Source of the DNA: Sphaerochaeta halotolerans
GTDB taxonomy: Bacteria; Spirochaetota; Spirochaetia; Sphaerochaetales; Sphaerochaetaceae
DNA length: 64,000 nucleotides
Direction of reading: 5' to 3'
Assembly (NCBI RefSeq): GCF_003429665.1
Contig: NZ_QUWK01000014.1
Location: 1-64,000 of the forward strand
Notes under the pieces: model-generated
Databases searched by the model: none
Told to the model about the DNA's origin: nothing
What the model saw: the letters and a program-made list of their open reading frames with translations, nothing else
Made by a program: the position numbers and the translations under genes
Part shown: in pieces, positions 1-64,000 of the stretch
Position numbering within the stretch: position 1 is the first letter of the stretch
Layout of the letters: every line of letters starts with the position of its first letter

Positions 1-248
1 TCTCGTATTGCAGTATCATGGCTGCAATGCGAAAGCTTGGCCCATTTTTGGGTAGTCAGTTCCCCATAGAAGTCTGTAGTCAATCTTTCCAACATTGCTT
101 TTTGACGTTCATTAAATGCATATCGTTGGAACCATCCCTGGATTTTTAGTACCTTCTCGATGGTGTTTATTACCGTCTCTTGAGCCCCGTGTATTTGAGA
201 GAGGTACCAGACAATCCAGAACATAAACAATCGACTGTAAAAACACAG
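1..248 (-). pseudogene. Fic/DOC-family protein, C-terminal fragment (5' truncated, runs off the left edge)
   Basis: The minus strand is open from a TAA at 249-251 to the window edge and reads as the end of a Fic (AMP-transferase) protein. A segment containing ETVINTIEKVL is followed by YAFNERQKAMLERL and then TQKWAKLSHCSHDTAIR. These resemble the linker and C-terminal winged-helix region of DUF4172/Fic proteins (NERQ... and SKWAK...CSQDTA). The catalytic HPFxxGNGR region, normally upstream, is absent: the sequence before position 248 is A/T-rich and non-coding and carries the promoter of the next gene. The first ATG in frame is at 224. The fragment therefore looks like a decayed gene rather than a functional enzyme. 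Frame and identity come from my own reading of the bases and should be checked by a protein search. Confidence 0.55.
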
Positions 249-271
249 TTAATTTTTTATATAATAATAAT

Positions 272-300
272 TTGACTCCCTTCTAATTCAGTTTTATACT
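272..300 (+). promoter_or_regulatory. sigma-70-type promoter for the FucU/RbsD gene
   Basis: TTGACT (272-277) and TATACT (295-300) are separated by 17 bp, a near-consensus housekeeping promoter. Transcription would start about 55 bases before the ATG at 362. That ATG has an AAGGAG ribosome-binding site. Confidence 0.6.
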
Positions 301-361
301 AGAACTATAAACCTACCTTATCTGGTCTTTCTCCAGGTGAGAGAAGAAAAGGAGTGGCCTC

Positions 362-793
362 ATGTTAATCGGAATTTCCCCCTACATCGGTCCAGAACTG
401 CTGGAAGCACTCGATAGAATGGGTCACGGTGACGAAATTGTTATCGTCGATGCGTTCTATCCCGGAGACACCCGTTCCTCCCGCTGTATCAGAGCTGATG
501 GAATCAAAGTTGAAGACCTACTGGACGGCATCTTCCGTCTGATGAATCCTGATGATTATGTCAAAGATCCTGTAGTGATGATGCAACCCTCTGAGGGCGA
601 TAGTGCAGACCCTGCGGTGGAGCAGTCGTTCCAGGCAGTCTTGGACAAATACTGGCCTGCTACACCAAAAATCCAAAAAATCGAACGGCAAGCATTCTAT
701 GACAGAGCGACGCGTGCATATGCAGTAGTGGTTTCCGGTTCCATCGTAAAATATGGATGTATCATCATCCGCAAAGGTGTTCTGCCCCACTAA
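362..793 (+). CDS. RbsD/FucU-family sugar mutarotase (L-fucose mutarotase-like)
   Basis: The 143-residue protein belongs to the RbsD/FucU family of cytosolic mutarotases, which interconvert anomers of free sugars such as L-fucose or D-ribose. The N-terminus LIGISPYIGPELLEALDRMG followed by HGDEIVIVDA matches the family signature, including the conserved His in MGHGDE. The C-terminal region has the expected tyrosine-rich end (YDRATRAYAVV). Length agrees with FucU (about 140) rather than the shorter variants. The ATG at 362 has an AAGGAG site and a promoter at 272-300. The gene stands alone and converges on a dehydrogenase. The true sugar is unknown; fucose is favoured over ribose by overall pattern only. 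Confidence 0.85.
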   Translation: MLIGISPYIGPELLEALDRMGHGDEIVIVDAFYPGDTRSSRCIRADGIKVEDLLDGIFRLMNPDDYVKDPVVMMQPSEGDSADPAVEQSFQAVLDKYWPATPKIQKIERQAFYDRATRAYAVVVSGSIVKYGCIIIRKGVLPH

Positions 794-802
794 GTCTTTT
801 AT

Positions 803-828
803 GCAGGCCACCTCAAGCGGTGGTCTGC
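803..828. terminator. hairpin between convergent genes
   Basis: GCAGGCCACC (803-812) and GGTGGTCTGC (819-828) form a 10-bp stem with one G-U/mismatch and a 6-base loop. It lies between the stops of two convergent genes. There is no strong U-run on either side, so termination strength is uncertain. Confidence 0.5.
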
Positions 829-837
829 AACAGTCTC

Positions 838-1872
838 CTAATCAATGAGTATCACTGGTTTGATAACTTGCTCCTCCTTGTTTCCAAACACAGCAAACGC
901 AGCATCCAACTCATCCATGGAATACCGATGCGTCAGCAAGAGCGAACTAGGGATATGGTGCTGTTTCAACAACTCAAAGGCTTGTGGAAATCCCCAGTTG
1001 GGGATGGCATGAGAGGCGATAAGACGCTTCTTGGAAAAGTGGAAATCATTCGCTGAGAATGTCACTTGGTCATCTTTGAAATCAATACCATCATAGACAA
1101 TGGAACCACAGAACCCAGCAAGCTCAATACCATCACCAAGCGTTGCAGGAGGAGAGGTGACAATCACTCGGTTGAACAGCTTGGGGAACTGCTGCCTGAG
1201 CGCTTCCTTCCACCCCGCCTTGGTGCTATCAATGACCAGGTCTGCACCAAGCTTCTTGGCAACATCACTTCTATAGGCTCCCCGGGGAGTATCAAGATGG
1301 TGGCCTACCATGACCACATTCCGCGCACCTCGCAACTTGGCGAGCTTGATGCAACTCAGGCCAATGATTCCCGGTCCCATGATAAGGACATCATCAAACA
1401 GCTGGACATCGGCCTCCCGGCTGAGATCAAGGGCAACGGTAATGGGCTCAGCAAGGGTAGCTTCAGGATAATCGAGACCTTCATACGGTATTACCATCTC
1501 CCGGGGAACCACCAGAAACTGGCCCATTCCTGCTTGATCATCCATGTAACTGTAGATGTGCTCACAAGCCTGAGGCTTCTGGTTCAAACACTGTTCACAT
1601 TTCCCACAGGCAACATTGTTCTCCACCACTACTGAATCCCCTACTTTGAGTCCAGGGAAATCAGAACCAACTTCGTAGATGTATCCAGCCACTTCATGCC
1701 CAAGAGGAGTCAAGGACCCTGTAGGAAGATCTTTGACGAAGTGGATATCGGTCCCACAGATTCCACACGCCTTTATACGTACCACCACCTCATTGGCTTT
1801 GGGTTTTGGCAGTGTTTTCTTCACAATTTTGATTTGTTCATTTCTATCGACCCAGGCACTTTTAAATTCCAT
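838..1872 (-). CDS. zinc-dependent medium-chain alcohol/polyol dehydrogenase
   Basis: This 344-residue protein is a medium-chain dehydrogenase (MDR) of the sorbitol/threonine dehydrogenase type, oxidising a secondary hydroxyl of a polyol or sugar with NAD(P). Catalytic zinc ligands are visible in CGICGTD (Cys) and LGHEVAG (His-Glu). The structural zinc lobe is CGKCEQCLNQKPQAC. The Rossmann region is VLIMGPGIIGLSCIKLA. The start at 1872 is chosen because it is preceded by GAGGAGTGAC and gives the usual N-terminus (MEFKSAWV); an upstream in-frame start at 1902 lacks such support. The gene is monocistronic and convergent with the FucU/RbsD mutarotase gene, which suggests, without proving it, a role in deoxy-sugar or polyol metabolism. 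The substrate cannot be named. Confidence 0.85.
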   Translation of the reverse strand: MEFKSAWVDRNEQIKIVKKTLPKPKANEVVVRIKACGICGTDIHFVKDLPTGSLTPLGHEVAGYIYEVGSDFPGLKVGDSVVVENNVACGKCEQCLNQKPQACEHIYSYMDDQAGMGQFLVVPREMVIPYEGLDYPEATLAEPITVALDLSREADVQLFDDVLIMGPGIIGLSCIKLAKLRGARNVVMVGHHLDTPRGAYRSDVAKKLGADLVIDSTKAGWKEALRQQFPKLFNRVIVTSPPATLGDGIELAGFCGSIVYDGIDFKDDQVTFSANDFHFSKKRLIASHAIPNWGFPQAFELLKQHHIPSSLLLTHRYSMDELDAAFAVFGNKEEQVIKPVILID

Positions 1873-1972
1873 GTCACTCCTCACTTTAAGACTAGTTTTC
1901 AAAAAGATTGTATCTCGTATATGTTAAACAAGTTACACATGTCAGTAACATTTTCATCATACCGCCTTTTAC

Positions 1973-3076
1973 TTACATAACAAGGATCTCTTGATCTTTC
2001 ACTGTTTTAAGCAACTGATAGATTGTTGCAACAAAAGGAACACCAAACAAGATACCGGGAATACCAAAGAGACCCCCTCCAAGAATGACGGAAGTAAACA
2101 CCCACACCCCTGGCAGTCCAACAGAGGTACCTACTACCCTGGGATAGATGATATTCCCTTCCAACTGTTGGAGAATTACCAGAAAAAGGACAAACAGGAG
2201 TGCCGTCTGATACCCTTGGCTAAAGAGGAGCACAAATCCAACTGCTCCTCCCAGATAGGCACCAACCAATGGGATGATGGCAGTCATGCCCACCACAGAA
2301 CCCACGGTCAGGGCATAGGGAAAGCGGAAGAGCAACATCCCTAGTGTACAGAGAGAACCAAGGATGATCGCCTCAACAAACTGACCTGTAAAAAACTTGC
2401 CAAACGTTCTATTGGCTACCACTTTCACATGTACAATTTTTTTGCTGTACTTCTCAGGAATGAAACGTTCCATCAAATATGCAAGTTGGGACAACACCCT
2501 ACGCTTACCAAAAAGCAGGTAGAGGCTGAATACCAAGGCAATCGCACCGTTGACCACTCCGTTTATTGCACCCCCCAAGACAGAGAGTGCATAGTCTGCA
2601 ATTTTAGGGGAAGAAGCCTTCAAATTATCTACAAAGGTATTCATATATCCTTCAATGGTGGAGAATCCCTGTTCCAACTCCGGACGGGTACGCATGAATT
2701 GTTCCAGTGAGGATACCGCCTCCTGATAGAGCACCGGCAAATTGGTACTGAACTGGCTGATCGCCAATCCCAATTGGGGCAACAGTAGTATCAACACACC
2801 TGTGATCAACACCAAGAAAAATATGAGGGAGATAAATACCGCAAAGACTCTTGCTGCAAGAGGCTTCTTGCACTTCCCGAAAATCCGTTTTTCTATCCAT
2901 TTGGCGGGTATGTCGACCAGATAAGCAAATACAATACCAAGAAGAAGTGGCATAAGCGGTCCCCAGAGCTTCTTAAGCCCAGCCTGTATGGTAGAGAAAT
3001 ACACTACGATAAGGGCGAGAACTGCTGCGAGGAGGAGAAGGTGCACGATGTTGCGAAATGTTTTCTTGTCCATCAT
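1973..3076 (-). CDS. AI-2E family transporter (UPF0118 membrane protein)
   Basis: The 367-residue membrane protein has the AI-2E/UPF0118 architecture: two N-terminal hydrophobic helices (residues about 8-60), a soluble loop rich in charged residues (about 90-170), and a cluster of C-terminal helices. It has the family motifs GQFVEAIILG, ALTVGSVVGMTAIIPLVGAYLGG and QQLEGNIIYPRVVG. Members export small molecules or act as Na+/H+ antiporters; the original autoinducer-2 assignment does not hold for all. The start at 3076 (Met-Met-Asp) is chosen because the longer frame to 3121 would overlap the divergent asparaginase promoter region. No strong ribosome-binding site is visible, so the exact start is uncertain. 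No partner gene is evident. Confidence 0.85.
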   Translation of the reverse strand: MMDKKTFRNIVHLLLLAAVLALIVVYFSTIQAGLKKLWGPLMPLLLGIVFAYLVDIPAKWIEKRIFGKCKKPLAARVFAVFISLIFFLVLITGVLILLLPQLGLAISQFSTNLPVLYQEAVSSLEQFMRTRPELEQGFSTIEGYMNTFVDNLKASSPKIADYALSVLGGAINGVVNGAIALVFSLYLLFGKRRVLSQLAYLMERFIPEKYSKKIVHVKVVANRTFGKFFTGQFVEAIILGSLCTLGMLLFRFPYALTVGSVVGMTAIIPLVGAYLGGAVGFVLLFSQGYQTALLFVLFLVILQQLEGNIIYPRVVGTSVGLPGVWVFTSVILGGGLFGIPGILFGVPFVATIYQLLKTVKDQEILVM

Positions 3077-3174
3077 GGAATTGAGTATTGCACAAGAAAA
3101 GTTGGGTTGCAATGCTAACAATCCCGAGGAAAACCTATGCTATACTTTACTGCAGAAATCCAGGAGGAATTGCT

Positions 3175-3678
3175 ATGGCTCAAGAAGTTCGAATTATCAC
3201 CACTGGCGGGACATTTGACAAACAGTACGACGCAATCAGTGGAGAACTGACATTCAGAGAGTCTCAGTTGCCAAGAATACTGAATCAGTCTCGCTGTACA
3301 CTCAGTATCCTCTTGGAAGGGCCTTTAGCGGTAGACAGTCTTTTCATGACCGATGGACAGAGGGAGGAAATAGCCCAAACCTGCCTTCATAGTGCAGAAG
3401 AAAAGATTGTGGTCATCCATGGCACTGACACGATGTGCAACACTGCAAAGGTAATCGCTGAAACACTGAAAGGGGATGCAAGCAAGACGGTTGTATTAAC
3501 GGGTGCCATGATCCCCTACTCCTTGGAAAATTCTGATGCAGTATTCAATCTGGGTTGTGCCCTCACCGCTGTACAGCTCCTTCCACCCGGGGTGTATATC
3601 ACCATGAGTGGAAGGGTTTTCCTGTATGACAACTGCAGAAAAAACAAGGACAAAGGTGTGTTTGAGACCACTACCTAG
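3175..3678 (+). CDS. single-domain asparaginase-like protein
   Basis: The 167-residue protein contains only the N-terminal catalytic domain of L-asparaginase. Both threonine motifs are present: ITTGGTFDK near the N-terminus (nucleophile loop) and VVIHGTDTMCNTA in the middle (second Thr plus Asp). LTGAMIPY follows. Full asparaginases have about 330 residues with a second domain that completes the dimeric active site. Short asparaginase-domain proteins of about 160 residues are a known subgroup of unclear activity, so this need not be a truncated gene. The start ATG at 3175 is preceded by GGAGGAATTGCT. The last 8 bases overlap the end of the opposite-strand oxidoreductase. Function (amide hydrolysis) is inferred and not certain. 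Confidence 0.8.
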   Translation: MAQEVRIITTGGTFDKQYDAISGELTFRESQLPRILNQSRCTLSILLEGPLAVDSLFMTDGQREEIAQTCLHSAEEKIVVIHGTDTMCNTAKVIAETLKGDASKTVVLTGAMIPYSLENSDAVFNLGCALTAVQLLPPGVYITMSGRVFLYDNCRKNKDKGVFETTT

Positions 3679-4747
3679 GGGAAGGTTGTTTACACGTCGA
3701 TGAGAGCAGAATTTGTACATGCTCTCGAGATGCTTTCAGGATGCTCTCCATGACATCAACAACATGCCTGGTCACATCTCCATTGGCTCGATGTTCGGAG
3801 CCACTTTCAAGCGCCTCTGCGATATCGGCAATACCAAGACCTCGAGAGTTCTCAGGGTAATCGAAGAGCAGGGGCATATCTGTCCACTCTTTCTCACCCA
3901 TCCTACAATAAGAAATTGGCCCTCCGAAGGTATTAGGATCGGGAACGCGAAGAGACCCTTCAGTTCCATATATCTCAATCCTCGGCATGCTATGATTCCA
4001 TACGTCAAAGCTGGTTACCAAGGTTGCAATACAACCAGAATGGAATTGCAAGAGACTTGCAATATGGGTATCCACTTCGACACGAATTGACGTCCCGTTC
4101 TTTGGCTCACTGGTAATCAATCGCTCTGAAAAACTTTTTTTCGCATATCCTGCAACTGATTGCACCGGACCAAGCAGATTGATAAGTGCAGTTATGTAAT
4201 AGGGTCCCATATCGAACAAGGGGCCACCACCAGCTTGATAGTAGAACTCTGGAGCAGGGTGCCAACTCTCATGCCCATGGTTCATCATGAATGCAGAGGC
4301 GGCAACCGGCCGACCAATCCATCCATCATCAATGAGCTTGCGACAGGTCTGGATACCTGAGCCTAGGAAGGTATCAGGAGCACCTCCAAGTACAAGGTGC
4401 TTTTCATTTGCCAATGCTACCAACTGTGAGGCTTCTTCCGTAGTAAGAGAAAGCGGTTTCTCCACATAGACATGCTTGCCCGCTTCCAATACTTGCTTGC
4501 AGAGAGCAAAATGACTTTGTGGGGTGGTAAGATTGAGAACCAATTCCACTGAGGGATCTCCCAGCAGTTCCTCAACTGATGTATACTGTTTTATCTGGTA
4601 GGTCTCTGCAACCTCTTTGGCGCGCTCCTGGACCAAATCAACCACACCAACCAATTCCACATGCTTCTTGAACATTCCTGTAAGGTTTTCCAAGTAGATT
4701 CCGCTGATCTTGCCCAATCCAATGATAGCTACGTTGAGTTTTTTCAT
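3671..4747 (-). CDS. Gfo/Idh/MocA-family oxidoreductase
   Basis: The 358-residue protein has an N-terminal Rossmann fold (NVAIIGLGKISGIYLENL) and the family hallmark EKPLSLT (residues about 97-103), where the lysine is catalytic. The C-terminal domain has the typical GGGPLFDMGPYYITALINLLG segment with the conserved Asp and Tyr. These enzymes use tightly bound NAD(P) on sugars, inositols or amino sugars. The ATG at 4747 is preceded by GGAAGATG; an upstream frame to 4807 runs into the ThuA-like gene and is rejected. It is the last gene of the GH43/ABC operon, one base after the ThuA-like gene. That pairing recurs in sugar operons and suggests joint action on a keto-sugar intermediate. Confidence 0.85.
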   Translation of the reverse strand: MKKLNVAIIGLGKISGIYLENLTGMFKKHVELVGVVDLVQERAKEVAETYQIKQYTSVEELLGDPSVELVLNLTTPQSHFALCKQVLEAGKHVYVEKPLSLTTEEASQLVALANEKHLVLGGAPDTFLGSGIQTCRKLIDDGWIGRPVAASAFMMNHGHESWHPAPEFYYQAGGGPLFDMGPYYITALINLLGPVQSVAGYAKKSFSERLITSEPKNGTSIRVEVDTHIASLLQFHSGCIATLVTSFDVWNHSMPRIEIYGTEGSLRVPDPNTFGGPISYCRMGEKEWTDMPLLFDYPENSRGLGIADIAEALESGSEHRANGDVTRHVVDVMESILKASREHVQILLSSTCKQPSPR

Positions 4748-4748
4748 A

Positions 4749-5477
4749 TCAGAACATCTTCCTTTCACTGGCGAACATTTCAATTCCCAAATGATTCTCT
4801 TTCGCAACCTTTTTCCCTTCTGCTGCCCAGAGAAGCCCCCGTTTCATCAGCTCCCATGCCTCAGGGATATCAAAGACATCATTATGATGACCAAGTGAGT
4901 TGTAATAAACTCTTCCATGCCCCCATTTCTTGGTCCAAACTACTGGCATCTGCACCACTCCATTAGTTGAGTGATACCAGTCAACCGTCGGGAACTTGGT
5001 GGTTGCTAGAACCTCCACCGCAGGATCGACATGGAGATAATACTGTTCACTGGAAACTGAAAAATCCTTGATGTCAGCTACCAGAGGACTGGAACTCTGC
5101 TTGATATTCACTTCGTAGGGCACTCCATCAGAACCTGGATGGGCAACCCAATTACCTCCCATGATGAATTGCCAGAGTACGTTGGTACGGAATGCATCAC
5201 ACATTCCCCCGTGGCAACCAGCAACTCCTACTCCACTGGCAATGGCATCAGCAAGAATACCCGTCTGCTTGCTCTCGAAGGTCCCCATGGTCCATACCGG
5301 CACGAAGAGATCCAGGCTGAAGAGATACTTTCTGTCTTGAAGAATCTCAAGATCATGTTCCATGCGAACATCAAAGCCCTCTGCTTCCAAATAGGTACCG
5401 AATCGTTCAGCAACCAATTCGGGCTCATGCCCATCCCAACCACCTACAAGTAACAATGCTTTCCTTTTTTCCGACAT
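4749..5477 (-). CDS. ThuA-like domain protein
   Basis: The 242-residue protein is a ThuA-like (trehalose-utilisation family) member with a class I glutamine amidotransferase-like fold. Recognisable pieces are KALLLVGGWDGHEP at the N-terminus, VAGCHGGMCDAFR in the middle, and MPVVWTKKWGHGRVYYNSLGHHNDVF near the C-terminus. Family members occur beside Gfo/Idh/MocA oxidoreductases and take part in oxidation of sugars to keto-sugars, but the chemistry is not settled. It sits between GH43 and a Gfo/Idh/MocA gene, with gaps of 11 bases and 1 base, so co-translation is likely. A role in processing sugars released by the GH43 enzyme is inferred. Confidence 0.82.
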   Translation of the reverse strand: MSEKRKALLLVGGWDGHEPELVAERFGTYLEAEGFDVRMEHDLEILQDRKYLFSLDLFVPVWTMGTFESKQTGILADAIASGVGVAGCHGGMCDAFRTNVLWQFIMGGNWVAHPGSDGVPYEVNIKQSSSPLVADIKDFSVSSEQYYLHVDPAVEVLATTKFPTVDWYHSTNGVVQMPVVWTKKWGHGRVYYNSLGHHNDVFDIPEAWELMKRGLLWAAEGKKVAKENHLGIEMFASERKMF

Positions 5478-5488
5478 AGTTTCTCCTC

Positions 5489-7054
5489 TTATTGTAATTC
5501 CTTGTACTGCATAAAGGCAAAATCAGCAGGCTTGTTGAAGCCGGACAGATCCTGACAAGCCAATGCAAAAAAGGCTCCTGTAAATGCAGAGTTATCAATA
5601 TGATCATCACTGATCCTCAACGCATCACAATCATTGCCATACTGAACATATTCCATTCCATCAAGTGAGTAGGAAAATCGCACCGTATCATAATCAGTTT
5701 CAATCCGCATCCAGATTTCATGAATATCCCCTACAGCGACCGGTGGAAATAGTTCCTCATGCTTGCCGTTGTCACAACTCATAATGCAAACCACCTTACC
5801 CAAGGCTTCATCATGAGAAAGTCGTAGGTAGTAGTACTCCCTAGTACCGTAGTAGTAGGCAATTCCAGCCATCTCCTTGTACCACGTGGGATCGAACTCC
5901 AGTTTTGTGGTCACCTCACACACAAAACACTGCTGTCTTCTTCCCACCAAAGCTTGCTTAAAGAGAGAGCTCATGCTCTCCTTTCCGTACAACCGCAAAT
6001 ATCCCGGCCTGTCCTTAAAAGAAAGCGTGTCCTCATTAAGAGGAATACGCAGCGTCTGGAAATCGAGAGGAAGCTCTGGACCATCAAACTGATAGAGAAT
6101 ATCAGAGGGAGGCAATGGTTTTACATCAAAGGGACTCTTAAATACAGGATTTGGCGCATTGCCACCACCCTCTATCCTGAGCCAACCATCTTGGTCGAAA
6201 TACACATTTTGAATGGATGTCTCACGACCAAGCATGCAGTGCTGCTTGACTGGCCTTCCACAGAGATGCACCAATGCCCAGCTACCATCCTGGAGTTGCA
6301 CCAAATCAGCGTGGCCTGCTTTCTGGATAAGGAGATTGGGCCTATCCTTACTGGTGACCAAGGGATTCCCGGGCATCATATCATAGGGCCCCTCAATCGT
6401 TCTGGAACGAGCAACAGACTCAGCATGGTTGTAGAAGGTACCCCCTTCAGCCACCAGAAGGTAGTAGTACTGCTCAATGTGGTAGAGGTGAGGTCCTTCT
6501 GTCCATCCAATCTCAGTACCCTCGAAGATAAGCTTTGGGTTACCAAGACAGCGCTTTTGGTCAAGACTGAACTCCTCTAGGAGAATTCCAGCAAACCGAT
6601 TTCTGTCTTTCCTGAAATCCGTGGTCATGGTCACTATATACTTTCGCCCATTATCGTCATGGAAGAGTGAGGGGTCAAAGCCATAGCTGTTAAGATAGAT
6701 CGGCTCACTCCAAGGTCCCGTAATCAAAGGAGCAGTCACGAGATAGTTGTGCGTGTCCTTGAAGTGTTCCTTGGTATGAACTACTGTGTACACTAGGTAG
6801 TAGATTCCCTTATCGTAGCTCAAACAGGGGGCCCACACCCCGGTGGAGTCAGGACATCCACGCATATCGAGCTGGCTAACCCTGTCCAATGGACGGGTTA
6901 GCAGTTTCCAGTTGACTAGATCTCTGCTGTGGTGGATTTGCACACCGGGGAACCATTCGAAAGTCGAGGTAGCGATATAGTAGTCATCCTCAACCCTGAG
7001 AATGGAAGGATCGGGGTTGAACCCCTTGAGAATTGGATTAGTAACGTATGTCAT
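5489..7054 (-). CDS. glycoside hydrolase family 43 (beta-xylosidase/alpha-L-arabinofuranosidase-like)
   Basis: The 521-residue enzyme starts with NPILKGFNPDPSILRVED, where the Asp in NPDPS is the family catalytic base. The five-bladed propeller covers about residues 1-300. YGFDPSLFHDDNGRKY carries the pKa-modulating Asp, and GWTEGPHLYH supplies the acid Glu. Residues from about 320 to the end form the beta-sandwich (concanavalin-like) domain typical of GH43 xylosidases. There is no signal peptide, so it acts in the cytosol on imported oligosaccharides. It follows two ABC permease genes by 11 bases. The likely substrates are short xylo- or arabino-oligosaccharides; the split between xylosidase and arabinofuranosidase activity cannot be read from sequence alone. 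Confidence 0.9.
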   Translation of the reverse strand: MTYVTNPILKGFNPDPSILRVEDDYYIATSTFEWFPGVQIHHSRDLVNWKLLTRPLDRVSQLDMRGCPDSTGVWAPCLSYDKGIYYLVYTVVHTKEHFKDTHNYLVTAPLITGPWSEPIYLNSYGFDPSLFHDDNGRKYIVTMTTDFRKDRNRFAGILLEEFSLDQKRCLGNPKLIFEGTEIGWTEGPHLYHIEQYYYLLVAEGGTFYNHAESVARSRTIEGPYDMMPGNPLVTSKDRPNLLIQKAGHADLVQLQDGSWALVHLCGRPVKQHCMLGRETSIQNVYFDQDGWLRIEGGGNAPNPVFKSPFDVKPLPPSDILYQFDGPELPLDFQTLRIPLNEDTLSFKDRPGYLRLYGKESMSSLFKQALVGRRQQCFVCEVTTKLEFDPTWYKEMAGIAYYYGTREYYYLRLSHDEALGKVVCIMSCDNGKHEELFPPVAVGDIHEIWMRIETDYDTVRFSYSLDGMEYVQYGNDCDALRISDDHIDNSAFTGAFFALACQDLSGFNKPADFAFMQYKELQ

Positions 7055-7065
7055 GACATCTCCTC

Positions 7066-7902
7066 TTAACCTTTCAAAGCACCTTGGGTAAGGCCATTGA
7101 TGACCCTGTCCTGTGCCAGGAAGTAGAATATGAGTACCGGCAGGGAACCAACCAAGATAGCTGTGAGCACTGCAGGAATATTGATTGTCTGGAAACCATA
7201 GAAGTCACGGATACCCAGCGAAAGAGTCTTTTTGGAACGAGTATCAATCATGACCAGAGCATAGACAAACTCATTCCACATGGTCAGGAAGGTATAAACA
7301 CCGACAGTGGAGATAGCAGGACCTGAGAGCGGCATCACAATCTTACGGTAGATTAAAAAAAGTGAACCACCGTCGATCATGGCAGCCTCATCCAGTTCCT
7401 TAGGCATTTCCTTGAAAAACTGGGTCATAATGAAGACCGAAATAGGGATGTTGAACGACACGTACGGCCCGATGAGAGCAAACAAGGTATCGTACACCCC
7501 GACATTGATGCTCATTGAATAAATGGGAATCAAGGTAGTGTGAATCGGAATCATCATGCCGGCAATGACTAAAAAGAAGATTCCCTTGGTCACACGGTAG
7601 TTGAACTTTGCAAAGACAAAGGCCATCAATGAGGAGACCAATATCACCAAGCTTACCCCGCTGACACTGACAATGAGGCTGTTGATGAAGTACCTAAGGA
7701 AAGTCGGAGCAAATACCAGCTTATAGTTTCCGAAAAAGAGCTTCTTCGGGGGCTGCCAAATGTTCATCATGTACTCAGGCAGACTCTTGAAGCTATTGAA
7801 AACCAAAAAAACCAGTGGGAAGCCGGTAAGGACGAGGACCACAATACAGAAAAAGTAAATGCAGACTTTGAACAGTTTATCGGTTACAGGTTCTTTCTTC
7901 AT
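7066..7902 (-). CDS. carbohydrate ABC transporter permease (MalG type)
   Basis: The 278-residue inner-membrane protein has six predicted helices, the first at about residues 12-34. It contains the permease loop EAAMIDGGSLFLIYRKIVMP, which matches the EAA motif (EAAxxDGA...F..I.LP) that contacts the ATPase. The C-terminal end (DRVINGLTQGALKG) is typical of MalG-type subunits. It pairs with the MalF-type permease one base upstream and with the binding protein at 8878-10170. No ATPase gene is present in the operon, so the system probably uses a shared MsmK/UgpC-type ATPase encoded elsewhere, as is common for this family. Confidence 0.9.
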   Translation of the reverse strand: MKKEPVTDKLFKVCIYFFCIVVLVLTGFPLVFLVFNSFKSLPEYMMNIWQPPKKLFFGNYKLVFAPTFLRYFINSLIVSVSGVSLVILVSSLMAFVFAKFNYRVTKGIFFLVIAGMMIPIHTTLIPIYSMSINVGVYDTLFALIGPYVSFNIPISVFIMTQFFKEMPKELDEAAMIDGGSLFLIYRKIVMPLSGPAISTVGVYTFLTMWNEFVYALVMIDTRSKKTLSLGIRDFYGFQTINIPAVLTAILVGSLPVLIFYFLAQDRVINGLTQGALKG

Positions 7903-7903
7903 A

Positions 7904-8803
7904 TCAATGAGCCTCCCTCACCCTAGTGATATAGAGGAAACCACAGGCGAATACAAAACAGATAATGAACATCAGACCTGCGATGGCTGAAGCATAGCCC
8001 ATGCCAAATTCCACAAATCCTTTCTTGTACATATACGTTGCCATGAGTTCAGTTGCCCCGCTAGGACCACCTCCTGTCATGATATAGACCAAATCAAAAT
8101 ACTTAAGCGAACCCACCATGGACATGACCGCTGCTGTTCTTAGCGTCGGACTTATTAGAGGCAGGGTAATCTTCCAGAAGGATTGCCAACGGTTCGCACC
8201 ATCGATGGTGGCAGCCTCATAGAGCTCGATAGAAATGTTGGTCAAACCTGCCTTGATGATAATCATATAAAAAGGGATAAACTGCCAACAGATGACAAAA
8301 AGCACCGCAGGCATCGCTGTCCTTACGTCTGCAAGAAATCCAATTACATATTGTCCAAGCCCCACTGCATTCATCACATAGGCGAGAATACCGAACATCG
8401 GATCAAAAAAGAGCTGCCACATAATACCGGTAGCAACAGTTGAAAAGAGCATGGGCAGAAAGAAGATGGTACGGAAGAAGCGTGTTCCCTTGATAGCGCT
8501 ATTCAATGCCAGGGCGAGTAATAGTGCAAAGGGAAGCTGAATGACTATCGAAGTAATCATCAGAATCAAGTTGTTTTTAACTGCAACGCCCATCATGGGA
8601 TCCTTGAAAAGCTTTAAGTAGTTTGCAAATCCGACGAATCTCGAGTCTTGACTGATACCTGTCCAGTCCAAGGTAGAAAACTGGAAGGTCATTAATATAC
8701 CATACAAATTATAAATACCATAAAACAGAAGACCGGGCACCAAGGCTGCCACAACAAAGAAAATCTCTTTATGATTGTTCGCTCGACGTTTAGTTAGAAC
8801 CAT
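7904..8803 (-). CDS. sugar ABC transporter permease (MalF type)
   Basis: The 299-residue integral membrane protein carries the EAA loop ELYEAATIDGANRWQSFWKI (residues about 190-210) and six helices, the first at about 16-38. The C-terminus has the usual GGGPSGATELMATYMYKKGF segment followed by a final helix. The start at 8803 is chosen because AAAGGAATATATTC precedes it. A longer frame to 8872 would run through the conserved hairpin at 8828-8851 and has no ribosome-binding site. It forms the importer channel with the MalG-type subunit and receives substrate from the binding protein at 8878-10170. Confidence 0.9.
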   Translation of the reverse strand: MVLTKRRANNHKEIFFVVAALVPGLLFYGIYNLYGILMTFQFSTLDWTGISQDSRFVGFANYLKLFKDPMMGVAVKNNLILMITSIVIQLPFALLLALALNSAIKGTRFFRTIFFLPMLFSTVATGIMWQLFFDPMFGILAYVMNAVGLGQYVIGFLADVRTAMPAVLFVICWQFIPFYMIIIKAGLTNISIELYEAATIDGANRWQSFWKITLPLISPTLRTAAVMSMVGSLKYFDLVYIMTGGGPSGATELMATYMYKKGFVEFGMGYASAIAGLMFIICFVFACGFLYITRVREAH

Positions 8804-8827
8804 GAATATATTCCTTTTGAAGAAGAG

Positions 8828-8851
8828 GGGAGGCTGAAAGAGCAGCCTCCC
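8828..8851 (-). promoter_or_regulatory. intercistronic stem-loop after a binding-protein gene
   Basis: GGGAGGCTG (8828-8836) and CAGCCTCCC (8843-8851) form a perfect 9-bp GC-rich stem with a 6-base loop. It lies between the solute-binding-protein stop and the first permease start. There is no U-run in the direction of transcription, so partial termination or protection of the upstream mRNA is more likely than full termination. Confidence 0.7.
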
Positions 8852-8877
8852 GTAAGATGGCTTCAACGCCACACTCC

Positions 8878-10170
8878 TTATTTTGCGGGACCCAAGACTT
8901 CAACAGCCTTCGCTTCCACCAGCTTTGCAGCCTGAGCGGGAGTCATGGTCAAACCAAACAAGGCCTGAGTGGTATCTTTATGCACTTCTGCGAGAGCAGG
9001 AGGCATGTATTGATCGTAGAAGTTCTGCATGACCTTCGCACCCATAAGCACATCATATTGCTTCTGGATGAGTGGATCCTTAATCTCGATGCCCTTGACA
9101 CCGGAAATCATGGAGGAGCCATCAATCATGTCCTGACCATACACCTGATCGGAAAGGACTACGAGCAAATCAAAAGCTTCCTTCGGATACTTGGTGCCAC
9201 TATAGATATGGATAACATTTCCACCACCGACAATCTCGTCGGCTGAACCTGCAGCACCTTCAATGACCGGGAACTTAAACAGACCAAGATTGTTCTCGTA
9301 GAAGTCAGGAGCTTCATTGCGGCAGTTTCCAAGCAAACCGTTAGTCTGGATGAGGTGTGCAGCTCTTGAGCTGTAGAACAACATTCTGGACCCGCCGGTA
9401 TCATAGTTGATACCGTTCATGCCTTCAGGATAGTAACCCTTACGGACCCATTCTTGAATCTTCTCACCAGCCTTGATAAAGCTCTCGTCTTCGAAGGTCT
9501 TTCCATTTTCCCTATTGAAGGCATCAATAAAGACCTGTGCCCCACCATAACGCATCGAAAGATAGATGAAAGTGATGGCGCCAGGCCACTTGCTGGCATT
9601 TCCAAGAGCGATAGGAATAATCCCATTAGCTTCTAGGACGTCACAATTGTACTCGAACTCAGCAAGAGTTGTGGGAACCTTAAGATTGTATTTTTCGTAC
9701 AGTTCGCGGTTGTAGTACACAGAAGAAGGTCCACAAGTAATTGGAAGCCCATAGACCTTGTCGCCGCTCATACTAATGGAGATACCGGGTTCAAGATAGT
9801 TTTGTGCAACACTCTTAACCTGTTCAGAGATATCAAGCACCTTACCAGCCTTGATGAACTCTTCCATCCAACCGCCACCCCAAGTGATGAACAGATCAGG
9901 AGGATTTCCACCTCCCATAGCGGTCTTCAGCTTGGTTTTGTAGGGATCGTTCTCAATCGCCTGTTCAACTACTTTCACTTTCGGGTTGGCCGCTTGGTAG
10001 CGAGCAATAGCCTTCTCCATAGTCTCACGACGAGAGACATCAACACCGATGTGCCAGACAGTGAGTGTAATGTCCTTTTCATTTTTTGCCTCAGCTTCTG
10101 AAGAACCTGCAGCAAAGAGCATCGCTGTTGAAACCAACAGAACGCATGCAAAAATTAGCAACCTTTTCAT
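8878..10170 (-). CDS. extracellular sugar-binding protein of a CUT1-type ABC transporter
   Basis: The 430-residue protein begins with an export signal (KRLLIFACVLLVSTAMLFAAG) and a mature end rich in Ser, Glu and Ala. This resembles the poorly conserved signal peptides of spirochaete periplasmic binding proteins. No clear Cys lipobox is visible. The body has the family-1 solute-binding pattern: LTVWHIGVD, NDPYKTKLKTAMGGGNPPDLFITWGGG, and later GGGNVIHIYSGTKYPKEAFDLL. It is first in the operon with two permeases, GH43 and sugar-modifying genes. It probably captures xylo- or arabino-oligosaccharides. The ribosome-binding site AAGGAGGTTTTAGA is strong, consistent with high expression. Confidence 0.9.
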   Translation of the reverse strand: MKRLLIFACVLLVSTAMLFAAGSSEAEAKNEKDITLTVWHIGVDVSRRETMEKAIARYQAANPKVKVVEQAIENDPYKTKLKTAMGGGNPPDLFITWGGGWMEEFIKAGKVLDISEQVKSVAQNYLEPGISISMSGDKVYGLPITCGPSSVYYNRELYEKYNLKVPTTLAEFEYNCDVLEANGIIPIALGNASKWPGAITFIYLSMRYGGAQVFIDAFNRENGKTFEDESFIKAGEKIQEWVRKGYYPEGMNGINYDTGGSRMLFYSSRAAHLIQTNGLLGNCRNEAPDFYENNLGLFKFPVIEGAAGSADEIVGGGNVIHIYSGTKYPKEAFDLLVVLSDQVYGQDMIDGSSMISGVKGIEIKDPLIQKQYDVLMGAKVMQNFYDQYMPPALAEVHKDTTQALFGLTMTPAQAAKLVEAKAVEVLGPAK

Positions 10171-10469
10171 TCTAAAACCTCCTTAAGAAATGTAGCTCTC
10201 TATGCACTAGTGGTACACACTAAGCATAATCATCTTGGCTATAACTCTAAATCCTAACTATGAAGAGAAGAATATCTATTATAGTTTTTACATATGTTAT
10301 CTTGACATTTTTAAATTTAATCTATCTATTGATATCCAATTTATTGATATAAATCTTATTATAATATATATAATTATTTAATTTGCACAAAATCATTGCA
10401 ATACACTAATTTGTGGTGCAATATTCTTGAGATTGGTATCTTTTTATGTCAATGAGATATATTTATCAT
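10171..10469. other. A/T-rich intergenic region upstream of the GH43/ABC operon
   Basis: No gene is seen. On the minus strand there is a TATAAT box (bases 10277-10282 read as ATTATA on plus) about 110 bases before the binding-protein start, but its -35 region is poor. An imperfect inverted repeat (TTGCAC near 10382 and GTGCAA near 10415) lies closer to the end of the upstream SDR operon and could form a weak terminator. The regulator of the GH43 operon is not encoded next to it. Confidence 0.4.
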
Positions 10470-11234
10470 CTATCTACTCAGATACCCTCCATCAACAGGA
10501 AGCATGACGCCACACACATAGTCTGAAGCATCGCTGGCAAGATACACGACCGCTCCTGCCATATCTTGCGGTTGTCCCCAGCGTTTGGCAGGAATGCGCT
10601 GACTCAACTCGGCAAACCGCGCTTCATCATTGACCAAGGCGGTATTGATCGGGGTAGCCATATAACCAGGAGCGATGCAATTCACATTTATACCCAAGGA
10701 GGAAAGTTCGTTGGCCATCGTCTTGGTCATCTGCATCACCGCTCCCTTCGCTGAACAGTATGCAACTGTGTTGATTCCCGCAGCAATTGAGTTCACTGAA
10801 GCAATATTGATGATCTTGCCCTTACCCAATTTCACCATCAGATTTCCAGCCCACTGGGCTAAGTCAAAGACGCTGGTAAGGTTGAGCTCAATCACTTTGT
10901 CCCAATCTTCCATGGGAAACTCCAAAGCAGGATACCGAATTTGGATACCAGCGTTGTTAACGATGATATCCAGCTTACCTTCCAATCGTTTTTCAATTGT
11001 TTTCTTCAACTCAGAACGCTTTAATCGGTCAAGCAAGTCACATATAATAGCTTCTGCTTGCAGCCCTTGTTCCCTAAGCTCCTCAGCTTTCTCCACTACC
11101 TTTGGGTTGATATCTACCAGGATGACAAAGGCTCCAGCTTCAGCAAGGCCTTTTGCCATCCCCCATCCCAAACCTTGGGACGAGCCAGTGATTACTGCGT
11201 TCTTTCCAGTCAAATCAAACGGATTTCTCTTCAT
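10470..11234 (-). CDS. SDR-family oxidoreductase (gluconate 5-dehydrogenase-like)
   Basis: The 254-residue protein is a classical short-chain dehydrogenase. It has the cofactor motif ITGSSQGLGWGMAKGLA (TGxxxGxG), VNNAGI at about residue 90, the catalytic Ser in INIASVNS, and YCSAKGA (YxxxK). The C-terminus is VCGVMLPVDGGYLSR, typical of the group containing gluconate 5-dehydrogenase and 2-deoxy-D-gluconate 3-dehydrogenase. It is the last gene of the carboxylate locus, two bases after the transaldolase. If the imported acid is a hexonate, oxidation at C5 would create the 5-keto acid needed by the transaldolase. That reading is inference. Confidence 0.85.
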   Translation of the reverse strand: MKRNPFDLTGKNAVITGSSQGLGWGMAKGLAEAGAFVILVDINPKVVEKAEELREQGLQAEAIICDLLDRLKRSELKKTIEKRLEGKLDIIVNNAGIQIRYPALEFPMEDWDKVIELNLTSVFDLAQWAGNLMVKLGKGKIINIASVNSIAAGINTVAYCSAKGAVMQMTKTMANELSSLGINVNCIAPGYMATPINTALVNDEARFAELSQRIPAKRWGQPQDMAGAVVYLASDASDYVCGVMLPVDGGYLSR

Positions 11235-11236
11235 GG

Positions 11237-12262
11237 CTACACCTCATAGGAGAGCAACGGCTTCCATCCATCATTGATGAACTGATCGGTAGTTCGGTTG
11301 CAACTTCCGAAGGTTATGAATGCTTTTTCATCCATACCATTCTCTTCATAGGCCTTATGGAACTCATCGAGGGTCATCAATCGATCAATGACATCTTGGT
11401 CTATAGGCTTGTCAATCTGGGTTTCATAGGGGCCTTTCTCGGCAAGCAATTCGTCCTGGATTCCTTTGGATATGGACATAATCATCTTCGCCCCTGAGAG
11501 TGCCGTTACATGATAGGCACCTCGGCAACCTGCAGGCATAAGAACGGTATCATACCCTCGTTCTGCAAAAAGTTTGTATGCCTTTTTAATACAGGCTGTA
11601 CCTGCCTGCCTGATATCTGATTCACTGACTATGGATTCTTGATCCTGTGCAACATCGCGTAGGTAATCATCCAAACGGCCCACCATCAATACCGCAATGG
11701 TAAGAGGCTCCTTGATCCCTGCCTTTCTTGCCCGTTCTTTGCCACGTTTTGCAGCCTCGGCAACCTTGAGGACCTGGGGAACTGTAAAGCTAATTGTTGC
11801 AGCAACATTGAAACCAAGGGCCACACACTCCTCATATACCCTAAGGCCTGCTTTGGTTGCAGGGAGTTTGATGACTACGTTCTTATACCAAGCTGCATAC
11901 TGCTTCGCCTGAGCGAGCATGTAGGGATAATCACCAGTCTTCAATGGATTGGTCTGTGCACAGACATATCCTTGTCCGAAATCGCCTTTCTCATACATGG
12001 AGGTGAACAACTCTGCATAGTAGCCTGTAACAGCCTTGATCAAAGCCAATACCTTTTCATCACCACTCAGATTCTTGGCAAGAGCCTGTATGCGATCTTT
12101 CCACACTTCTGGATATGCATACAGTGTCTGGGTTACAAGGAATGGATTGGTGGTCATCCCTACCGCACCATCAGAAAACGCTCGCTCTTGTTCTTCTATA
12201 TTGGCAGAGTCATGCCACCATATTGAGTCTGTCTCATTTGAAAGCCATTCTAGATAATTCAT
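11237..12262 (-). CDS. transaldolase-family protein
   Basis: The 341-residue protein has the transaldolase TIM-barrel signatures: GAVGMTTNPFLV near residue 35 (TTNP) and YKNVVIKLPATKAGL, where Lys132 is the expected Schiff-base lysine. FNVAATISFTVPQV and AERGYDTVLMPAGCRGAYHV follow. Transaldolases move a dihydroxyacetone unit between a ketose and an aldose phosphate. The sequence is clearly different from housekeeping TalB and from the short FSA/TalC type. It sits between a GarR-like reductase and an SDR, apparently in one catabolic locus but after a terminator-like hairpin at 12315-12355. In this setting it could act on a keto acid rather than a sugar phosphate. Substrate is not determined. 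Confidence 0.82.
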   Translation of the reverse strand: MNYLEWLSNETDSIWWHDSANIEEQERAFSDGAVGMTTNPFLVTQTLYAYPEVWKDRIQALAKNLSGDEKVLALIKAVTGYYAELFTSMYEKGDFGQGYVCAQTNPLKTGDYPYMLAQAKQYAAWYKNVVIKLPATKAGLRVYEECVALGFNVAATISFTVPQVLKVAEAAKRGKERARKAGIKEPLTIAVLMVGRLDDYLRDVAQDQESIVSESDIRQAGTACIKKAYKLFAERGYDTVLMPAGCRGAYHVTALSGAKMIMSISKGIQDELLAEKGPYETQIDKPIDQDVIDRLMTLDEFHKAYEENGMDEKAFITFGSCNRTTDQFINDGWKPLLSYEV

Positions 12263-12310
12263 GCAACCCTTCTTAAAAACCCATTAATAAATTTTGATGA
12301 GATTCTTCGC

Positions 12311-12355
12311 AAAAGAATTGAGTCAGAGTCCTAATCTAGAACCCTGACCCAACTC
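12311..12355 (-). terminator. rho-independent terminator/attenuator between the GarR-like gene and the transaldolase gene
   Basis: Read on the minus strand, GAGTTGGGTCAG (12355-12344) and CTGACTCAATTC (12326-12315) form a 12-bp stem with two G-U pairs. A 17-base loop separates the arms and UUUU follows (12314-12311). It lies just after the GarR-like stop and would cut expression of the downstream transaldolase and SDR relative to the upstream genes. Confidence 0.65.
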
Positions 12356-12360
12356 AATTG

Positions 12361-13245
12361 TTACTTACGAACCTTAATACCTGCTTCCTTCTCGTACCAC
12401 TGGACAAGTCCGCCGTGGTCGTCGGAGCCTTTTCCGTCGGAGGAGAGGGCTCTCATCATCTCGATGACCGAGTTGGAGATGGGAGTCGGGGTCTTCACGC
12501 TACTGGCGGTATCAATGGCATTCTGCAGGTCCTTGATGTGCAGGTCGATGCGGAACCCAGGTTTGAAGTTTCCCTCCAGCACCAGAGGTGCCTTCGCATC
12601 AAGCACTGTGCTACCGGCCAATCCCCCGCGGATTGCCTTGAACACTTTCTCTGGGTCGACATTAGCCTTGGTTGCAAGCACCAGTGCCTCGCTCATGCCT
12701 GCAATGTTTGCTGCTACCATGATCTGGTTCGCAAGCTTGGTCGTGTTCCCGCTACCAATCTCCCCAACCAAGGTCACACTGCTTCCCATGACCTGCAGGA
12801 TTGGCTCGACCACCTTGAAGGTCTCCCCCGGTCCGCCGACCATGATTGCAAGGGTTCCGTCGATTGCCTTTGGCTCCCCGCCGGAGACCGGCGCGTCAAG
12901 CATGACCACACCCTTCTTCACCAGTTCAGCTGCCACTTCCCGGCTCACAATCGGGCTGATGGAGCTCATGTCCACCACAATCAGGCCTTCCTTCGCACCC
13001 TCGATTACTCCACCCTCACCCAGTACGACCGTCTGTACGTGAGGGCTGTTGGGAAGCATCGTGATCACCACGTCACTCTGCTGTGCGACTTCCTTAGCGC
13101 TGGCAGCCTCAGTCGCCCCGGAAGCGACAACCTCGGCCACAGCTTCCTTGTTGATATCGTTGACGACCAGGCTATAGCCTGCCTTCAATAGGTTCTTTGC
13201 CATGGGCTTGCCCATGATCCCGAGTCCAATAAATCCAATCTTCAT
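12361..13245 (-). CDS. garR: 2-hydroxy-3-oxopropionate (tartronate semialdehyde) reductase-like protein
   Basis: The 294-residue protein is a beta-hydroxyacid dehydrogenase. It starts with KIGFIGLGIMGKPMAKNLLKAG (NAD-binding GxGxxG). DAPVSGGEPKAIDGTLAIMVGG is the substrate-binding signature, and SGNTTKLANQIM carries the catalytic lysine. GarR/GlxR enzymes reduce tartronate semialdehyde to D-glycerate; close relatives act on 3-hydroxyisobutyrate. The pattern fits the GarR group best. It lies 11 bases after the transketolase C subunit. Together with that pair it forms a block with unusually G/C-rich third codon positions. If the nearby transaldolase cleaves a 5-keto-hexonate, tartronate semialdehyde would be the product, which fits this enzyme. 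Confidence 0.82.
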   Translation of the reverse strand: MKIGFIGLGIMGKPMAKNLLKAGYSLVVNDINKEAVAEVVASGATEAASAKEVAQQSDVVITMLPNSPHVQTVVLGEGGVIEGAKEGLIVVDMSSISPIVSREVAAELVKKGVVMLDAPVSGGEPKAIDGTLAIMVGGPGETFKVVEPILQVMGSSVTLVGEIGSGNTTKLANQIMVAANIAGMSEALVLATKANVDPEKVFKAIRGGLAGSTVLDAKAPLVLEGNFKPGFRIDLHIKDLQNAIDTASSVKTPTPISNSVIEMMRALSSDGKGSDDHGGLVQWYEKEAGIKVRK

Positions 13246-13256
13246 GTTTTCGCTCC

Positions 13257-14195
13257 TTACTTGTAGGCCAGGACGCTCCTGACCTTCTTCGCGACATCCT
13301 CAGCCTCTAGGCCGTAATGCTTAAGCAGGATGGAATAGTTCTCCGCACTGGTGCCGAAGCGGTCACCCACCCCCAGAATCTCAATCGGAACTCGCTTCTT
13401 GGAAAGAGCGCTGCATACTGCGCTTCCGAGGCCTCCGATGACGTTGTGCTCCTCTGCCGTTACTACACCCTTCATACCCTCGGCATACGCCTCAAGCGCC
13501 TTGGTATCCAGTGGCTTGATCGTCGATACATTGACCACGCGCGCTGATATGCCTTCCTTCCCAAGGATCTTTGCTGCCTCCATCGATTGCTGCACCATCA
13601 CGCCCGTGGCAAAGATCACCACATCTTTGCCGTCGACCATCTGGGTCATCTTTCCGATATGGTACTCCTCATCGGGGTTGGTAACGATAGGGAGGTCGTT
13701 GCGGTTGATGCGTATGTACATCGGCCCCTTCTGCTCCACCATGGCCTTTACCATTTTCTCGGTCTCCACTGCATCACAGGGGCTGAGAACGGTCATGTGT
13801 GGCAATACCTGCATCAGGGCAATGTCGTCTATGCTCTGGTGGGTCTTGCCATCCCCGTAATCGGAAAGTCCGGCGCTCGAACCGCAAATCTTCACGTTCA
13901 GGTTCGCAATCGTAATCGAGGAGCGAATCTGGTCATAGGCACGTCCGGAGGCAAACACCGCAAACGAGTTCATGAACGGTACCTTCCCCGTCAGCGAGAG
14001 CCCCGCCGATACGCTTGCCATGTTCTGTTCAGCGATACCCATCTGGAAGTAGCGATCGGGGTACTCGGCTGCGAACAGCTTACTCATCGTGGAGTTGCCC
14101 AGGTCGGCCTCCAGCAATACGATGTCCTTGTTGTCCTTTCCCAGCTCGACCAGCGTCTCGCCGTAGGTTGTCCTCAGGCTGTCTGTAGTCCTCAT
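13257..14195 (-). CDS. transketolase, C-terminal subunit (pyrimidine plus C-terminal domains)
   Basis: The 312-residue protein carries the second half of a split transketolase. It has the pyrimidine-binding domain (YFQMGIAEQNMASVSAGLS with the catalytic Glu in AEQN) and the C-terminal domain (VVTAEEHNVIGGLGSAV). The ATG at 14195 overlaps the stop of the N-terminal subunit by four bases (ATGA) and has a GGAGG site, so the two are translationally coupled. Split transketolases transfer a two-carbon ketol unit using thiamine diphosphate. The company of carboxylate transporter and dehydrogenase genes suggests a specialised role. G/C-rich codon choice sets this gene apart from most of the window. 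Confidence 0.88.
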   Translation of the reverse strand: MRTTDSLRTTYGETLVELGKDNKDIVLLEADLGNSTMSKLFAAEYPDRYFQMGIAEQNMASVSAGLSLTGKVPFMNSFAVFASGRAYDQIRSSITIANLNVKICGSSAGLSDYGDGKTHQSIDDIALMQVLPHMTVLSPCDAVETEKMVKAMVEQKGPMYIRINRNDLPIVTNPDEEYHIGKMTQMVDGKDVVIFATGVMVQQSMEAAKILGKEGISARVVNVSTIKPLDTKALEAYAEGMKGVVTAEEHNVIGGLGSAVCSALSKKRVPIEILGVGDRFGTSAENYSILLKHYGLEAEDVAKKVRSVLAYK

Positions 14196-15046
14196 GCCTC
14201 TACCTCCTTCCTCATGTCGGCTATGCACTGCCATGCTATCTTGTATTCTTCCTCACTCATCGCCGCATTGTGGTATTTGGCCTTCCCCTCAGCAAACGGG
14301 AAGCACTTGCCCTTCACTGTGTGCGCCATGATTACCGTCGGGCCTTCCTTGTATGCTTTCGCTGCATCAAGTGCCCCGAGGATCTGGACCATGTCGTGCC
14401 CGTCGATCTCGATGACATTCCACCCGAAGGCCTTCCACTTCTCCACCAGGTTCTCAATCGGGAAGATTTCGGCGGTCGTGCTCGTTGCCTGCACGCCGTT
14501 CCAGTCCACGATAGCTGTCAGGTTGCTTGCCTTGTACACAGAAGAAGCCATCACGGCCTCCCACACCTGGCCCTCTGCAAGCTCGCCGTCGCCCAGGATC
14601 GTATACACGTGGTTCTCGCTCTTGTCCAGGGTGAGCCCAAGGGCAACACCGAGGGAGACTGAGAGTCCCTGGCCCAACGATCCTGTGACAGCTTCGATGC
14701 CCGGAGTCTTGTCCATGTCTGGGTGTCCCTGCAGGAGTCCCTTGAAGGTCTTCACCTTGCCCAGCTCGCTGCGGTCGAAATATCCCAGCTCCACAAGGCA
14801 TGCATACTGCACCAGGACTGCATGGCCCTTGCTCATGATAAGGCGGTCTCGAGCCGGGTCCTTCGGGTCATCCTTGTTCACCTTCATCGTGTGGAAGTAC
14901 AAGGCTGCCATCACATCCGCTATCGAGCTGCTTCCGCCAAGGTGCCCCACCTTTCCAGGGGGAATCATCTCCAGGATGTTTGCACGCACCTGGATTGCCT
15001 TGAGTTGCAGTTCCTTTACTAATTCTTGAGAATAGTTCATCTTCAT
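14192..15046 (-). CDS. transketolase, N-terminal (thiamine diphosphate-binding) subunit
   Basis: The 284-residue protein has the conserved start (RANILEMIPPGKVGHLGGSS with the catalytic His) and the ThDP/Mg motif from GDGELAEGQVWEA to the Asn about 25 residues later (IVDWNGVQ). It also has MDKTPGIEAVTGSLGQGLS. Together with the gene at 13257 it makes one active transketolase. The first ATG at 15046 has an AGGAG site. This pair is one of three in the window (others at 29916-31698 and 58368-60172) and differs from both. G/C-rich third positions are shared with the two genes downstream. Confidence 0.88.
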   Translation of the reverse strand: MKMNYSQELVKELQLKAIQVRANILEMIPPGKVGHLGGSSSIADVMAALYFHTMKVNKDDPKDPARDRLIMSKGHAVLVQYACLVELGYFDRSELGKVKTFKGLLQGHPDMDKTPGIEAVTGSLGQGLSVSLGVALGLTLDKSENHVYTILGDGELAEGQVWEAVMASSVYKASNLTAIVDWNGVQATSTTAEIFPIENLVEKWKAFGWNVIEIDGHDMVQILGALDAAKAYKEGPTVIMAHTVKGKCFPFAEGKAKYHNAAMSEEEYKIAWQCIADMRKEVEA

Positions 15047-15075
15047 CTCTCTCCTAACTTGTACAGGAATCGTGT

Positions 15076-15828
15076 TCAGCAGCAGGTCACTCCGCCATCT
15101 ACCGGCAGAGCAACCCCGTTGATGAACGACGCCTCTTCGCTTGCGAGGTACAATACTGAATTTGCTACATCTTCAGGGGTTGCAAGACGCCCCAGGGGAA
15201 CCTCGTCAAACCGCTGTTGTTTCTTTGCTGGATCTTTGAACATCTCCTGTACAAGAGGAGTATCGACTGTGCTGGGGTGTATTGAGTTACACCGAATATT
15301 CTCACTTCCGTATCTGCTGGCGATTGCCTTGGTAAGGAGCGTTACCGCACCCTTGGTGGTGGTATATGCTTCTGGTGTATAGCGATGACCGATCAAACCA
15401 CAAACAGAAGAGGTGTTGATGATTGCCCCACCACCCTGCTTTCGCATGACAGGGATTACATACTTTGTACCCAGAAAGACAGAACCAACATTCACGAGCA
15501 TCATGGTGTTGAACTCGCTGATGACCATTTCCTCGATGGGCTTCCTGATGTTGATCCCGGCGTTGTTCACCAAGACATCAATCCTGCCTTCTTTCGTCAC
15601 AATAGTATCAATGGTCTGTTTCCAAGCTTCTTCGCTGGTCAAATCCATTTGAATGAAGGTGGCAGTAACCTTGTTCTCAGTGAGCTGAGCTTCCAGCTCC
15701 TTACCTTTCGTCTCATCAAGATCAAGGATGTAGAGCTTTGCACCATTCTTGCAGAGCAATTCAACCATAACCGCGCCTAAGCCTCCGGCTCCGCCGGTGA
15801 CCAGAATAACCTTATCTTTAACATTCAC
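15076..15828 (-). CDS. SDR-family oxidoreductase
   Basis: The 250-residue classical short-chain dehydrogenase has VILVTGGAGGLGAVMVELL (TGxxxGxG), VNNAGINIRKP, INTSSVCG with the catalytic Ser, and YTTTKGA (YxxxK). The end is FINGVALPVDGGVTCC. The start is a GTG at 15828, preceded by AGGAAGTATATA; no in-frame ATG gives a complete cofactor motif. It lies 12 bases after tctA and 29 bases before the transketolase pair, so it is likely the first cytosolic step on the imported acid. Hydroxy-acid or sugar-acid oxidation is inferred. The Asp at the end of beta-2 (LYILDLDE) points to NAD rather than NADP. Confidence 0.85.
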   Translation of the reverse strand: MNVKDKVILVTGGAGGLGAVMVELLCKNGAKLYILDLDETKGKELEAQLTENKVTATFIQMDLTSEEAWKQTIDTIVTKEGRIDVLVNNAGINIRKPIEEMVISEFNTMMLVNVGSVFLGTKYVIPVMRKQGGGAIINTSSVCGLIGHRYTPEAYTTTKGAVTLLTKAIASRYGSENIRCNSIHPSTVDTPLVQEMFKDPAKKQQRFDEVPLGRLATPEDVANSVLYLASEEASFINGVALPVDGGVTCC

Positions 15829-15840
15829 TATATACTTCCT

Positions 15841-17358
15841 TTATATTGGTTGATTGTTACTGGTATTCTTCTGTAAGCGGCTATTTTTCACACCACTGAT
15901 AAAAATCCAGATAATAGCAACCATCAAAACGATACCAACGGGACGACCCAGTAACGGGATGATCGAACCCTGTCCCTGCATGAGGGCCTGACGGAAACTG
16001 ATGTCAGCCGTAGGTCCAAGAATAATTCCCAGCACCAGAGGAGCCATCGGATAATTAAGCTTGCGCAGGATGTATCCGAGAATACCGAATATGAACATGA
16101 CATGGATGTCAAAGATGTTCACATTTCCGGCATAAGCCCCGATAACTGTCAAGGGGACGATGATTGGCATGAGAATCTTTCGGTTGATCTTCAGAACCTT
16201 CACCATTGGTTTGGTGAGCAGGAGACCGAAAACCAACATGGATGCGGTTGCGATTAAGAGCGTCACTGCAGTCAGATAAAGGAAATCGGGAGATTCAAGC
16301 GCGAGCATCGGACCTGGTTTTATCCCGTGAAGCCAGATGGCTGCCAGGAACATGGCTGCTGGAGGGGATCCAGGGACAGCAAGGGTAAGCAGGGGAATCA
16401 TGGCACCACCGATACAGGCGTTATTAGCTGTCTCAGCTGATGCGAGTCCTTCATAACTTCCTTTTCCGAAAAGATGTCCATGCTTGCTACGTCGCTTACC
16501 AACGTCATAGCTGACCCAGGCAGCAATATCTTCACCAGCACCCGGGACTGCCCCGATACCGCTTCCGATTAAACCAGAGCGGACTGCTGTTGAAAGCACT
16601 TGCTTAACCATGCTTCTATCTGGAAGCACCTTCCCAAGCTGGTTCTCAATGGAATAAGGAACGTCTTCCTGCAAAACAGAAAGAATCTCGGAGATACCGA
16701 ATACACCGATCAAAGCTGGAATTAGGGAGATACCACCCATTAAGTCATAACTCCCATAGGTAAACCTTGGGAACGCATAGACGGCATCCAAGCCTATCAT
16801 AGCGGTAAAGAATCCCAGGAATCCTACAATCCAACCCTTGAGTGGGGTACTCTGCGTCGAGAGGTTGCCACAAATCATGATACCGAAGACGGAGATGAGG
16901 AAATACTCCCACTGACCGAATTTCAAAGCAATTTTATAAAGGAATGGGGTAAGAAAAATCAACAAGAGAATGGAAATCAGTGTACCAACAAACGAGGCTA
17001 CAATACCAACTCCGATAGCTTGTCCACCATGTCCTTGTTTGGCTAGTACGAACCCATCCAAGGCGGTTGCCGCTGCTGATGGTGTTCCAGGGATGTTAAT
17101 CATAATTGCTGAATAACAACCACCCATGACAGCTCCAACGTAGACTCCGAGAAGGAATGCTACAGCGGTAGCAAGCTGCATTGAGTAGGTAAGATTGATC
17201 AGCAGGGCGAGGGCCATGGTAGCGGTTAGTCCTGGAATTGCTCCAACCACGATACCGGCCACGGTTGCAATCATTGTTACAAATACCTGTGGATATCCGA
17301 ACGCCTGTGCTGCTGCGGATCCGAACAGGGCAAATTGCTGTGCAAATGCTTCAAACAT
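15841..17358 (-). CDS. tctA: tripartite tricarboxylate transporter, large permease TctA
   Basis: The 505-residue membrane protein matches TctA, the large channel subunit of TTT carriers. Characteristic stretches are GAIPGLTATMALALLINLTY, YVGAVMGGCYSAIMINIPGTP, GVVGAVPGAGEDIAAWVSYD-like sequence (here GIGAVPGAGEDIAAW) and IPLLTLAVPGSPPAAMFLAA. These carriers import citrate, other di/tricarboxylates or sugar acids using the Na+ or proton gradient. The ATG at 17358 is preceded by AGAGGTGGGAG; a GTG four codons earlier lies inside that site and is not preferred. TctB ends 14 bases upstream. Confidence 0.92.
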   Translation of the reverse strand: MFEAFAQQFALFGSAAAQAFGYPQVFVTMIATVAGIVVGAIPGLTATMALALLINLTYSMQLATAVAFLLGVYVGAVMGGCYSAIMINIPGTPSAAATALDGFVLAKQGHGGQAIGVGIVASFVGTLISILLLIFLTPFLYKIALKFGQWEYFLISVFGIMICGNLSTQSTPLKGWIVGFLGFFTAMIGLDAVYAFPRFTYGSYDLMGGISLIPALIGVFGISEILSVLQEDVPYSIENQLGKVLPDRSMVKQVLSTAVRSGLIGSGIGAVPGAGEDIAAWVSYDVGKRRSKHGHLFGKGSYEGLASAETANNACIGGAMIPLLTLAVPGSPPAAMFLAAIWLHGIKPGPMLALESPDFLYLTAVTLLIATASMLVFGLLLTKPMVKVLKINRKILMPIIVPLTVIGAYAGNVNIFDIHVMFIFGILGYILRKLNYPMAPLVLGIILGPTADISFRQALMQGQGSIIPLLGRPVGIVLMVAIIWIFISGVKNSRLQKNTSNNQPI

Positions 17359-17372
17359 AGGTGCTCCCACCT

Positions 17373-17858
17373 CTATGGAAGAGGAATTTTAAAGACATAC
17401 TGGAAAATAGCGCTGATCAGTACCGCTGAAAGGACTGAAATGATGATATTTTTCAACCAGGTCGTAGATTTCAGATACCAGAAGGTAACAACAAGGTAGA
17501 TGAAGGTGGCTATTGCAAAATGTATTCTACCAATCAGACCATAGATATATACCACCATAAAGAATGAGAGAATGACTACGCGTTTTGATTCGGGACTAAG
17601 GAATAAAGCAATCAAGCTATCCTTACGAAAGGTAGCTTTTGTCGCTGCAACACTCCCGCCTCGTATTGATCCAATCAACATAACGATTCCGAACAGACAA
17701 AAGATAATTCCCAGAATGAACGGGAAGAATCCTGGTGCGTCGAGAAAACTGTTGAATACCTTCATACCGAGCGATTCAACAATAAGATAGATTCCGAAAG
17801 CTAACAGGAGTACACCCATAATGAGATCGGAAGCAGTTGTTTTCTTAATTTGGCTCAT
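17373..17858 (-). CDS. tctB: tripartite tricarboxylate transporter, small permease TctB
   Basis: The 161-residue protein has four hydrophobic segments (about residues 13-30, 40-62, 90-112 and 120-155). It has the loosely conserved TctB pattern (LIMGVLLLAFGIYLI, PGFFPFILGIIFCLFGIVML). TctB proteins vary in sequence but are recognised by length, topology and position between TctC and TctA. It follows the binding-protein gene across a 63-base gap holding a stem-loop. It forms the membrane complex with TctA. Confidence 0.88.
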   Translation of the reverse strand: MSQIKKTTASDLIMGVLLLAFGIYLIVESLGMKVFNSFLDAPGFFPFILGIIFCLFGIVMLIGSIRGGSVAATKATFRKDSLIALFLSPESKRVVILSFFMVVYIYGLIGRIHFAIATFIYLVVTFWYLKSTTWLKNIIISVLSAVLISAIFQYVFKIPLP

Positions 17859-17880
17859 GCAACTATCCTTTTCCTAATAA

Positions 17881-17912
17881 TTTCGGGAGACGGGAACCCC
17901 CATCCCCCGAAA
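17881..17912 (-). promoter_or_regulatory. intercistronic stem-loop after tctC
   Basis: TTTCGGGAGA (17881-17890) and TCCCCCGAAA (17903-17912) form a 10-bp stem with one mismatch or G-U pair, in the gap between the binding-protein gene tctC and tctB. It probably protects the tctC message or partly terminates transcription. Confidence 0.6.
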
Positions 17913-17921
17913 CAAGACGTG

Positions 17922-18986
17922 TTATTTGATGTTCTGCTTAGCCACTTCCCAGTCGAAGTCTGCAAGTTTGGGGATATTAAACTCAGCAGGGCTCTTGACT
18001 GTGGAACCGACGTTGTCCAGGGTCCAAGCGTATCCAGCTTCCTGGATGGCAAGGAACTTGTCAGCATCTTCGCCAGCATACCCAGCAAGAACCAATCCCT
18101 GCTGTCTTGCATAGTCGACGATCTCTGGCTGTTCAACTGCCCAGTAGAATGCCTCAGTCAGACCATCAAGAATGTCCTGAGGTACATCACGAGGGATCAT
18201 GAGAGGCCATGTCTCACTGAGCAAGGGGATGTTCTCTGCATTTTCCTGTACCTTCATGATGGAGGGAATGTTAAGACCGAAGTCAGTGTAGTCACTGGTG
18301 TCAGTGATGGCGAGGGCGCGAAGCTGTCCAGCTTTGATGAAGTCAATCAAGGAGGAGAAGGTGCCCATGGCAATCTCTGCATCGCCTGCAATGACGTTGA
18401 TACCAGCTTGACGGCAAGAACCAGCGGTCATGTAGTTAGGAGAGGGAACTCCAGCGATGTCACGAATTGCCTCAAAGAGAACGTGAGGACCAACGCCGAA
18501 GCCGCTGATTGCCATGTTCTGCTTTCCACTCTTCAAGTAAGCCATTGCATCATCATAGGTCTTGATGTCTGAATCTGGGGAAACAACAAGAACAGCTGCA
18601 CCCATATACGGGTGGAAGGAAGCCCAATCAGCCCAGTAGGTGTCACTGGTGCCCATTACACGAAAACCAGAGATAGGGCCACTACCGGTTGCAAACATGC
18701 TATACCCATCATGCTTCTTACTGTACATTACAGTATTTGCAGCAACAGCGGATGCAGCACCTTCCTGGTTCACCACATTGATGGTTTCCCCAAGATACTC
18801 TTCCATCTTTGCGATAACCGGACGAACAGCAGTATCAGTGCCACCACCGGCTCCGAAGCCAACATAGACTACCGGCTGTGTTTTCGGCCAAAGCTTGGTG
18901 CTTGCAGCCTCTTTCTGACCTTCTGCGAACAGTGAAGTCGCAACCAACAGTACCAGAAGGATAACAAGAATTCTGTTTTTCTTCAT
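17922..18986 (-). CDS. tctC: tripartite tricarboxylate transporter substrate-binding protein TctC
   Basis: The 354-residue periplasmic protein has a signal peptide (KKNRILVILLVLLVATSLFAEG) and a mature end EGQKEAAS, the same style as other binding proteins here. The family features are VYVGFGAGGGTDTAVRPVIAKMEEYLG at the N-terminus (the substrate carboxylate loop) and VVNQEGAASAVAANTVMYSKKHDGYSM. TctC/Bug proteins bind carboxylic acids. With TctB and TctA it forms a complete TTT importer. The gene lies downstream of the FadR-type regulator on the same strand. Candidate operator repeats occupy its leader. The ligand is not predictable from sequence, though neighbouring genes suggest a sugar acid. 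Confidence 0.9.
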   Translation of the reverse strand: MKKNRILVILLVLLVATSLFAEGQKEAASTKLWPKTQPVVYVGFGAGGGTDTAVRPVIAKMEEYLGETINVVNQEGAASAVAANTVMYSKKHDGYSMFATGSGPISGFRVMGTSDTYWADWASFHPYMGAAVLVVSPDSDIKTYDDAMAYLKSGKQNMAISGFGVGPHVLFEAIRDIAGVPSPNYMTAGSCRQAGINVIAGDAEIAMGTFSSLIDFIKAGQLRALAITDTSDYTDFGLNIPSIMKVQENAENIPLLSETWPLMIPRDVPQDILDGLTEAFYWAVEQPEIVDYARQQGLVLAGYAGEDADKFLAIQEAGYAWTLDNVGSTVKSPAEFNIPKLADFDWEVAKQNIK

Positions 18987-19039
18987 ACAAAACTCTCCTT
19001 TTATTTTTTTATGGTATAAGCCATAAAATTACTTATATG

Positions 19040-19075
19040 TTGTATGACGTCCTATAAGCTACAAGACTCATACAA
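19040..19075. promoter_or_regulatory. candidate operator for the FadR-type regulator (inverted 8-mers)
   Basis: TTGTATGA (19040-19047) and TCATACAA (19068-19075) are exact inverted copies separated by 20 bases, in the gap between the regulator gene and tctC. The same TCATACAA occurs in the promoter of the regulator gene (19857-19864) and across the tctC start (18983-18990). Recurrence next to one regulator suggests its binding site; this is not proven. Confidence 0.4.
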
Positions 19076-19110
19076 AACATTTCAGGTAAAAGCTTCATCT
19101 GCAAACAAAA

Positions 19111-19818
19111 CTACAGCTCAGCTAACTCTGAAATCCGATCAACAGTCTTGGCCACATGCTCACGCATCAGCCTGGCTGCCTCTTCCCTATTATGTACCCT
19201 TAGTGCTTCGAGGATGATGCGATGATAATACCGTCCGTCTCGCATACCCAAGTGAGTAACAATGGACTCCATGCTTGCATTCATCAAATCCTGCATGAAA
19301 AGAGCTACATTGATCAGCATGTTGTTCTTTGTTGCTTTTGCGATAGCCATATGGAACTGGATATCATCATGAGCAAATACCTTAATGTCCTGGGTATTCT
19401 GCTCCATCCGAACAACAATCGCCTCAAGTGCGTCACATTCCTCTTTCGTGATTCTCGTAGCGGCTATCTCCGTTGCCCCTACTTCCATTACCATTCTGTA
19501 CTCAAGAATCTCCTGCAAGGAGTTCTTGTCAATCATGAACATGGGAAACAACATGTCACGGTAATTCTCGCTGGTCACCCTTCTGATGAAAGATCCTTCT
19601 CCATGACGTGTTTCTACGATTCCCAAGGCCTTGAGCTTCTGCATCGCCTCACGAATGCTGATGCGGCTCACTCCAAACTCCTGTCTCATTTCATTTTCGG
19701 AAGGGAGTTTTTCACCCTCCTTCCATTTATTACTCTTGATCTGGGCAAGCAATTGCTCATACACTTGGCTAGAAATCTTCTCTTGTCTTACAATTTTCGT
19801 TGAATTTTGTTGCGGCAT
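19111..19818 (-). CDS. GntR-family (FadR/FCD) transcriptional regulator
   Basis: The 235-residue protein has an N-terminal winged helix (SSQVYEQLLAQIKSNKWKEG, KLPSENEMRQEFGVSRISIREAM) and an all-helical FCD ligand domain from about residue 95. That domain contains the metal/ligand residues AHDDIQFHMAIAKAT and RYYHRIILEAL. FCD regulators of this type sense small carboxylates or sugar acids and usually repress adjacent catabolic genes. It is first in line before tctCBA and the carboxylate-locus enzymes, on the same strand. The start at 19818 has GGAGGGAAG before it. A copy of the TCATACAA motif in its own promoter suggests autoregulation. Confidence 0.9.
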   Translation of the reverse strand: MPQQNSTKIVRQEKISSQVYEQLLAQIKSNKWKEGEKLPSENEMRQEFGVSRISIREAMQKLKALGIVETRHGEGSFIRRVTSENYRDMLFPMFMIDKNSLQEILEYRMVMEVGATEIAATRITKEECDALEAIVVRMEQNTQDIKVFAHDDIQFHMAIAKATKNNMLINVALFMQDLMNASMESIVTHLGMRDGRYYHRIILEALRVHNREEAARLMREHVAKTVDRISELAEL

Positions 19819-19856
19819 CGAAAACTTCCCTCCAAGTCAGTACCACTGATAGGTTA

Positions 19857-19878
19857 TCATACAAGTGTTATATGTCAA
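19857..19878 (-). promoter_or_regulatory. promoter of the FadR-type regulator with an embedded candidate operator
   Basis: On the minus strand TTGACA (19878-19873) is followed within the spacer by TTGTATGA (19864-19857), the 8-mer also found inverted before tctC. A -10 box of TAACCT at 16-bp spacing is weak. A bound repressor would sit between -35 and -10. Confidence 0.4.
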
Positions 19879-19967
19879 TCACTTTTTTACATTATTTTAT
19901 TATAGTATATCAATATCGATATATGCATATCGAGTGAAAGCTTCTAATATCCTTTTTCTCCACGCAC

Positions 19968-20093
19968 TCACTCCCCTTTCTGTTTATTCTTCCCAAGAAA
20001 AAGCAGAACCAGAAATATGATGAAGATGACCACGAAGATGGCCAGCATTCCTTGTCCCATCAGTGTCAGTGATTTTGAAAAAATTGACTGCAT
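19968..20093 (-). CDS. oadG: OadG-like small subunit of a sodium-pumping decarboxylase
   Basis: The 41-residue peptide has a single membrane helix (GMLAIFVVIFIIFLVLLFLG) followed by a lysine-rich tail (KNKQKGE). This is the form of the gamma subunit of oxaloacetate/methylmalonyl-CoA decarboxylases. The ATG at 20093 follows an AGGAGGAGG-type site that overlaps the end of oadB, with a gap of ten bases, so co-expression is clear. A longer open frame to 20189 overlaps oadB and has no proper start. The peptide is shorter than typical OadG (about 80-100), so the assignment rests mainly on position and topology. Confidence 0.65.
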   Translation of the reverse strand: MQSIFSKSLTLMGQGMLAIFVVIFIIFLVLLFLGKNKQKGE

Positions 20094-20103
20094 AAGCCTC
20101 CTC

Positions 20104-21240
20104 CTATAACAATCCCGGGACCAGTCCCAGGATGACACCGCCGGCAATGACTGATGCAATCTGCCCAGCGACATTTGCCCCGACTGCATGCATCAACAGA
20201 TGATTCTGAGGATCTGCTTGCTGCCCTAGCCGTTGAATAACCCTTGCTGACATAGGGAAGGCAGAAATACCTGCAGCCCCAACCATCGGGTTGACCTTCT
20301 TTTTCACAAACAAGTTCAAAATCTTTGCAAACACAACCCCGGCAATGGTATCAAAGATGAAGGCAAGCAATCCAAGCGCCATAATCATAATGGTCTGCAC
20401 GGTCACAAATGACTCTGCTTTCATCGTGGAAGCAATCGTGATACCAAGCAACAAAGTAATAAGATTAACCAATACGGTTTGCGCAGCGTTGGAAAGCGTA
20501 TCCAAGACAGTGCACTCCCTGATAAGGTTGCCGAACATCAGCATCCCCACCAAGGAAACAGAGGCAGGGGCTACATAGCCAGCAACCACTGTTACGATGA
20601 TCGGGAAGAGAATCTTTGCTCGCTTCGATACGGAACGGGGATTGTACGGCATCTTGATCATTCGCTCTTTCTTAGTGGTCACCAACTTGATGGCAAAGGG
20701 TTGTATGATTGGCACCAAAGCCATATACGAATAGGCGGCAATGGCAATCGGCCCTACATACTTGCTCCCAAGCACCTGAGAGACCAGGATAGAGGTGGGT
20801 CCATCTGCGGCGCCAATGATCCCTATTGATGCAGCATCGATCAAACTGAACCCAAGCAAGGTGGCCACACTAATGGTGGCAAAAATACCCCACTGGGCAG
20901 CTGCGCCAAAGAGGATCAACTTGGGATTGGCCAACAAAGGACCGAAATCGATCATAGCCCCGATACCGATGAACAACAGCAGGGGCAACGCCTCTGCTGA
21001 TTCTATTCCCAGCTCGAAGAGCCAGTCGAGTATGCCTGGGACCTCTCCGATTCCAACCATCATCTGTGTGATGGCTCCAGAGAACGGCAAGTTGACCAAG
21101 ATGGCACCAAAGCCCATGGGAAGCAAAAGCGGGGGCTCGAGTTTCTTTGCAATTGCAAGATAAATGAGAAGACCTCCCACACCGAACATTACCAGTTGCT
21201 TCCACGTAGTGCTAAGAAGTCCTTCCAGCAAGAAGTCCAT
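20104..21240 (-). CDS. oadB: sodium ion-translocating decarboxylase beta subunit
   Basis: The 378-residue polytopic membrane protein matches OadB/GcdB/MmdB. It begins with MDFLLEGLLSTTWKQLVMFG and has GALIDFGPLL-type sequence (here IGAMIDFGPLLANPKLILFGAAAQ), followed by IGIIGAADGPTSILVS. The latter region includes the Asp and Ser/Asn residues involved in Na+ transport. The C-terminus VGANVAGQIASVIAGGVIL is also typical. The subunit couples decarboxylation to Na+ export. The start at 21240 has GGAGGTTCTCT before it. No alpha (carboxyltransferase/biotin) subunit is encoded nearby; it must be supplied from elsewhere. Position beside the carboxylate locus may be coincidental, since the two units have different promoters. 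Confidence 0.92.
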   Translation of the reverse strand: MDFLLEGLLSTTWKQLVMFGVGGLLIYLAIAKKLEPPLLLPMGFGAILVNLPFSGAITQMMVGIGEVPGILDWLFELGIESAEALPLLLFIGIGAMIDFGPLLANPKLILFGAAAQWGIFATISVATLLGFSLIDAASIGIIGAADGPTSILVSQVLGSKYVGPIAIAAYSYMALVPIIQPFAIKLVTTKKERMIKMPYNPRSVSKRAKILFPIIVTVVAGYVAPASVSLVGMLMFGNLIRECTVLDTLSNAAQTVLVNLITLLLGITIASTMKAESFVTVQTIMIMALGLLAFIFDTIAGVVFAKILNLFVKKKVNPMVGAAGISAFPMSARVIQRLGQQADPQNHLLMHAVGANVAGQIASVIAGGVILGLVPGLL

Positions 21241-21437
21241 AGAGAACCTCCGGGGATAAAAGAATAGGGGGAGAAGTTGACTTCGCACGAGGGCAATGAA
21301 GCTCCCCCAACGTTGTTAATCATAGAGGGCTTATGGGTCGAGGTCAAATGTTAATTTTCGAAGGTTTGGATTCTATTCTCAGAAAGAAGCCGTACATATG
21401 TATTGAAACCACACAGTACAACTCCTATAGTAGTTCC

Positions 21438-22235
21438 ATGGAAACACCGATCAAGCTCACAAACCAGGATATTCCTGCAGTTCGTGCCTATATCGCAGGA
21501 GAGAAAGAGATGAACCTCTTCATTGAAGGGGATATTGAGCACTATGGTCTTGAGAATGATGCGGTCACACTGTATGCATTCGGCCATGATTGGGATTGCC
21601 TGCTCCTGAAGTACTACTCCAACTACATGATTGCAAGCAACAAGAAAACCTATGATGCACACCAGGTTGCTGAGTTTCTGAAGGGAAAGGAGATGCAGTG
21701 CCTGAGTGCGGATGAGCGACTGCTTAAACAAATCCAGCCTTACTACCCTTTTGGGGAGATCCACGGAACCTATCTCTGCCGTCTTGAGAGAGAATCATTT
21801 TGCAAACAATCGAATCAGCCTTCTTCAGTTTCCAAGCTTGCAGGAGAGGATGCCCAGGATGTCGTGAACCTCTACAAGCAGATTGAGGAGTTTGCAAAAC
21901 CATATATTGAAAAAGAAGCAGAGAAGCTCCAGGAAATACGCAACAACTTCGAAAAGGGTGGCAACGGGTATGGTATTTTCAAGGATGGAAACCTCGTCTC
22001 TACTGCCTATACAACTGCATCCACCAAGAGTGGCGCCATGATTGTAGGGGTTGCTACCCATCCTTCCTTCCGCAACCAAGGTTTTGCCTCCACGGTCATG
22101 AATGAGCTTTGTGCAGTCGAATTCTCTCGAGGACGGTCCTTCCTCTGCCTCTTCTACAGTAATCCTACCGCCGGAGCTCTCTATCACAGGCTTGGATTTG
22201 AGACCATCGGTCGCTGGGGGATGCTGAAGTTCTAG
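21438..22235 (+). CDS. GNAT-family N-acetyltransferase
   Basis: The 265-residue protein has a C-terminal GNAT domain (about residues 130-265). Motif A is VGVATHPSFRNQGFASTVMNEL (acetyl-CoA loop R/QxxGxA), and SNPTAGALYHRLGFETIG is motif B. The N-terminal half (ETPIKLTNQDIPAVRAYIAG and later HDWDCLLLKYYSNYMIAS) resembles the extra domain of two-domain predicted acetyltransferases. The substrate is unknown. The start is ambiguous. The ATG at 21438 begins the recognisable domain but lacks a ribosome-binding site, whereas an in-frame ATG at 21348 has a GAGGTCAA site and would add 30 residues. It is divergent from oadB. Confidence 0.75.
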   Translation: METPIKLTNQDIPAVRAYIAGEKEMNLFIEGDIEHYGLENDAVTLYAFGHDWDCLLLKYYSNYMIASNKKTYDAHQVAEFLKGKEMQCLSADERLLKQIQPYYPFGEIHGTYLCRLERESFCKQSNQPSSVSKLAGEDAQDVVNLYKQIEEFAKPYIEKEAEKLQEIRNNFEKGGNGYGIFKDGNLVSTAYTTASTKSGAMIVGVATHPSFRNQGFASTVMNELCAVEFSRGRSFLCLFYSNPTAGALYHRLGFETIGRWGMLKF

Positions 22236-22313
22236 GAAAGTACCCTATAGGCAGTATTTTTGAGTTGCATGCTTACTGCAACAGCTTAGAATGATTACCA
22301 GGAGAAGCATATA

Positions 22314-22877
22314 ATGAAAGCACTGGTATTGGAAGAAAAGGGACGACTGAACGTACGTGACGTTCCCATTGAGGAGCACATGAGCTCCTATGATGTTACG
22401 GTGGATGTAAAAGCATGTGGTATCTGTGGAAGTGACGTCCACTACTACACCGAGGGAGCCATTGGGGAGTTTGTTGTCAAGGAACCAATGATCCTCGGCC
22501 ATGAGGCAGCTGGAGTCGTGGTAGCCAAGGGAGAGCAGGTTACAAACCTGGAAATCGGAGATTTGGTCTGCATGGAACCAGGGGTCCCCGATCTGCAGTC
22601 CGACCAGGTGCTTGAAGGAAACTACAACCTAGATCCAGGTATCTCTTTCTGGGCCACTCCGCCGATTCATGGCTGTCTGCGTGAACAGGTTGTGCATCCA
22701 TCCCGCTTCTGTTTCAAGTTACCCAAAGGGGTCAGTGTGCAGGAAGGCGCCATGATGGAACCATTGGCAACAGGCATTGAGGCAGCAAAGAAAGCCCAGG
22801 TGAAACCGGGGGACACCGCTCTTGTAGTAGGAGCAGGAACCATCGGTATCATGGTTGCTATCTCCTGCCTTGCTGCA
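22314..22877 (+). pseudogene. xylitol/L-iditol 2-dehydrogenase-like gene, 3' truncated
   Basis: About 188 residues of a zinc MDR polyol dehydrogenase are intact. They include [12 protein letters not shown] (catalytic Cys), [10 protein letters not shown], a structural lobe in which the usual Cys cluster is replaced by [31 protein letters not shown], and the Rossmann start [18 protein letters not shown]. After Ala188 the homology stops in mid-fold at about 22877 and the reading frame runs into a terminator hairpin and the end of an opposite-strand ABC permease gene. The remaining 150 or so residues of the NAD domain are absent, so the enzyme cannot be complete. The ATG has a good AGGAGAAG site. 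The break coincides with the start of an A/T-rich ribose-type ABC cassette, consistent with insertion of that cassette or deletion at its edge. Confidence 0.85.
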
Positions 22878-22883
22878 ATTAAA

Positions 22884-22910
22884 CCCCTGTGCAAACAAGA
22901 AACACAGGGG
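22884..22910. terminator. bidirectional terminator at the end of the ribose-type ABC operon
   Basis: CCCCTGTG (22884-22891) and CACAGGGG (22903-22910) form a perfect 8-bp stem with an 11-base loop. T-rich sequence follows on plus (TATTTTATATTT) and UUUAAUU follows on minus. It closes the minus-strand operon whose last stop is at 22930. It also marks the point where the truncated dehydrogenase loses homology. Confidence 0.75.
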
Positions 22911-22929
22911 TATTTTATATTTCTACAGA

Positions 22930-24012
22930 TTATGCACTCTTTACAATCTTTCTTTGCTTCTTATCGCGAGTTTCTGATGATCGGGCGTTAATTCGCTGCT
23001 GGGTTTGGTCTAGGATGACCGCAGCGAGAATCACCAAACCTTTAATAACATTCTGCCAGAACTCAGAAACACCAAGCATCACCAGACCATCGCTCAACAC
23101 TCCAATTACAAAAGCACCAATGACAGTCCCTCCGATACTTCCTATTCCTCCTGAGAGGCTCGTACCACCTAGGACAGCTGCAGCAATAGCATTCATTTCA
23201 TAACTTTCTCCTGTAGCTGGATGGGCAGCAACCAATTGACTGGCAATGATCAAACCAACCAATGCAGAAGCAAAACCAGAGAACATGTAGACAAGTGTTG
23301 TCACTTTCTTGACTTGAATTCCTGATAATTCCGCTGCTCGTTGATTACCTCCAATGGCATAAATATGTCTTCCAAAGGGGGTTTTCTTTGCAATGTATAT
23401 TGCAATTATCATCAATAGGATCATCAGCCAAACAGAAAAGGGCATACCAAGGAACCTTCCAGCACCGAGGATTGGGAATCCAGTATTTCCAAGTTCAGGT
23501 TTTCCTTGAAGGTTAGGAAATGTTGCTCCACCTGAACGAATATTTGCAAAGCCTCTCGCAATGTACATCATTCCAAGCGTTCCTATAAAAGGGGCAACAT
23601 TCAACCTTGTGATGAGTAATCCATTTACGCCTCCAATTGCAGTACCGAGTAATAGACAAACAAGTATTATTAAAGGTACATGTAAATATAGAGTACCTCC
23701 AAACATATTAAGAACTATTCCTTCATTTATGAGTCCTCCAGCAATCATTCCAGAGAGCCCGACAATCGAACCCACAGATAAATCAATACCACCAGTTAAA
23801 ATAACAAAAGTCATCCCGATTGCCATAATTCCAGTAATTGCAACATGCTTTGCAATGGTCATGAGATTTACCGGGTGAAGGAAATTAATACCGCGGGTAG
23901 TGTTCAATAATACAGTAAAAACTATTACCAAAAGTATGAGGGCAATAATTGTCCTCATCTTGAGTAAAATCATACTAATCGAGAAATCATTATTTTTAAT
24001 GCTATTCTTCAT
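22930..24012 (-). CDS. ribose-type (CUT2) sugar ABC transporter permease
   Basis: The 360-residue membrane protein is an RbsC-family permease. It has [31 protein letters not shown], the conserved [25 protein letters not shown], and [29 protein letters not shown]. These form the homodimeric channel of ribose, xylose, galactose or inositol importers. The start overlaps the ATPase stop by four bases (ATGA) and has a GGAGG site. The C-terminal tail ([17 protein letters not shown]) is basic and cytosolic. Codon use is more A/T-rich than in flanking regions. Confidence 0.92.
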
Positions 24013-25556
24013 TTATTCTTTCCTCCGACCCTCTGCGCTGTAGTCATATGGCCAATTGTTGAAGCATTTACGATATTTTCTTCTGAAATATCTTCCTTCC
24101 CAAAATTACCTGTAATTCTACCCTTGGAAAGGACAATCACTCTGTCACAAATTGCTAGCAGTTCTTTTAACTCGCTTGTAACCATGATGATTGCAAGCCC
24201 TTTCTGAGCCAAATCGTTCATAATATTGAAAATCTCGCCTTTTGCTCCTACATCGATACCCCTCGTGGGTTCGTCCAAGAGCAATACTTTTGGCTGGATT
24301 AAGAGACTTTTGCCAAACACAACTTTTTGTTGGTTGCCTCCACTAAGAGACATGATTGAATCCGCTGGATTGGAAGTCTTAATTGACATGCTAGTAATTG
24401 TTTCATTTACACAGCTTGATTCATCACTCCCGCTAATGTGTATCTTCTTTTTAACAATTCTCCAGAGCCCCGGCAATGTGAGATTATGCGAAACACTCAT
24501 CGTTTGCACAATCCCTTCTCGTTGCCTATCCTCAGGAACTAACGCTATACCTTTTCTAATTCTAGATTTAATATCTGGTTCTCCAAGAAGTTCATTTTCA
24601 AGAAATATCTTGCCTCTCGCCTCTCTATGCAGGCCCATTATTGATTCCAGAGTCTCTGTCCGTCCTGCTCCAAGAAGGCCATATATACCAAGCACCTCTC
24701 CTCTTCGAACATCAAAAGAAATGCTTTTCAATAAAGGTTCTTCAGCAGGGCCATGCAAAAAAAGATCTTTAACCTGCAATACAACATCGCCAATCTGGCG
24801 TTTCCCAGAATGGAATATTTTACTTGCTTCCCCTCCGACCATAGAAGAGATGATCCATTGCAGATTGACGTCACTCATCGGTTTTTCTGTAATTAACTCA
24901 CCATCACGTAAAACAGTGATGTAATCACCAATCTGTATTAGTTCTTCTAGCCGGTGAGAGATGTAAATGATAGAGACCCCGTTTGATTTTAATTCGTCAA
25001 TAATCTTAAACAATATTTCTACTTCAGTTTTTGAAAGAGCCGAAGTAGGTTCATCCATAATAAGGATGTTAACATCTTCAGCTAATGCACGAGCAATCTC
25101 TACAATTTGCTGTTGCCCAACCTTCAGAGAACTGACCTTACTTCTAGGATTTATGTCTTGTTCTAGTTTTCTCAACAACTCTTTTGCCTTCAGTTCTTGA
25201 GTCCCATGATCAATCCATCCTTTATTTTTCAACAATTCCTTATTCATAAATATATTCTCAGCTACATTGAGGTTCGGGAAGAGGCTTAGCTCTTGATAGA
25301 TAATCCCTATACCTTTTTGTGCAGCTGTTTTGGGGGTCAGATGAGTCAATTCTTCATCTTGCAAATAGAATTTGCCACTGGTGGGCATTTCCACTCCAGA
25401 TAGTATTTTCATAAGAGTCGATTTCCCTGCACCGTTCTCCCCAACCAGTACATTTACTTTTCCCTCATAGACATTAAAATTGACTCCTTTTAATGCCATA
25501 GTACCAGGGTACACTTTTCTAATATTTTCTGCCCTGAGAATTACTGCATCACTCAT
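24009..25556 (-). CDS. ribose-type sugar ABC transporter ATP-binding protein
   Basis: The 515-residue protein has two fused ABC domains like RbsA. The first has Walker A GENGAGKSTLMKIL, signature VGQQQIVEIARAL and Walker B ILIMDEPTSAL. The second has the degenerate GLLGAGRTETLESIM, signature LSGGNQQKVVFGKSLL and LLLDEPTRGIDVG. It energises the permease at 22930. The start at 25556 overlaps the DUF2291 gene by eight bases; an in-frame ATG at 25568 is an alternative. The substrate is a monosaccharide or related polyol, not identifiable from this subunit. Confidence 0.92.
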   Translation of the reverse strand: MSDAVILRAENIRKVYPGTMALKGVNFNVYEGKVNVLVGENGAGKSTLMKILSGVEMPTSGKFYLQDEELTHLTPKTAAQKGIGIIYQELSLFPNLNVAENIFMNKELLKNKGWIDHGTQELKAKELLRKLEQDINPRSKVSSLKVGQQQIVEIARALAEDVNILIMDEPTSALSKTEVEILFKIIDELKSNGVSIIYISHRLEELIQIGDYITVLRDGELITEKPMSDVNLQWIISSMVGGEASKIFHSGKRQIGDVVLQVKDLFLHGPAEEPLLKSISFDVRRGEVLGIYGLLGAGRTETLESIMGLHREARGKIFLENELLGEPDIKSRIRKGIALVPEDRQREGIVQTMSVSHNLTLPGLWRIVKKKIHISGSDESSCVNETITSMSIKTSNPADSIMSLSGGNQQKVVFGKSLLIQPKVLLLDEPTRGIDVGAKGEIFNIMNDLAQKGLAIIMVTSELKELLAICDRVIVLSKGRITGNFGKEDISEENIVNASTIGHMTTAQRVGGKNK

Positions 25557-26226
25557 CCGATTCACCATTATTCAATTCCAACCACACCGGTGTTATCATG
25601 ATTTCCTCTGAACCATCATAAAGTGTGAATGCACCAAGAAAACTAACATTCATCCCTGGTTCCCATGACTCATTAACAACAGATACAACATTATCTCTAA
25701 TATAGAAATTGATTTCTCGTGATATATTCGCAAATTCAATCTGGTTATTAAAATCATCAAACTTGATAAACTCTAATGCATCTCGCACCATGCTTTTCTT
25801 GATGACTGGACCAATCTGTATAGTGCAATTGGATTCCTGACTCAGATCAGGCAAATCCAACACCAGTAACCCTGCCGACGAATCCCTGTTAACCTCATAA
25901 ATTGGAAATGTTCCAGAGACAATAAATGTGTAAGGAGAAAGTTCTTCTTTTCTTATCCCATATTTTTTTTTCGTAGTTTCTGTGTCTGTGCGCAGCAGAG
26001 ATAATAACTCTTTCAAGTCATATGCTTCTTCTTCAAATATAGTAAGGACCCTATCGTCCCAAATGTCATGTACATATTCTACAGCATCAAATGACTCATC
26101 CTCAAAATAGAAGGACACGCCATCATTATTTTTATTCTTACTTGACCCGTCATGTTTTACAAACGTACACGACATGAAAAGCGCTGAAATTATTAAGATA
26201 AGACACGTATTTCGTAATAGTTTCAT
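25549..26226 (-). CDS. DUF2291-family predicted periplasmic lipoprotein
   Basis: The 225-residue protein starts with a lipoprotein signal, MKLLRNTCLILIISALFMSC, with the lipobox Cys at residue 20. The body matches the DUF2291 pattern as I recall it: FDAVEYVHDIWDDRVL, then KKKYGIR, SPYTFIVSGTFPIYEVN, VLDLP, and the most characteristic part CTIQIGPVIKKSMVRDALEFI followed by FNNQIEFANISREIN. DUF2291 proteins are repeatedly found inside ribose-type ABC operons, but no function is established. Here it lies between the binding-protein gene and the ATPase gene and overlaps the latter. A role in substrate delivery or complex assembly at the membrane is inferred from context only. Confidence 0.8.
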   Translation of the reverse strand: MKLLRNTCLILIISALFMSCTFVKHDGSSKNKNNDGVSFYFEDESFDAVEYVHDIWDDRVLTIFEEEAYDLKELLSLLRTDTETTKKKYGIRKEELSPYTFIVSGTFPIYEVNRDSSAGLLVLDLPDLSQESNCTIQIGPVIKKSMVRDALEFIKFDDFNNQIEFANISREINFYIRDNVVSVVNESWEPGMNVSFLGAFTLYDGSEEIMITPVWLELNNGESDE

Positions 26227-26245
26227 TTGAACTCACCCAATGTAA

Positions 26246-26275
26246 ATATAGCTCCTCTACTGTGAGGAGCTATAT
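26246..26275 (-). promoter_or_regulatory. intercistronic stem-loop after the ribose-type binding-protein gene
   Basis: ATATAGCTCCTC (26246-26257) and GAGGAGCTATAT (26264-26275) form a perfect 12-bp stem with a 6-base loop in the 60-base gap between the binding-protein stop and the DUF2291 start. It would favour high levels of the binding-protein mRNA. Confidence 0.75.
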
Positions 26276-26286
26276 TATTATTCAAT

Positions 26287-27246
<960 letters not shown>

Positions 27247-27263
27247 TCATAGTTTGTACTTCG

Positions 27264-27292
27264 ATGGTAATATGGCAAACTTGAGCTGTCAA
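27264..27292 (-). promoter_or_regulatory. promoter of the ribose-type ABC operon
   Basis: On the minus strand TTGACA (27292-27287) and TACCAT (27269-27264) are 17 bp apart, about 35 bases before the binding-protein ATG. Upstream is a long A/T tract with runs of A and T that may hold binding sites for the DeoR-type regulator encoded at 27450-28211. Confidence 0.6.
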
Positions 27293-27449
27293 TGAAAATA
27301 TTTTCTATTTTTTTCGTTTATAGGATTATTAAATATTTTTATTTGTTTTTTTTTGTTTTTTGTAATCCAACTAAAATCCACAAACTTTCTATTTATATCT
27401 ATTAAGGCTCAAAGTGCTTTGCTGCAAATACAACACAGTAGGCTACTGC

Positions 27450-28211
27450 TCAAACCTTTATAAGTTTTACTCCTAAATCAAGTATTCTCTTCTCATATTC
27501 AGCAGCGATGCCTACATCTGTTATGATGTAGTCTATCTGCGATAGATTTCCAAGCGATGCTATACTTGTTTTACCAAACTTGCTTGAATCAACGAGCAAA
27601 TATGTTTCATGTGCAGAATTAATCATAGCTCGTTTAACAACCAAATCATTAAAACTTGGATAGGTCAGATCCAAAGACTGCGCGACGCCTCCTGATGCTA
27701 GGAATAATTTGTCGACAAAAGCCGTCTCAAAGAATGATGCAGCTTTCAATCCAGTCAAAGAAAGCGTTGGTGGCTTAAACTCTCCACCTGACACCATGAG
27801 TTGAAAATTTGGGTTTGAACCTACCAGCAAAGCAATATTAAGAGCATTTGTAAGTACTGTAAGATTTTTTTTCTGATGTAGAATTGCAGCTAGTTCCGTT
27901 ACAGTTGACCCAGAATCAAGAATAAGGCTATCACCATCTTTAATATATTCCAAAGCTTTTTCCGCAATCTTTCTCTTCTCGTCCAAATGTTCTGTGTGCT
28001 GGAGTGTAAGGGTGCTTACCTGACGAGACATTGTCTTTAAAAACGCTCCTCCATGTTCACGGACAATATGCCCATCCTTCTCCAAGACCTCCAAATCTTG
28101 CCTAATGGTTGGCTCACTGACATGAAACATTTCGCTTAGAGTTTTTACTCGTGCGCTTCCATCCTCTTGGATAAATTCCAGTATTTTGTTGCGCCTTTCG
28201 TTTGCAAGCAT
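27450..28211 (-). CDS. DeoR/GlpR-family transcriptional regulator
   Basis: The 253-residue protein has an N-terminal winged helix (NERRNKILEFIQEDGSARVKTLSEMFHVSEPTIRQDLEVLEKDGHIVREHGGA) that fits the DeoR signature closely. The sugar-phosphate-binding DeoRC domain follows, with DSGSTVTELAAIL, LTVLTNALNIA, SGGEFKPPTLSLTG and FLASGGVAQSLDLTYPS. DeoR proteins are usually repressors released by a phosphorylated sugar. The start at 28211 follows AAGGAAG; a longer frame to 28241 is less likely. It is 218 bases upstream of the ribose-type ABC operon on the same strand and shares the A/T-rich codon style, so it probably regulates that cassette. Confidence 0.88.
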   Translation of the reverse strand: MLANERRNKILEFIQEDGSARVKTLSEMFHVSEPTIRQDLEVLEKDGHIVREHGGAFLKTMSRQVSTLTLQHTEHLDEKRKIAEKALEYIKDGDSLILDSGSTVTELAAILHQKKNLTVLTNALNIALLVGSNPNFQLMVSGGEFKPPTLSLTGLKAASFFETAFVDKLFLASGGVAQSLDLTYPSFNDLVVKRAMINSAHETYLLVDSSKFGKTSIASLGNLSQIDYIITDVGIAAEYEKRILDLGVKLIKV

Positions 28212-28384
28212 TATTTTCGTCTTCCTTATGTTCTTATGCATAACATCCTAAAGCATATTGGATAATTTGAAAAGCAAGCATTTAGTAAACTCGCAAATTA
28301 CATCGGGAAAATACAAGCTAATTTTTGTAAAAATCCTTAATTTCCCCATATAATCGCAATTCTTTCTGTAAAAATAAAAATCAA

Positions 28385-28410
28385 ATGAAAACAAATGAAA
28401 GTATATGAAG
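28385..28410. repeat. three helically phased direct repeats ATGAA(A/G)
   Basis: ATGAAA (28385-28390), ATGAAA (28395-28400) and ATGAAG (28405-28410) recur at exact 10-bp spacing immediately upstream of a -35 box. Such phasing places the copies on one face of the helix, as in activator or DeoR-type binding sites. No protein has been shown to bind. Confidence 0.5.
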
Positions 28411-28419
28411 TTTTCTTCC

Positions 28420-28448
28420 TTGACTTACAAAACATACTATCGTAATCT
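28420..28448 (+). promoter_or_regulatory. promoter of the isomerase/transketolase/kinase operon
   Basis: TTGACT (28420-28425) and TAATCT (28443-28448) are 17 bp apart. Start of transcription would be about 27 bases before the ATG at 28482, which has an AAGGAG site. Confidence 0.55.
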
Positions 28449-28481
28449 GCATATATACTTTTTCTATCTAAGGAGCGCATC

Positions 28482-29903
28482 ATGCCAACGATTAAATTAG
28501 GGTACGCACCCACCCGTAGAAGTATCTTCAGTGCACCGGATGCCATCAAATATCGCAACCTCACCCGAGATCGACTGGTTGAACTTGGTATCGAATTCGT
28601 TGATATCACTGACATCAATAAGGAAGGTCTCCTCTATGATGACAAGGATATGGTGAGAATCCTAGAGAAGTTCAAGGCAGAGAAGGTCGATGGACTCTTT
28701 CTCCCCCACTGCAACTTTGGTACTGAGTATGTATCAGCCAGACTGGCCAAGGAGCTTGGGGTCCCTGTCCTCCTCTGGGGTCCGTTGGATGAACGGCCAG
28801 AGCCCAATGGGGAGCGACTCAGAGATACACAGTGTGGTCTTTTTGCTACGGGCAAAGTTCTCAGACGGTTCAGAGTACCCTTCACCTATATGACCAACTG
28901 CAGGCTCAATGACCCTGTCTTTGAACGTGGTATTAGGGACTTCCTCGCTGTCTGTAATACGGTTAAGACCTTCAAGTCCATTAGGATTCTCCAGATTTCC
29001 ACCCGTCCTTATGACTTCATGACCACCATGTGCAATGAAGGGGAACTACTGGAGCGATTCAACGTACAGCTTGCTCCCATCCCCATGCCTGAATTGATAG
29101 AAACTGTCAAGAAATGCAAAGCAGATGAGAAGGAAGCAGTGGCTGAGGTCATCTCCTACGTTAAGGAAACGATGATCATCAAGGTTACTGAGGAACAGCT
29201 TGAGACTGTCGCTGCACTCAAGGTGGCAATGGCCAAGTTGAGAGAGCAGTACAGCTGTAATGCAGTCGCCATCCAGTGCTGGAATGCACTGCAAGGTGAA
29301 CTTGGCATCATGCCCTGTGCTGCAAATGCCTTGCTTAATGATGAAGGAGTCCCCGTGGTTTGTGAGACAGACATCCACGGTGCAATTACCGCACTCTTGG
29401 TGGAAGCAGCCGGCATGGGCAAGAGTCGCTCTTTCTTCGCTGACTGGACCATTCGCCACCCAGACATCCCCAACGGTGAACTCCTGCAACACTGTGGACC
29501 GTGGCCGGTATCGGTGGCGAAAGAGAAACCCGTACTCGGCTACCCACTTGCATTCAATCACCCAGGAAGCCTTACTGCAGAAGCCAAGGGAGGGAACCTC
29601 ACCCTTTGCCGATTTGACGGAGACAACGGAGAATATTCATTGCTACTTGGGGGCGCAAAAGGTACCACTGGACCTAAAGGCATGGGAACATATCTCTGGA
29701 TTGAGGTGGACAATATCAAACGCCTGGAAGAGAAAATCGTCACAGGCCCCTATATCCACCACTGCGTCGGTATTCACCAAAATATCGTCCCCATCCTCTA
29801 CGAAGCCTGCAAGTACATTGGAATAAAGGCTGACTTCTACGATCCAATTGAGGAAGCTGTAAAAGCCTATCTCCGTGGGGAAGATGTCCCCCTGATGCAG
29901 TAA
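28482..29903 (+). CDS. L-fucose/L-arabinose isomerase-family protein
   Basis: The 473-residue cytosolic protein has the fold pattern of the fucose isomerase/arabinose isomerase superfamily. The N-terminal Rossmann-like part includes KVDGLFLPHCNFGTEYVSARLAKELGVPVLLWGP. The middle domain has AVAIQCWNALQGELGIMPCAANALLNDEGVPVVCETDIHGA, which supplies conserved Glu and Asp residues of the metal site. The C-terminal part is beta-rich (YLWIEVDNIKRLEEKIVTGPYIHHCVG, with His). Members isomerise aldoses to ketoses using Mn2+. It is first in a plus-strand operon with a split transketolase, an FGGY kinase and an opposite-strand transaldolase-like gene. The substrate is unknown; the sequence is not a canonical FucI or AraA. 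Confidence 0.82.
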   Translation: MPTIKLGYAPTRRSIFSAPDAIKYRNLTRDRLVELGIEFVDITDINKEGLLYDDKDMVRILEKFKAEKVDGLFLPHCNFGTEYVSARLAKELGVPVLLWGPLDERPEPNGERLRDTQCGLFATGKVLRRFRVPFTYMTNCRLNDPVFERGIRDFLAVCNTVKTFKSIRILQISTRPYDFMTTMCNEGELLERFNVQLAPIPMPELIETVKKCKADEKEAVAEVISYVKETMIIKVTEEQLETVAALKVAMAKLREQYSCNAVAIQCWNALQGELGIMPCAANALLNDEGVPVVCETDIHGAITALLVEAAGMGKSRSFFADWTIRHPDIPNGELLQHCGPWPVSVAKEKPVLGYPLAFNHPGSLTAEAKGGNLTLCRFDGDNGEYSLLLGGAKGTTGPKGMGTYLWIEVDNIKRLEEKIVTGPYIHHCVGIHQNIVPILYEACKYIGIKADFYDPIEEAVKAYLRGEDVPLMQ

Positions 29904-29915
29904 AAGAGGATGGTA

Positions 29916-30749
29916 ATGACAATACAAGCACTTAAGCAACAGGCACTCGAAGTCCGAAAAACCTTGCTTTCCATGATCTACCAAGCGAAAACAGGTCATA
30001 CCGGTGGAGCTCTCAGTTCCACAGACCTGATCACAGCACTTTACTTTGAAGTTATGCATATCGATCCTTCAAACCCCAAGTGGGAGGGAAGGGATTACTT
30101 CATTCTCTCAAAGGGCCATAGTGTGGAAGGATACCTTTCCGCCCTTGCCAAGCGTGGTTTTTTTGATGAGAGCCTACTCTCCACCTTCTGCCAATACAAA
30201 AGCCCGTTGATCGGGCATCCCAACAATAAAATACCCGGAATAGAAATGAACACCGGTGCCTTGGGACATGGCCTTTCTATTTCGGTAGGCATGGCAATTG
30301 GCTTGAAGAAGGACAAAAAACCCAATAGGGTGTTCACGCTCATGGGAGACGGAGAACTCGCTGAGGGATCGGTATGGGAAGCTGCAATGGCAGCAAGCCA
30401 TTACAAGCTGGACAATTTAATAGCAATCGTTGACAGAAACCACCTGCAGATATCGGGGTCAACAGAAGATGTCATGGGCTTGGAGCCTCTTCGTGAGCGT
30501 TGGGAAAGCTTTGGTTGGCAGGTGGAGGAGATTGACGGCAACTCCATGCTTGAGGTGGTGAATGCACTCAAGGCTGCACCGTTCAAGGAACACAAACCAT
30601 CCCTTATCATAGCCAATACCACCAAGGGAAAAGGAGTCAAGGAGATGGAGGACATCCCCTCCTGGCACCACGGAGTTCCAAACCAACACCTCTATGAGCA
30701 AGCCATGCTCGACTTTGAATCCATGGAAAAGGAGCTACAGAATGTCTGA
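29916..30749 (+). CDS. transketolase, N-terminal subunit (second pair)
   Basis: The 277-residue subunit has VRKTLLSMIYQAKTGHTGGALSSTD with the catalytic His and the ThDP motif from GDGELAEGSVWEA to IVDRNHLQ. NKIPGIEMNTGALGHGLSI is also conserved. The ATG at 29916 is used because AGAGGATGG precedes it; an ATG two codons earlier lies inside that site. It follows the isomerase by 12 bases and overlaps the C subunit by eight. It probably transfers a ketol unit from the phosphorylated ketose made by the isomerase and kinase. Confidence 0.88.
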   Translation: MTIQALKQQALEVRKTLLSMIYQAKTGHTGGALSSTDLITALYFEVMHIDPSNPKWEGRDYFILSKGHSVEGYLSALAKRGFFDESLLSTFCQYKSPLIGHPNNKIPGIEMNTGALGHGLSISVGMAIGLKKDKKPNRVFTLMGDGELAEGSVWEAAMAASHYKLDNLIAIVDRNHLQISGSTEDVMGLEPLRERWESFGWQVEEIDGNSMLEVVNALKAAPFKEHKPSLIIANTTKGKGVKEMEDIPSWHHGVPNQHLYEQAMLDFESMEKELQNV

Positions 30750-31698
30750 TTACCGTGCCTGCAGAGAGGCATATACCACAACCCTCCTCACCCTCGCTCA
30801 GGAAGATCCCTCGATTATCGTCATAAGCAGTGATGCTCGTGGATCCTGTTCATTGAATACCTTCGTCGAGACGCTACCCGACCAGTTCGTCGAGATAGGC
30901 ATCGCCGAACAGAATGAAATTGGAGTGGCAGCCGGACTCTCTGTGGTAGGCAAGAATCCGTTTGTTTGTGCACCGGCTTGCTTCTTGACGGCAAGGAGCC
31001 TCGAACAACTGAAAGTCGATGTAGCCTACTCCCACCAGAATGTGAAAGTGTTGGGAGTCAGCGGAGGAGTCAGTTACGGTGTACTGGGGTCAAGCCACCA
31101 TACCTTGCATGATATTGCTACACTGCGCTGTATCCCTGACCTTACCATTATCCTTCCCAGCGATGCCGCCCAAACCGAAGCGGTAGTCAGGACCATCGCA
31201 CACCAGAAAGGTGCCTTTTTCATCAGGATTGGGAGAGAAAAAATTCCTCAAGTCTACACTGAGGAACTGGGAGTAAAGCCTTTTACCCTAGGAAAGGCAA
31301 ACACCCTACGAGAAGGTGATTCCCTTACCTTGGTGAGTTGCGGAGAACTTGTCTATCACACCCTCGAGGCAGCAAAACTCCTCAGCAACGAGGGAATTGA
31401 AGCCAGGGTTCTCGACATGGCTACCCTCAAACCGTTTGATGAAGAGGCAATCATCAAGGCGGCCAAGGAGACTGGGGCACTGGTGACAATAGAAGAACAT
31501 AGTATCAACGGAGGACTTGGTGCAACTGTCAGCCAAATTGTCTGTGCCAACCATCCGGTACCGGTGAAAACCCTTGCCTTCCCCGATGAATACCTGGTCA
31601 CCGGGAACAGTCTTGAACTATTCGCCCACTATGGCCTCGATGCCAAGGGTATCGCTGCCTCAGTGACAACATTTATTTCCCAAGTGAGTACCCTATGA
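30742..31698 (+). CDS. transketolase, C-terminal subunit (second pair)
   Basis: The 318-residue protein contains the pyrimidine domain (FVEIGIAEQNEIGVAAGLSVVG with the catalytic Glu) and the C-terminal domain (ALVTIEEHSINGGLGATVSQ). The SHHTLHDIATLRCIPDLTI segment is typical of split transketolases. The ATG at 30742 overlaps the stop of the N subunit and has a GGAG site. It overlaps the kinase start by four bases. A frame extending to 30694 overlaps the N subunit and is not used. Confidence 0.88.
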   Translation: MSDYRACREAYTTTLLTLAQEDPSIIVISSDARGSCSLNTFVETLPDQFVEIGIAEQNEIGVAAGLSVVGKNPFVCAPACFLTARSLEQLKVDVAYSHQNVKVLGVSGGVSYGVLGSSHHTLHDIATLRCIPDLTIILPSDAAQTEAVVRTIAHQKGAFFIRIGREKIPQVYTEELGVKPFTLGKANTLREGDSLTLVSCGELVYHTLEAAKLLSNEGIEARVLDMATLKPFDEEAIIKAAKETGALVTIEEHSINGGLGATVSQIVCANHPVPVKTLAFPDEYLVTGNSLELFAHYGLDAKGIAASVTTFISQVSTL

Positions 31699-33161
31699 GT
31701 GAACAATTCATCCTTGCATTCGACCAGAGTACATCTACCACGAAAGCCCTGCTTTTCGACCAGAGAGGAGCTTTGCGGGGACGTTCAGACGTGCCACACC
31801 GCCAGATCATCAATGACCAAGGGTGGGTGGAGCATGATGCTGAACAGATCATCAAGAATCTCTTTTCAGCCGCAAAAACCCTTCTGGAAACCACTGCTGT
31901 GGACCGCTCCTCTATTAAAGCCGTTGCCATCTCCAACCAACGGGAGACTGCTGTTGCCTGGAACAGAAACAGTGGAAAAGCTTTGTACCATGCCATAGTC
32001 TGGCAGTGCGGGAGGGCAAAGGATATTTGTGTTGCTCTGGAAAAAGACAAAGAGGAAATTCATAGGAGGACCGGCTTGCATCTCTCCCCCTATTTCAGTG
32101 CCGCCAAGTTTGCTTGGATGCTCCAAAACGTCAAGACAGTAAAAGATGCAGCACAGTCAGGAGAGCTGGTACTTTCAACCATGGACAGCTATGTTCTCTA
32201 TCACTTGAGCAAGGAAAAAACAGTCCGCAGCGAGTACTCCAACGCCTCTCGAACACAGCTTATGAATATTACAGACCTTAGCTGGGATAAATACGTGTCT
32301 TCCCTTTTTGGCATCCCACCAGAAAGCCTGCCTGAGTTGTGTGACTCAAATGCTCTCTTCGGCCACACTAACCTAGATGGACTTTTACCAGGGGAAGTCC
32401 CCATTCATGCAATGCTCGGAGACTCCCAAGGTGCCCTCTATGCACAGGGTTGTCATCACAAGGGCATGACGAAAGCTACCTATGGCACGGGATCCTCCAT
32501 CATGATGAACATCGGGGAGAAACAAGTACTCTGTGAGGATCTGGTCACCAGTCTTGCTTGGGGAATTGACGGAAAGGTCACCTATGTTTTGGAAGGGAAC
32601 ATCAACTACAGTGGAGCAACAATCTCCTACTTGGTTGAGGATCTTCAGCTTATCAGCTCAGCAAAGGAGGCTGGTATCCTTGCAAAACAAGCCAAGGACA
32701 TCGAAGGCCTCTACATGGTGCCAGCCTTCAGTGGCTTGGGTGCTCCCTATTGGGACCCAGGGGCGAGAGCGGTAATTGTAGGGTTGGACAGACGGTGCAA
32801 GAAAGCAGAACTGGTCAAGGCAGCAGAAGAATCGATTGCCTATCAAATCGCAGATATCGTCTTTTTAATGCACAAGCATTCAAAACAGGACATCACCAGT
32901 CTCAGGGTTGACGGCGGACCCACCAACGATACATTCCTCATGCAAGCCCAGAGTGACATCATTGGCTGTGAGGTTCGTGTTGCCGCATTGGAGGAATTGA
33001 GTGGACAGGGACCTGCTCTCATCGCTGCAAAGGCAGTAGGAATCCTGGAGCAAGTGCAACTCCCAGCAAAAGCACTCTATCAACCAATGATGAGTGATAC
33101 GGAGAGAGCAAAACGGTATGAAGGATGGAAGAAAGCAGTCAGCAAAGCTTTGTCGTCTTAG
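31695..33161 (+). CDS. FGGY-family carbohydrate kinase (glycerol kinase-like)
   Basis: The 488-residue enzyme is an FGGY sugar kinase. It has the N-terminal phosphate loop FDQSTSTTKALLFDQ, AISNQRETAVAWNRNSGKALYHAIVWQ (close to glycerol kinase), the central LGDSQGALYAQGC, KATYGTGSSIMMNIG, and LRVDGGPTNDTFLMQAQSDI with the catalytic region and adenosine loop. Its closest overall pattern is GlpK-like, but the operon contains an isomerase and transketolase and no glycerol gene, so a ketose is the likelier substrate. It overlaps the transketolase C subunit by four bases. The last bases overlap the opposite-strand transaldolase-like gene. Confidence 0.87.
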   Translation: MSEQFILAFDQSTSTTKALLFDQRGALRGRSDVPHRQIINDQGWVEHDAEQIIKNLFSAAKTLLETTAVDRSSIKAVAISNQRETAVAWNRNSGKALYHAIVWQCGRAKDICVALEKDKEEIHRRTGLHLSPYFSAAKFAWMLQNVKTVKDAAQSGELVLSTMDSYVLYHLSKEKTVRSEYSNASRTQLMNITDLSWDKYVSSLFGIPPESLPELCDSNALFGHTNLDGLLPGEVPIHAMLGDSQGALYAQGCHHKGMTKATYGTGSSIMMNIGEKQVLCEDLVTSLAWGIDGKVTYVLEGNINYSGATISYLVEDLQLISSAKEAGILAKQAKDIEGLYMVPAFSGLGAPYWDPGARAVIVGLDRRCKKAELVKAAEESIAYQIADIVFLMHKHSKQDITSLRVDGGPTNDTFLMQAQSDIIGCEVRVAALEELSGQGPALIAAKAVGILEQVQLPAKALYQPMMSDTERAKRYEGWKKAVSKALSS

Positions 33162-33835
33162 AGCTCCAGCAGAGTCCTCTCGCCAAAGACTGATTCCCAA
33201 TCCCTGGAAAAGTCATCAACAGCCTGGGTGATAGAGGGCATCGCCAATCCCGTTGAGAGTAACTCGGGACGGACAGTGCATGCCCCTGCCCCATTAGCGT
33301 AAGCACTGGTCAACTCACTGATGTTTCTAAAACTCGCGGCAAGGACTTGGGTTGAGCTGGTATTTGTCCAGAGGAATCCTGATAGTTCCTTTATAACCCG
33401 TTTTGCGTCGATATCCAGATTGAGCATCCGATCATAGAACACCGCAATATACCGAGCTCCACTGAGCATGGCAAGAATACCCTGCAAGGTGGAAAACACC
33501 GTCGTTCCTGTAACGTCAATACCTTCAGAGGTGAGTTGCTTGATTACCTTCAGCCCGCACTCGGTAACCGGAACAGCAATACAAGTGTGTTCACCAAGCA
33601 AAGAAACGACATGATGGGCTTCTTTAATCATGGTAGCTTCATCTTTACCCATAACCTGGACATGTAGTTCCCTCTCTTCCCCAATCATCTCCCTGATACG
33701 CTGCAAGTGGGAAAGAACATCACCATTCTCAATAGCAGTGAGCATGGTAGGGTTGGTAGTAACTCCCTTGAGTGGGTAATGATCTAGAGCATGTGCAATT
33801 GCCGAAAGGTCAGCACTATCGAGTAGTAGGTCCAT
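33158..33835 (-). CDS. transaldolase/FSA-like protein lacking the Schiff-base lysine
   Basis: The 225-residue protein has the length and layout of fructose-6-phosphate aldolase/TalC: MDLLLDSADL, LKGVTTNPTML, LHVQVMGKDEATMIKEAH, VTGTTVFSTLQGILAMLSGARYIAVFYDR, VLAASFRNISEL and a C-terminal VDDFSRDWESVFG. In the family the catalytic lysine lies in a VVKVPVT-type strand. Here that position is Ala87 (TCIAVPVTECGL), confirmed from the DNA codon GCT. The rest of the strand is intact. The protein may therefore have lost aldolase/transaldolase chemistry or use another residue. It converges on the FGGY kinase and overlaps it by four bases. ATG 33835 follows AGGAG. Confidence 0.82.
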   Translation of the reverse strand: MDLLLDSADLSAIAHALDHYPLKGVTTNPTMLTAIENGDVLSHLQRIREMIGEERELHVQVMGKDEATMIKEAHHVVSLLGEHTCIAVPVTECGLKVIKQLTSEGIDVTGTTVFSTLQGILAMLSGARYIAVFYDRMLNLDIDAKRVIKELSGFLWTNTSSTQVLAASFRNISELTSAYANGAGACTVRPELLSTGLAMPSITQAVDDFSRDWESVFGERTLLEL

Positions 33836-33939
33836 AGCTTGGTTTCTCCTCATCTCAAGTGTGGCATACAAGAGCGATGAGAACAACTATCTCTCTCGTA
33901 GTTCTTGACAAACCCTTCTGGATATACAACCATTTTGCT

Positions 33940-34803
33940 ATGATCGATTCCATCTTGTCTGACACCTCATATTTTTGGGAACCAACCATGCAGTTGAAGG
34001 TTATTAAACGTGATCCGGAAATCCCTTACCGGTTGCATAGTCATGAATTCAATGAATTGGTATTTGTAGTAAGTGGGCGTGGGGTTAATTACACAAAGAG
34101 TGAACAGCAACCACTCCAAGAGGGATCAGTTTTCTTCATTCCACCAGGGGTGGAACATGGGTACAAAGATGCGGAGAACCTGGTGCTTTACAACATTATC
34201 TATGCAAGGAATCTGCTGGGCAGGAAATTTCTTGACCTCCCGTCCCTTCCAGGGTACTGCTCTATATTCATGGAAACCCAGAGCATTCCCTACCTCTTGC
34301 TCTCACCTTCCCAAACCGCTGAGCTCATCCCCCTGATCCAGATGATGGAGAAAGAAGCGGACGACCAGAGTTATGGCTCGGGTTCCCGGCCTTTGGCGCT
34401 TGCCTACCTGATTGAGTTGATCATCTCACTCTCCCGTATCTGGGATCAGACTCCACGAGAGACCAACCAGGGAACACGAAGGCTCTGGGAAGTCATCTCC
34501 TATATGGATCAGCATCTTGATACAAGCCTTTCAACAGAAGACTTGGTAGAAGTGGCAAACATGAGCACCAGTACCCTGAACCGGCTCTTCAAGCAGAGTA
34601 CCGGCCTCTCTCCCATTGAGTTCCATATCCATAAGCGTGTTGCACACGCCTGCACCCTTATCCAAAGACGAGGACTCTCCATGTCACAGGTGAGTGAAGC
34701 GTGTGGCTTCAAGGACCCGAACTACTTCAGCAGGCAATTCAGGAAGGTCATGGGCATGAGCCCGAAACAATACCAGCAAATATTCACCAGCCGTTTCACC
34801 TAA
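33940..34803 (+). CDS. AraC-family regulator (RhaS/RhaR-like)
   Basis: The 287-residue protein has an N-terminal cupin (PYRLHSHEFNELVFVVSGRGVNY, FFIPPGVEHGYKDAENLVLYNIIYAR) and two C-terminal helix-turn-helix motifs (STEDLVEVANMSTSTLNRLFKQSTG and MSQVSEACGFKDPNYFSRQFRKVMGMSP). The cupin pattern matches RhaS/RhaR, activators that bind L-rhamnose. The start at 33940 aligns best with RhaS; an ATG at 33988 is possible because the bases around 33939-33944 also resemble an extended -10 box. It is divergent from the transaldolase-like gene. It may activate the nearby sugar genes, but no rhamnose genes are seen. Confidence 0.85.
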   Translation: MIDSILSDTSYFWEPTMQLKVIKRDPEIPYRLHSHEFNELVFVVSGRGVNYTKSEQQPLQEGSVFFIPPGVEHGYKDAENLVLYNIIYARNLLGRKFLDLPSLPGYCSIFMETQSIPYLLLSPSQTAELIPLIQMMEKEADDQSYGSGSRPLALAYLIELIISLSRIWDQTPRETNQGTRRLWEVISYMDQHLDTSLSTEDLVEVANMSTSTLNRLFKQSTGLSPIEFHIHKRVAHACTLIQRRGLSMSQVSEACGFKDPNYFSRQFRKVMGMSPKQYQQIFTSRFT

Positions 34804-34806
34804 CGC

Positions 34807-35181
34807 TCATTTTTTCTCAGGGACAATCTCAATCCAATACCCATCAGGGTCAACGATGAAATAGATTCCCATCTGCTTGTTTTCATAAATGATGCAATCC
34901 ATCGCACGGTGCTTCTCCCGTGCCCCTTCCAAGTCATCGGTCTCGAACGCGAGATGGAATTCGTTGTCCCCAAGGTTGTATGAGTCCTTCTCCCAGTTCT
35001 TCAACCAAGTCAGCTCAAGTTGGTGTTTCGAAGATCCATCTCCTAGAAAGGCCAGGATGAAGGAACCATCTGGGGCTTCCTTTCTCCGTACTTCCACCAA
35101 CCCAAGTGCTTCTTTATAGAAAGCAAGGGATTTCTCCAAATCCATGACATTGAAATTGTTATGTGCAAAATGAAACTGCAT
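34807..35181 (-). CDS. glyoxalase/lactoylglutathione lyase-family protein
   Basis: The 124-residue protein is a single vicinal-oxygen-chelate domain pair. MQFHFAHNNFNVMDLEKSLAFYKEALGL carries the first metal His, and FHLAFETDDLEGAREKH, IYFIVDPDGYWIEIVPEK carry the second His and the Glu. The match to glyoxalase I is good, suggesting removal of methylglyoxal formed from excess triose phosphate. The start at 35181 shares one base with the stop of the upstream metallo-hydrolase gene (TAATG) and has a GGAGG site, so the two genes are coupled. Confidence 0.85.
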   Translation of the reverse strand: MQFHFAHNNFNVMDLEKSLAFYKEALGLVEVRRKEAPDGSFILAFLGDGSSKHQLELTWLKNWEKDSYNLGDNEFHLAFETDDLEGAREKHRAMDCIIYENKQMGIYFIVDPDGYWIEIVPEKK

Positions 35182-35861
35182 TATATCCTCCATGTTTGTG
35201 GAACTGTATCCAAGAGAATGACATCCTTGACACGATCACCGAGTTCTTTTTGTAATGTACTGCATACCGAATAATCTTCCCACATGTGCATTGGCACAAG
35301 CATGTCTACGGACACTGTCTCCACCAAATCCTTTGCACCCAAGCTGTAGAATGAACCTAGACGGGGGTCAACAGGCACAAAAGCGATGTCCAGGTGACCG
35401 GGGAGCAGGGCCAACTCCTTATGGTAGTTATTAGCCATTTCCTCATTGTACTGCTTACTCTCCCCTTCCCAGTGCCAATGGTTCAGGTCTCCGGCAAAGT
35501 AGATGGTTTTACCCTCTACCTCCACCACAAAGGCGACTCCTTCATCAGTACTCTTAAGCGTCTTGACTACGAGTCCTTCCACAATGTCCTCTTCATACGG
35601 TCCCATCGGATTGATGGTACAGGAGAATGGGATATCCGTGGGAGGAATATCGGAGGAGAGGAAGAAGACTGTATGCCCTTCCCTTTCTGCAAGCGAGAAG
35701 ATGGAGGTGTCATAGTGGTCGGCATGCCGATGGCTTGCAAATACCAGCAACGGCTTGGTACTTGATGGAAGGCTCACTGCCCCTTTGGTATAATCAAAAA
35801 GCAGGAGATACGCATCTGTTTCCAATAAAAAGGCACTGTGTCCAAGGAATGTACATTTCAT
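35181..35861 (-). CDS. MBL-fold metallo-hydrolase (UlaG-like)
   Basis: The 226-residue protein starts with MKCTFLGHSAFLLETDAYLLLFDY and has the zinc motif FASHRHADHYD (HxHxDH). The later metal ligands are in IYFAGDLNHWHWEG and LVPMHMWEDY. It resembles the beta-lactamase-fold hydrolases related to UlaG and YtnP. Possible substrates are lactones or phosphorylated sugars; none is established. The start at 35861 is where homology begins. No clear ribosome-binding site is visible, and an upstream frame extends to 35945. It is coupled to the glyoxalase gene downstream. Confidence 0.82.
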   Translation of the reverse strand: MKCTFLGHSAFLLETDAYLLLFDYTKGAVSLPSSTKPLLVFASHRHADHYDTSIFSLAEREGHTVFFLSSDIPPTDIPFSCTINPMGPYEEDIVEGLVVKTLKSTDEGVAFVVEVEGKTIYFAGDLNHWHWEGESKQYNEEMANNYHKELALLPGHLDIAFVPVDPRLGSFYSLGAKDLVETVSVDMLVPMHMWEDYSVCSTLQKELGDRVKDVILLDTVPQTWRI

Positions 35862-35973
35862 AGCATAACCATGGACCAATTGAAGGTTGCTGTCAAGTTG
35901 GGTAATGAGCTGTACACATTTTTCAGAACGGAGGAGCATTGCCACCCCTCCGCCTATACCTGATAGTATCCTC

Positions 35974-36783
35974 TTACTCCATGGTAGCAGGAATTTCAGG
36001 CCACACCTTCACCCCTTTCTCAAGAAGCCAGGTATGCTCATTTCTGTAGTAGCGGGTTGTCGGCAACCACTTGTCACCAGGAAGGTGAGGAATCATCCAT
36101 ACATAATACATTGCATACCCCGGGGCTGCACCTTGACTATGTGTAGTGTTCGGTTTGATCAGGGAGGTATCCCCATCATGGACAACAAAAGCATCCTCAT
36201 CCAAGACCGAAATTCCAAAACCCTGCCTCGGGAAGAATCGGTAGTGATAAATCTCCGGATGTGGATGATCATGAGGAGGATAACTTGACCATCGACCGGG
36301 GTGGTTGATGACTTCCCCCATTACCATGTTCGAATAGGGAGCGCTCTCTCCGTCGAATACGGTCCGCACAGTACGATTGCTCGTCTCCTGCAGCACTCCG
36401 GCTCCAAAAACCTCCGTCTTTACATCACCCTTGTCATAGAACCGAACGGGGAAGGACTGTTCGTTCTTGCACCGTTCAACAACAAGCTCACAATCACGCT
36501 CTGCCTTGATTGTTACTGGAACGGAGGAAGGGGCATGCAATACTACTGGAGACTCGTCAATACAACTCTGTCGTTCACTCGTTGCACTCCCTTCATCCCA
36601 GCTGAAAGTAATCTTTCCTTTCAGGAGCATCCAAGCACGTTCCAGGGGGAGCGTGCAGCTGGTATGCTCTCCTGCTTTCAATTTAAGAATACCAAAATCA
36701 AGCAGCATATCACTATGTGGTCCATCAAGGCTAGTGATGGAAGTATATCCCCAATCAAATGGTTCTTGTTTTTGTACAATCAT
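35974..36783 (-). CDS. iolB: 5-deoxy-glucuronate isomerase
   Basis: The 269-residue protein is a double cupin of the IolB/KduI family. It has LLDFGILKLKAGEHTSCTLPLERAWMLLKGKITF, and the metal-binding stretch WSSYPPHDHPHPEIYHYRFFPRQGFGIS, in which His, His and Glu are the expected ligands. NTTHSQGAAPGYAMYYVWMIPHLPGDKW follows. IolB converts 5-deoxy-D-glucuronate to 5-dehydro-2-deoxy-D-gluconate in myo-inositol breakdown. It is about 18 kb from iolG, iolD and iolE at 54468-58296 and lies beside unrelated genes. It has a strong GGAGG site. IolC, IolJ and IolA are not present in this window. Confidence 0.92.
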   Translation of the reverse strand: MIVQKQEPFDWGYTSITSLDGPHSDMLLDFGILKLKAGEHTSCTLPLERAWMLLKGKITFSWDEGSATSERQSCIDESPVVLHAPSSVPVTIKAERDCELVVERCKNEQSFPVRFYDKGDVKTEVFGAGVLQETSNRTVRTVFDGESAPYSNMVMGEVINHPGRWSSYPPHDHPHPEIYHYRFFPRQGFGISVLDEDAFVVHDGDTSLIKPNTTHSQGAAPGYAMYYVWMIPHLPGDKWLPTTRYYRNEHTWLLEKGVKVWPEIPATME

Positions 36784-36863
36784 GAAAAACCTCCTTGCCT
36801 CACATCAGAAAGGATACGGGCATGGGAGAAATTATGCAACCCGAAACGCAGGCACCCCATCTG

Positions 36864-36893
36864 CTGTCAAGCAATTGCAAGCTGTGGTATAGT
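36864..36893 (+). promoter_or_regulatory. candidate promoter of the gene at 36916
   Basis: CTGTCA (36864-36869) and TATAGT (36888-36893) are 18 bp apart, just before a GGAGG site and the ATG at 36916. The -35 match is weak. Confidence 0.35.
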
Positions 36894-36915
36894 AAGGTAT
36901 GCGGAGGATTGTTGT

Positions 36916-37689
36916 ATGAAAATCATGATTCTTGATGCAAATGAAACAATACTTGCCTCGAGCAGGAAAAGTGGATATGGGGTCTCACTGGTCTATCAAG
37001 AACCGTACCAGGAAGGAGACCAAGTCGTACTGGAAACAGGAGAGCCAGGCATCTATCTCGTGCAACTCGATGATACCTTGGCAGCTCATCCTCTCTATCT
37101 TGAGAGGGAGGCAAGCTTTCCCATCCCTTTCACAGAAGCCAAACGCACCTGTTACAACCGCTATGCCTTCCAAGGATCGAGACATCTCCTCACGCTCAGC
37201 CATGTTGACAGTCTTCCCCGCAGGAATCTTGCTTGCAATCCCTATGACCATCATGAGACGAAAGGTATATTCCCCCATGCAAGCGCCAATGTGGAAACCC
37301 GCGGGGAAATGGTATTTGCTGCCAGGAATGCCATTGATGGCATCTTTGCCAATGAGTATCACGGGGAATATCCTTGGACAAGCTGGGGGATAAACCAGGA
37401 CCCAAAAGCCGAGCTTCATCTTGATTTTGGAAGACCAGTCATCATTGATGAGGTTCGACTCACCCTCAGGGCAGACTGGCCACATGACAGCTGGTGGAGC
37501 GAAGCAACGCTTATAGACAGTGATGGGGACATCACCCATCTCTCCTTGGAGAAATCGTCATTGCCTCAGCGATTCCCAGTCCAGCAAAAAAACATTACCT
37601 ACCTCACACTCTGCAACCTGAAGAAAGCAGATGACACATCACCGTTCCCAGCTCTTACCCAGATTGAGGTGTATGGGACTGAAGGATAG
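36916..37689 (+). CDS. protein with C-terminal discoidin-like (F5/8 type C) domain, function unknown
   Basis: I do not recognise the whole protein (257 residues). The N-terminal part (about 1-80) is beta-rich and has no signal peptide (KIMILDANETILASS). The C-terminal part has features of a galactose-binding-like/discoidin fold: FAARNAIDGIFANEYHGEYPWTSWGINQD, then AELHLDFGRPVIIDEVRLTLRADWPHDSWW. The end is FPALTQIEVYG. Such domains bind carbohydrates or lipids. The ATG at 36916 has GGAGGATTG before it; a longer open frame begins inside the opposite iolB gene and is rejected. The stop is two bases from the convergent DUF5054 gene. A role in glycan recognition is plausible but not shown. Confidence 0.7.
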   Translation: MKIMILDANETILASSRKSGYGVSLVYQEPYQEGDQVVLETGEPGIYLVQLDDTLAAHPLYLEREASFPIPFTEAKRTCYNRYAFQGSRHLLTLSHVDSLPRRNLACNPYDHHETKGIFPHASANVETRGEMVFAARNAIDGIFANEYHGEYPWTSWGINQDPKAELHLDFGRPVIIDEVRLTLRADWPHDSWWSEATLIDSDGDITHLSLEKSSLPQRFPVQQKNITYLTLCNLKKADDTSPFPALTQIEVYGTEG

Positions 37690-37691
37690 CA

Positions 37692-39773
37692 CTACCAGGA
37701 AAAAGTAAACCGGCTGATCCCATCCTCTTCATACCAGAGGGGGAAATTTGTATTCCAGAGATTGTTAAGTAGGTTGAAATGAAACACCCCCTTTCCTTTT
37801 GGAAGTTGGCCAGTAAAGCGTAGCAACGCACGCTCATCAAGGGAAACCAGCGGTGAGTCCAGATTCTGAATCTCCAACTTTCTTTTACCTAGATAGGAAA
37901 TCTTCTCCACCGCATGAATCGATCGAGCACCATTTTCCACCGTTTGGTCAAGCGCTAGAAGGGAACCTAGCTTACCCATCTTCCAAGTTCCTTCACCCAC
38001 CATGGAAAAACCCATCCCCAACCAGAGTGCCTCGGGAAGGCGGGTCGCTTCCTTGTCCATCCAGCCAAGCGTGCATGCAAGGAGCGTACCCTGCTTGGAG
38101 AATTGATAACACAGCTGTAGATGTCGTGGGGCTCCACGAGGACTCTTTTTCTCAGCATCCAGCAGAGCAATGATGTGAATCTCTTCTCCTTCCTCCCTCT
38201 TGAAGAGGGTGGTTACCTCACCCCGGTACAAACCATGTTCTACCTTAGGAAAGACTTCTTCCATCCCAGGTTTACCATAATCAGCCAGAATCCAGTGCTT
38301 GCCTGTTTCAAAATCACGGTTGTATTGATGATGGAATCTTTGGTAGTCCTCAGACCCAAAGGCCTCATATCGGTACACACCAATCCCCTCGCCCTTTGCC
38401 CAATCGTGGCCAGATGCATCCTGGAGTTGGATAATTGCACCATCTTTTCCAACAATTATTCTCATATCTCCAATGGAAAAGGGTTCTCCGGCAACAAGTA
38501 CCTTATCATCTTTTCTTGGCACAATAGGAACTGCCTTCAATGTTCTTAGAATGTCTTTCGCCTCCACTTGCAAGGGTAAAGGCAAAGCATCCAAAGCCCC
38601 ATCAAGATAAGCACGTTGCTCCTTATGGGCTGAGGAGAAAAATGAGTATGTACGTTTTTCTCTACGTCTGTCATCTTTCCCAAAAACCTGAGCATATTCT
38701 CGACGGGTAAAATCTTCAATGAACTGGTAAGAAGGGGGGATTGCATCATCTCCAACGAAATCCTTCTCCCTGGCTGCATGAAAATCATCAACCGACCAAT
38801 TCTTATAGTCAGCAAGGAATTTCTTGAAATCAAGCCCCCAAGTGTGTTCGGTAATCATGAGCAACTGGTCGTAAAATCTATCATAGGCTTTACTTCCAAC
38901 GTTGAGTTTTCCTTCATGTATCCATCGTCTTCCCAACCGGCTCAGTGCTTTGAAGGCACTTACCTTATACGGATCACTTCCAACTCCATGGATCCAGGTA
39001 TCCCCAATTTCTTCTCTGACTACAGGTAAACGATCCTTATAAGGGAGAAGTGCACGTGCATACGCATCCAAGCTGGAGGCAATAATCTTAGCCCCTGGAT
39101 AGCGCTTCCGAAGTTTCTCATAGACATTAATCACTTCCTCAGCTTTGGGAGGGCCAGTATTGTCAGCACTGTTCTCAATGACCAGCAAATCCTCCAGAGT
39201 ACCGATAGGCTCAGAGGACCCATAGGATGCATCGTACTGTACCATTATCTCCTCACCGGTAGGAGCCTTCCAGACGAAGAGGGGAGGAACCTTGGGTAGT
39301 GGAGAACCGCCATTCACTCCGATATGCAGGAATGTAACACCTGCTCTGGCAAGATGAGGGACCATGGCGAGCGTATGTCCAGGGACATCGGTCATTTTGG
39401 CACTGATGGTGGTATGACCAAACCTTGCGTCAAGCTCCTTGGATAGAGAGAGTCCATATTCCAACAGGGTGTCATCCATCAACTCTGTATGGGTGGTGAA
39501 AGGGAGTGCATGCCAAGTAATGTCACCCCTTTTAATTGCCTTAGAAAGCGCCTCTACCTGTTCGCTTGACATGGAGCAGAGAGCCATCTTGATCAACCAA
39601 GCACCGGTAGTCCAGACGAGCTTCTCTCCAGAGTCTCGTTCTCTCAATATGTCTGCCGCCTTTATTGCGTTAGGTATGAACTGATTGAGATACCGATCAA
39701 TGGTACTTGAAGCCAAATCAGTGAAACCAATATCCAGATGGGTCTTGAACACCAGATGAATAGTTTTGATCAT
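37692..39773 (-). CDS. DUF5054 protein related to GH38 alpha-mannosidases
   Basis: The 693-residue protein begins with IKTIHLVFKTHLDIGFTDLA, which resembles the GH38 start (HxDxAW) with His-Leu-Asp preserved. AKMTDVPGHTLAMVPHLARAGVTFLHIGVNGGSP covers a region that holds the nucleophile Asp in GH38 proteins. The middle has MITEHTWGLDFKKF, and the C-terminal half is beta-sandwich like. This is the DUF5054 pattern, seen in gut and anaerobe genomes near glycan genes. It has no signal peptide. Hydrolysis of an oligosaccharide is inferred. It is divergent from an AraC regulator that starts 70 bases away. Confidence 0.75.
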   Translation of the reverse strand: MIKTIHLVFKTHLDIGFTDLASSTIDRYLNQFIPNAIKAADILRERDSGEKLVWTTGAWLIKMALCSMSSEQVEALSKAIKRGDITWHALPFTTHTELMDDTLLEYGLSLSKELDARFGHTTISAKMTDVPGHTLAMVPHLARAGVTFLHIGVNGGSPLPKVPPLFVWKAPTGEEIMVQYDASYGSSEPIGTLEDLLVIENSADNTGPPKAEEVINVYEKLRKRYPGAKIIASSLDAYARALLPYKDRLPVVREEIGDTWIHGVGSDPYKVSAFKALSRLGRRWIHEGKLNVGSKAYDRFYDQLLMITEHTWGLDFKKFLADYKNWSVDDFHAAREKDFVGDDAIPPSYQFIEDFTRREYAQVFGKDDRRREKRTYSFFSSAHKEQRAYLDGALDALPLPLQVEAKDILRTLKAVPIVPRKDDKVLVAGEPFSIGDMRIIVGKDGAIIQLQDASGHDWAKGEGIGVYRYEAFGSEDYQRFHHQYNRDFETGKHWILADYGKPGMEEVFPKVEHGLYRGEVTTLFKREEGEEIHIIALLDAEKKSPRGAPRHLQLCYQFSKQGTLLACTLGWMDKEATRLPEALWLGMGFSMVGEGTWKMGKLGSLLALDQTVENGARSIHAVEKISYLGKRKLEIQNLDSPLVSLDERALLRFTGQLPKGKGVFHFNLLNNLWNTNFPLWYEEDGISRFTFSW

Positions 39774-39843
39774 ATTGCCTCTCTCCTTTTTCCTGCTTGC
39801 ATGAAAACCACAACACAGGCATACTATTATCAGAGGACTGACT

Positions 39844-40746
39844 GTGGATTACGAACTGAACAAAGCATCCAGACGTTTATCGGAGCTCCCCTTCATTATT
39901 GAACTCTCCGGCTTTACCATTGAAGTAAAATGGCTTCGCGTTATGCAAAAAACCGGACAGTGGATTATACCCCGTCATGCCCATTCAAGTTTCGAATTCC
40001 ACATCATCGCCCGTGGTGCCTGTACAGTAACCACTGACAACGAATCCTTCACTGCGAAAGCGGGTAGTTTCTACCTAACCGCCCCTGGGGTGTATCACGA
40101 ACAATGCAACTACAATGAGGGTGACCTCATCGAGTACAGCCTCGATTGCACCTTCCACCCCAGACGGGAAAGCGCCACACAGGAGAACAGTGAATGGAGT
40201 CAACTCCACTCCTTCTTCCTCTCTGTTCCTTGTACCCCATTCCAGGACACAAACGGTGTAATCAGCCTGTTTGAGCAAGCACTAGATGAGGCTTTGCATA
40301 TCAGACCAGCCTATGGAATCATCATCCTCTCCCTTGTACCTGCCATACTCGTTGCTGCTGCGCGAAGCATGGGAATAGGCCCTATTCCATCCAAGAACAA
40401 CCAAAAAACAAGAATGGACAGAATTGCCGAATTTGTGGAGGACAATATCAATCGCCCACTCTGTCCTGCCGATATCGCTGCCTATCTCAATCTCAGTGAG
40501 AAACAGATCTCCCGAATCGTTTTTGCCTCTGAAGGTTACTCAACCAAACGGTTTATCATTCTTGCAAAGATTGAACAAGCCAAAAAGATGCTCACCAACC
40601 CCTCCTATAGCATTAATGAAATAGCGAAAGACCTGGGGTACTCAACCACCAGTTATTTCACTACGGCCTTCAAGAAAAACGAAGGGGTAACCCCCGGGGC
40701 CTATCGAGAAAAAATCCTGTCTAAACACACTACCTATCATACATAA
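39844..40746 (+). CDS. AraC-family transcriptional regulator
   Basis: The 300-residue protein has an N-terminal cupin (WIIPRHAHSSFEFHIIARGACTVTTD, FYLTAPGVYHEQCNYNEGDLIEYSLDC) and C-terminal double helix-turn-helix (LCPADIAAYLNLSEKQISRIVFASEG and INEIAKDLGYSTTSYFTTAFKKNEGVTPGAYR). The start is a GTG at 39844 preceded by AGAGGACTGACT. It lies between the divergent DUF5054 gene and an ABC operon on the same strand. Direct repeats upstream of that operon could be its targets. The inducer is unknown. Confidence 0.88.
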   Translation: MDYELNKASRRLSELPFIIELSGFTIEVKWLRVMQKTGQWIIPRHAHSSFEFHIIARGACTVTTDNESFTAKAGSFYLTAPGVYHEQCNYNEGDLIEYSLDCTFHPRRESATQENSEWSQLHSFFLSVPCTPFQDTNGVISLFEQALDEALHIRPAYGIIILSLVPAILVAAARSMGIGPIPSKNNQKTRMDRIAEFVEDNINRPLCPADIAAYLNLSEKQISRIVFASEGYSTKRFIILAKIEQAKKMLTNPSYSINEIAKDLGYSTTSYFTTAFKKNEGVTPGAYREKILSKHTTYHT

Positions 40747-40874
40747 ATGTCTAATAATTTACAAATAAAAAATATATATTTATAGTGAAAAATTAATAAA
40801 ATTAATACTTTGTTAATATTTTTTGTTTTAATGTATATAATTACCTATCAATTAATACATACCTTCAATAGAAA

Positions 40875-40937
40875 TGTCTATTTTTTATCATTTCCATCAA
40901 TTTTTACTTGTCTATTTTTTAAAATCCATGGTATCCT
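40875..40937 (+). promoter_or_regulatory. direct repeats overlapping the promoter of the LplB-type ABC operon
   Basis: TGTCTATTTTTTA occurs at 40875-40887 and again at 40909-40921. The second copy overlaps a -35 box TTGTCT (40908-40913); an 18-bp spacer leads to TATCCT (40932-40937). A third partial copy TGTCTA is at 40748-40753. A direct repeat touching -35 is how AraC-type activators bind. The region 40747-41005 is otherwise non-coding and very A/T-rich. Confidence 0.5.
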
Positions 40938-41005
40938 ACGTATACGAAAGGAAAACGGAATGGATTCACAATGAAAGGCATTGAGTATCAAAAGAAGGAA
41001 GGACC

Positions 41006-41893
41006 ATGGATAAGCAGCTCGTCAGGCAGATAAAAAAACACAGAATCTTTTATCTATTATTCATCCCCATAGCACTCTATTTCATTATCTTTACCTACTA
41101 TCCATTCTTCCGTGGCTTGATTATGAGTTTCCAGGAGAACCGTCTTATCGGCACCCGTCCATTTGCCGGACTTGAAAACTACAAACTGGTCCTCTCTGAT
41201 CCATCGTTTCTTAGCTCAATCCTCAATTCATTAATCATTGGTTTTTCTGACATGGTGCTCTACTTCTCCCTTGCATTGCTCTTTGCCCTTGTCCTCAACG
41301 AAATCACACAAAAAAAAATAAAACAGGGAATTCAAACCATTGCCTATATCCCCTATCTTCTTAGTTGGGCAGTCATCGGCGGTGTATGGGCTTTGATATT
41401 CGACCTCGACGGACTGGTAAACCGATTCCTAGCACTATTTGGAACCGAACCAATTTTCTTTTTGGCAACTCCAGCCTATGCCCGTCCCTTGATTATCGCC
41501 ATGGGAGTGTGGAGATCAATGGGCTACTTTGCACTCCTCTTCACCGTAGCAATTATGAATATCGACCGACAACTCTTTGAGGCCTCCCGTATTGATGGGG
41601 CCAGCAGGATGATGCAGATTCGGAAAATTATTGTTCCCTCACTTCTCCCTACTATGAAAACAATTATTGTATTGCTCTCCATTGGTGTTCTAACCCACTT
41701 TGATGAAATTTACGTCATGGTCAACCCAGCGAACCGAAGCCTGATCAACACCTTGCTACTCTATGTATATGAAAATGGAATCCTAAACTTCCGCACCGGT
41801 TCTGCCAGTGCAGGAGCCACCTTGGTAATGATTGGGACGGTCCTGTTCACTGCCTTGATCCGGCGTCTGACCGAGTATGACAAGGAGGAGTAG
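41006..41893 (+). CDS. ABC transporter permease, LplB type
   Basis: The 295-residue membrane protein has six helices and the EAA loop DRQLFEASRIDGASRMMQIRKII. Features typical of LplB-like proteins are the N-terminus HRIFYLLFIPIALYFIIFTYYPFF, LIGTRPFAGLENYKLVLSDPSF, and YVYENGILNFRTGSASAGATL at the C-terminus. This group imports oligosaccharides such as unsaturated uronides or plant glycans. The ATG has a GGAAGGACC site. It is followed three bases later by the LplC-type permease. As in other CUT1 systems here, the ATPase is not encoded nearby. Confidence 0.9.
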   Translation: MDKQLVRQIKKHRIFYLLFIPIALYFIIFTYYPFFRGLIMSFQENRLIGTRPFAGLENYKLVLSDPSFLSSILNSLIIGFSDMVLYFSLALLFALVLNEITQKKIKQGIQTIAYIPYLLSWAVIGGVWALIFDLDGLVNRFLALFGTEPIFFLATPAYARPLIIAMGVWRSMGYFALLFTVAIMNIDRQLFEASRIDGASRMMQIRKIIVPSLLPTMKTIIVLLSIGVLTHFDEIYVMVNPANRSLINTLLLYVYENGILNFRTGSASAGATLVMIGTVLFTALIRRLTEYDKEE

Positions 41894-41896
41894 GAC

Positions 41897-42766
41897 ATGA
41901 AACCGAGACTGATCAGGAAAGACCAGCTTCCAATTCCTATACGTGCATTCAACATCCTGATGCTGCTACTGGTTGTGGTACTGATGGGTCTTCCTATGCT
42001 CAACGTCTTGTCCGTCTCTCTCTCCACCCAAGCAAAAAGCGATTCCCCGGGTATGGTCCTATGGCCAAACCCACCGACATTTGAGGGGTATCAGTTCATC
42101 TGGAAGTACACGAACCTTGCAACTCCTTTCTTCAATACCGTCTATGTGTCGGTAGTTGGAACTGTTTTGCATGTTATATTGGCTTCCCTCGCCGGATATA
42201 TTCTTTGCCAACCAAACCTTCCCCTAAAGAAAGGCATGACCACTTTTGTTTTGCTGACGATGACTGTTCCCTACGAATTGACGATGATTGGTATCTATGC
42301 GGTCAACAAGGACTTAGGGTTGATAAACACGTATACCGGCTTGATCGTAAACGGTATGATCAGTGGCTTCAGCGTATTTTTGATGCGCAACTACTTCCAG
42401 GCAATCCCACAAAGTCTAGCCGAATCTGCTCGAATCGACGGTGCCTCCGAACTGAGGATTTTCTCTGCAATCTATCTACGCCTTGCACTTTCCGGTCTCC
42501 TGACCATCGGAACCCTCGAGCTGATCCGCCGATGGAACAACATCACAATGACGGTAACACTCATCAGCGATATGAAGAAATGGACACTGCCGGTGGTACT
42601 ACGCTTCATCCTCTTTGACCAAACTTCAACAAGTGGAACCAGCTATATTTTTGCAAACGCAAAAATGGCAGCGGTGGTGCTTACCGCCCTACCTTTGATA
42701 GTACTGTATTTCTTCACCCAATCATTCTTCTCGAGTGGAATTATGATCGGGTCGATCAAGGAATGA
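41897..42766 (+). CDS. ABC transporter permease, LplC type
   Basis: The 289-residue membrane protein matches LplC: PIRAFNILMLLLVVVLMGLPMLNVLSVSLST at the start, YELTMIGIYAVNKDLGLINTYTGLIV, the EAA loop SLAESARIDGASELRIFSAIYLRLALSGL, and the C-terminus YFFTQSFFSSGIMIGSIKE. It forms the channel with the LplB-type subunit. It is followed by a stem-loop and then the binding-protein gene. Confidence 0.9.
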   Translation: MKPRLIRKDQLPIPIRAFNILMLLLVVVLMGLPMLNVLSVSLSTQAKSDSPGMVLWPNPPTFEGYQFIWKYTNLATPFFNTVYVSVVGTVLHVILASLAGYILCQPNLPLKKGMTTFVLLTMTVPYELTMIGIYAVNKDLGLINTYTGLIVNGMISGFSVFLMRNYFQAIPQSLAESARIDGASELRIFSAIYLRLALSGLLTIGTLELIRRWNNITMTVTLISDMKKWTLPVVLRFILFDQTSTSGTSYIFANAKMAAVVLTALPLIVLYFFTQSFFSSGIMIGSIKE

Positions 42767-42790
42767 TGCCCACACAACACGTGGGGGCAT
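42766..42790 (+). promoter_or_regulatory. stem-loop between permease and binding-protein genes
   Basis: ATGCCCACAC (42766-42775) and GTGGGGGCAT (42781-42790) form a 10-bp stem with one mismatch and a 5-base loop. It begins at the end of the permease stop codon and precedes the strong AAGGAGG site of the binding-protein gene. Confidence 0.6.
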
Positions 42791-42831
42791 GCTGACATAT
42801 CGAAACATGATATCCAATAAGGAGGAATCAT

Positions 42832-44241
42832 ATGAACAAGAAACGCATGATCGTTGGATTGCTGATTCTACTGATGATCAGTCTTGGCGTCTTCGCCCAA
42901 GGCCAAGTGGACAAGAGTACCGTAGAGGTAAAGGTCCTGGCAGGGGTGACAGGCGGTAAGGATGAAGCAGAGAACAAGCTTTTCGAGGAGGAGATGGAGA
43001 AGGCTACCGGGCTGAACATCACCTGGGAGAAAGTCCCCTCGGGGTACGACCAGGTTTTAATGCAGAAACTTGGTGCCGGTGAACAGTATGATCTGATCTA
43101 TCTCAATCAGTTCCAGATGTACACCTTGGCAAAGCAGGGAGCTTTGACCGATCTCACCGACCGGATTCAGAACTCCAAAGTCTATGCCGAGAATGTTGAC
43201 AAGGCAGAACTCGAGAAAATCGGTCTCAACGGCAAATACTATGCCGGATTCAACAAGCTTGAGGTTTTCCCGTTGGTCAACGTCAACAAGGCTATTACCG
43301 ACAAAGTGGGTATCAATCTGGATTCGCTCGATACGTTGGACGAGTACTACCAGATGCTCAAGGAGGTGAAAACCTACATGGAAACCAAGGAAGGCAAGAA
43401 ACCCTACTATCCATTCTTCACCTACATGCCGGACATCTGGGACCTGCAGCCCTGGTTTAGTTCAGTTGGACTCAGACGTGGAGTCTTTGTCGATGCAAGT
43501 GGGAAGAAGTATGCCCCCTATGTCAGTACGAAAGCAAAACCTGTCTGGGAGTGGCTCGCCAAACTCTATAAAGAGGGCTTGATGGATCCCGCCTCCTTCA
43601 CTGGCAAGACTGGTGATATGCGCAGCAAGATGTGGCAGAGTCAGGACATCGTGATGGACGTGGACTGGGCAGCTTGGACCGGACTTTACAACAATAACGC
43701 CCGAACTGCAGGAACCTATCCTGCTAAGGTGAATGTTGTGGGACTTCCTGGAACCAAGGGACCCGATGGTACCTACATGCTCGAACAGGGCGGCGCATCG
43801 CTCTGGGCGATTCCCTCCAATGCCAAAAATCCTGATGAAGCATTTGAGATTCTCGAATACATGGCTACCAAGGAAGGCGGCCTGCTGCTCTCAGCCGGCA
43901 TCGAAGGGCACGACTACACCATGAAGAACGGCAAGATCGAGTACACCGAGGTTGGGAAGTCCCACGCTAAGGACCATGGGGCTCCATTCCCGATCTCTAC
44001 TCAGTTTGATCTCTCCCTTCTGGGTGAGATGAACCCTGGGGTACTTGAGTCAGTTGCTATTGGACAGAGAAGTGACGTTGAAGTTGCACCGATGGGCTAT
44101 GCCAACGGGGAACTGGACACACGAAAATACTATGATATCATGAGCAAGTGGATGACCGATTGTATCATGGGCAAGATCAGCGCAGATGCTGCCATCAATG
44201 GAGCAGAAAAAGAGCTTCGTGCAAACAAGCTCATCGACTAA
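42832..44241 (+). CDS. extracellular solute-binding protein (LplA-like)
   Basis: The 469-residue protein has a signal peptide (KKRMIVGLLILLMISLGVFAQ) with mature start GQVDKSTVEV. The body has the family-1 binding-protein pattern: EEEMEKATGLNITWEKVPSGYDQVLMQKLGAGEQYDLIYL, GNKAITDKVG-like sequence (here NKAITDKVGINL) and GLPGTKGPDGTYMLEQGGASLWAIPSNAKNPDEAFEILEYM. It delivers substrate to the LplB/LplC-type permeases. Third codon positions are rich in C and G, as expected for a highly expressed gene. A strong hairpin follows it. Confidence 0.9.
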   Translation: MNKKRMIVGLLILLMISLGVFAQGQVDKSTVEVKVLAGVTGGKDEAENKLFEEEMEKATGLNITWEKVPSGYDQVLMQKLGAGEQYDLIYLNQFQMYTLAKQGALTDLTDRIQNSKVYAENVDKAELEKIGLNGKYYAGFNKLEVFPLVNVNKAITDKVGINLDSLDTLDEYYQMLKEVKTYMETKEGKKPYYPFFTYMPDIWDLQPWFSSVGLRRGVFVDASGKKYAPYVSTKAKPVWEWLAKLYKEGLMDPASFTGKTGDMRSKMWQSQDIVMDVDWAAWTGLYNNNARTAGTYPAKVNVVGLPGTKGPDGTYMLEQGGASLWAIPSNAKNPDEAFEILEYMATKEGGLLLSAGIEGHDYTMKNGKIEYTEVGKSHAKDHGAPFPISTQFDLSLLGEMNPGVLESVAIGQRSDVEVAPMGYANGELDTRKYYDIMSKWMTDCIMGKISADAAINGAEKELRANKLID

Positions 44242-44264
44242 GCGCAGAGTAATGTTACACATGC

Positions 44265-44288
44265 AGGGCGCAGCAAATGCTGCGCCCT
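44265..44288 (+). terminator. strong hairpin after the LplA-like gene (terminator or attenuator)
   Basis: AGGGCGCAGCA (44265-44275) and TGCTGCGCCCT (44278-44288) are exact inverted 11-mers followed by CTTT. It lies 23 bases after the binding-protein stop and 16 bases before the PHP-domain gene. The short U-run suggests partial termination. Confidence 0.7.
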
Positions 44289-44304
44289 CTTTGGAAGGAG
44301 TACC

Positions 44305-45591
44305 ATGGAAGAACTGAGTATTGTCAAATCTTATAGCAGGGAAGAACAACAGAGCTATACAAAAATCCCGTTTACTGTTGGAGAGAATATCGAACAAATC
44401 GAAATCTCGTACAACTATCAACGTCATATGTTCAAAAACCATGCATTAGGTGTTTCCAAGGAAGAAGTGAACATCATCGACCTAGGACTCTTCTCTCCCG
44501 ACGGAAAGCTTCGTGGTTGGTCTGGCTCTGAAAGAACCACCGTGTACATCTCCTCGTCTGACGCAAGTCCTGGATATAAGCGTGGAGCAATACCCCCTGG
44601 TAGATGGAATTTAGCATTGGGAATCTACAAGGTTACAGACGAGGCCAAAGTAAGCATCACTATCAAGCTAAAGGAAAAGGAACGTCGTTGGTTCAAAGGC
44701 GATTTGCACATGCACACTCTAAACAGTGATGGAATCTACAAAACTGGGGAAGTTATCACCTATGCCAGACACGCGGGACTCGACTTCATTGCACTTACCG
44801 ATCATAACAACACCCAACAAAACCAGGAAATTGGGAACCCGGAAGGAATAACAGTCCTACCAGGGATGGAATATACCAATTACCGGGGACATGCCAATCT
44901 TTTCTTTACAGACACTACTGAATTCGCTGAAAACCCCCTATCCAATACCCGCGAGGAAATGCTCTCCACGTTGGAAGCCGCAGAGCAGAGAGAAGCCTTG
45001 GTAAGCATCAATCATCCATTTGATGAGAGTTGCCCCTGGCTGTGGGGCTTTGACGTTCCCTTCAGCTTGGTTGAGGTGTGGAATGCTTTCTTCAAGGAAT
45101 CTGATTCGAAGGCCATCGCATGGTGGAGAAATCAACTGAAGGAAGGGAAACACCTCGTTGCTATAGGAGGATCAGACACGCACCGCATTGAACAGGGCAG
45201 GAGTTTTGGCACCCCCACCACATATATACATGCACGTTCAGCAGGCAAAGAGGATCTTCTGGAAGCATTGAGAGAGGGGCGTGTATCCATTTCAGCAACC
45301 CCAAGTTCAGCACAACTCGATCTTGTCATCGCTGATGTACACATAGGTGAAACTGTCTGCTTTATAGAAGGGATGACAGGGAGCATTCACATCATGGGGG
45401 CGAAGGTTGGTGATCGGATAGTATTGTATAGCAATGAGGGGTTAGAACAAAGCTGGGAAATTGCATATGCTGGAACGCTTGTACTCCCCTTCTTGGTGCA
45501 GAAACGAAAATTCTACCAGACAGAACTCTACCGTAAAACACTCGCTTTCGAAATGCTCGATGCAATGACCAACCCAGTTTACCTGAGCTGA
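44305..45591 (+). CDS. PHP-domain metal-dependent hydrolase (CehA/McbA family)
   Basis: The 428-residue protein has a beta-sandwich N-terminal part (about 1-130) and a PHP domain. The PHP motifs are GDLHMHTLNSDG (HxH), FIALTDHNNTQ, GMEYTNYRGHANLF, VSINHPFDESC and IGGSDTHR. These provide the metal ligands of a di- or tri-metal centre. CehA/McbA proteins are phosphoesterases or esterases of unclear natural substrate. It is the last gene of the ABC operon, and its end overlaps the convergent lacI-type gene by 13 bases. Release of a phosphate or ester group from an imported glycan is possible. Confidence 0.85.
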   Translation: MEELSIVKSYSREEQQSYTKIPFTVGENIEQIEISYNYQRHMFKNHALGVSKEEVNIIDLGLFSPDGKLRGWSGSERTTVYISSSDASPGYKRGAIPPGRWNLALGIYKVTDEAKVSITIKLKEKERRWFKGDLHMHTLNSDGIYKTGEVITYARHAGLDFIALTDHNNTQQNQEIGNPEGITVLPGMEYTNYRGHANLFFTDTTEFAENPLSNTREEMLSTLEAAEQREALVSINHPFDESCPWLWGFDVPFSLVEVWNAFFKESDSKAIAWWRNQLKEGKHLVAIGGSDTHRIEQGRSFGTPTTYIHARSAGKEDLLEALREGRVSISATPSSAQLDLVIADVHIGETVCFIEGMTGSIHIMGAKVGDRIVLYSNEGLEQSWEIAYAGTLVLPFLVQKRKFYQTELYRKTLAFEMLDAMTNPVYLS

Positions 45592-46580
45592 GCAGTTGAC
45601 TCTCTTTCTATAAACGTAAAAGGAAGTGAAATACTCAGTGGAAAACGATTCTTGCTGGTAATCAAGGAGTGCAGGAGTGCCACGGCTGTTTGCCCCATCT
45701 CTACCATCGGTTGAGCAATGGTGGTAAGCCTGGGCATGGAGAACGAGGCAAGTTCGATATTGTCAAACCCAATGACAGAGACATCTTCTGGCACCTTGAG
45801 GTCATGGTCAGCCAATGTTCGCATTGCACCAAGAGCAAGCTCATCAGTTATAGCAAAGACTGCAGTAAAGGAAGTACTTCGAGACAAAAGTTCCTCGAGT
45901 GCCTTGGAACCACCCTCCATATTATACGTCTCTGCATACGCTACCAATGTCTCATCATACTCCAGTGAAGCTGACTCAAGCGCATTTTTATATCCAGCAA
46001 AACGTTGCCCGGGGAAGCTATATTTCATTCCCCCGATGAAGGCAATCTTTCGATGCCCGAGTTTAAGCAGATGATTCACCGCGGTAAGTGCGGCTTCTTC
46101 CTCACTGATATGAATCGAAGTAGCTTTCCACCCGCTTCTCTCAAAGGTAGCCAATACCGTGGGTATCTTATATTCCTGCAGATACTGCTGTATCTCAGGT
46201 AGCTCAATTTCGTGAAGAATGATGATTCCATCAAGACGATCAGCCTTCAACCGATTGAGGCAGGCTCTTTCACCATCCAAATCAGAGGAAGCAAAATAGA
46301 AGCTGGTATGATACCCAAATTGCTCCAAGTGATGCTCAATGGTACTGAACAACTGGCGTTGAAACATATTGAAAGTACCAGGCATTACGATTCCTACTGT
46401 GGATGAATGTTTACTGACCATATCCCGAGCTGCACGATTGGGGACATACCCTGTCTGCTTGATTGCTTCCAGGATTTTGGCTCGTTTGTCAGCACTCACA
46501 CAAGTCCTGTCATTCAGCACTCGCGATACTGTTGATACCGAAACTCCTGCCATTCTAGCGATGTCTTTGATACTAACCAT
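45579..46580 (-). CDS. LacI-family transcriptional regulator
   Basis: The 333-residue protein has the LacI DNA-binding domain (VSIKDIARMAGVSVSTVSRVLNDRTCVSADKRAKI) with the hinge helix NRAARDMVSKHS, then a periplasmic-binding-protein-like sensor domain (STVGIVMPGTFNMF, RLDGIIILHEIEL, KIAFIGGMKYSFPGQRFAGYKNAL, TAVFAITDELALGAMRTLADHDLKVPEDVSVIGFDNIELA). It is the last gene of the minus arm of the inositol locus. The mirrored operators at 54276-54289 and 54419-54432 have the symmetrical CG-centred form bound by this family, so it probably controls both arms. An inositol or a derivative is the likely effector. Confidence 0.9.
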   Translation of the reverse strand: MVSIKDIARMAGVSVSTVSRVLNDRTCVSADKRAKILEAIKQTGYVPNRAARDMVSKHSSTVGIVMPGTFNMFQRQLFSTIEHHLEQFGYHTSFYFASSDLDGERACLNRLKADRLDGIIILHEIELPEIQQYLQEYKIPTVLATFERSGWKATSIHISEEEAALTAVNHLLKLGHRKIAFIGGMKYSFPGQRFAGYKNALESASLEYDETLVAYAETYNMEGGSKALEELLSRSTSFTAVFAITDELALGAMRTLADHDLKVPEDVSVIGFDNIELASFSMPRLTTIAQPMVEMGQTAVALLHSLITSKNRFPLSISLPFTFIERESTAQLR

Positions 46581-46637
46581 GCAATCATCCTATATTTTGG
46601 TATGATAGGTGGAATCATACTGTGCTTAAAGCCTTTG

Positions 46638-47435
46638 CTACAAGAGCGTATTCCGTAAATTCATAATTGACCGCACCGCTGCTTCATATGTCCTTGAAGG
46701 ACTCAGTTCAAAAGCAAATACCCCTGAATAGCCCTGTTTGAGAATATGAGATGCTACCTGGTCATACTGGATCTCCCCGGTTCCCGGTTCATGACGACCA
46801 GGATAATCAGCAACATGGATATGTCTCACATGCGCTGCAAAGCGGTCATAGTTTCCACAAAGGTTGCCTGATTCTATCTGCATGTGATATAGATCATACA
46901 ACAATGCAATATTGGGAGACCCTACCACCTCGACAACTTGTGCCGCATCATACAGTGTATGCAGGAGGTTCCCTTGATGATCAATATACCGGTTCAATGG
47001 TTCCAAGACACAGGTAATACCAGCCTTTTCTGCATAGGGAGCTAAGGCAAGCAGTGTCTTTACCATATTCATGTAAAGTCTGGTTATCGGTATATCGGAA
47101 TATGAATCTACCACCTTTCCATCAGATAATGCATTGGAGTGTATCACCACGATAGAACTGCCTACTTGCTTGGCAGCTTCAAAGGAAGCTCGCGCATAAT
47201 CGACATAACCTTTGAGTTGGGTATCATCACAGAGCGAATAATCACTCCCATCTCCCGATATTGAACTCACAAAAAGACCAAATTCCTCGCATAATTCCCT
47301 GATTGCCACCAGATCTTTATTTTCCCAAGACCAAAACTCAATCGCATCAAACCCGGAACATTTGGCTTTCCCAATACGTTCAAGAAACGGTTCTTGGTCA
47401 TTGAGCATCTCAATATTTGCTGAAAATGGTACCAT
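46638..47435 (-). CDS. sugar phosphate isomerase/epimerase-family TIM-barrel protein
   Basis: The 265-residue protein is an AP endonuclease-2-type TIM barrel. It has KCSGFDAIEFWSWENKD, VIHSNALSDGK, GITCVLEPLNRYIDHQG (metal Glu), IALLYDLYHMQIESGN (Asp and His) and HIHVADYPGRHEPGTGEIQY with YSGVFAFELSPS. The HVADYPGRHEPGTGEI stretch resembles hydroxypyruvate isomerase and inosose isomerase proteins. In this locus, interconversion of inososes (IolI-like) or handling of a small hydroxyacid aldehyde is plausible. It follows a second TIM-barrel gene by six bases. Confidence 0.85.
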   Translation of the reverse strand: MVPFSANIEMLNDQEPFLERIGKAKCSGFDAIEFWSWENKDLVAIRELCEEFGLFVSSISGDGSDYSLCDDTQLKGYVDYARASFEAAKQVGSSIVVIHSNALSDGKVVDSYSDIPITRLYMNMVKTLLALAPYAEKAGITCVLEPLNRYIDHQGNLLHTLYDAAQVVEVVGSPNIALLYDLYHMQIESGNLCGNYDRFAAHVRHIHVADYPGRHEPGTGEIQYDQVASHILKQGYSGVFAFELSPSRTYEAAVRSIMNLRNTLL

Positions 47436-47441
47436 CCCCCG

Positions 47442-48389
47442 CTACTCCCACACTCTTGGCATCGCAGCCTTGAGAACTGAAACAGATTTCATGACACCGG
47501 TAAGCTGGTCCATGGTCATGTCTTCCATTTCCAGGCTTATCGGTCCATCATACCCAACCATCACCAGTACACTGAAAAACTCTTTCCACCAGGACAGGTC
47601 ATGCCCGTAGCCGAGCGCTACATAGTTCCAACTCCGATTTGCATATGCAGCGATGGGCTGTGTATCCAACAACCCTTGTGCTTGCCATATCCCCTCCTCC
47701 AGGCGAACATCCTTTGCGTGCACATGATAGATCATAGGACCAAGCGAACGTACCATCGATCGTGGGTCTCCACCCATCCAAAGCAGGTGACTGGGATCGA
47801 GGTTCATACCTACTGTTTCCCCTACTTCTGCACGTAACTGCTTAAGCGTTTGTGCGTTATATACCAGCTGGCAACCATGATTCTCCAATGCTATATGGTT
47901 GATTTTGGAATCCCCGGCACGTTTTACCAATTCTTTCCAGGAAGGAATCAGCCGCTCTCTCCATTGCCAATCAAGGATGTCGAGATTCTCAGGAGGCCAG
48001 CTGGTGGTTATCCAATTAGGATGAGAATCAATAGCGGAAGCTCCAGGAAGTCCACTCATCATCACTATCGTGTGCACCCCCAAGAGAGGAGCAAGAGCAA
48101 AGGTCTTTTTCACTATGCTCATATGTGATTCGCCCATTGCATTCGGGGCGAGCTGGTTCCCACTACAATTTAATGCAGAAATACTGAGACCGTGCTCTTC
48201 CAGTATTCCAAGATACTCTTGTCGGGCATCGGTAGATTCCAACAAGGTATCAAGCTGCATATGAGGAGCTTTCGACCAATTCCCTGTTGCAATCTCCAAC
48301 TGTTCAGCACCCAACTCCTTGGCTTTTTCTACCATTTGTGGATAGGGGAGGGAAGAGAGGGAATCGGTCATGATTGAAAAGGTTAACAC
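47442..48389 (-). CDS. sugar phosphate isomerase/epimerase-family TIM-barrel protein
   Basis: The 315-residue protein belongs to the xylose isomerase-like TIM-barrel group: KAKELGAEQLEIATGNWSKAPH, VHTIVMMSGLPGA, HIALENHGCQLVYN (metal Glu), VGMNLDPSHLLWMGGDP (Asp-x-x-His) and IYHVHAKDVRLE. This pattern is common in inositol and keto-sugar operons next to Gfo/Idh/MocA enzymes. The start is a GTG at 48389 with an AAGGTG site, overlapping the oxidoreductase stop by seven bases; an ATG six codons later is possible. It likely acts on the keto product of that oxidoreductase. Confidence 0.83.
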   Translation of the reverse strand: MLTFSIMTDSLSSLPYPQMVEKAKELGAEQLEIATGNWSKAPHMQLDTLLESTDARQEYLGILEEHGLSISALNCSGNQLAPNAMGESHMSIVKKTFALAPLLGVHTIVMMSGLPGASAIDSHPNWITTSWPPENLDILDWQWRERLIPSWKELVKRAGDSKINHIALENHGCQLVYNAQTLKQLRAEVGETVGMNLDPSHLLWMGGDPRSMVRSLGPMIYHVHAKDVRLEEGIWQAQGLLDTQPIAAYANRSWNYVALGYGHDLSWWKEFFSVLVMVGYDGPISLEMEDMTMDQLTGVMKSVSVLKAAMPRVWE

Positions 48390-49408
48390 AATACACCTTC
48401 TTGATACAGTGCGGGTTTCTTGACAGCCTCAATCTGGCAAACAGTACCCTCTTTCAACGATTTTCCCGCCGCATCAGTCGTTACAAGTGCCATATAGCCA
48501 TCCCAAGCATCAGCTCCACGAAATGGTCTCTCTTCTGCAATACTGGCAGCCCATTCCTGTAGTTCCAAAGCATAGGATCGGGCAAAATATGACCTGAAAT
48601 CATCACTCACATAGCTCTTTCTATGGTTCGCGTGCCTGAGGGTTGTCAGCTGCACAGGATTGCTCTGAACGACCCCTTCTTGGCAAACCACTTGCAACGT
48701 TACTTCATAGCCATAGGATGCATTCACGTACACTTCCGCTAGTGCACGACTTCCTGAATCCATGAGAAGATTCATTACCAGTAGGTCACAGGCATCACTT
48801 CCCAGCGTTTCCCGTGATTTAATGCCATAGCAGTAGACTTCCCTTGGCTCAGAGTTAAGAATCCAACGTGCTGAGTCCACATCGTGGCCTGCACTGTTAT
48901 TGAGAATAAAAGCCCCAGTATTATGGTACATTGCCTTTGCATTGCGATGCTCGCCTTTCCAAAGCAGTGGGCTACCCAAACTTTTTTCGTCTACTGCTTG
49001 TTTGACTGCAGTATGATGCGGATCAAAGCGTCGATTGAACCCAACACTCACAAGCTTTTTCCCTATGGATTGTTCCTTGCTGAGTATCCTGTGTATCTCC
49101 TCTATACTGCCAGCCAAGGGTTTTTCACAGAATACCGGCTTATGCAGCTCCAATGCTTCCATGACATACCCGGCATGGGTGGCATCTGGACTGGCAACCA
49201 CCACAGCATCGACTTCTTCGATCAATGAAGAGGGGTCAGTAAAACAGTGCGGGTTAGAGAGCTCTTGCGCGAGAACCTCCATTCGCTTTCCATCCATATC
49301 AGCCAAGGCAGTGACGACTACCTCTGGACAGTTACGAGAGAGCGTAATTGCATGGTTCGCTCCCATGCTTCCGGTACCGATAATTCCCACCTTAATGGTT
49401 CTACTCAT
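48383..49408 (-). CDS. Gfo/Idh/MocA-family oxidoreductase (inositol dehydrogenase-like)
   Basis: The 341-residue protein has the Rossmann motif KVGIIGTGSMGANHAITL and the signature FCEKPLAGS with the catalytic Lys. The His/Asp-bearing segment NNSAGHDVDSARWILN follows, and FNRRFDPHH is typical of inositol 2-dehydrogenases. The start at 49408 has AAAGAGGATGAG before it. It is downstream of the binding-protein gene, separated by the structured element at 49427-49606, and is coupled to the TIM-barrel gene. It is one of three such enzymes in the inositol locus and probably handles a different inositol isomer. Confidence 0.85.
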   Translation of the reverse strand: MSRTIKVGIIGTGSMGANHAITLSRNCPEVVVTALADMDGKRMEVLAQELSNPHCFTDPSSLIEEVDAVVVASPDATHAGYVMEALELHKPVFCEKPLAGSIEEIHRILSKEQSIGKKLVSVGFNRRFDPHHTAVKQAVDEKSLGSPLLWKGEHRNAKAMYHNTGAFILNNSAGHDVDSARWILNSEPREVYCYGIKSRETLGSDACDLLVMNLLMDSGSRALAEVYVNASYGYEVTLQVVCQEGVVQSNPVQLTTLRHANHRKSYVSDDFRSYFARSYALELQEWAASIAEERPFRGADAWDGYMALVTTDAAGKSLKEGTVCQIEAVKKPALYQEGVLC

Positions 49409-49426
49409 CTCATCCTCTTTGGTAAG

Positions 49427-49606
49427 AAAGGGCTCTCCAATGAAAGGTATCAATACCCCAGGGCAAGCCCTGGACTCAGGAGGCGTTGCCTCCTTTTCCG
49501 CCCCAAGGGACGGGGTATCTCACTTTGCTTTCCCGGCACTCGCTCCAGAGAGGAACCATCATGCTGATTCCTCTCCTCTCGCTCCGTTGGGGAATGAGAG
49601 CCCTTT
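49427..49606 (-). ncRNA. multi-stem structured element between binding-protein and oxidoreductase genes
   Basis: An outer pair AAAGGGCTCTC (49427-49437) and GAGAGCCCTTT (49596-49606) encloses several nested hairpins. These are CCAGGGC/GCCCTGG (near 49455-49470), GGAGGC/GCCTCC (near 49480-49494), an ATACCCC/GGGGTAT pair that brackets both, and GAGAGGAA/TTCCTCTC (near 49540-49575). There is no open frame of note. Two readings are possible: a folded intercistronic RNA that stabilises the binding-protein message, or a small palindromic mobile element, possibly a relic of an IS200/IS605-type end. The folding is visible in sequence; the origin is inference. Confidence 0.6.
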
Positions 49607-49619
49607 GATTAACAACGAT

Positions 49620-50570
49620 TTACTGCAAAGCATCCAATGCAGCTTGCGCATTCTCTATGGTGATGATGTCAACGCCACTATCAATACGCTTCTCAATGGT
49701 CTCCCCATTGGCAGCCTTGATCGCGTATTCAACACCAAGATACCCCATGGCCTCGGGCTTCTGTGCAGCAGTACCAAACAAACCGCCTTCAAGGATGGAT
49801 TCAAGTGCACTCTTGTTACCATCAGTGCCAAGAACCAGAGCATCTATACCAACTTGCTGGAGAGCACGAAGAGCGCCAAGAGCCATCTCATCATTCGAGC
49901 AGAATACTGCGTCGATGTCGGCATTGCCCTGCAGGATATTCTGCATAACGGTGTAAGCACGTTCACGGTCACTGTATCCCGGCTGACGAGCTACAATTTC
50001 AAAACCTGCTTCCTTGAATACATCTTCTGCACCATCAGCACGCTGTGTTGTGGTCGGGTTTCCTGGAGCGCCTTCAATAACCACTGCCTTCCCTGCACGG
50101 CCAAGCGCATCAACCATAGCTTTGGCACCCATTTGACCGGCAACATAGTTCTCGGTACCAATGAAGGTGTCATAGTTTTCGAATCCATCAGCCATCGGAG
50201 TGTCAACCAGAATCACGGGAATTCCCTGATTCTTTGCCCGGTTGACTACATTGACTGCCGTGGGAGGCTGGCTGGGAGAGAATACCAGAGCTGCAGGATT
50301 TGCAGTAAGGGCATCCTGAACCATGTTGATCTGCTGCTCAACAGCATCCTCGGTGGGAGGACCAAGTTTGATCAGCTCAACATCATACTTTGCAGCAGCT
50401 TCCTCTGCGCCGTTGACCACTCTCTGCCAATATTCACTGCTGAGAGTCTTCAAGACGACAGCTACCTTCATCTTGCCTGAGTCAGCAGTTTCATTCTGGC
50501 CTTGGGCAAATAGAGCTGTCTGGCTGGCAATCAATACGAGAGCCAAAAGAATCATCATTGTTTTTTTCAT
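49620..50570 (-). CDS. ribose/inositol-type sugar ABC transporter substrate-binding protein
   Basis: The 316-residue periplasmic protein has a signal peptide (KKTMMILLALVLIASQTALFAQ, mature GQNETADSG). It has the family-4 binding pattern SSEYWQRVVNGAEEAAAKYDVELIKLGP, NMVQDALTANPAALVFSPSQP, IPVILVDTPM, VFCSNDEMALGALRALQQVG and LVLGTDGNKSALESILEG. It is related to ribose- and inositol-binding proteins but differs from the one at 26287. Given the surrounding inositol genes, an inositol is the likely ligand, comparable to IbpA of Caulobacter. It is followed by an elaborate RNA-like structure. Confidence 0.88.
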   Translation of the reverse strand: MKKTMMILLALVLIASQTALFAQGQNETADSGKMKVAVVLKTLSSEYWQRVVNGAEEAAAKYDVELIKLGPPTEDAVEQQINMVQDALTANPAALVFSPSQPPTAVNVVNRAKNQGIPVILVDTPMADGFENYDTFIGTENYVAGQMGAKAMVDALGRAGKAVVIEGAPGNPTTTQRADGAEDVFKEAGFEIVARQPGYSDRERAYTVMQNILQGNADIDAVFCSNDEMALGALRALQQVGIDALVLGTDGNKSALESILEGGLFGTAAQKPEAMGYLGVEYAIKAANGETIEKRIDSGVDIITIENAQAALDALQ

Positions 50571-50612
50571 GTGAACCTCCTTATTAGGTCATGAAATAAC
50601 ACATATTCAAAG

Positions 50613-50627
50613 GGAGACAACGTCTCC
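50613..50627 (-). promoter_or_regulatory. short stem-loop between permease and binding-protein genes
   Basis: GGAGAC (50613-50618) and GTCTCC (50622-50627) form a 6-bp stem with a 3-base loop in the 70-base gap; on the minus strand it is followed by CUUUG. It may attenuate or mark a processing site between the permease and the binding-protein gene. Confidence 0.45.
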
Positions 50628-50640
50628 ACTATACGCTTTC

Positions 50641-51666
50641 TTATTTCTGCACAGGTGCAGATTTCTGTCTGATTACATCAAGGTACACCGCTAGGATGAT
50701 GACAACACCAATAGCAACTGTCTGGTATGCCGAGTTTACATTCAGCAGGTTCAATCCGTTACGCAGCACAGCGATGATCAGAACACCAATGACGGTATTG
50801 AGAATCTTACCTACACCACCACTAAAGCTTGCTCCACCGATGATGACCGCTGCAATCGCATCAGTCTCATAATCGGTTCCAGCCAGCGGATAGGCAGCAT
50901 TCACACGTCCAACCAGCAACAAACCTGCAAGGGCAGCAAAGAAGCCACTCAAGGCATAGACAATCAATAGTACCTTATGCACATTGATACCGCTGAGGCG
51001 GCTTGCCTCCACATTTCCCCCTACAGCATAAATATGCCGACCGGTACTGGTGCGGGTCATGAAAATGAACATAATACCGTACACTATCGCTACAAGAATG
51101 ACACTTGCAGGAACAGGGCCGATGGATCGATTCCCCAAGAACTGGATGGATGGAGCAAATCCACTGATCGGCTGTGCAGCGGTGACTGCAAGAGCAAGAC
51201 CTCGAGCAATCATTTTTGTACCCATGGTAGAAATAAATGGATGGGGTAGTCTGAGTTTGGTAAGTAGAATACCGTTGAATAGCCCAATCAGAGTTCCTAC
51301 TGCAAGGGCAAGTAGTATTGCCAGCATTGGATTCATCTGCATGTTCACTGCAAATATACCGAGCATCATGATGGAAAGTGCTAGTATGGATCCAATGGAA
51401 AGGTCAATTCCTGCTGTCAGAATCGCGAGGAACTCACCTACGGAGATGATGGCACTGACCGTTGCCTGAGACAGGACGTTCGTCAAGTTCGCCACCGTAA
51501 GGAATCGTGGAGAGAGAATACTGATAATCACACAGAGCACAATCAAGCTCAGCATGATACCCAGGCTTCCCCGCTTTTTTGTTTTTTTCTTTTCCTTTGT
51601 TTCTTCGCTCTGTGTCGCTTCTACCGCACCATCTTTGCGTACTTCTTCATTCTTCTTCCTGTTCAT
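50641..51666 (-). CDS. ribose/inositol-type sugar ABC transporter permease
   Basis: The 341-residue protein has a highly charged cytosolic N-terminus (residues 1-32, rich in Lys, Glu and Thr). RbsC-type helices with SVGEFLAILTAGIDLSIGSILALS, NGILLTKLRLPHPFISTMGTKMIARG, HIYAVGGNVEASRLSGINV and GGASFSGGVGKILNTVIGVLI follow. The charged N-terminal extension is unusual compared with the permease at 22930. It overlaps the preceding oxidoreductase stop by four bases. Confidence 0.9.
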   Translation of the reverse strand: MNRKKNEEVRKDGAVEATQSEETKEKKKTKKRGSLGIMLSLIVLCVIISILSPRFLTVANLTNVLSQATVSAIISVGEFLAILTAGIDLSIGSILALSIMMLGIFAVNMQMNPMLAILLALAVGTLIGLFNGILLTKLRLPHPFISTMGTKMIARGLALAVTAAQPISGFAPSIQFLGNRSIGPVPASVILVAIVYGIMFIFMTRTSTGRHIYAVGGNVEASRLSGINVHKVLLIVYALSGFFAALAGLLLVGRVNAAYPLAGTDYETDAIAAVIIGGASFSGGVGKILNTVIGVLIIAVLRNGLNLLNVNSAYQTVAIGVVIILAVYLDVIRQKSAPVQK

Positions 51667-52685
51667 ACTTCACTCTTCCATTGATCTATTGTTATTGGTT
51701 TATTCAGCCGCATCGATTCATTGGCAGCGAGTGCTACCTCCAATACGCGAACTCCATCTGTGACGGTTACTGCCGGAGCATCCTTTTCCCCGAGCACATC
51801 GAGAACGAACTGCTGTAGTTCCATCTGATATGCATCGAGAAATCGTTCGAGGAATCCTGGCACGGAATATTGACGGGTGCCGGTTGCATCAAGCACTGAA
51901 AGCCCTTGTTGCTGTACACTCCCCACATTCATTGACCCTTCGCTACACACAATCTCTGTCCGTACATCGTAACCGTACTGGCTGTTACGACTGCCCTCGA
52001 GAGAGGCAACCTTGCCGTTTGAAAAAGTCAGTTCAATATTCACGTGATCAATATCACCTATCTCCCCCAGCTCGGGATAACGAACTACAGCTCCACGGGC
52101 ATATACCTCGGTTACTTCTGCATTGAAAAACCAACGACATAAATCGATATCATGGACACACAGATCAAGCACCAAGCCACCACTTGTCTTCGCAAACGCT
52201 AGCGGCGGGCAGCCGGGATCCCGGCTGATTCCCAGAATCGAAACGGGTTCTCCCATTGTTCCACTGGCTATCTGTGCTTTGGCCTCCATATAGGATCGGT
52301 CAAACCGTCGCATGAAACCGAGCTGTACAAAAGCTTTCTTTTCGGTGGCGAGCCTATCAAGCTCAACTGCCTCATCCCAGTCCAGAGATAGAGGTTTTTC
52401 CAGGAAAGCAGGCTTCCCAGAAAGAATTGTATCCTTCAGCACCTGCCCGTGGCTGCTCGTTGAGGAGGCGATTACGACCGCATCAATATCATCACGCTTC
52501 AGTATTTCTTGATAATTTAGGTACTTTTGCACGTCGGGATAGCTGGCAGAGAAAGCATCAAGAGAGGCCTGGGAAACATCGGAAACGGCAACCAGCTCTG
52601 ACTGGGGGATGATCCCCGCAAGATTTGCCGCATGACGATACCCAAGCCGGCCTAGTCCAATCGCTGCACATCGTAGTCTTTTCAT
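51663..52685 (-). CDS. Gfo/Idh/MocA-family oxidoreductase (inositol dehydrogenase-like)
   Basis: The 340-residue protein has RCAAIGLGRLGYRHAANLAG (Rossmann), FLEKPLSLDWDEAVELD with the catalytic Lys, FMRRFDRSYMEAK and VLDLCVHDIDLCRWFF (conserved Asp and His). The C-terminal part resembles myo- or scyllo-inositol dehydrogenases. It sits between the ATPase and the permease genes of the importer, overlapping the latter by four bases. This placement inside a transporter operon argues that the transported sugar or inositol is its substrate. Confidence 0.85.
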   Translation of the reverse strand: MKRLRCAAIGLGRLGYRHAANLAGIIPQSELVAVSDVSQASLDAFSASYPDVQKYLNYQEILKRDDIDAVVIASSTSSHGQVLKDTILSGKPAFLEKPLSLDWDEAVELDRLATEKKAFVQLGFMRRFDRSYMEAKAQIASGTMGEPVSILGISRDPGCPPLAFAKTSGGLVLDLCVHDIDLCRWFFNAEVTEVYARGAVVRYPELGEIGDIDHVNIELTFSNGKVASLEGSRNSQYGYDVRTEIVCSEGSMNVGSVQQQGLSVLDATGTRQYSVPGFLERFLDAYQMELQQFVLDVLGEKDAPAVTVTDGVRVLEVALAANESMRLNKPITIDQWKSEV

Positions 52686-52696
52686 CTGTTGTTCTC

Positions 52697-54199
52697 CTAA
52701 ATGTGGTAACCGCTTGCAGCGTACATGATTTTCTCGTCCGAGAAGTTTTCACGGTCCAGCTCACCCATCACCTGCCCTTCATGGTAGACAATGATCCGAT
52801 CTGCCATACCCATACACTCATCCATTTCAGAACTGATCATGATTACTGCCTTCCCGTTGGATACGAGTTCATTGATCAGGTTGTATACTTCAATCTTTGC
52901 ACCGACATCGATACCTCGTGTTGGTTCATCAAAGATAAAGATATCTGATTCACTCAGCAGCCACTTGGCAAGAACCACTTTCTGCTGATTTCCTCCACTC
53001 AGTTGCCCGGCAAGGGTAGTGACATTGGGCACCTTGATACGAAGGCTGTCCACCATTTGCTTTGCTACATCCTTCATCTTTCTAAGATCAAGAAACGGTT
53101 TTCTGGTTTTGAACTGCTTCAGATCAACAAGCGTGGTGTTAAATTCTACCGTCTCAAGGAGAACCAACCCCTGACCCTTACGATCCTCTGTGAGAAATGC
53201 AATGCCGTTTCTGATGGAATCCTGAGGGGTTTTTATATTTACCTTCTTCCCATGGATGTATACCTCCCCGGCATCTATAGGATCGGCTCCAGTCAGTCCA
53301 CGAATACTTTCAGTCCGTCCTGCCCCAACTAAGCCTGACACCCCAAGAATCTCGCCTGCATGGACCTTGAAACTAACATTCTCATACTCTCCTGCCTTGG
53401 TAAGACCTTTGACTTCGAGTACGACATCCCCTCGCTGTGTCTCCACCTTGGGATACTTGTTCTTGATATCACGCCCGACCATCAACTTGATGATGTTGTC
53501 CACTGAAACATCTTCGATACGACGGTTTGCAACCACCTCCCCATCGCGCATTACCGTGAGGGAATCACAAACAGATTTCACTTCTTCAAGCCGGTGAGAA
53601 ATAAAAATCATGGTGACCTGCTGCTGTCGTAATTTCTTAATGATTTTAAAAAGCTCGCCAGCTTCTTTCTCGCTCAGACTGGCAGTGGGCTCATCCATGA
53701 TAATGAGCTTAGCCTTGGAATGAACTGCCTTGCATATTTCCACCATTTGCCGTTTACCGACACCAAGAAGACCTACCGGTGTATTCGGATCAATATCCAA
53801 TTCGAAATCAGCAAGCAACTCACGGGCCACTTCAACCTGTGTCTTCCTATCTACGAAGGCGTGACTGGTTTTCAACTCCCGACCTAAAAAGATATTCTCG
53901 GCTACGGTCATGTAATTCACTTGATTGAGTTCTTGATAGATGCAAGAAATGCCTAACCCCATTGCCTGGCGGGGAGTCAAAGCAGAGAAGGACTGTCCAT
54001 CAAAGAAAATTTCGCCATCATTCGGTGCATGGGCACCAGCGAGTACCTTTATCAGGGTGGATTTGCCAGCACCGTTCTCCCCTACCAATCCATGAACTTC
54101 ACCTCGTTTTACGTTCATGGAAACTGCGTTCAAAGCAAGTACACCCGGATAGCGTTTGGTAATATTTCGTAATTCCAAAATATTTGTATCTTCTTTCAC
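52697..54199 (-). CDS. ribose/inositol-type sugar ABC transporter ATP-binding protein
   Basis: The 500-residue protein has two ABC domains. The first has GLVGENGAGKSTLIKVLAG, LGVGKRQMVEICKAV and LIIMDEPTASLSEKEA. The second has GVSGLVGAGRTESIRGLTG, LSGGNQQKVVLAKWLL and IFIFDEPTRGIDVG. It is the first gene of the minus arm and starts 77 bases from a LacI-type operator. With the permease at 50641 and binding protein at 49620 it forms a complete importer, probably for inositol (compare IatA). Confidence 0.92.
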   Translation of the reverse strand: MKEDTNILELRNITKRYPGVLALNAVSMNVKRGEVHGLVGENGAGKSTLIKVLAGAHAPNDGEIFFDGQSFSALTPRQAMGLGISCIYQELNQVNYMTVAENIFLGRELKTSHAFVDRKTQVEVARELLADFELDIDPNTPVGLLGVGKRQMVEICKAVHSKAKLIIMDEPTASLSEKEAGELFKIIKKLRQQQVTMIFISHRLEEVKSVCDSLTVMRDGEVVANRRIEDVSVDNIIKLMVGRDIKNKYPKVETQRGDVVLEVKGLTKAGEYENVSFKVHAGEILGVSGLVGAGRTESIRGLTGADPIDAGEVYIHGKKVNIKTPQDSIRNGIAFLTEDRKGQGLVLLETVEFNTTLVDLKQFKTRKPFLDLRKMKDVAKQMVDSLRIKVPNVTTLAGQLSGGNQQKVVLAKWLLSESDIFIFDEPTRGIDVGAKIEVYNLINELVSNGKAVIMISSEMDECMGMADRIIVYHEGQVMGELDRENFSDEKIMYAASGYHI

Positions 54200-54275
54200 T
54201 TCTCCCCCCTTAGACGGATATGCATCTGCATCCTCTGTCTATTCGTGCAAAGAACTGAGGTATTCTCCCTAAATT

Positions 54276-54289
54276 TGAAAACGTTATCA
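54276..54289. promoter_or_regulatory. LacI-type operator, minus-arm copy
   Basis: TGAAAACGTTATCA fits the CG-centred consensus of LacI/CcpA-type operators (TGNAANCGNTNNCA). Its exact reverse complement occurs at 54419-54432. It lies just downstream of the minus-strand -35 box at 54325-54320, at about +1 to +14 of the minus transcript, where a bound repressor would block transcription. Confidence 0.75.
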
Positions 54290-54325
54290 TAAATGTATGC
54301 TTGCATCACTTTTACGATTTGTCAA
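54290..54325 (-). promoter_or_regulatory. candidate promoter of the minus arm of the inositol locus
   Basis: On the minus strand a perfect TTGACA (54325-54320) is present; the -10 box at 17-bp spacing (AAGCAT, preceded by TGC) is poor. The operator at 54276-54289 lies directly downstream. Confidence 0.45.
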
Positions 54326-54379
54326 ACATTTTTTTATTACTTTCCTGTGATACACGATATTACTCACTATTTTTTTACC

Positions 54380-54407
54380 TTTACAAATCATACAAACATG
54401 GTATAAC
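54380..54407 (+). promoter_or_regulatory. promoter of the plus arm of the inositol locus
   Basis: TTTACA (54380-54385) and TATAAC (54402-54407) are 16 bp apart. The start of transcription would be about 54414, with the LacI-type operator at +5 to +18. Confidence 0.6.
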
Positions 54408-54418
54408 CTTTAGATATT

Positions 54419-54432
54419 TGATAACGTTTTCA
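54419..54432. promoter_or_regulatory. LacI-type operator, plus-arm copy
   Basis: TGATAACGTTTTCA is the exact reverse complement of the operator at 54276-54289. It is located just after the plus-strand promoter at 54380-54407 and before the iolG-like gene. The identity of the two sites over 14 bases strongly suggests one shared regulator, probably the LacI protein encoded at 45579-46580. Confidence 0.75.
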
Positions 54433-54467
54433 ATATTGACTATACCAAAGAGGGAGAAGTAAAAACC

Positions 54468-55502
54468 ATGAGTGCAGTCGTTAACATTGGTATCATCGGT
54501 GCAGGCCGTATCGGAAAATTACACGCAGAAAACATTACCAAGCTGGTACCCTCGGTACAGGTGGTTGGAATTAGCGATGTCATGATGAACGATGAGATGG
54601 AGAAATGGGCTCACTCATTGGGAATTGGCATTGCAACGAAAGATCCTTCTGATTTGATCAATCATGAGGAAATTGATGCGATCCTGGTTTGCAGCTCTAC
54701 ATCGACGCATGCAGACTTCACCATGGCATCTGCAAAGGCCGGCAAGCATGTCTTCTGTGAGAAACCCATCGATCTCTCGGTAACGAAGGGGTTGGAAGCT
54801 ATCAAAGTCGCAAGAAAACACCAGGTGAAGCTGCAACTGGGCTTTAACCGACGCTTTGACCATAACTTCAAGCACATCCATGACCTAAGAACTGCTGGAA
54901 AGGTAGGAGATGTACATATTGTTAAGATTACCAGCCGTGACCCAGCTCCCCCATCTCCTGCCTATGTGGCTGTCTCTGGTGGTATCTTCCTGGACATGAT
55001 GATCCATGACTTTGATATGGCACGCTTCCAGGCAGGAAGTGAAATCACCAGTGTTTATGCTACCGGTGCAGTTCTTGTTGACCCGGAGATTGGCAAAGCT
55101 GGAGATATAGACACCGCCATCGTCACCCTCACATTCGCCAATGGTGCAATCGGGGTTATAGATAATTCTCGTCAAGCAGTCTATGGCTATGACCAACGCG
55201 TTGAGGTATTCGGGAGCAAGGGCGCCGCTCAAGCAGAGAATGATAGACCCACCAATGTGACACTATCCACTGCAGAACAGGTATCCACGGATAAGCCGCT
55301 CTATTTCTTCCTAGAACGCTATGAGGATGCTTTCGTCGACGAAATCAGCTCGTTTGCAGAGGCAATCCTTGAAAACAAGGAAGTGGTGGTCAGTGGAGAG
55401 GACGGGCTTGAAGACATGGTTGCAGCGCTTGCTGCAGGAAAAAGTCTGAAAGAAGGACGAGTAGTAACGATTGCAGAAATGAAAGATGAATTGGGCCTTT
55501 GA
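54468..55502 (+). CDS. iolG: inositol 2-dehydrogenase (Gfo/Idh/MocA family)
   Basis: The 344-residue protein has NIGIIGAGRIGKLHAENITKLVPSV (Rossmann), VFCEKPIDLSVTKGLEAI with the catalytic Lys, LQLGFNRRFDHNFKHI, and VKITSRDPAPPSPAYVAVSGGIFLDMMIHDFDMARF. The last stretch is nearly diagnostic for IolG and holds the catalytic Asp and His. It oxidises myo-inositol to scyllo-inosose with NAD. It is first in the plus arm, followed after 20 bases by iolD. The other two Gfo/Idh/MocA enzymes of the locus fit this pattern less closely. Confidence 0.9.
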   Translation: MSAVVNIGIIGAGRIGKLHAENITKLVPSVQVVGISDVMMNDEMEKWAHSLGIGIATKDPSDLINHEEIDAILVCSSTSTHADFTMASAKAGKHVFCEKPIDLSVTKGLEAIKVARKHQVKLQLGFNRRFDHNFKHIHDLRTAGKVGDVHIVKITSRDPAPPSPAYVAVSGGIFLDMMIHDFDMARFQAGSEITSVYATGAVLVDPEIGKAGDIDTAIVTLTFANGAIGVIDNSRQAVYGYDQRVEVFGSKGAAQAENDRPTNVTLSTAEQVSTDKPLYFFLERYEDAFVDEISSFAEAILENKEVVVSGEDGLEDMVAALAAGKSLKEGRVVTIAEMKDELGL

Positions 55503-55522
55503 GAGAGATTAAGGAGTAATCT

Positions 55523-57388
55523 ATGGATACGATTCGACTGACAATGGCTGGTGCCTTGTTACGTTTTTTAGACAATCAATATGTGTCTTACGATGGAGTT
55601 GAAGAAAAATTCGTCGAAGGAGTTTTCGGTATCTTCGGCCACGGCTGTGTCGTAGGGATTGGAGAAGCCTTGGCAGCAAAAGAGAACAAGCTTCCCTTCT
55701 ACCAGGCAAAGAACGAGCAAGGTGCAGTCCATGCTGCTGCAGGATTTGCAAAGGAGCACAACCGAAGAAGAATCATGGCAGTCACCTCCTCTATTGGACC
55801 AGGTGCACTGAATATGGTAACGGGAGCAGGAACTGCCACCGCTAATCATATCCCTGTATTGCTACTTCCCGGTGATGTATTTGCCTGCCGTCAACCTGAC
55901 CCGGTATTACAACAAATTGAAATACCGCATGACTATACCAATACAGCAAACGATGCATTTCGCTCCGTAAGCAGGTACTGGGACCGAATAAACAGACCAG
56001 AACAACTGATGAGTGCCATGCTCAACGCCATGCGAGTCCTCACTGACCCGAGCGAGACAGGAGCAGTCACGGTCGCACTTCCGCAGGATGTTCAAGGTGA
56101 AGCCTATGACTATCCTGTTGAGTTCTTTGAGAAGCGAGTACACTACATTGAGAGACGAATCCCGAGTGAAGGACAAATTACACGCCTTGCCGAATTATTG
56201 AAAGAAGCAAAGAAGCCATTGGTAATCTGTGGAGGTGGAATTCGCTACAGTGAAGCTGGGGATGCGCTTGCTTCGTTTTGTGAGCAGTATCATATCCCAT
56301 TCGGAGAAACCCAGGCAGGGAAAGGGATGGTCCGTTGGGACAACCCATACAACCTGAGTGGCATTGGAAATACAGGAAGCCAGGCCGCAAATCGATTGGC
56401 AAAACAGGCTGACCTGATCCTTGGTATCGGAACTCGTTTCGGAGACTTTACCACCTGTTCGAAGTGGCTGTTCCAGAACCCGGAATGCAAGTTCGTCTCT
56501 GTTAATGTTGCACCTGCAGATGCCTACAAACTCAATAGCATGCCAATTATTGCAGATGCAAAGTTGACACTTGAAGCGCTCAAGGATACAGAGTTGCTAA
56601 AAGGTTATCATAGCCGATGGGCAGAGCAAATCAAACAAGAACGGGCACTGTGGGACAAGGAAGTCGACCGCCTCTATAGTGAAGACATTCCTTCTTCACT
56701 CTCCCAAGTACGCGTTTTGGGTGAACTTAACGACCGACTGCTTCCAGAATCTGCAATCGTAGTTTCTGGCTCAGGATCCATTCCTAGTGATATGCAACGG
56801 GTCTGGAGAACGAGAGTCAGAGGAACCTACCATATGGAGTATGCATTCTCTTGTATGGGATACGAGATTGCTGCAGCCCTAGGGGCTAAGATTGCCCACC
56901 CCGATACTGAAGTGGTGGCAATCGTTGGTGACGGTGCCTATACCATGCTCCACACAGAACTGCTTACATCCATCCAAGAGGGGAAAAAGATAATTGTGGT
57001 AATACTGGATAATGCAGGATTCCACTGCATTGACAATCTTCAGCATAGCCAGGGCATCGTGCATTATGGGAATGAATGGAAACGAAGGGAAGCATCCACT
57101 GGAAGGCTTACCGGATCTTCACTCAGCGTTGACTATGCCATGAATGCAGAGAGCTGGGGAGCAGTAGGACTTCATGCCGATACTGTACAAGCATTGGAAG
57201 ATGCAATGAAACAAGCTCTTCAGGAAGACCGCTCCACAGTGATTCATTGCCATGTGGCTCCCAAGTCTATGACTGGAGGCTATGAATCATGGTGGCGTGT
57301 CGGGACTGCAGAAGTCTCTACCAATCCAGAAGTTGAACAGGCATGGAAAGAGATGCAGGCTGAAATCAAAAAGTCAAGACAATTCTAA
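55523..57388 (+). CDS. iolD: 3D-(3,5/4)-trihydroxycyclohexane-1,2-dione hydrolase
   Basis: The 621-residue protein is a ThDP-dependent enzyme of the acetolactate synthase family. It has the pyrimidine domain (EEKFVEGVFGIFGHGCVVGIGEAL, NEQGAVHAAAGFAKEHNRRR with the Glu of the NEQ motif), AVTSSIGPGALNMVTGAGTATANHIPVLLLPGD, a central domain and the cofactor motif VGDGAYTMLHTELLTSI ending at DNAGFHCIDNL. The long YEQNLQ-like spacing and the sequence HIPVLLLPGDVFACRQPDPVLQQ are typical of IolD. It hydrolyses the ring of the diketone to 5-deoxy-D-glucuronate. It lies between iolG and iolE. Confidence 0.93.
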   Translation: MDTIRLTMAGALLRFLDNQYVSYDGVEEKFVEGVFGIFGHGCVVGIGEALAAKENKLPFYQAKNEQGAVHAAAGFAKEHNRRRIMAVTSSIGPGALNMVTGAGTATANHIPVLLLPGDVFACRQPDPVLQQIEIPHDYTNTANDAFRSVSRYWDRINRPEQLMSAMLNAMRVLTDPSETGAVTVALPQDVQGEAYDYPVEFFEKRVHYIERRIPSEGQITRLAELLKEAKKPLVICGGGIRYSEAGDALASFCEQYHIPFGETQAGKGMVRWDNPYNLSGIGNTGSQAANRLAKQADLILGIGTRFGDFTTCSKWLFQNPECKFVSVNVAPADAYKLNSMPIIADAKLTLEALKDTELLKGYHSRWAEQIKQERALWDKEVDRLYSEDIPSSLSQVRVLGELNDRLLPESAIVVSGSGSIPSDMQRVWRTRVRGTYHMEYAFSCMGYEIAAALGAKIAHPDTEVVAIVGDGAYTMLHTELLTSIQEGKKIIVVILDNAGFHCIDNLQHSQGIVHYGNEWKRREASTGRLTGSSLSVDYAMNAESWGAVGLHADTVQALEDAMKQALQEDRSTVIHCHVAPKSMTGGYESWWRVGTAEVSTNPEVEQAWKEMQAEIKKSRQF

Positions 57389-57402
57389 AAAAGGATAGAG
57401 AC

Positions 57403-58296
57403 ATGAGCACACAAAAAATTCATTTGGCTATCGCTCCGATTGGTTGGACGAATGATGATCTTCCAGAACTTGGTGGAGAAATCCCATTTGAGCAGTGCAT
57501 CAGCGAGATGGCCTTGGCGGGATTTACAGGAAGTGAAGTGGGAAATAAATACCCACGAGATACCACTGTACTGAAGAAGGCATTGGACCTTCGTGGACTG
57601 CAGATCTGCAACGCATGGTTCAGTACCTTCTTAACCACCCAAAGGTATGAGGAAGTCGAAAAAGCGTTTGTAGAACACTGCACATTCCTGAAGGAAATGG
57701 GGGCACAGGTGGTTGGGGTTGCAGAACAAGGCAACTCAATTCAAGGCCGCCAGGACCTCTCTGTTTTTGATGCAAAACCTGTGAATTCGGAGCAAGAGTG
57801 GAAACTGCTCACAGAAGGCCTTACCAAGCTTGGACAAAAAGCAAAAGAGATGGGGATGGCCCTCACCTACCACCACCATATGGGAACCGGAGTCCAGACC
57901 TCAGAGGAGATTGACCGTCTCATGCGAGAGACTGATCCTGCCCTTGTTGGCTTGCTCTATGATACTGGTCACTTGGTATTCAGTGGAGAAGACCCAATGG
58001 ATATTCTTAAACGCCATTTTTCAAGAATTCGCCATGTCCACCTCAAGGATGTGAGAAAACCATTGAGAGAGAAAGCCATCAAGGAAAAGTGGTCGTTCTT
58101 GAAAGGAGTAAAGGAAGGTGTATTCACCATTCCAGGGGATGGAATGATTGACTTCAAACCAATACTGACCTACCTCAAGGAACATGGCTACCAAGGCTGG
58201 TGGGTCGTTGAGGCAGAACAAGACCCGGCAAAGGCAAATCCGCTTGAGTATGCGATGAAGGCAAGAGCTTATATCCGCGAGACTACAGGAATCTAG
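57403..58296 (+). CDS. iolE: myo-inosose-2 dehydratase
   Basis: The 297-residue TIM-barrel enzyme starts with LAIAPIGWTNDDLPELGGEIPFEQCISEMALAGFTGSEVG, the hallmark of IolE. Metal ligands occur in MALTYHHHMGTGVQTSEEID, VGLLYDTGHLVFSGEDP and HVHLKDVRKP. It dehydrates scyllo-inosose to the trihydroxycyclohexane-dione used by IolD. The ribosome-binding site AAGGATAGAG is 14 bases after the iolD stop. A 71-base gap with nothing notable separates it from the transketolase pair. Confidence 0.93.
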   Translation: MSTQKIHLAIAPIGWTNDDLPELGGEIPFEQCISEMALAGFTGSEVGNKYPRDTTVLKKALDLRGLQICNAWFSTFLTTQRYEEVEKAFVEHCTFLKEMGAQVVGVAEQGNSIQGRQDLSVFDAKPVNSEQEWKLLTEGLTKLGQKAKEMGMALTYHHHMGTGVQTSEEIDRLMRETDPALVGLLYDTGHLVFSGEDPMDILKRHFSRIRHVHLKDVRKPLREKAIKEKWSFLKGVKEGVFTIPGDGMIDFKPILTYLKEHGYQGWWVVEAEQDPAKANPLEYAMKARAYIRETTGI

Positions 58297-58367
58297 GGAC
58301 TGTTCTGATTGGAGAAGGGTGCCCGCCATATTCGAATCATACTGAAACTATATGTTAGAGGTCATAT

Positions 58368-59225
58368 ATGGGAAGAACCATGAATAATCAAGAGTTGAAA
58401 CAACTACAGGTTATTGCTAAGCATATCCGCCGTGATACGATTGAAGAAATTGGAAATCTGGGAGTTGGACACATAGGGGGGGCATTATCGGTAGTTGATA
58501 TTCTGACGCTCCTTTACTTTCGAGTAATGGAACACATTGATCCCAAAAACCCCCGAAACGAAAACCGAGACAAATTGGTGCTCTCGAAAGGACATGCTGG
58601 ACCTGCGCTTTATGCAGTCCTTGCAGAGAAGGGGTTCTTCCCGAAAGAGTGGCTTCTGACACTCAACAAGGGAGGAACGAACCTTCCAAGCCATTGTGAT
58701 ATGAACCGGACCCCTGGTATTGATTTCACCACAGGATCTCTTGGCCAGGGAAGTTCTGCCGCCGCGGGAATTGCACTCGCAGACAAACTCAAGAGAATCG
58801 AAGCAATCACCTATCTCATAATCGGGGATGGGGAGAGCCAAGAGGGACAAATCTGGGAGATGGCAATGTTTGCTGCACAGTACAAACTATCCAACCTCAT
58901 AGCATTCACCGATTACAATAAGCTCCAAATTGACGGTAGTACCAGCGATATTATTGACCTAGGGGATATTGAGCTAAAGTGGAAGGGGTTTGGCTGGTTC
59001 GTCCAAAGAGTCAACGGACATGATTTCGAGGCTCTTGAGGATGCTGTTCTACAGGCAAAAGCCCAAGGGGAAAAACCTTCCATGATCATCTGTGACACCA
59101 TCAAGGCAAAAGGCTTCTCTCTTGCCGAAGGATTGGCTTCAAGTCATAACATGGCGTACTCCAAAGAGGTAGCCAAGCAAGCAATTGAAGAACTCATGGC
59201 TGAAGACGGGGGGAAAGAAAAATGA
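58368..59225 (+). CDS. transketolase, N-terminal subunit (inositol locus)
   Basis: The 285-residue subunit has IRRDTIEEIGNLGVGHIGGALSVVDI with the catalytic His and the ThDP motif GDGESQEGQIWEM to FTDYNKLQIDG. NRTPGIDFTTGSLGQGSSAAAGIALA is also present. ATG 58368 follows AGAGGTC; an ATG four codons later has GGAAG and may be used. It is followed by the C subunit with a four-base overlap. Placement directly after iolE, with no iolC or iolJ, suggests a place in the inositol pathway. The sequence differs from the two other N subunits in the window. Confidence 0.88.
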   Translation: MGRTMNNQELKQLQVIAKHIRRDTIEEIGNLGVGHIGGALSVVDILTLLYFRVMEHIDPKNPRNENRDKLVLSKGHAGPALYAVLAEKGFFPKEWLLTLNKGGTNLPSHCDMNRTPGIDFTTGSLGQGSSAAAGIALADKLKRIEAITYLIIGDGESQEGQIWEMAMFAAQYKLSNLIAFTDYNKLQIDGSTSDIIDLGDIELKWKGFGWFVQRVNGHDFEALEDAVLQAKAQGEKPSMIICDTIKAKGFSLAEGLASSHNMAYSKEVAKQAIEELMAEDGGKEK

Positions 59226-60172
59226 CTGATATTGCCACCATGAAAGATTTCCGTACCATCTATGCCGATACACTGATTGAACTTGCTCAAGAGGATTCCA
59301 GAGTTGTAGTGTTCGAAGCTGATTTGATGAGTGCAACAGGAACAAAACATTTCAAGGAACTATTTCCAGAACGATCAATAAATTGTGGAGTCGCTGAAGC
59401 CAACATGGTCGGTATTGCAAGCGGGCTCTCATCCCAAGGATTTATTCCCTTCGTCAATACATTTGGATGTTTTGCAACCCGTAGAGCGTATGACCAATTC
59501 TTTCTTTCTGCAAACTATGCACGACAGAATGTAAAACTGGTCGGTCTCGACCCCGGTATAACGGCAGCATTCAATGGGGGAACCCATATGCCATTTTGTG
59601 ATATTGCGCTCACCAGGGTCATTCCTGATCTGGTCGTCGTAGAACCAGGTGATGGATGGGCAGTGCACCATCTGACAAAAGCAGTTTACGCTCATCAAGG
59701 ATCTGTATATGTACGCTTGCAGAGGAAAGGGAACCCCATCTTCTATGATGCCAACCAAACCTTTGAACTGGGTAAGGGCATCATTGTACGGGACGGAAAG
59801 GATGTCACATTGGTCGCAACGGGGGCAGTCATGCTTGAACAGGCAATACTGGCTTCACAAGCATTGGAGAAAGAGAACATCTCTGCAGCAGTGATTGATA
59901 TGCATACCATCAAGCCGCTGGATAAGGAACTTGTCCTCTCCTATGCGAAGAAAACGAACGCCGTCGTTACCTGTGAAAATGCCCAGATGGCTGGAGGGCT
60001 TGGAAGTGCGGTTTCTGAGTTTTTGAGTGAACAGTATCCCACGGTAGTAAGGCGTGTTGGGATACAAGACCTGTTCGGAGAAGTAGGAACCGTTGAATAC
60101 CTTATGAAACGCTTTGCGTTGACAGCTGGGCAGATTGTCCAGGAAGCCAAGGATGCTATCAAAAGAAAATAG
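59222..60172 (+). CDS. transketolase, C-terminal subunit (inositol locus)
   Basis: The 316-residue subunit has the pyrimidine domain (INCGVAEANMVGIASGLSSQG, with the catalytic Glu in AEAN rather than AEQN) and the C-terminal domain (AVVTCENAQMAGGLGSAVSE). It differs from the other pairs in GVAEAN and in LDPGITAAFNGGTHMPFCDIALTR, where usual enzymes have sequences such as SxxxxYGDGKTHQSIDDIAL. These changes lie close to the donor/acceptor site. ATG 59222 is preceded by a purine-rich GGGGGGAAAG. With the N subunit it should transfer a ketol group; the donor may be a carboxylated ketose. Confidence 0.87.
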   Translation: MTDIATMKDFRTIYADTLIELAQEDSRVVVFEADLMSATGTKHFKELFPERSINCGVAEANMVGIASGLSSQGFIPFVNTFGCFATRRAYDQFFLSANYARQNVKLVGLDPGITAAFNGGTHMPFCDIALTRVIPDLVVVEPGDGWAVHHLTKAVYAHQGSVYVRLQRKGNPIFYDANQTFELGKGIIVRDGKDVTLVATGAVMLEQAILASQALEKENISAAVIDMHTIKPLDKELVLSYAKKTNAVVTCENAQMAGGLGSAVSEFLSEQYPTVVRRVGIQDLFGEVGTVEYLMKRFALTAGQIVQEAKDAIKRK

Positions 60173-60194
60173 TGTCATCTTACTTTCTGCCTGG

Positions 60195-60213
60195 ATAACA
60201 CGGACCGTGTTAT
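60195..60213. promoter_or_regulatory. 19-bp perfect palindrome before the GAPDH gene
   Basis: ATAACACGGACCGTGTTAT is a perfect inverted repeat with one central base, in the 129-base gap between the transketolase C gene and the GAPDH-like gene. A second weaker pair, CTGCAT (60244-60249) and ATGCAG (60262-60267), follows. It is unlike the LacI-type operators. It could be a binding site for another regulator or an RNA hairpin dividing the operon. Confidence 0.5.
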
Positions 60214-60301
60214 TTGGAAAGGAAGTGATACAAAACATTAAGACTGCATGAACCTCGTCCTATGCAGGAGAAACGCTAGATTTCCAGGAGGAACAAACAC
60301 C

Positions 60302-61333
60302 ATGAAAAAGATCAAGGTTGGAGTAGCAGGGTATGGAGTAATTGGACAGCGACTCGCTGATGGAGTTGCCTTGCAAGATGACATGGAATTGGTAGGCGTT
60401 GCAGATGTAGCCCCCACCCTGAGTGTTCGTGCACTCAAAGAAAAGGGCATGCCCTACAAACTGTTCACCGCCATGCCTGATAACACAGCAGCACTCGATG
60501 AGGCTGGTATCCCCATCAGTGGCAGTCTGGAGGATTTGGTACAGCAGGTTGATATCATGCTCGATGCCACGAGTGCAGGAATTGGACTCAAGAACAAGGA
60601 AATCTATAAGAAATATGGAAAGAAAGCTGTATTCCAAGGTGGGGAGAAAAACACCGTTGCAGATGTATTCTTCCATGGTTATGCAAACTACGAAAAAGGT
60701 CTTGGAGCGGACTACCTCAAACTTACCAGCTGCAATACCACTGGTTTGATCCGGGCTGTGGATTGTCTCGACCGTGAAGTTGGAGCAGAAAAGGTTGCAA
60801 TCACAATCATCCGTCGTGTTGCAGACCCTGGGGACTACCATCGTGGCTTGACCAATGCACTAAAGATTGATAAGGCACCCAGCCACCAGGCAGTTGATTT
60901 GATGACCATCATGCCACATGTTGAAGCTACCGGGATTCTGATCCATACCCCGGTCACCCATGGTCATATCATTACCGTCGTACTCACACCGAAGAAGGAC
61001 ATCTCGGTGGATGAGGCTATCGCCATCTTCGAGAAACATCCCCGTATCCGTGTGGTCTCCATCGATGAAGGATTCCTTGGCAATGCCAGTCTCTTCCGTT
61101 ATGCCCGTGACCTAGGGAACCCGAGAGGTGATATGTATGAAATCGCTCTTTGGAAAGACTCCGTGGTCAAGAGTGGCAAGGATTTGATGTTTGCCATCAA
61201 CATCCCTCAGGAGTCGGTGGTCATTCCTGAGAATATTGATGCAATTAGGGCTGCAATGGAGATGCAAAGCGACCGAGAGAGCGGTACCTCTGAGACCAAC
61301 AAATATTTAGGAATTGGAACATGGAAAAAGTAA
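60302..61333 (+). CDS. archaeal-type (type II) glyceraldehyde-3-phosphate dehydrogenase homologue
   Basis: The 343-residue protein matches archaeal GAPDH rather than the usual bacterial enzyme: KVGVAGYGVIGQRLADGVALQDDMELVGVAD at the start, VFQGGEKNTVADVFFHGYANYE, and the active-site LTSCNTTGLIRAVD with Cys144. Later motifs deviate from what I recall of archaeal enzymes: HRGLTNAL where they have KGPxNAI, and PSHQAVD where they have PSHHGPD. These regions shape the phosphate and catalytic pockets. Altered substrate use is therefore possible. The ATG at 60302 follows AGGAGGAAC; a frame extending to 60248 is rejected. It overlaps the PGK-like gene by 13 bases. Confidence 0.88.
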   Translation: MKKIKVGVAGYGVIGQRLADGVALQDDMELVGVADVAPTLSVRALKEKGMPYKLFTAMPDNTAALDEAGIPISGSLEDLVQQVDIMLDATSAGIGLKNKEIYKKYGKKAVFQGGEKNTVADVFFHGYANYEKGLGADYLKLTSCNTTGLIRAVDCLDREVGAEKVAITIIRRVADPGDYHRGLTNALKIDKAPSHQAVDLMTIMPHVEATGILIHTPVTHGHIITVVLTPKKDISVDEAIAIFEKHPRIRVVSIDEGFLGNASLFRYARDLGNPRGDMYEIALWKDSVVKSGKDLMFAINIPQESVVIPENIDAIRAAMEMQSDRESGTSETNKYLGIGTWKK

Positions 61334-62604
61334 CACAGATCCGTATGCGCAGTCTGGAGGATGTGGAACTTGCCGGGCGGACGGTTATCTTCCGCCCTGA
61401 TATCAATTCCCCCATCGATCCCAAGACCAAGCGTATTGTTAATACCAACAGACTGGAGAAGGCAGCCCCCACACTCAAGACACTGCTCGATGGTGGTGCA
61501 AAGGTTGCATTAATCGCTCATCAGGGTGACACCCTGGACTACCAGAACCTTATTCCCCTTGCCGAGCATGCTCAAATCCTGAGCAAACTCACCGGCTATG
61601 AGATTGCCTATCTCGATGATGTCTGTGGTCCCACAGCCATCCAGACGGTACGCTCTCTCAAGGAAGGGCAAGCGGTAATACTGGGAAATCTCCGCTATCT
61701 GTCGGAAGAGATTACCGCATTCGAAAAAGAAGTGAAACTCAAGCCCTCTGAGATGCTTGGAACTTGGTTGGTACGCTCCTTGGCCCCACTGGCTGACCTG
61801 TACGTCAATGATGCTTTTGCTGCCGCACACCGCAATGCACCCTCGATGGTAGCATTTCAGGAGTTATTGCCCACTGCTGGAGGCAAACAACTGGTTGCAG
61901 AGTACACTGCCCTATCCAAGGTTGCATCACAGCCAATACACCCTTGTGTCTTTGTCCTGGGAGGTGGGAAGATTAGCGACGCCTTCGGTATGATGCGCAA
62001 TGTACTGGAGAACAAGACAGCCGATACCATACTCTGTGGTGGGATCACGGCACTGGTGATGTTGCTGGCGAAGGGTGTTTCGCTGGGCGATTCCACTTGG
62101 AACTTCCTCAAAGATCGTGACCTGTTGCAATTTGTAGACCAGGCAAGACAGTTGCTTGCCTCCTGGCCTGAAGCATTTGTCATTCCACTCGACCTCGCGT
62201 ATGAAGAGGAGGGGAAACGGAAAGAGGTAACAATCGAGACGATAGCAGGATCGAAAGCGTTGCAGAGCAAGTTGTTCCTCGATCTTGGAGAACAGACCAT
62301 CGAATCTTACAAATTGGTGATTGCAAAAGCGGGTTCTATTTTTGTGAATGGCCCGGCAGGGGTGTACGAAGATGAGCGTTTTGAGAAAGCAACCAAAGAG
62401 ATTTGGACTGCTATCGCCGACGCTGATGGATATACCGTCGTAGGAGGTGGGGACACAATCACCGCGGCAACCCGCTTCACCGACCTCAAGCAGTACTCCT
62501 ATGTCTGTACCGCAGGAGGAGCGATGGTTCGTTTTCTCTCAGGCAAGAAACTCCCCTTGATAGAGGCGATGGGAAAAGCCTGGGAACGAGATGGCAAGGA
62601 GTAA
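61321..62604 (+). CDS. archaeal-type phosphoglycerate kinase homologue with altered substrate residues
   Basis: The 427-residue protein has a PGK fold closest to archaeal enzymes: FRPDINSPIDPKTKR (Arg25, Asp27, Asn29), YVNDAFAAAHRNAPSM with the conserved Arg, VLGGGKISDAFGMM, FVNGPAGVYEDERF, and VVGGGDTITAA. Differences fall at substrate-binding sites. The HxGRP motif is HQGDTLD, so the phosphate-binding Arg is Asp70. The canonical (L/I)ENVRF is LGNLRYL, and STGGGA is CTAGGA. Catalysis of phosphoryl transfer looks preserved. A different acyl phosphate or acid may be used. It is translationally coupled to the GAPDH-like gene and is followed three bases later by the LarA-like gene. Confidence 0.87.
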   Translation: MEKVTQIRMRSLEDVELAGRTVIFRPDINSPIDPKTKRIVNTNRLEKAAPTLKTLLDGGAKVALIAHQGDTLDYQNLIPLAEHAQILSKLTGYEIAYLDDVCGPTAIQTVRSLKEGQAVILGNLRYLSEEITAFEKEVKLKPSEMLGTWLVRSLAPLADLYVNDAFAAAHRNAPSMVAFQELLPTAGGKQLVAEYTALSKVASQPIHPCVFVLGGGKISDAFGMMRNVLENKTADTILCGGITALVMLLAKGVSLGDSTWNFLKDRDLLQFVDQARQLLASWPEAFVIPLDLAYEEEGKRKEVTIETIAGSKALQSKLFLDLGEQTIESYKLVIAKAGSIFVNGPAGVYEDERFEKATKEIWTAIADADGYTVVGGGDTITAATRFTDLKQYSYVCTAGGAMVRFLSGKKLPLIEAMGKAWERDGKE

Positions 62605-62607
62605 AGC

Positions 62608-63861
62608 ATGCAGCTGAGCATTCCCTATCATGGAAAGAAAACGGTTGAGGTTACGTTATCAGAAGCACAGCTTCTTGGTATCCTTGAACCTAATGCGATC
62701 CCATCTCAAGGAGAAAGGGAAGTATTGCATGAAGCAACTGCCGGGATTGCTTCATTTCTCAAGGGAGCAAAGAAGGTGCTGGTAATCATCAATGATGCTA
62801 CCCGTCCCACTCCTACTCATGCGATGCTCAGCGCACTGCTCCCCCAGTTTGAAAAGGCTGGCCTTTCTGATGCACAAGTAACCATCCTGGTAGCAACAGG
62901 AGCTCACCGAGGGGTAAAGGATGAGGAGCTGGAACAGCTCCTCGGAACCTACACACAACGCTTAAAAAGCCGGTTGGTCAGTCATGATGCAAAGGATGCA
63001 TCATCCTTGGTGAACGTTGGTACCACCCGAAATGGTACTCCTATCCTCCTTAACAAACTGCTCTTCTCCTGTGACCGCATCGTGGTGACAGGAAGTGTGG
63101 AACCCCATTACTTTGCAGGATTCACTGGAGGGAGGAAAGCTTTTTTGCCTGGTATTGCAGGGTTTTCCACCATAGAGGCAAACCATAAGCTGGCAATCCA
63201 AGATGAAGCACACTCCCTTGCCCTGCAAGGGAACCCAGTACATGAGGATATGATGGATGCCCTGACCCATATCAAGGCACCTATAGTTTCCCTCATGACG
63301 GTATTGGACAAGGACCAGAAAGTGGTTGCAGCTACAAGCGGTGATATCGTCCAATCATTTTTGGAGGCGGTCGAAATTGCTCGTTCCGTGTTCTGTGTCC
63401 CGGTCAAGGAACAGGCGGATGTTGTTATCTCGATTGCAAAGTTTCCAATGGACATCAATCTCTACCAAAGCCAAAAAGCCATCGACAATGGGTCTCTGGC
63501 TGTGAAAGATGGCGGTACCCTAATCCTTGTCGCTTCATGTAGAGAGGGAATTGGGGATGCAGCGTTTGCCAAGCTTCTTGGTTCGTGCAAGTCTCCAGAT
63601 GAAGCTCTTGGGAAGATTGAAGCAGGGTACAAGCTTGGATATCACAAGGCTGCAAAGATGGCTTCTGTGAGCAAGCGGATAACAGTCCAAGCCTATACAG
63701 AACTACCTGATGAACTGGTAACCTCGCTCTTCCTTGTCCCCATACACAACCTGCAACAAGCGTTGGATGAAGCCTTGCAGAGCGCTAGAGGGAAGGGAGT
63801 GCTTAACCCAAAAGCGCTGCTACTTCTAGACGGTTGTGTCACGGTCCCTTCCCTTGACTAA
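62608..63861 (+). CDS. larA: LarA-family nickel-dependent 2-hydroxyacid racemase/epimerase
   Basis: The 417-residue protein matches LarA in all catalytic motifs: NDATRPTP (Asp63, Arg66), ATGAHRGV (His100), EPHYFAGFTGGRKAFLPG (His167 and cofactor-linked Lys177), and EANHKL (His193). LarA enzymes use a nickel-pincer nucleotide on lactate. The wider family includes racemases and epimerases for malate and other 2-hydroxyacids. No larB, larC or larE cofactor genes are in the window. It is the last gene of the inositol plus arm, an unusual location for lactate racemase. Racemisation of D-malate or another hydroxyacid produced by the pathway is inferred. Confidence 0.9.
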   Translation: MQLSIPYHGKKTVEVTLSEAQLLGILEPNAIPSQGEREVLHEATAGIASFLKGAKKVLVIINDATRPTPTHAMLSALLPQFEKAGLSDAQVTILVATGAHRGVKDEELEQLLGTYTQRLKSRLVSHDAKDASSLVNVGTTRNGTPILLNKLLFSCDRIVVTGSVEPHYFAGFTGGRKAFLPGIAGFSTIEANHKLAIQDEAHSLALQGNPVHEDMMDALTHIKAPIVSLMTVLDKDQKVVAATSGDIVQSFLEAVEIARSVFCVPVKEQADVVISIAKFPMDINLYQSQKAIDNGSLAVKDGGTLILVASCREGIGDAAFAKLLGSCKSPDEALGKIEAGYKLGYHKAAKMASVSKRITVQAYTELPDELVTSLFLVPIHNLQQALDEALQSARGKGVLNPKALLLLDGCVTVPSLD

Positions 63862-64000
63862 GCATTTCCTTGTGCTTTACAGAGCGATACTCATCTTCAC
63901 TCTGCAATGCCTTGGATGGAGTTGCTTCAGCATTACGCTCCGGGTCAAGGGATTGTAAAAGTTGTTCTGATTGATGATTCACATTCTTTCTGAATAACGA
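63839..64000 (-). CDS. C-terminal end of an unidentified protein (runs off the right edge)
   Basis: The minus strand is open from the window edge to a TGA at 63841-63839, giving about 53 codons. The sequence is charged and hydrophilic (LFRKNVNHQSEQLLQSLDP, ALQSEDEYRSVKHKEML). The amino-acid composition looks like a real cytosolic tail, and the stop overlaps the end of larA by 23 bases. I cannot identify a family. No terminator is visible between the two convergent genes. Confidence 0.4.
   Translation of the reverse strand, partial: SLFRKNVNHQSEQLLQSLDPERNAEATPSKALQSEDEYRSVKHKEMLSQGKGP

Follow-up and report, generated by a model that had tools for sequence, protein, structure and literature searches.

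A phosphoglycerate kinase homologue in a transketolase-containing inositol operon of Sphaerochaeta halotolerans: a predicted D-malyl-phosphate kinase

In the classical bacterial inositol pathway (IolG/E/D/B/C/J/A), 2-deoxy-5-keto-D-gluconate (DKG) is phosphorylated by IolC, at the expense of ATP, and cut into two C3 compounds by the aldolase IolJ. The gene cluster described here shares IolG, IolE, IolD and an IolB-like protein with that pathway. However, it differs in that 29 of 30 carriers of its iol-type form have no IolC over the cut-off (one does), in a predicted split of the C6 compound into C4 and C2 by transketolase, and in that ATP is predicted to be made, not spent, on DKG. In the sulfo-transketolase route for sulfoquinovose, a split transketolase likewise cuts a phosphate-free acidic sugar, though to our knowledge that route has another substrate and no glyceraldehyde-3-phosphate dehydrogenase (GAPDH)/phosphoglycerate kinase (PGK) pair. 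Furthermore, malic semialdehyde is known to be converted naturally to D-malate during the breakdown of carnitine (PMC11353897). The Acinetobacter carnitine pathway and the route proposed below have in common that D-malate arises from malic semialdehyde (PMC11353897), but Acinetobacter uses an aldehyde dehydrogenase without phosphate and gains no ATP, whereas a phosphorylating GAPDH and a kinase are predicted here.

The window, by which we mean the whole stretch of 64,000 nucleotides of the S. halotolerans genome that was analysed, contains an operon in the order iolG-iolD-iolE-transketolase (N, C)-GAP2-PGKL-LAR, entirely on the plus strand. PGKL is our name for the PGK-family protein encoded by the open reading frame at 61321-62604, GAP2 for the type II GAPDH and LAR for the LarA-family protein. 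The successive intergenic distances are 20, 14, 71, -4, 75, -13 and 3 bases, so three junctions either overlap or are 3 bases long. The features of the operon and its surroundings are as follows.

35974-36783, minus strand: IolB-like protein, predicted 5-deoxyglucuronate isomerase (PF04962, 169 bits; TIGR04378, 90.8 bits, below the cut-off of 205)
49620-54199, minus strand: sugar ABC transporter, divergent from the operon (binding protein 49620-50570, permease 50641-51666, ATPase 52697-54199)
51663-52685, minus strand: second IolG-like dehydrogenase, within the ABC transporter cluster
54468-55502, plus strand: iolG, myo-inositol 2-dehydrogenase (TIGR04380, 467 bits, cut-off 355)
55523-57388, plus strand: iolD, trihydroxycyclohexanedione hydrolase (TIGR04377, 907 bits, cut-off 715)
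57403-58296, plus strand: iolE, 2-keto-myo-inositol dehydratase (TIGR04379, 425 bits, cut-off 290)
58368-59225, plus strand: split transketolase, N-terminal half (Pfam Transketolase_N; nearest PDB entry 6yak, a split transketolase N-component)
59222-60172, plus strand: split transketolase, C-terminal half (Pfam domains; His416 to Asp and Asp424 to Asn, human numbering)
60248-61333, plus strand: GAP2, predicted phosphorylating D-malate semialdehyde dehydrogenase using NAD (NF003251, 417 bits; TIGR01546, 318 bits; 13-base overlap with PGKL)
61321-62604, plus strand: PGKL, PGK-family protein, predicted D-malyl-1-phosphate:ADP phosphotransferase (D-malate kinase) (Pfam PGK, 339 bits; D70/A173/G122; structural model)
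62608-63861, plus strand: LAR, predicted malate racemase (LarAH6 best NCBIfam match; Mar2, 6d6z, best PDB match; 3 bases 3' of PGKL)

Thus the window holds IolG, IolD and IolE proteins that exceed their curated cut-offs, and the best IolC match in the window genome, at 137 bits, falls below the cut-off of 300. The IolB-like gene lies about 18 kb from the operon, and its product is 77% and 63% identical to IolB-like proteins encoded within other clusters. The divergent ABC transporter is probably responsible for inositol uptake, a substrate that we infer from its position only.

PGKL is a complete protein of 427 amino acids, starting with ATG and free of internal stops, and it matches the Pfam PGK profile (PF00162) over its full length at 339 bits against a cut-off of 27, as a member of this fold family. 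An AlphaFold model built from 35 family members (mean pLDDT 91.3) matched PGK structures with Z scores of 36 to 48, the nearest being the archaeal PGK of Pyrococcus horikoshii (2CUN; Z 48.2 over 403 residues, 34% identity). Similarly, 2CUN is nearest by sequence, at 263 bits compared with 191 for the best bacterial PGK. The window genome encodes a separate, canonical PGK on another contig (C48, 543 bits). In a FastTree phylogeny, a quick method applied here to a tree with long branches, the PGKL sequences form one group separate from canonical and archaeal PGKs, with inositol and transketolase contexts found in major parts of it. A search of plasmids with PGKL recovered distant PGKs only, below 35% identity.

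In PGK, the 3-phosphate of the substrate is held by Arg65, Arg122 and Arg170, while His62 contacts the bridging oxygen and Asp23 and Asn25 bind the 2-oxygen (PMC7729029). PGKL contains the motifs AHQGDTLD (H67, D70), LGNLRYL (G122, R125), GGGKISD (K217), NGPAGVYE, GGGDT and CTAGGA, with Asp70 at the position of Arg65. A preliminary description of this DNA had recognized a PGK homologue with these motifs and with Asp in place of Arg, and sequence, Pfam match and alignment all agree. Asp occupies the Arg65 position in 93 of 94 family sequences (Ser in the other), a count that is biased, since most of these loci were retrieved through the motifs IAHQGDTL and DYQNLIPL; in an unbiased class-wide search, every PGKL covering the site again had Asp there, bar one Ser. 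The wider claim that substrate residues are changed holds for this position and for the second His of HRxHxS (A173), but not for D27, N29, R44, H67, R125, R171 or K217, all of which are retained, R125 and R171 being the remaining phosphate-site arginines (R122 and R170 of PGK). The basic patch has therefore lost one Arg and one His, the latter replaced by Ala, Ser, Cys or Gln across the 94 sequences. Compared with the archaeal-type PGK (EC 2.7.2.3, 2CUN), PGKL shares the fold, the HQG loop, the insertion after the NxR motif, the nucleotide site, the D/N/R/H residues and two of the three phosphate-binding arginines, but it differs in having Asp for Arg/Lys at position 65, a Thr-Leu-Asp-Tyr-Gln-Asn loop, Gly122 for Glu (in 90 of the 94 sequences), Ala173 for His and Cys396 for Ser, as well as in its genomic setting. 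The acid-site changes would fit a substrate with a smaller, less charged terminal group, but they are not proof of one.

The loss of one Arg and one His from the basic patch might also be expected of a pseudoenzyme or regulatory subunit. However, the catalytic Lys217, together with Asp27, Asn29, Arg44, Arg125, Arg171 and the nucleotide-site motifs, is essentially invariant in the 94 sequences, with high conservation across phyla, and we regard such a role as very improbable. The nucleotide-site features GGGKISD, NGPAGVYE and GGGDT were correctly described as kept. The Arg-to-Asp change is another matter, and as proof of a new substrate it must be rejected. The same substitution (HLGDP) occurs at this position, usually called a conserved Arg65, in PGKs presumed to have the housekeeping role in seven spirochaete genomes, namely Breznakiella and six further carriers (canonical PGK loci L152 and L156-L161), and 1QPG, one of the structures matched by the PGKL model, is a crystallized yeast R65Q mutant. 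For this reason the argument put forward in the preliminary description is weak as it stands, and the case for PGKL rests on context.

Part of that context is the altered character of its partner enzymes. The cluster transketolases have the expected ThDP domains (Pfam), with the catalytic Glu in all 33 copies, but in the C-terminal halves of all 33, His416 is replaced by Asp and Asp424 by Asn (human numbering), residues that both the human enzyme and the split transketolase of Carboxydothermus keep. The phosphate site of transketolases acting on phosphosugars comprises R318, S345, H416 and R474. All 33 cluster enzymes keep R474, and 24 keep R318 (two have Lys and seven a gap); position Ser345 is variable, and Asp replaces His416 throughout. 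A transketolase gene of this Asp/Asn type was present somewhere in each of 12 PGKL carriers tested, including those without a copy in the operon. Similarly, when GAP2 was compared with four archaeal GAPDHs, many otherwise fixed positions were found to be changed, and the changed residues are fixed across 91 GAP2 sequences. GAP2 belongs to the same family as the type II (archaeal) GAPDHs and has in common with them the SCNTTG cysteine motif and the conserved His of the LMHxH segment, but it has, among other changes, Asp for Lys33, Leu for Pro178, Gln for His193 and Ile for His221 (Sulfolobus numbering). The first of these changes follows the second Rossmann strand and likely confers a preference for NAD.

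Malate racemases carry H/Q and K as substrate residues at the W358/T359 positions (PMC11770544), and the malate racemase Mar2/LarAH6 has Gln293 and a His-Lys351 pair (PMC7583248). The best NCBIfam match of LAR is the LarAH6 malate racemase, at 390 bits and below the curated cut-off of 500, and its best PDB match is Mar2 (6d6z). All 58 LAR sequences have the LarA catalytic and cofactor residues D72, R75, H108, H174, K184, H200 and K298, and 57 of the 58 have the malate signature of Gln before the catalytic Lys plus the His-Lys pair. Thus LAR resembles Mar2/LarAH6 in its catalytic and cofactor residues, in Gln293 and in the His-Lys351 pair, but has Phe for Lys173 and scores below the NCBIfam cut-off. 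The cofactor of the racemase is in doubt, because a search of the window genome (99.99% complete) found neither LarC nor a LarE over the cut-off. LarC was present in 22 of 34 LAR carriers; the 12 without it are mostly spirochaetes, including several of the Sphaerochaeta type. In the window genome and these Sphaerochaeta-type carriers, LAR may thus lack its nickel-pincer cofactor. Either the cofactor is taken up there, or another insertase provides it, or LAR works differently.

Taken together, these features suggest a route from inositol to malate. DKG has the structure HOOC-CH2-CHOH-CHOH-CO-CH2OH, its two hydroxyls being D-threo, the arrangement that transketolase accepts, and the loss of a two-carbon unit leaves HOOC-CH2-CHOH-CHO in the D configuration. 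The product, D-malate semialdehyde, is D-glyceraldehyde-3-phosphate with CH2-COO- in place of CH2-O-PO3. We propose that IolG, IolE, IolD and IolB would yield DKG, which would be neither phosphorylated by IolC nor cut by IolJ. Instead, the split transketolase would transfer its top two carbons, presumably to glyceraldehyde-3-phosphate to give xylulose-5-phosphate, leaving D-malate semialdehyde, (R)-3-hydroxy-4-oxobutanoate. GAP2, with phosphate and NAD, would convert this to D-malyl-1-phosphate, from which PGKL would transfer the phosphate to ADP, forming D-malate and ATP. Malic enzyme and fumarase use L-malate, so the route needs a racemase, and the cluster supplies LAR, which would convert D-malate to L-malate for malic enzyme or the fumarate branch. 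We put the probability that PGKL is the ATP-forming step in such a transketolase branch of inositol catabolism at roughly 0.8. Every reaction, with its stereochemistry and direction, is inferred from what was observed: the gene content, its conservation, the residue changes and the lack of an IolC over the cut-off in most carriers. As far as sequence can decide, the operon, the separate canonical PGK and the distinct PGKL clade strongly support the earlier suggestion of an active kinase for a different acid, D-malate being one candidate. We found no data in the literature on growth of PGKL carrier species with inositol; inositol improves the growth of Anoxybacterium, which is related to the carrier Sinanaerobacter.

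A class-wide search identified PGKL in 17 of 297 genomes (E value of 1e-60 or better), with GAP2 beside it wherever the contig extends far enough. Furthermore, 154 PGKL relatives were recovered from 84,980 species genomes, and 80 of them were retained for locus counts. The loci span Spirochaetes, Clostridia, Chloroflexi, Synergistaceae, Proteobacteria, Kiritimatiellia and Latescibacterota. Near these 80 loci, GAP2 was found at 78 (directly upstream on the same strand at 76), LAR at 47, IolD at 36, IolE at 35, IolG at 32, the N- and C-terminal transketolase halves at 30 and 28, and malic enzyme at 23. The whole set (IolB, D, E and G, both transketolase halves, GAP2, PGKL and LAR) occurs at 15 of the 80, in Clostridia, Chloroflexi and Spirochaetes, with malic enzyme in addition at nine of the 15; its carriers include Carboxydocella, Caloramator, Fonticella, Lucifera and Clostridium sp. 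CX1. In roughly half of the PGKL loci the stretch examined contains no inositol genes, and several iol-PGKL operons have no transketolase genes. A single-genome or assembly artefact was ruled out, as the cluster is found in several phyla and also on complete chromosomes (Breznakiella CP067089, Carboxydocella CP028514).

These data also bear on whether GAP2 and PGKL are simply a second glycolytic pair, acting on glyceraldehyde-3-phosphate from inositol or pentose breakdown. PGKL is, after all, a full-length PGK that retains the nucleotide site, the catalytic Lys and most acid-site residues, GAP2 exceeds the type II GAPDH cut-off, and Asp for Arg65 is shared with presumed housekeeping PGKs. However, all 50 PGKL carriers searched had PGK matches, and nearly all have a second, better-scoring canonical PGK, like that on C48, so PGKL is neither the glycolytic PGK of the window genome nor, in nearly all carriers, the only one. 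The exceptions are a metagenome-assembled genome (MAG) of a 1.6-Mb gammaproteobacterium without a second match (L125) and a genome whose second PGK is only a fragment (L053). Glycolysis would also have no need of a malate-racemase-type LarA or malic enzyme. Among 20 carrier genomes used as a control, none of the canonical PGK loci had any of these genes within 10 kb, whereas their PGKL loci were accompanied by GAP2 in all 20 cases, by LAR in 18 and by malic enzyme in 10. Finally, fixed substrate-site changes affect transketolase, GAPDH and kinase alike. We therefore consider an ordinary glycolytic role unlikely.

The GAP2-PGKL pair was also found in other settings. A GABA-aminotransferase-type gene lies directly upstream of it at three loci:

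L073, 7600-8967: GABA-aminotransferase-type gene
L080, 7629-8978: GABA-aminotransferase-type gene
L128, 7002-8432: GABA-aminotransferase-type gene

In Sinanaerobacter (L080), this gene is immediately 5' of a GAP2-PGKL-malic enzyme-LAR cluster, and its product could feed in malate semialdehyde from 4-amino-3-hydroxybutyrate. In three spirochaete genomes (L038/L104, L041/L099 and L043/L079), a GarL/HpaI-type aldolase accompanies the pair. At L038, L043, L099 and L104, genes for this aldolase, a sugar-isomerase-like and an Asp/Glu-racemase-like protein are found together with GAP2-PGKL, and the racemase-like protein may replace LarA. Such neighbours could also be read as signs that the pair acts on some other semialdehyde (L-malate, tartronate or succinate semialdehyde, or that of a tartrate-type C4 acid), the more so as malate racemases epimerize tartrate to some extent (PMC11770544). 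However, malic enzyme is found at 23 of the 80 loci, LAR has the malate signature, and by established chemistry the D-xylulose configuration next to the keto group of DKG means that transketolase leaves D-malate semialdehyde. A different hydroxy-acid thus appears improbable, slightly more so than the glycolytic role, and the transaminase and aldolase contexts are consistent with a shared malate semialdehyde intermediate. In the nearest relative (L050, PGKL 94% identical), a ribulokinase-like gene (7129-8745) stands between transketolase and GAP2 and the upstream iol genes are absent; at this locus the module may be used for a different sugar.

We therefore think it probable, if a little less so than the role of PGKL in the inositol route, that these loci represent a widespread and previously undescribed fermentation module. 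In it, a phosphorylating D-malate semialdehyde dehydrogenase and a D-malyl-phosphate kinase, derived from the GAPDH/PGK pair, would yield ATP from several substrates that feed malate semialdehyde: inositol by way of transketolase, hydroxy-aminobutyrate by way of a transaminase, and others by way of an aldolase. The enzyme families are known; the route and the kinase substrate would be new. In open-licence full texts we found no transketolase branch of inositol catabolism, no malyl-1-phosphate kinase and no PGK-family enzyme with another acid. We know of no PGK-family kinase with a substrate other than 3-phosphoglycerate, and PGKL would be the first. If the proposal is correct, inositol catabolism has a second lower half, in which transketolase leads to malate in place of the malonate semialdehyde and DHAP formed by way of kinase and aldolase, and in which ATP is made rather than spent at the DKG stage; fermenters would gain an internal electron acceptor (malate to succinate or propionate). 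A GAPDH/PGK pair that is normally bound to triose phosphates would have been recruited to a carboxylate analogue, and the PGK-, GAPDH- and transketolase-like genes at no fewer than 154 loci (at least that many in one genome collection) would be prone to misannotation.

Some observations concern loci of a different kind. The PGKL loci of marine proteobacteria and of some gut clostridia have no interpretable context. In marine alpha- and gammaproteobacterial MAGs (L074, L101, L120, L121 and L125), GAP2-PGKL stands without inositol, racemase or malic enzyme genes in its vicinity, and the recurring neighbours are an amidohydrolase-like gene and small membrane proteins. The window itself contains two further split transketolases. 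One (29910-31698) lies in a second sugar cluster on the plus strand (28482-33161), together with a weak sulfoquinovose-isomerase-like protein and a glycerol-kinase-like FGGY kinase. The other (13257-15046), in a region on the minus strand (12361-15046), adjoins a tartronate semialdehyde reductase and has a substrate motif of yet another type.
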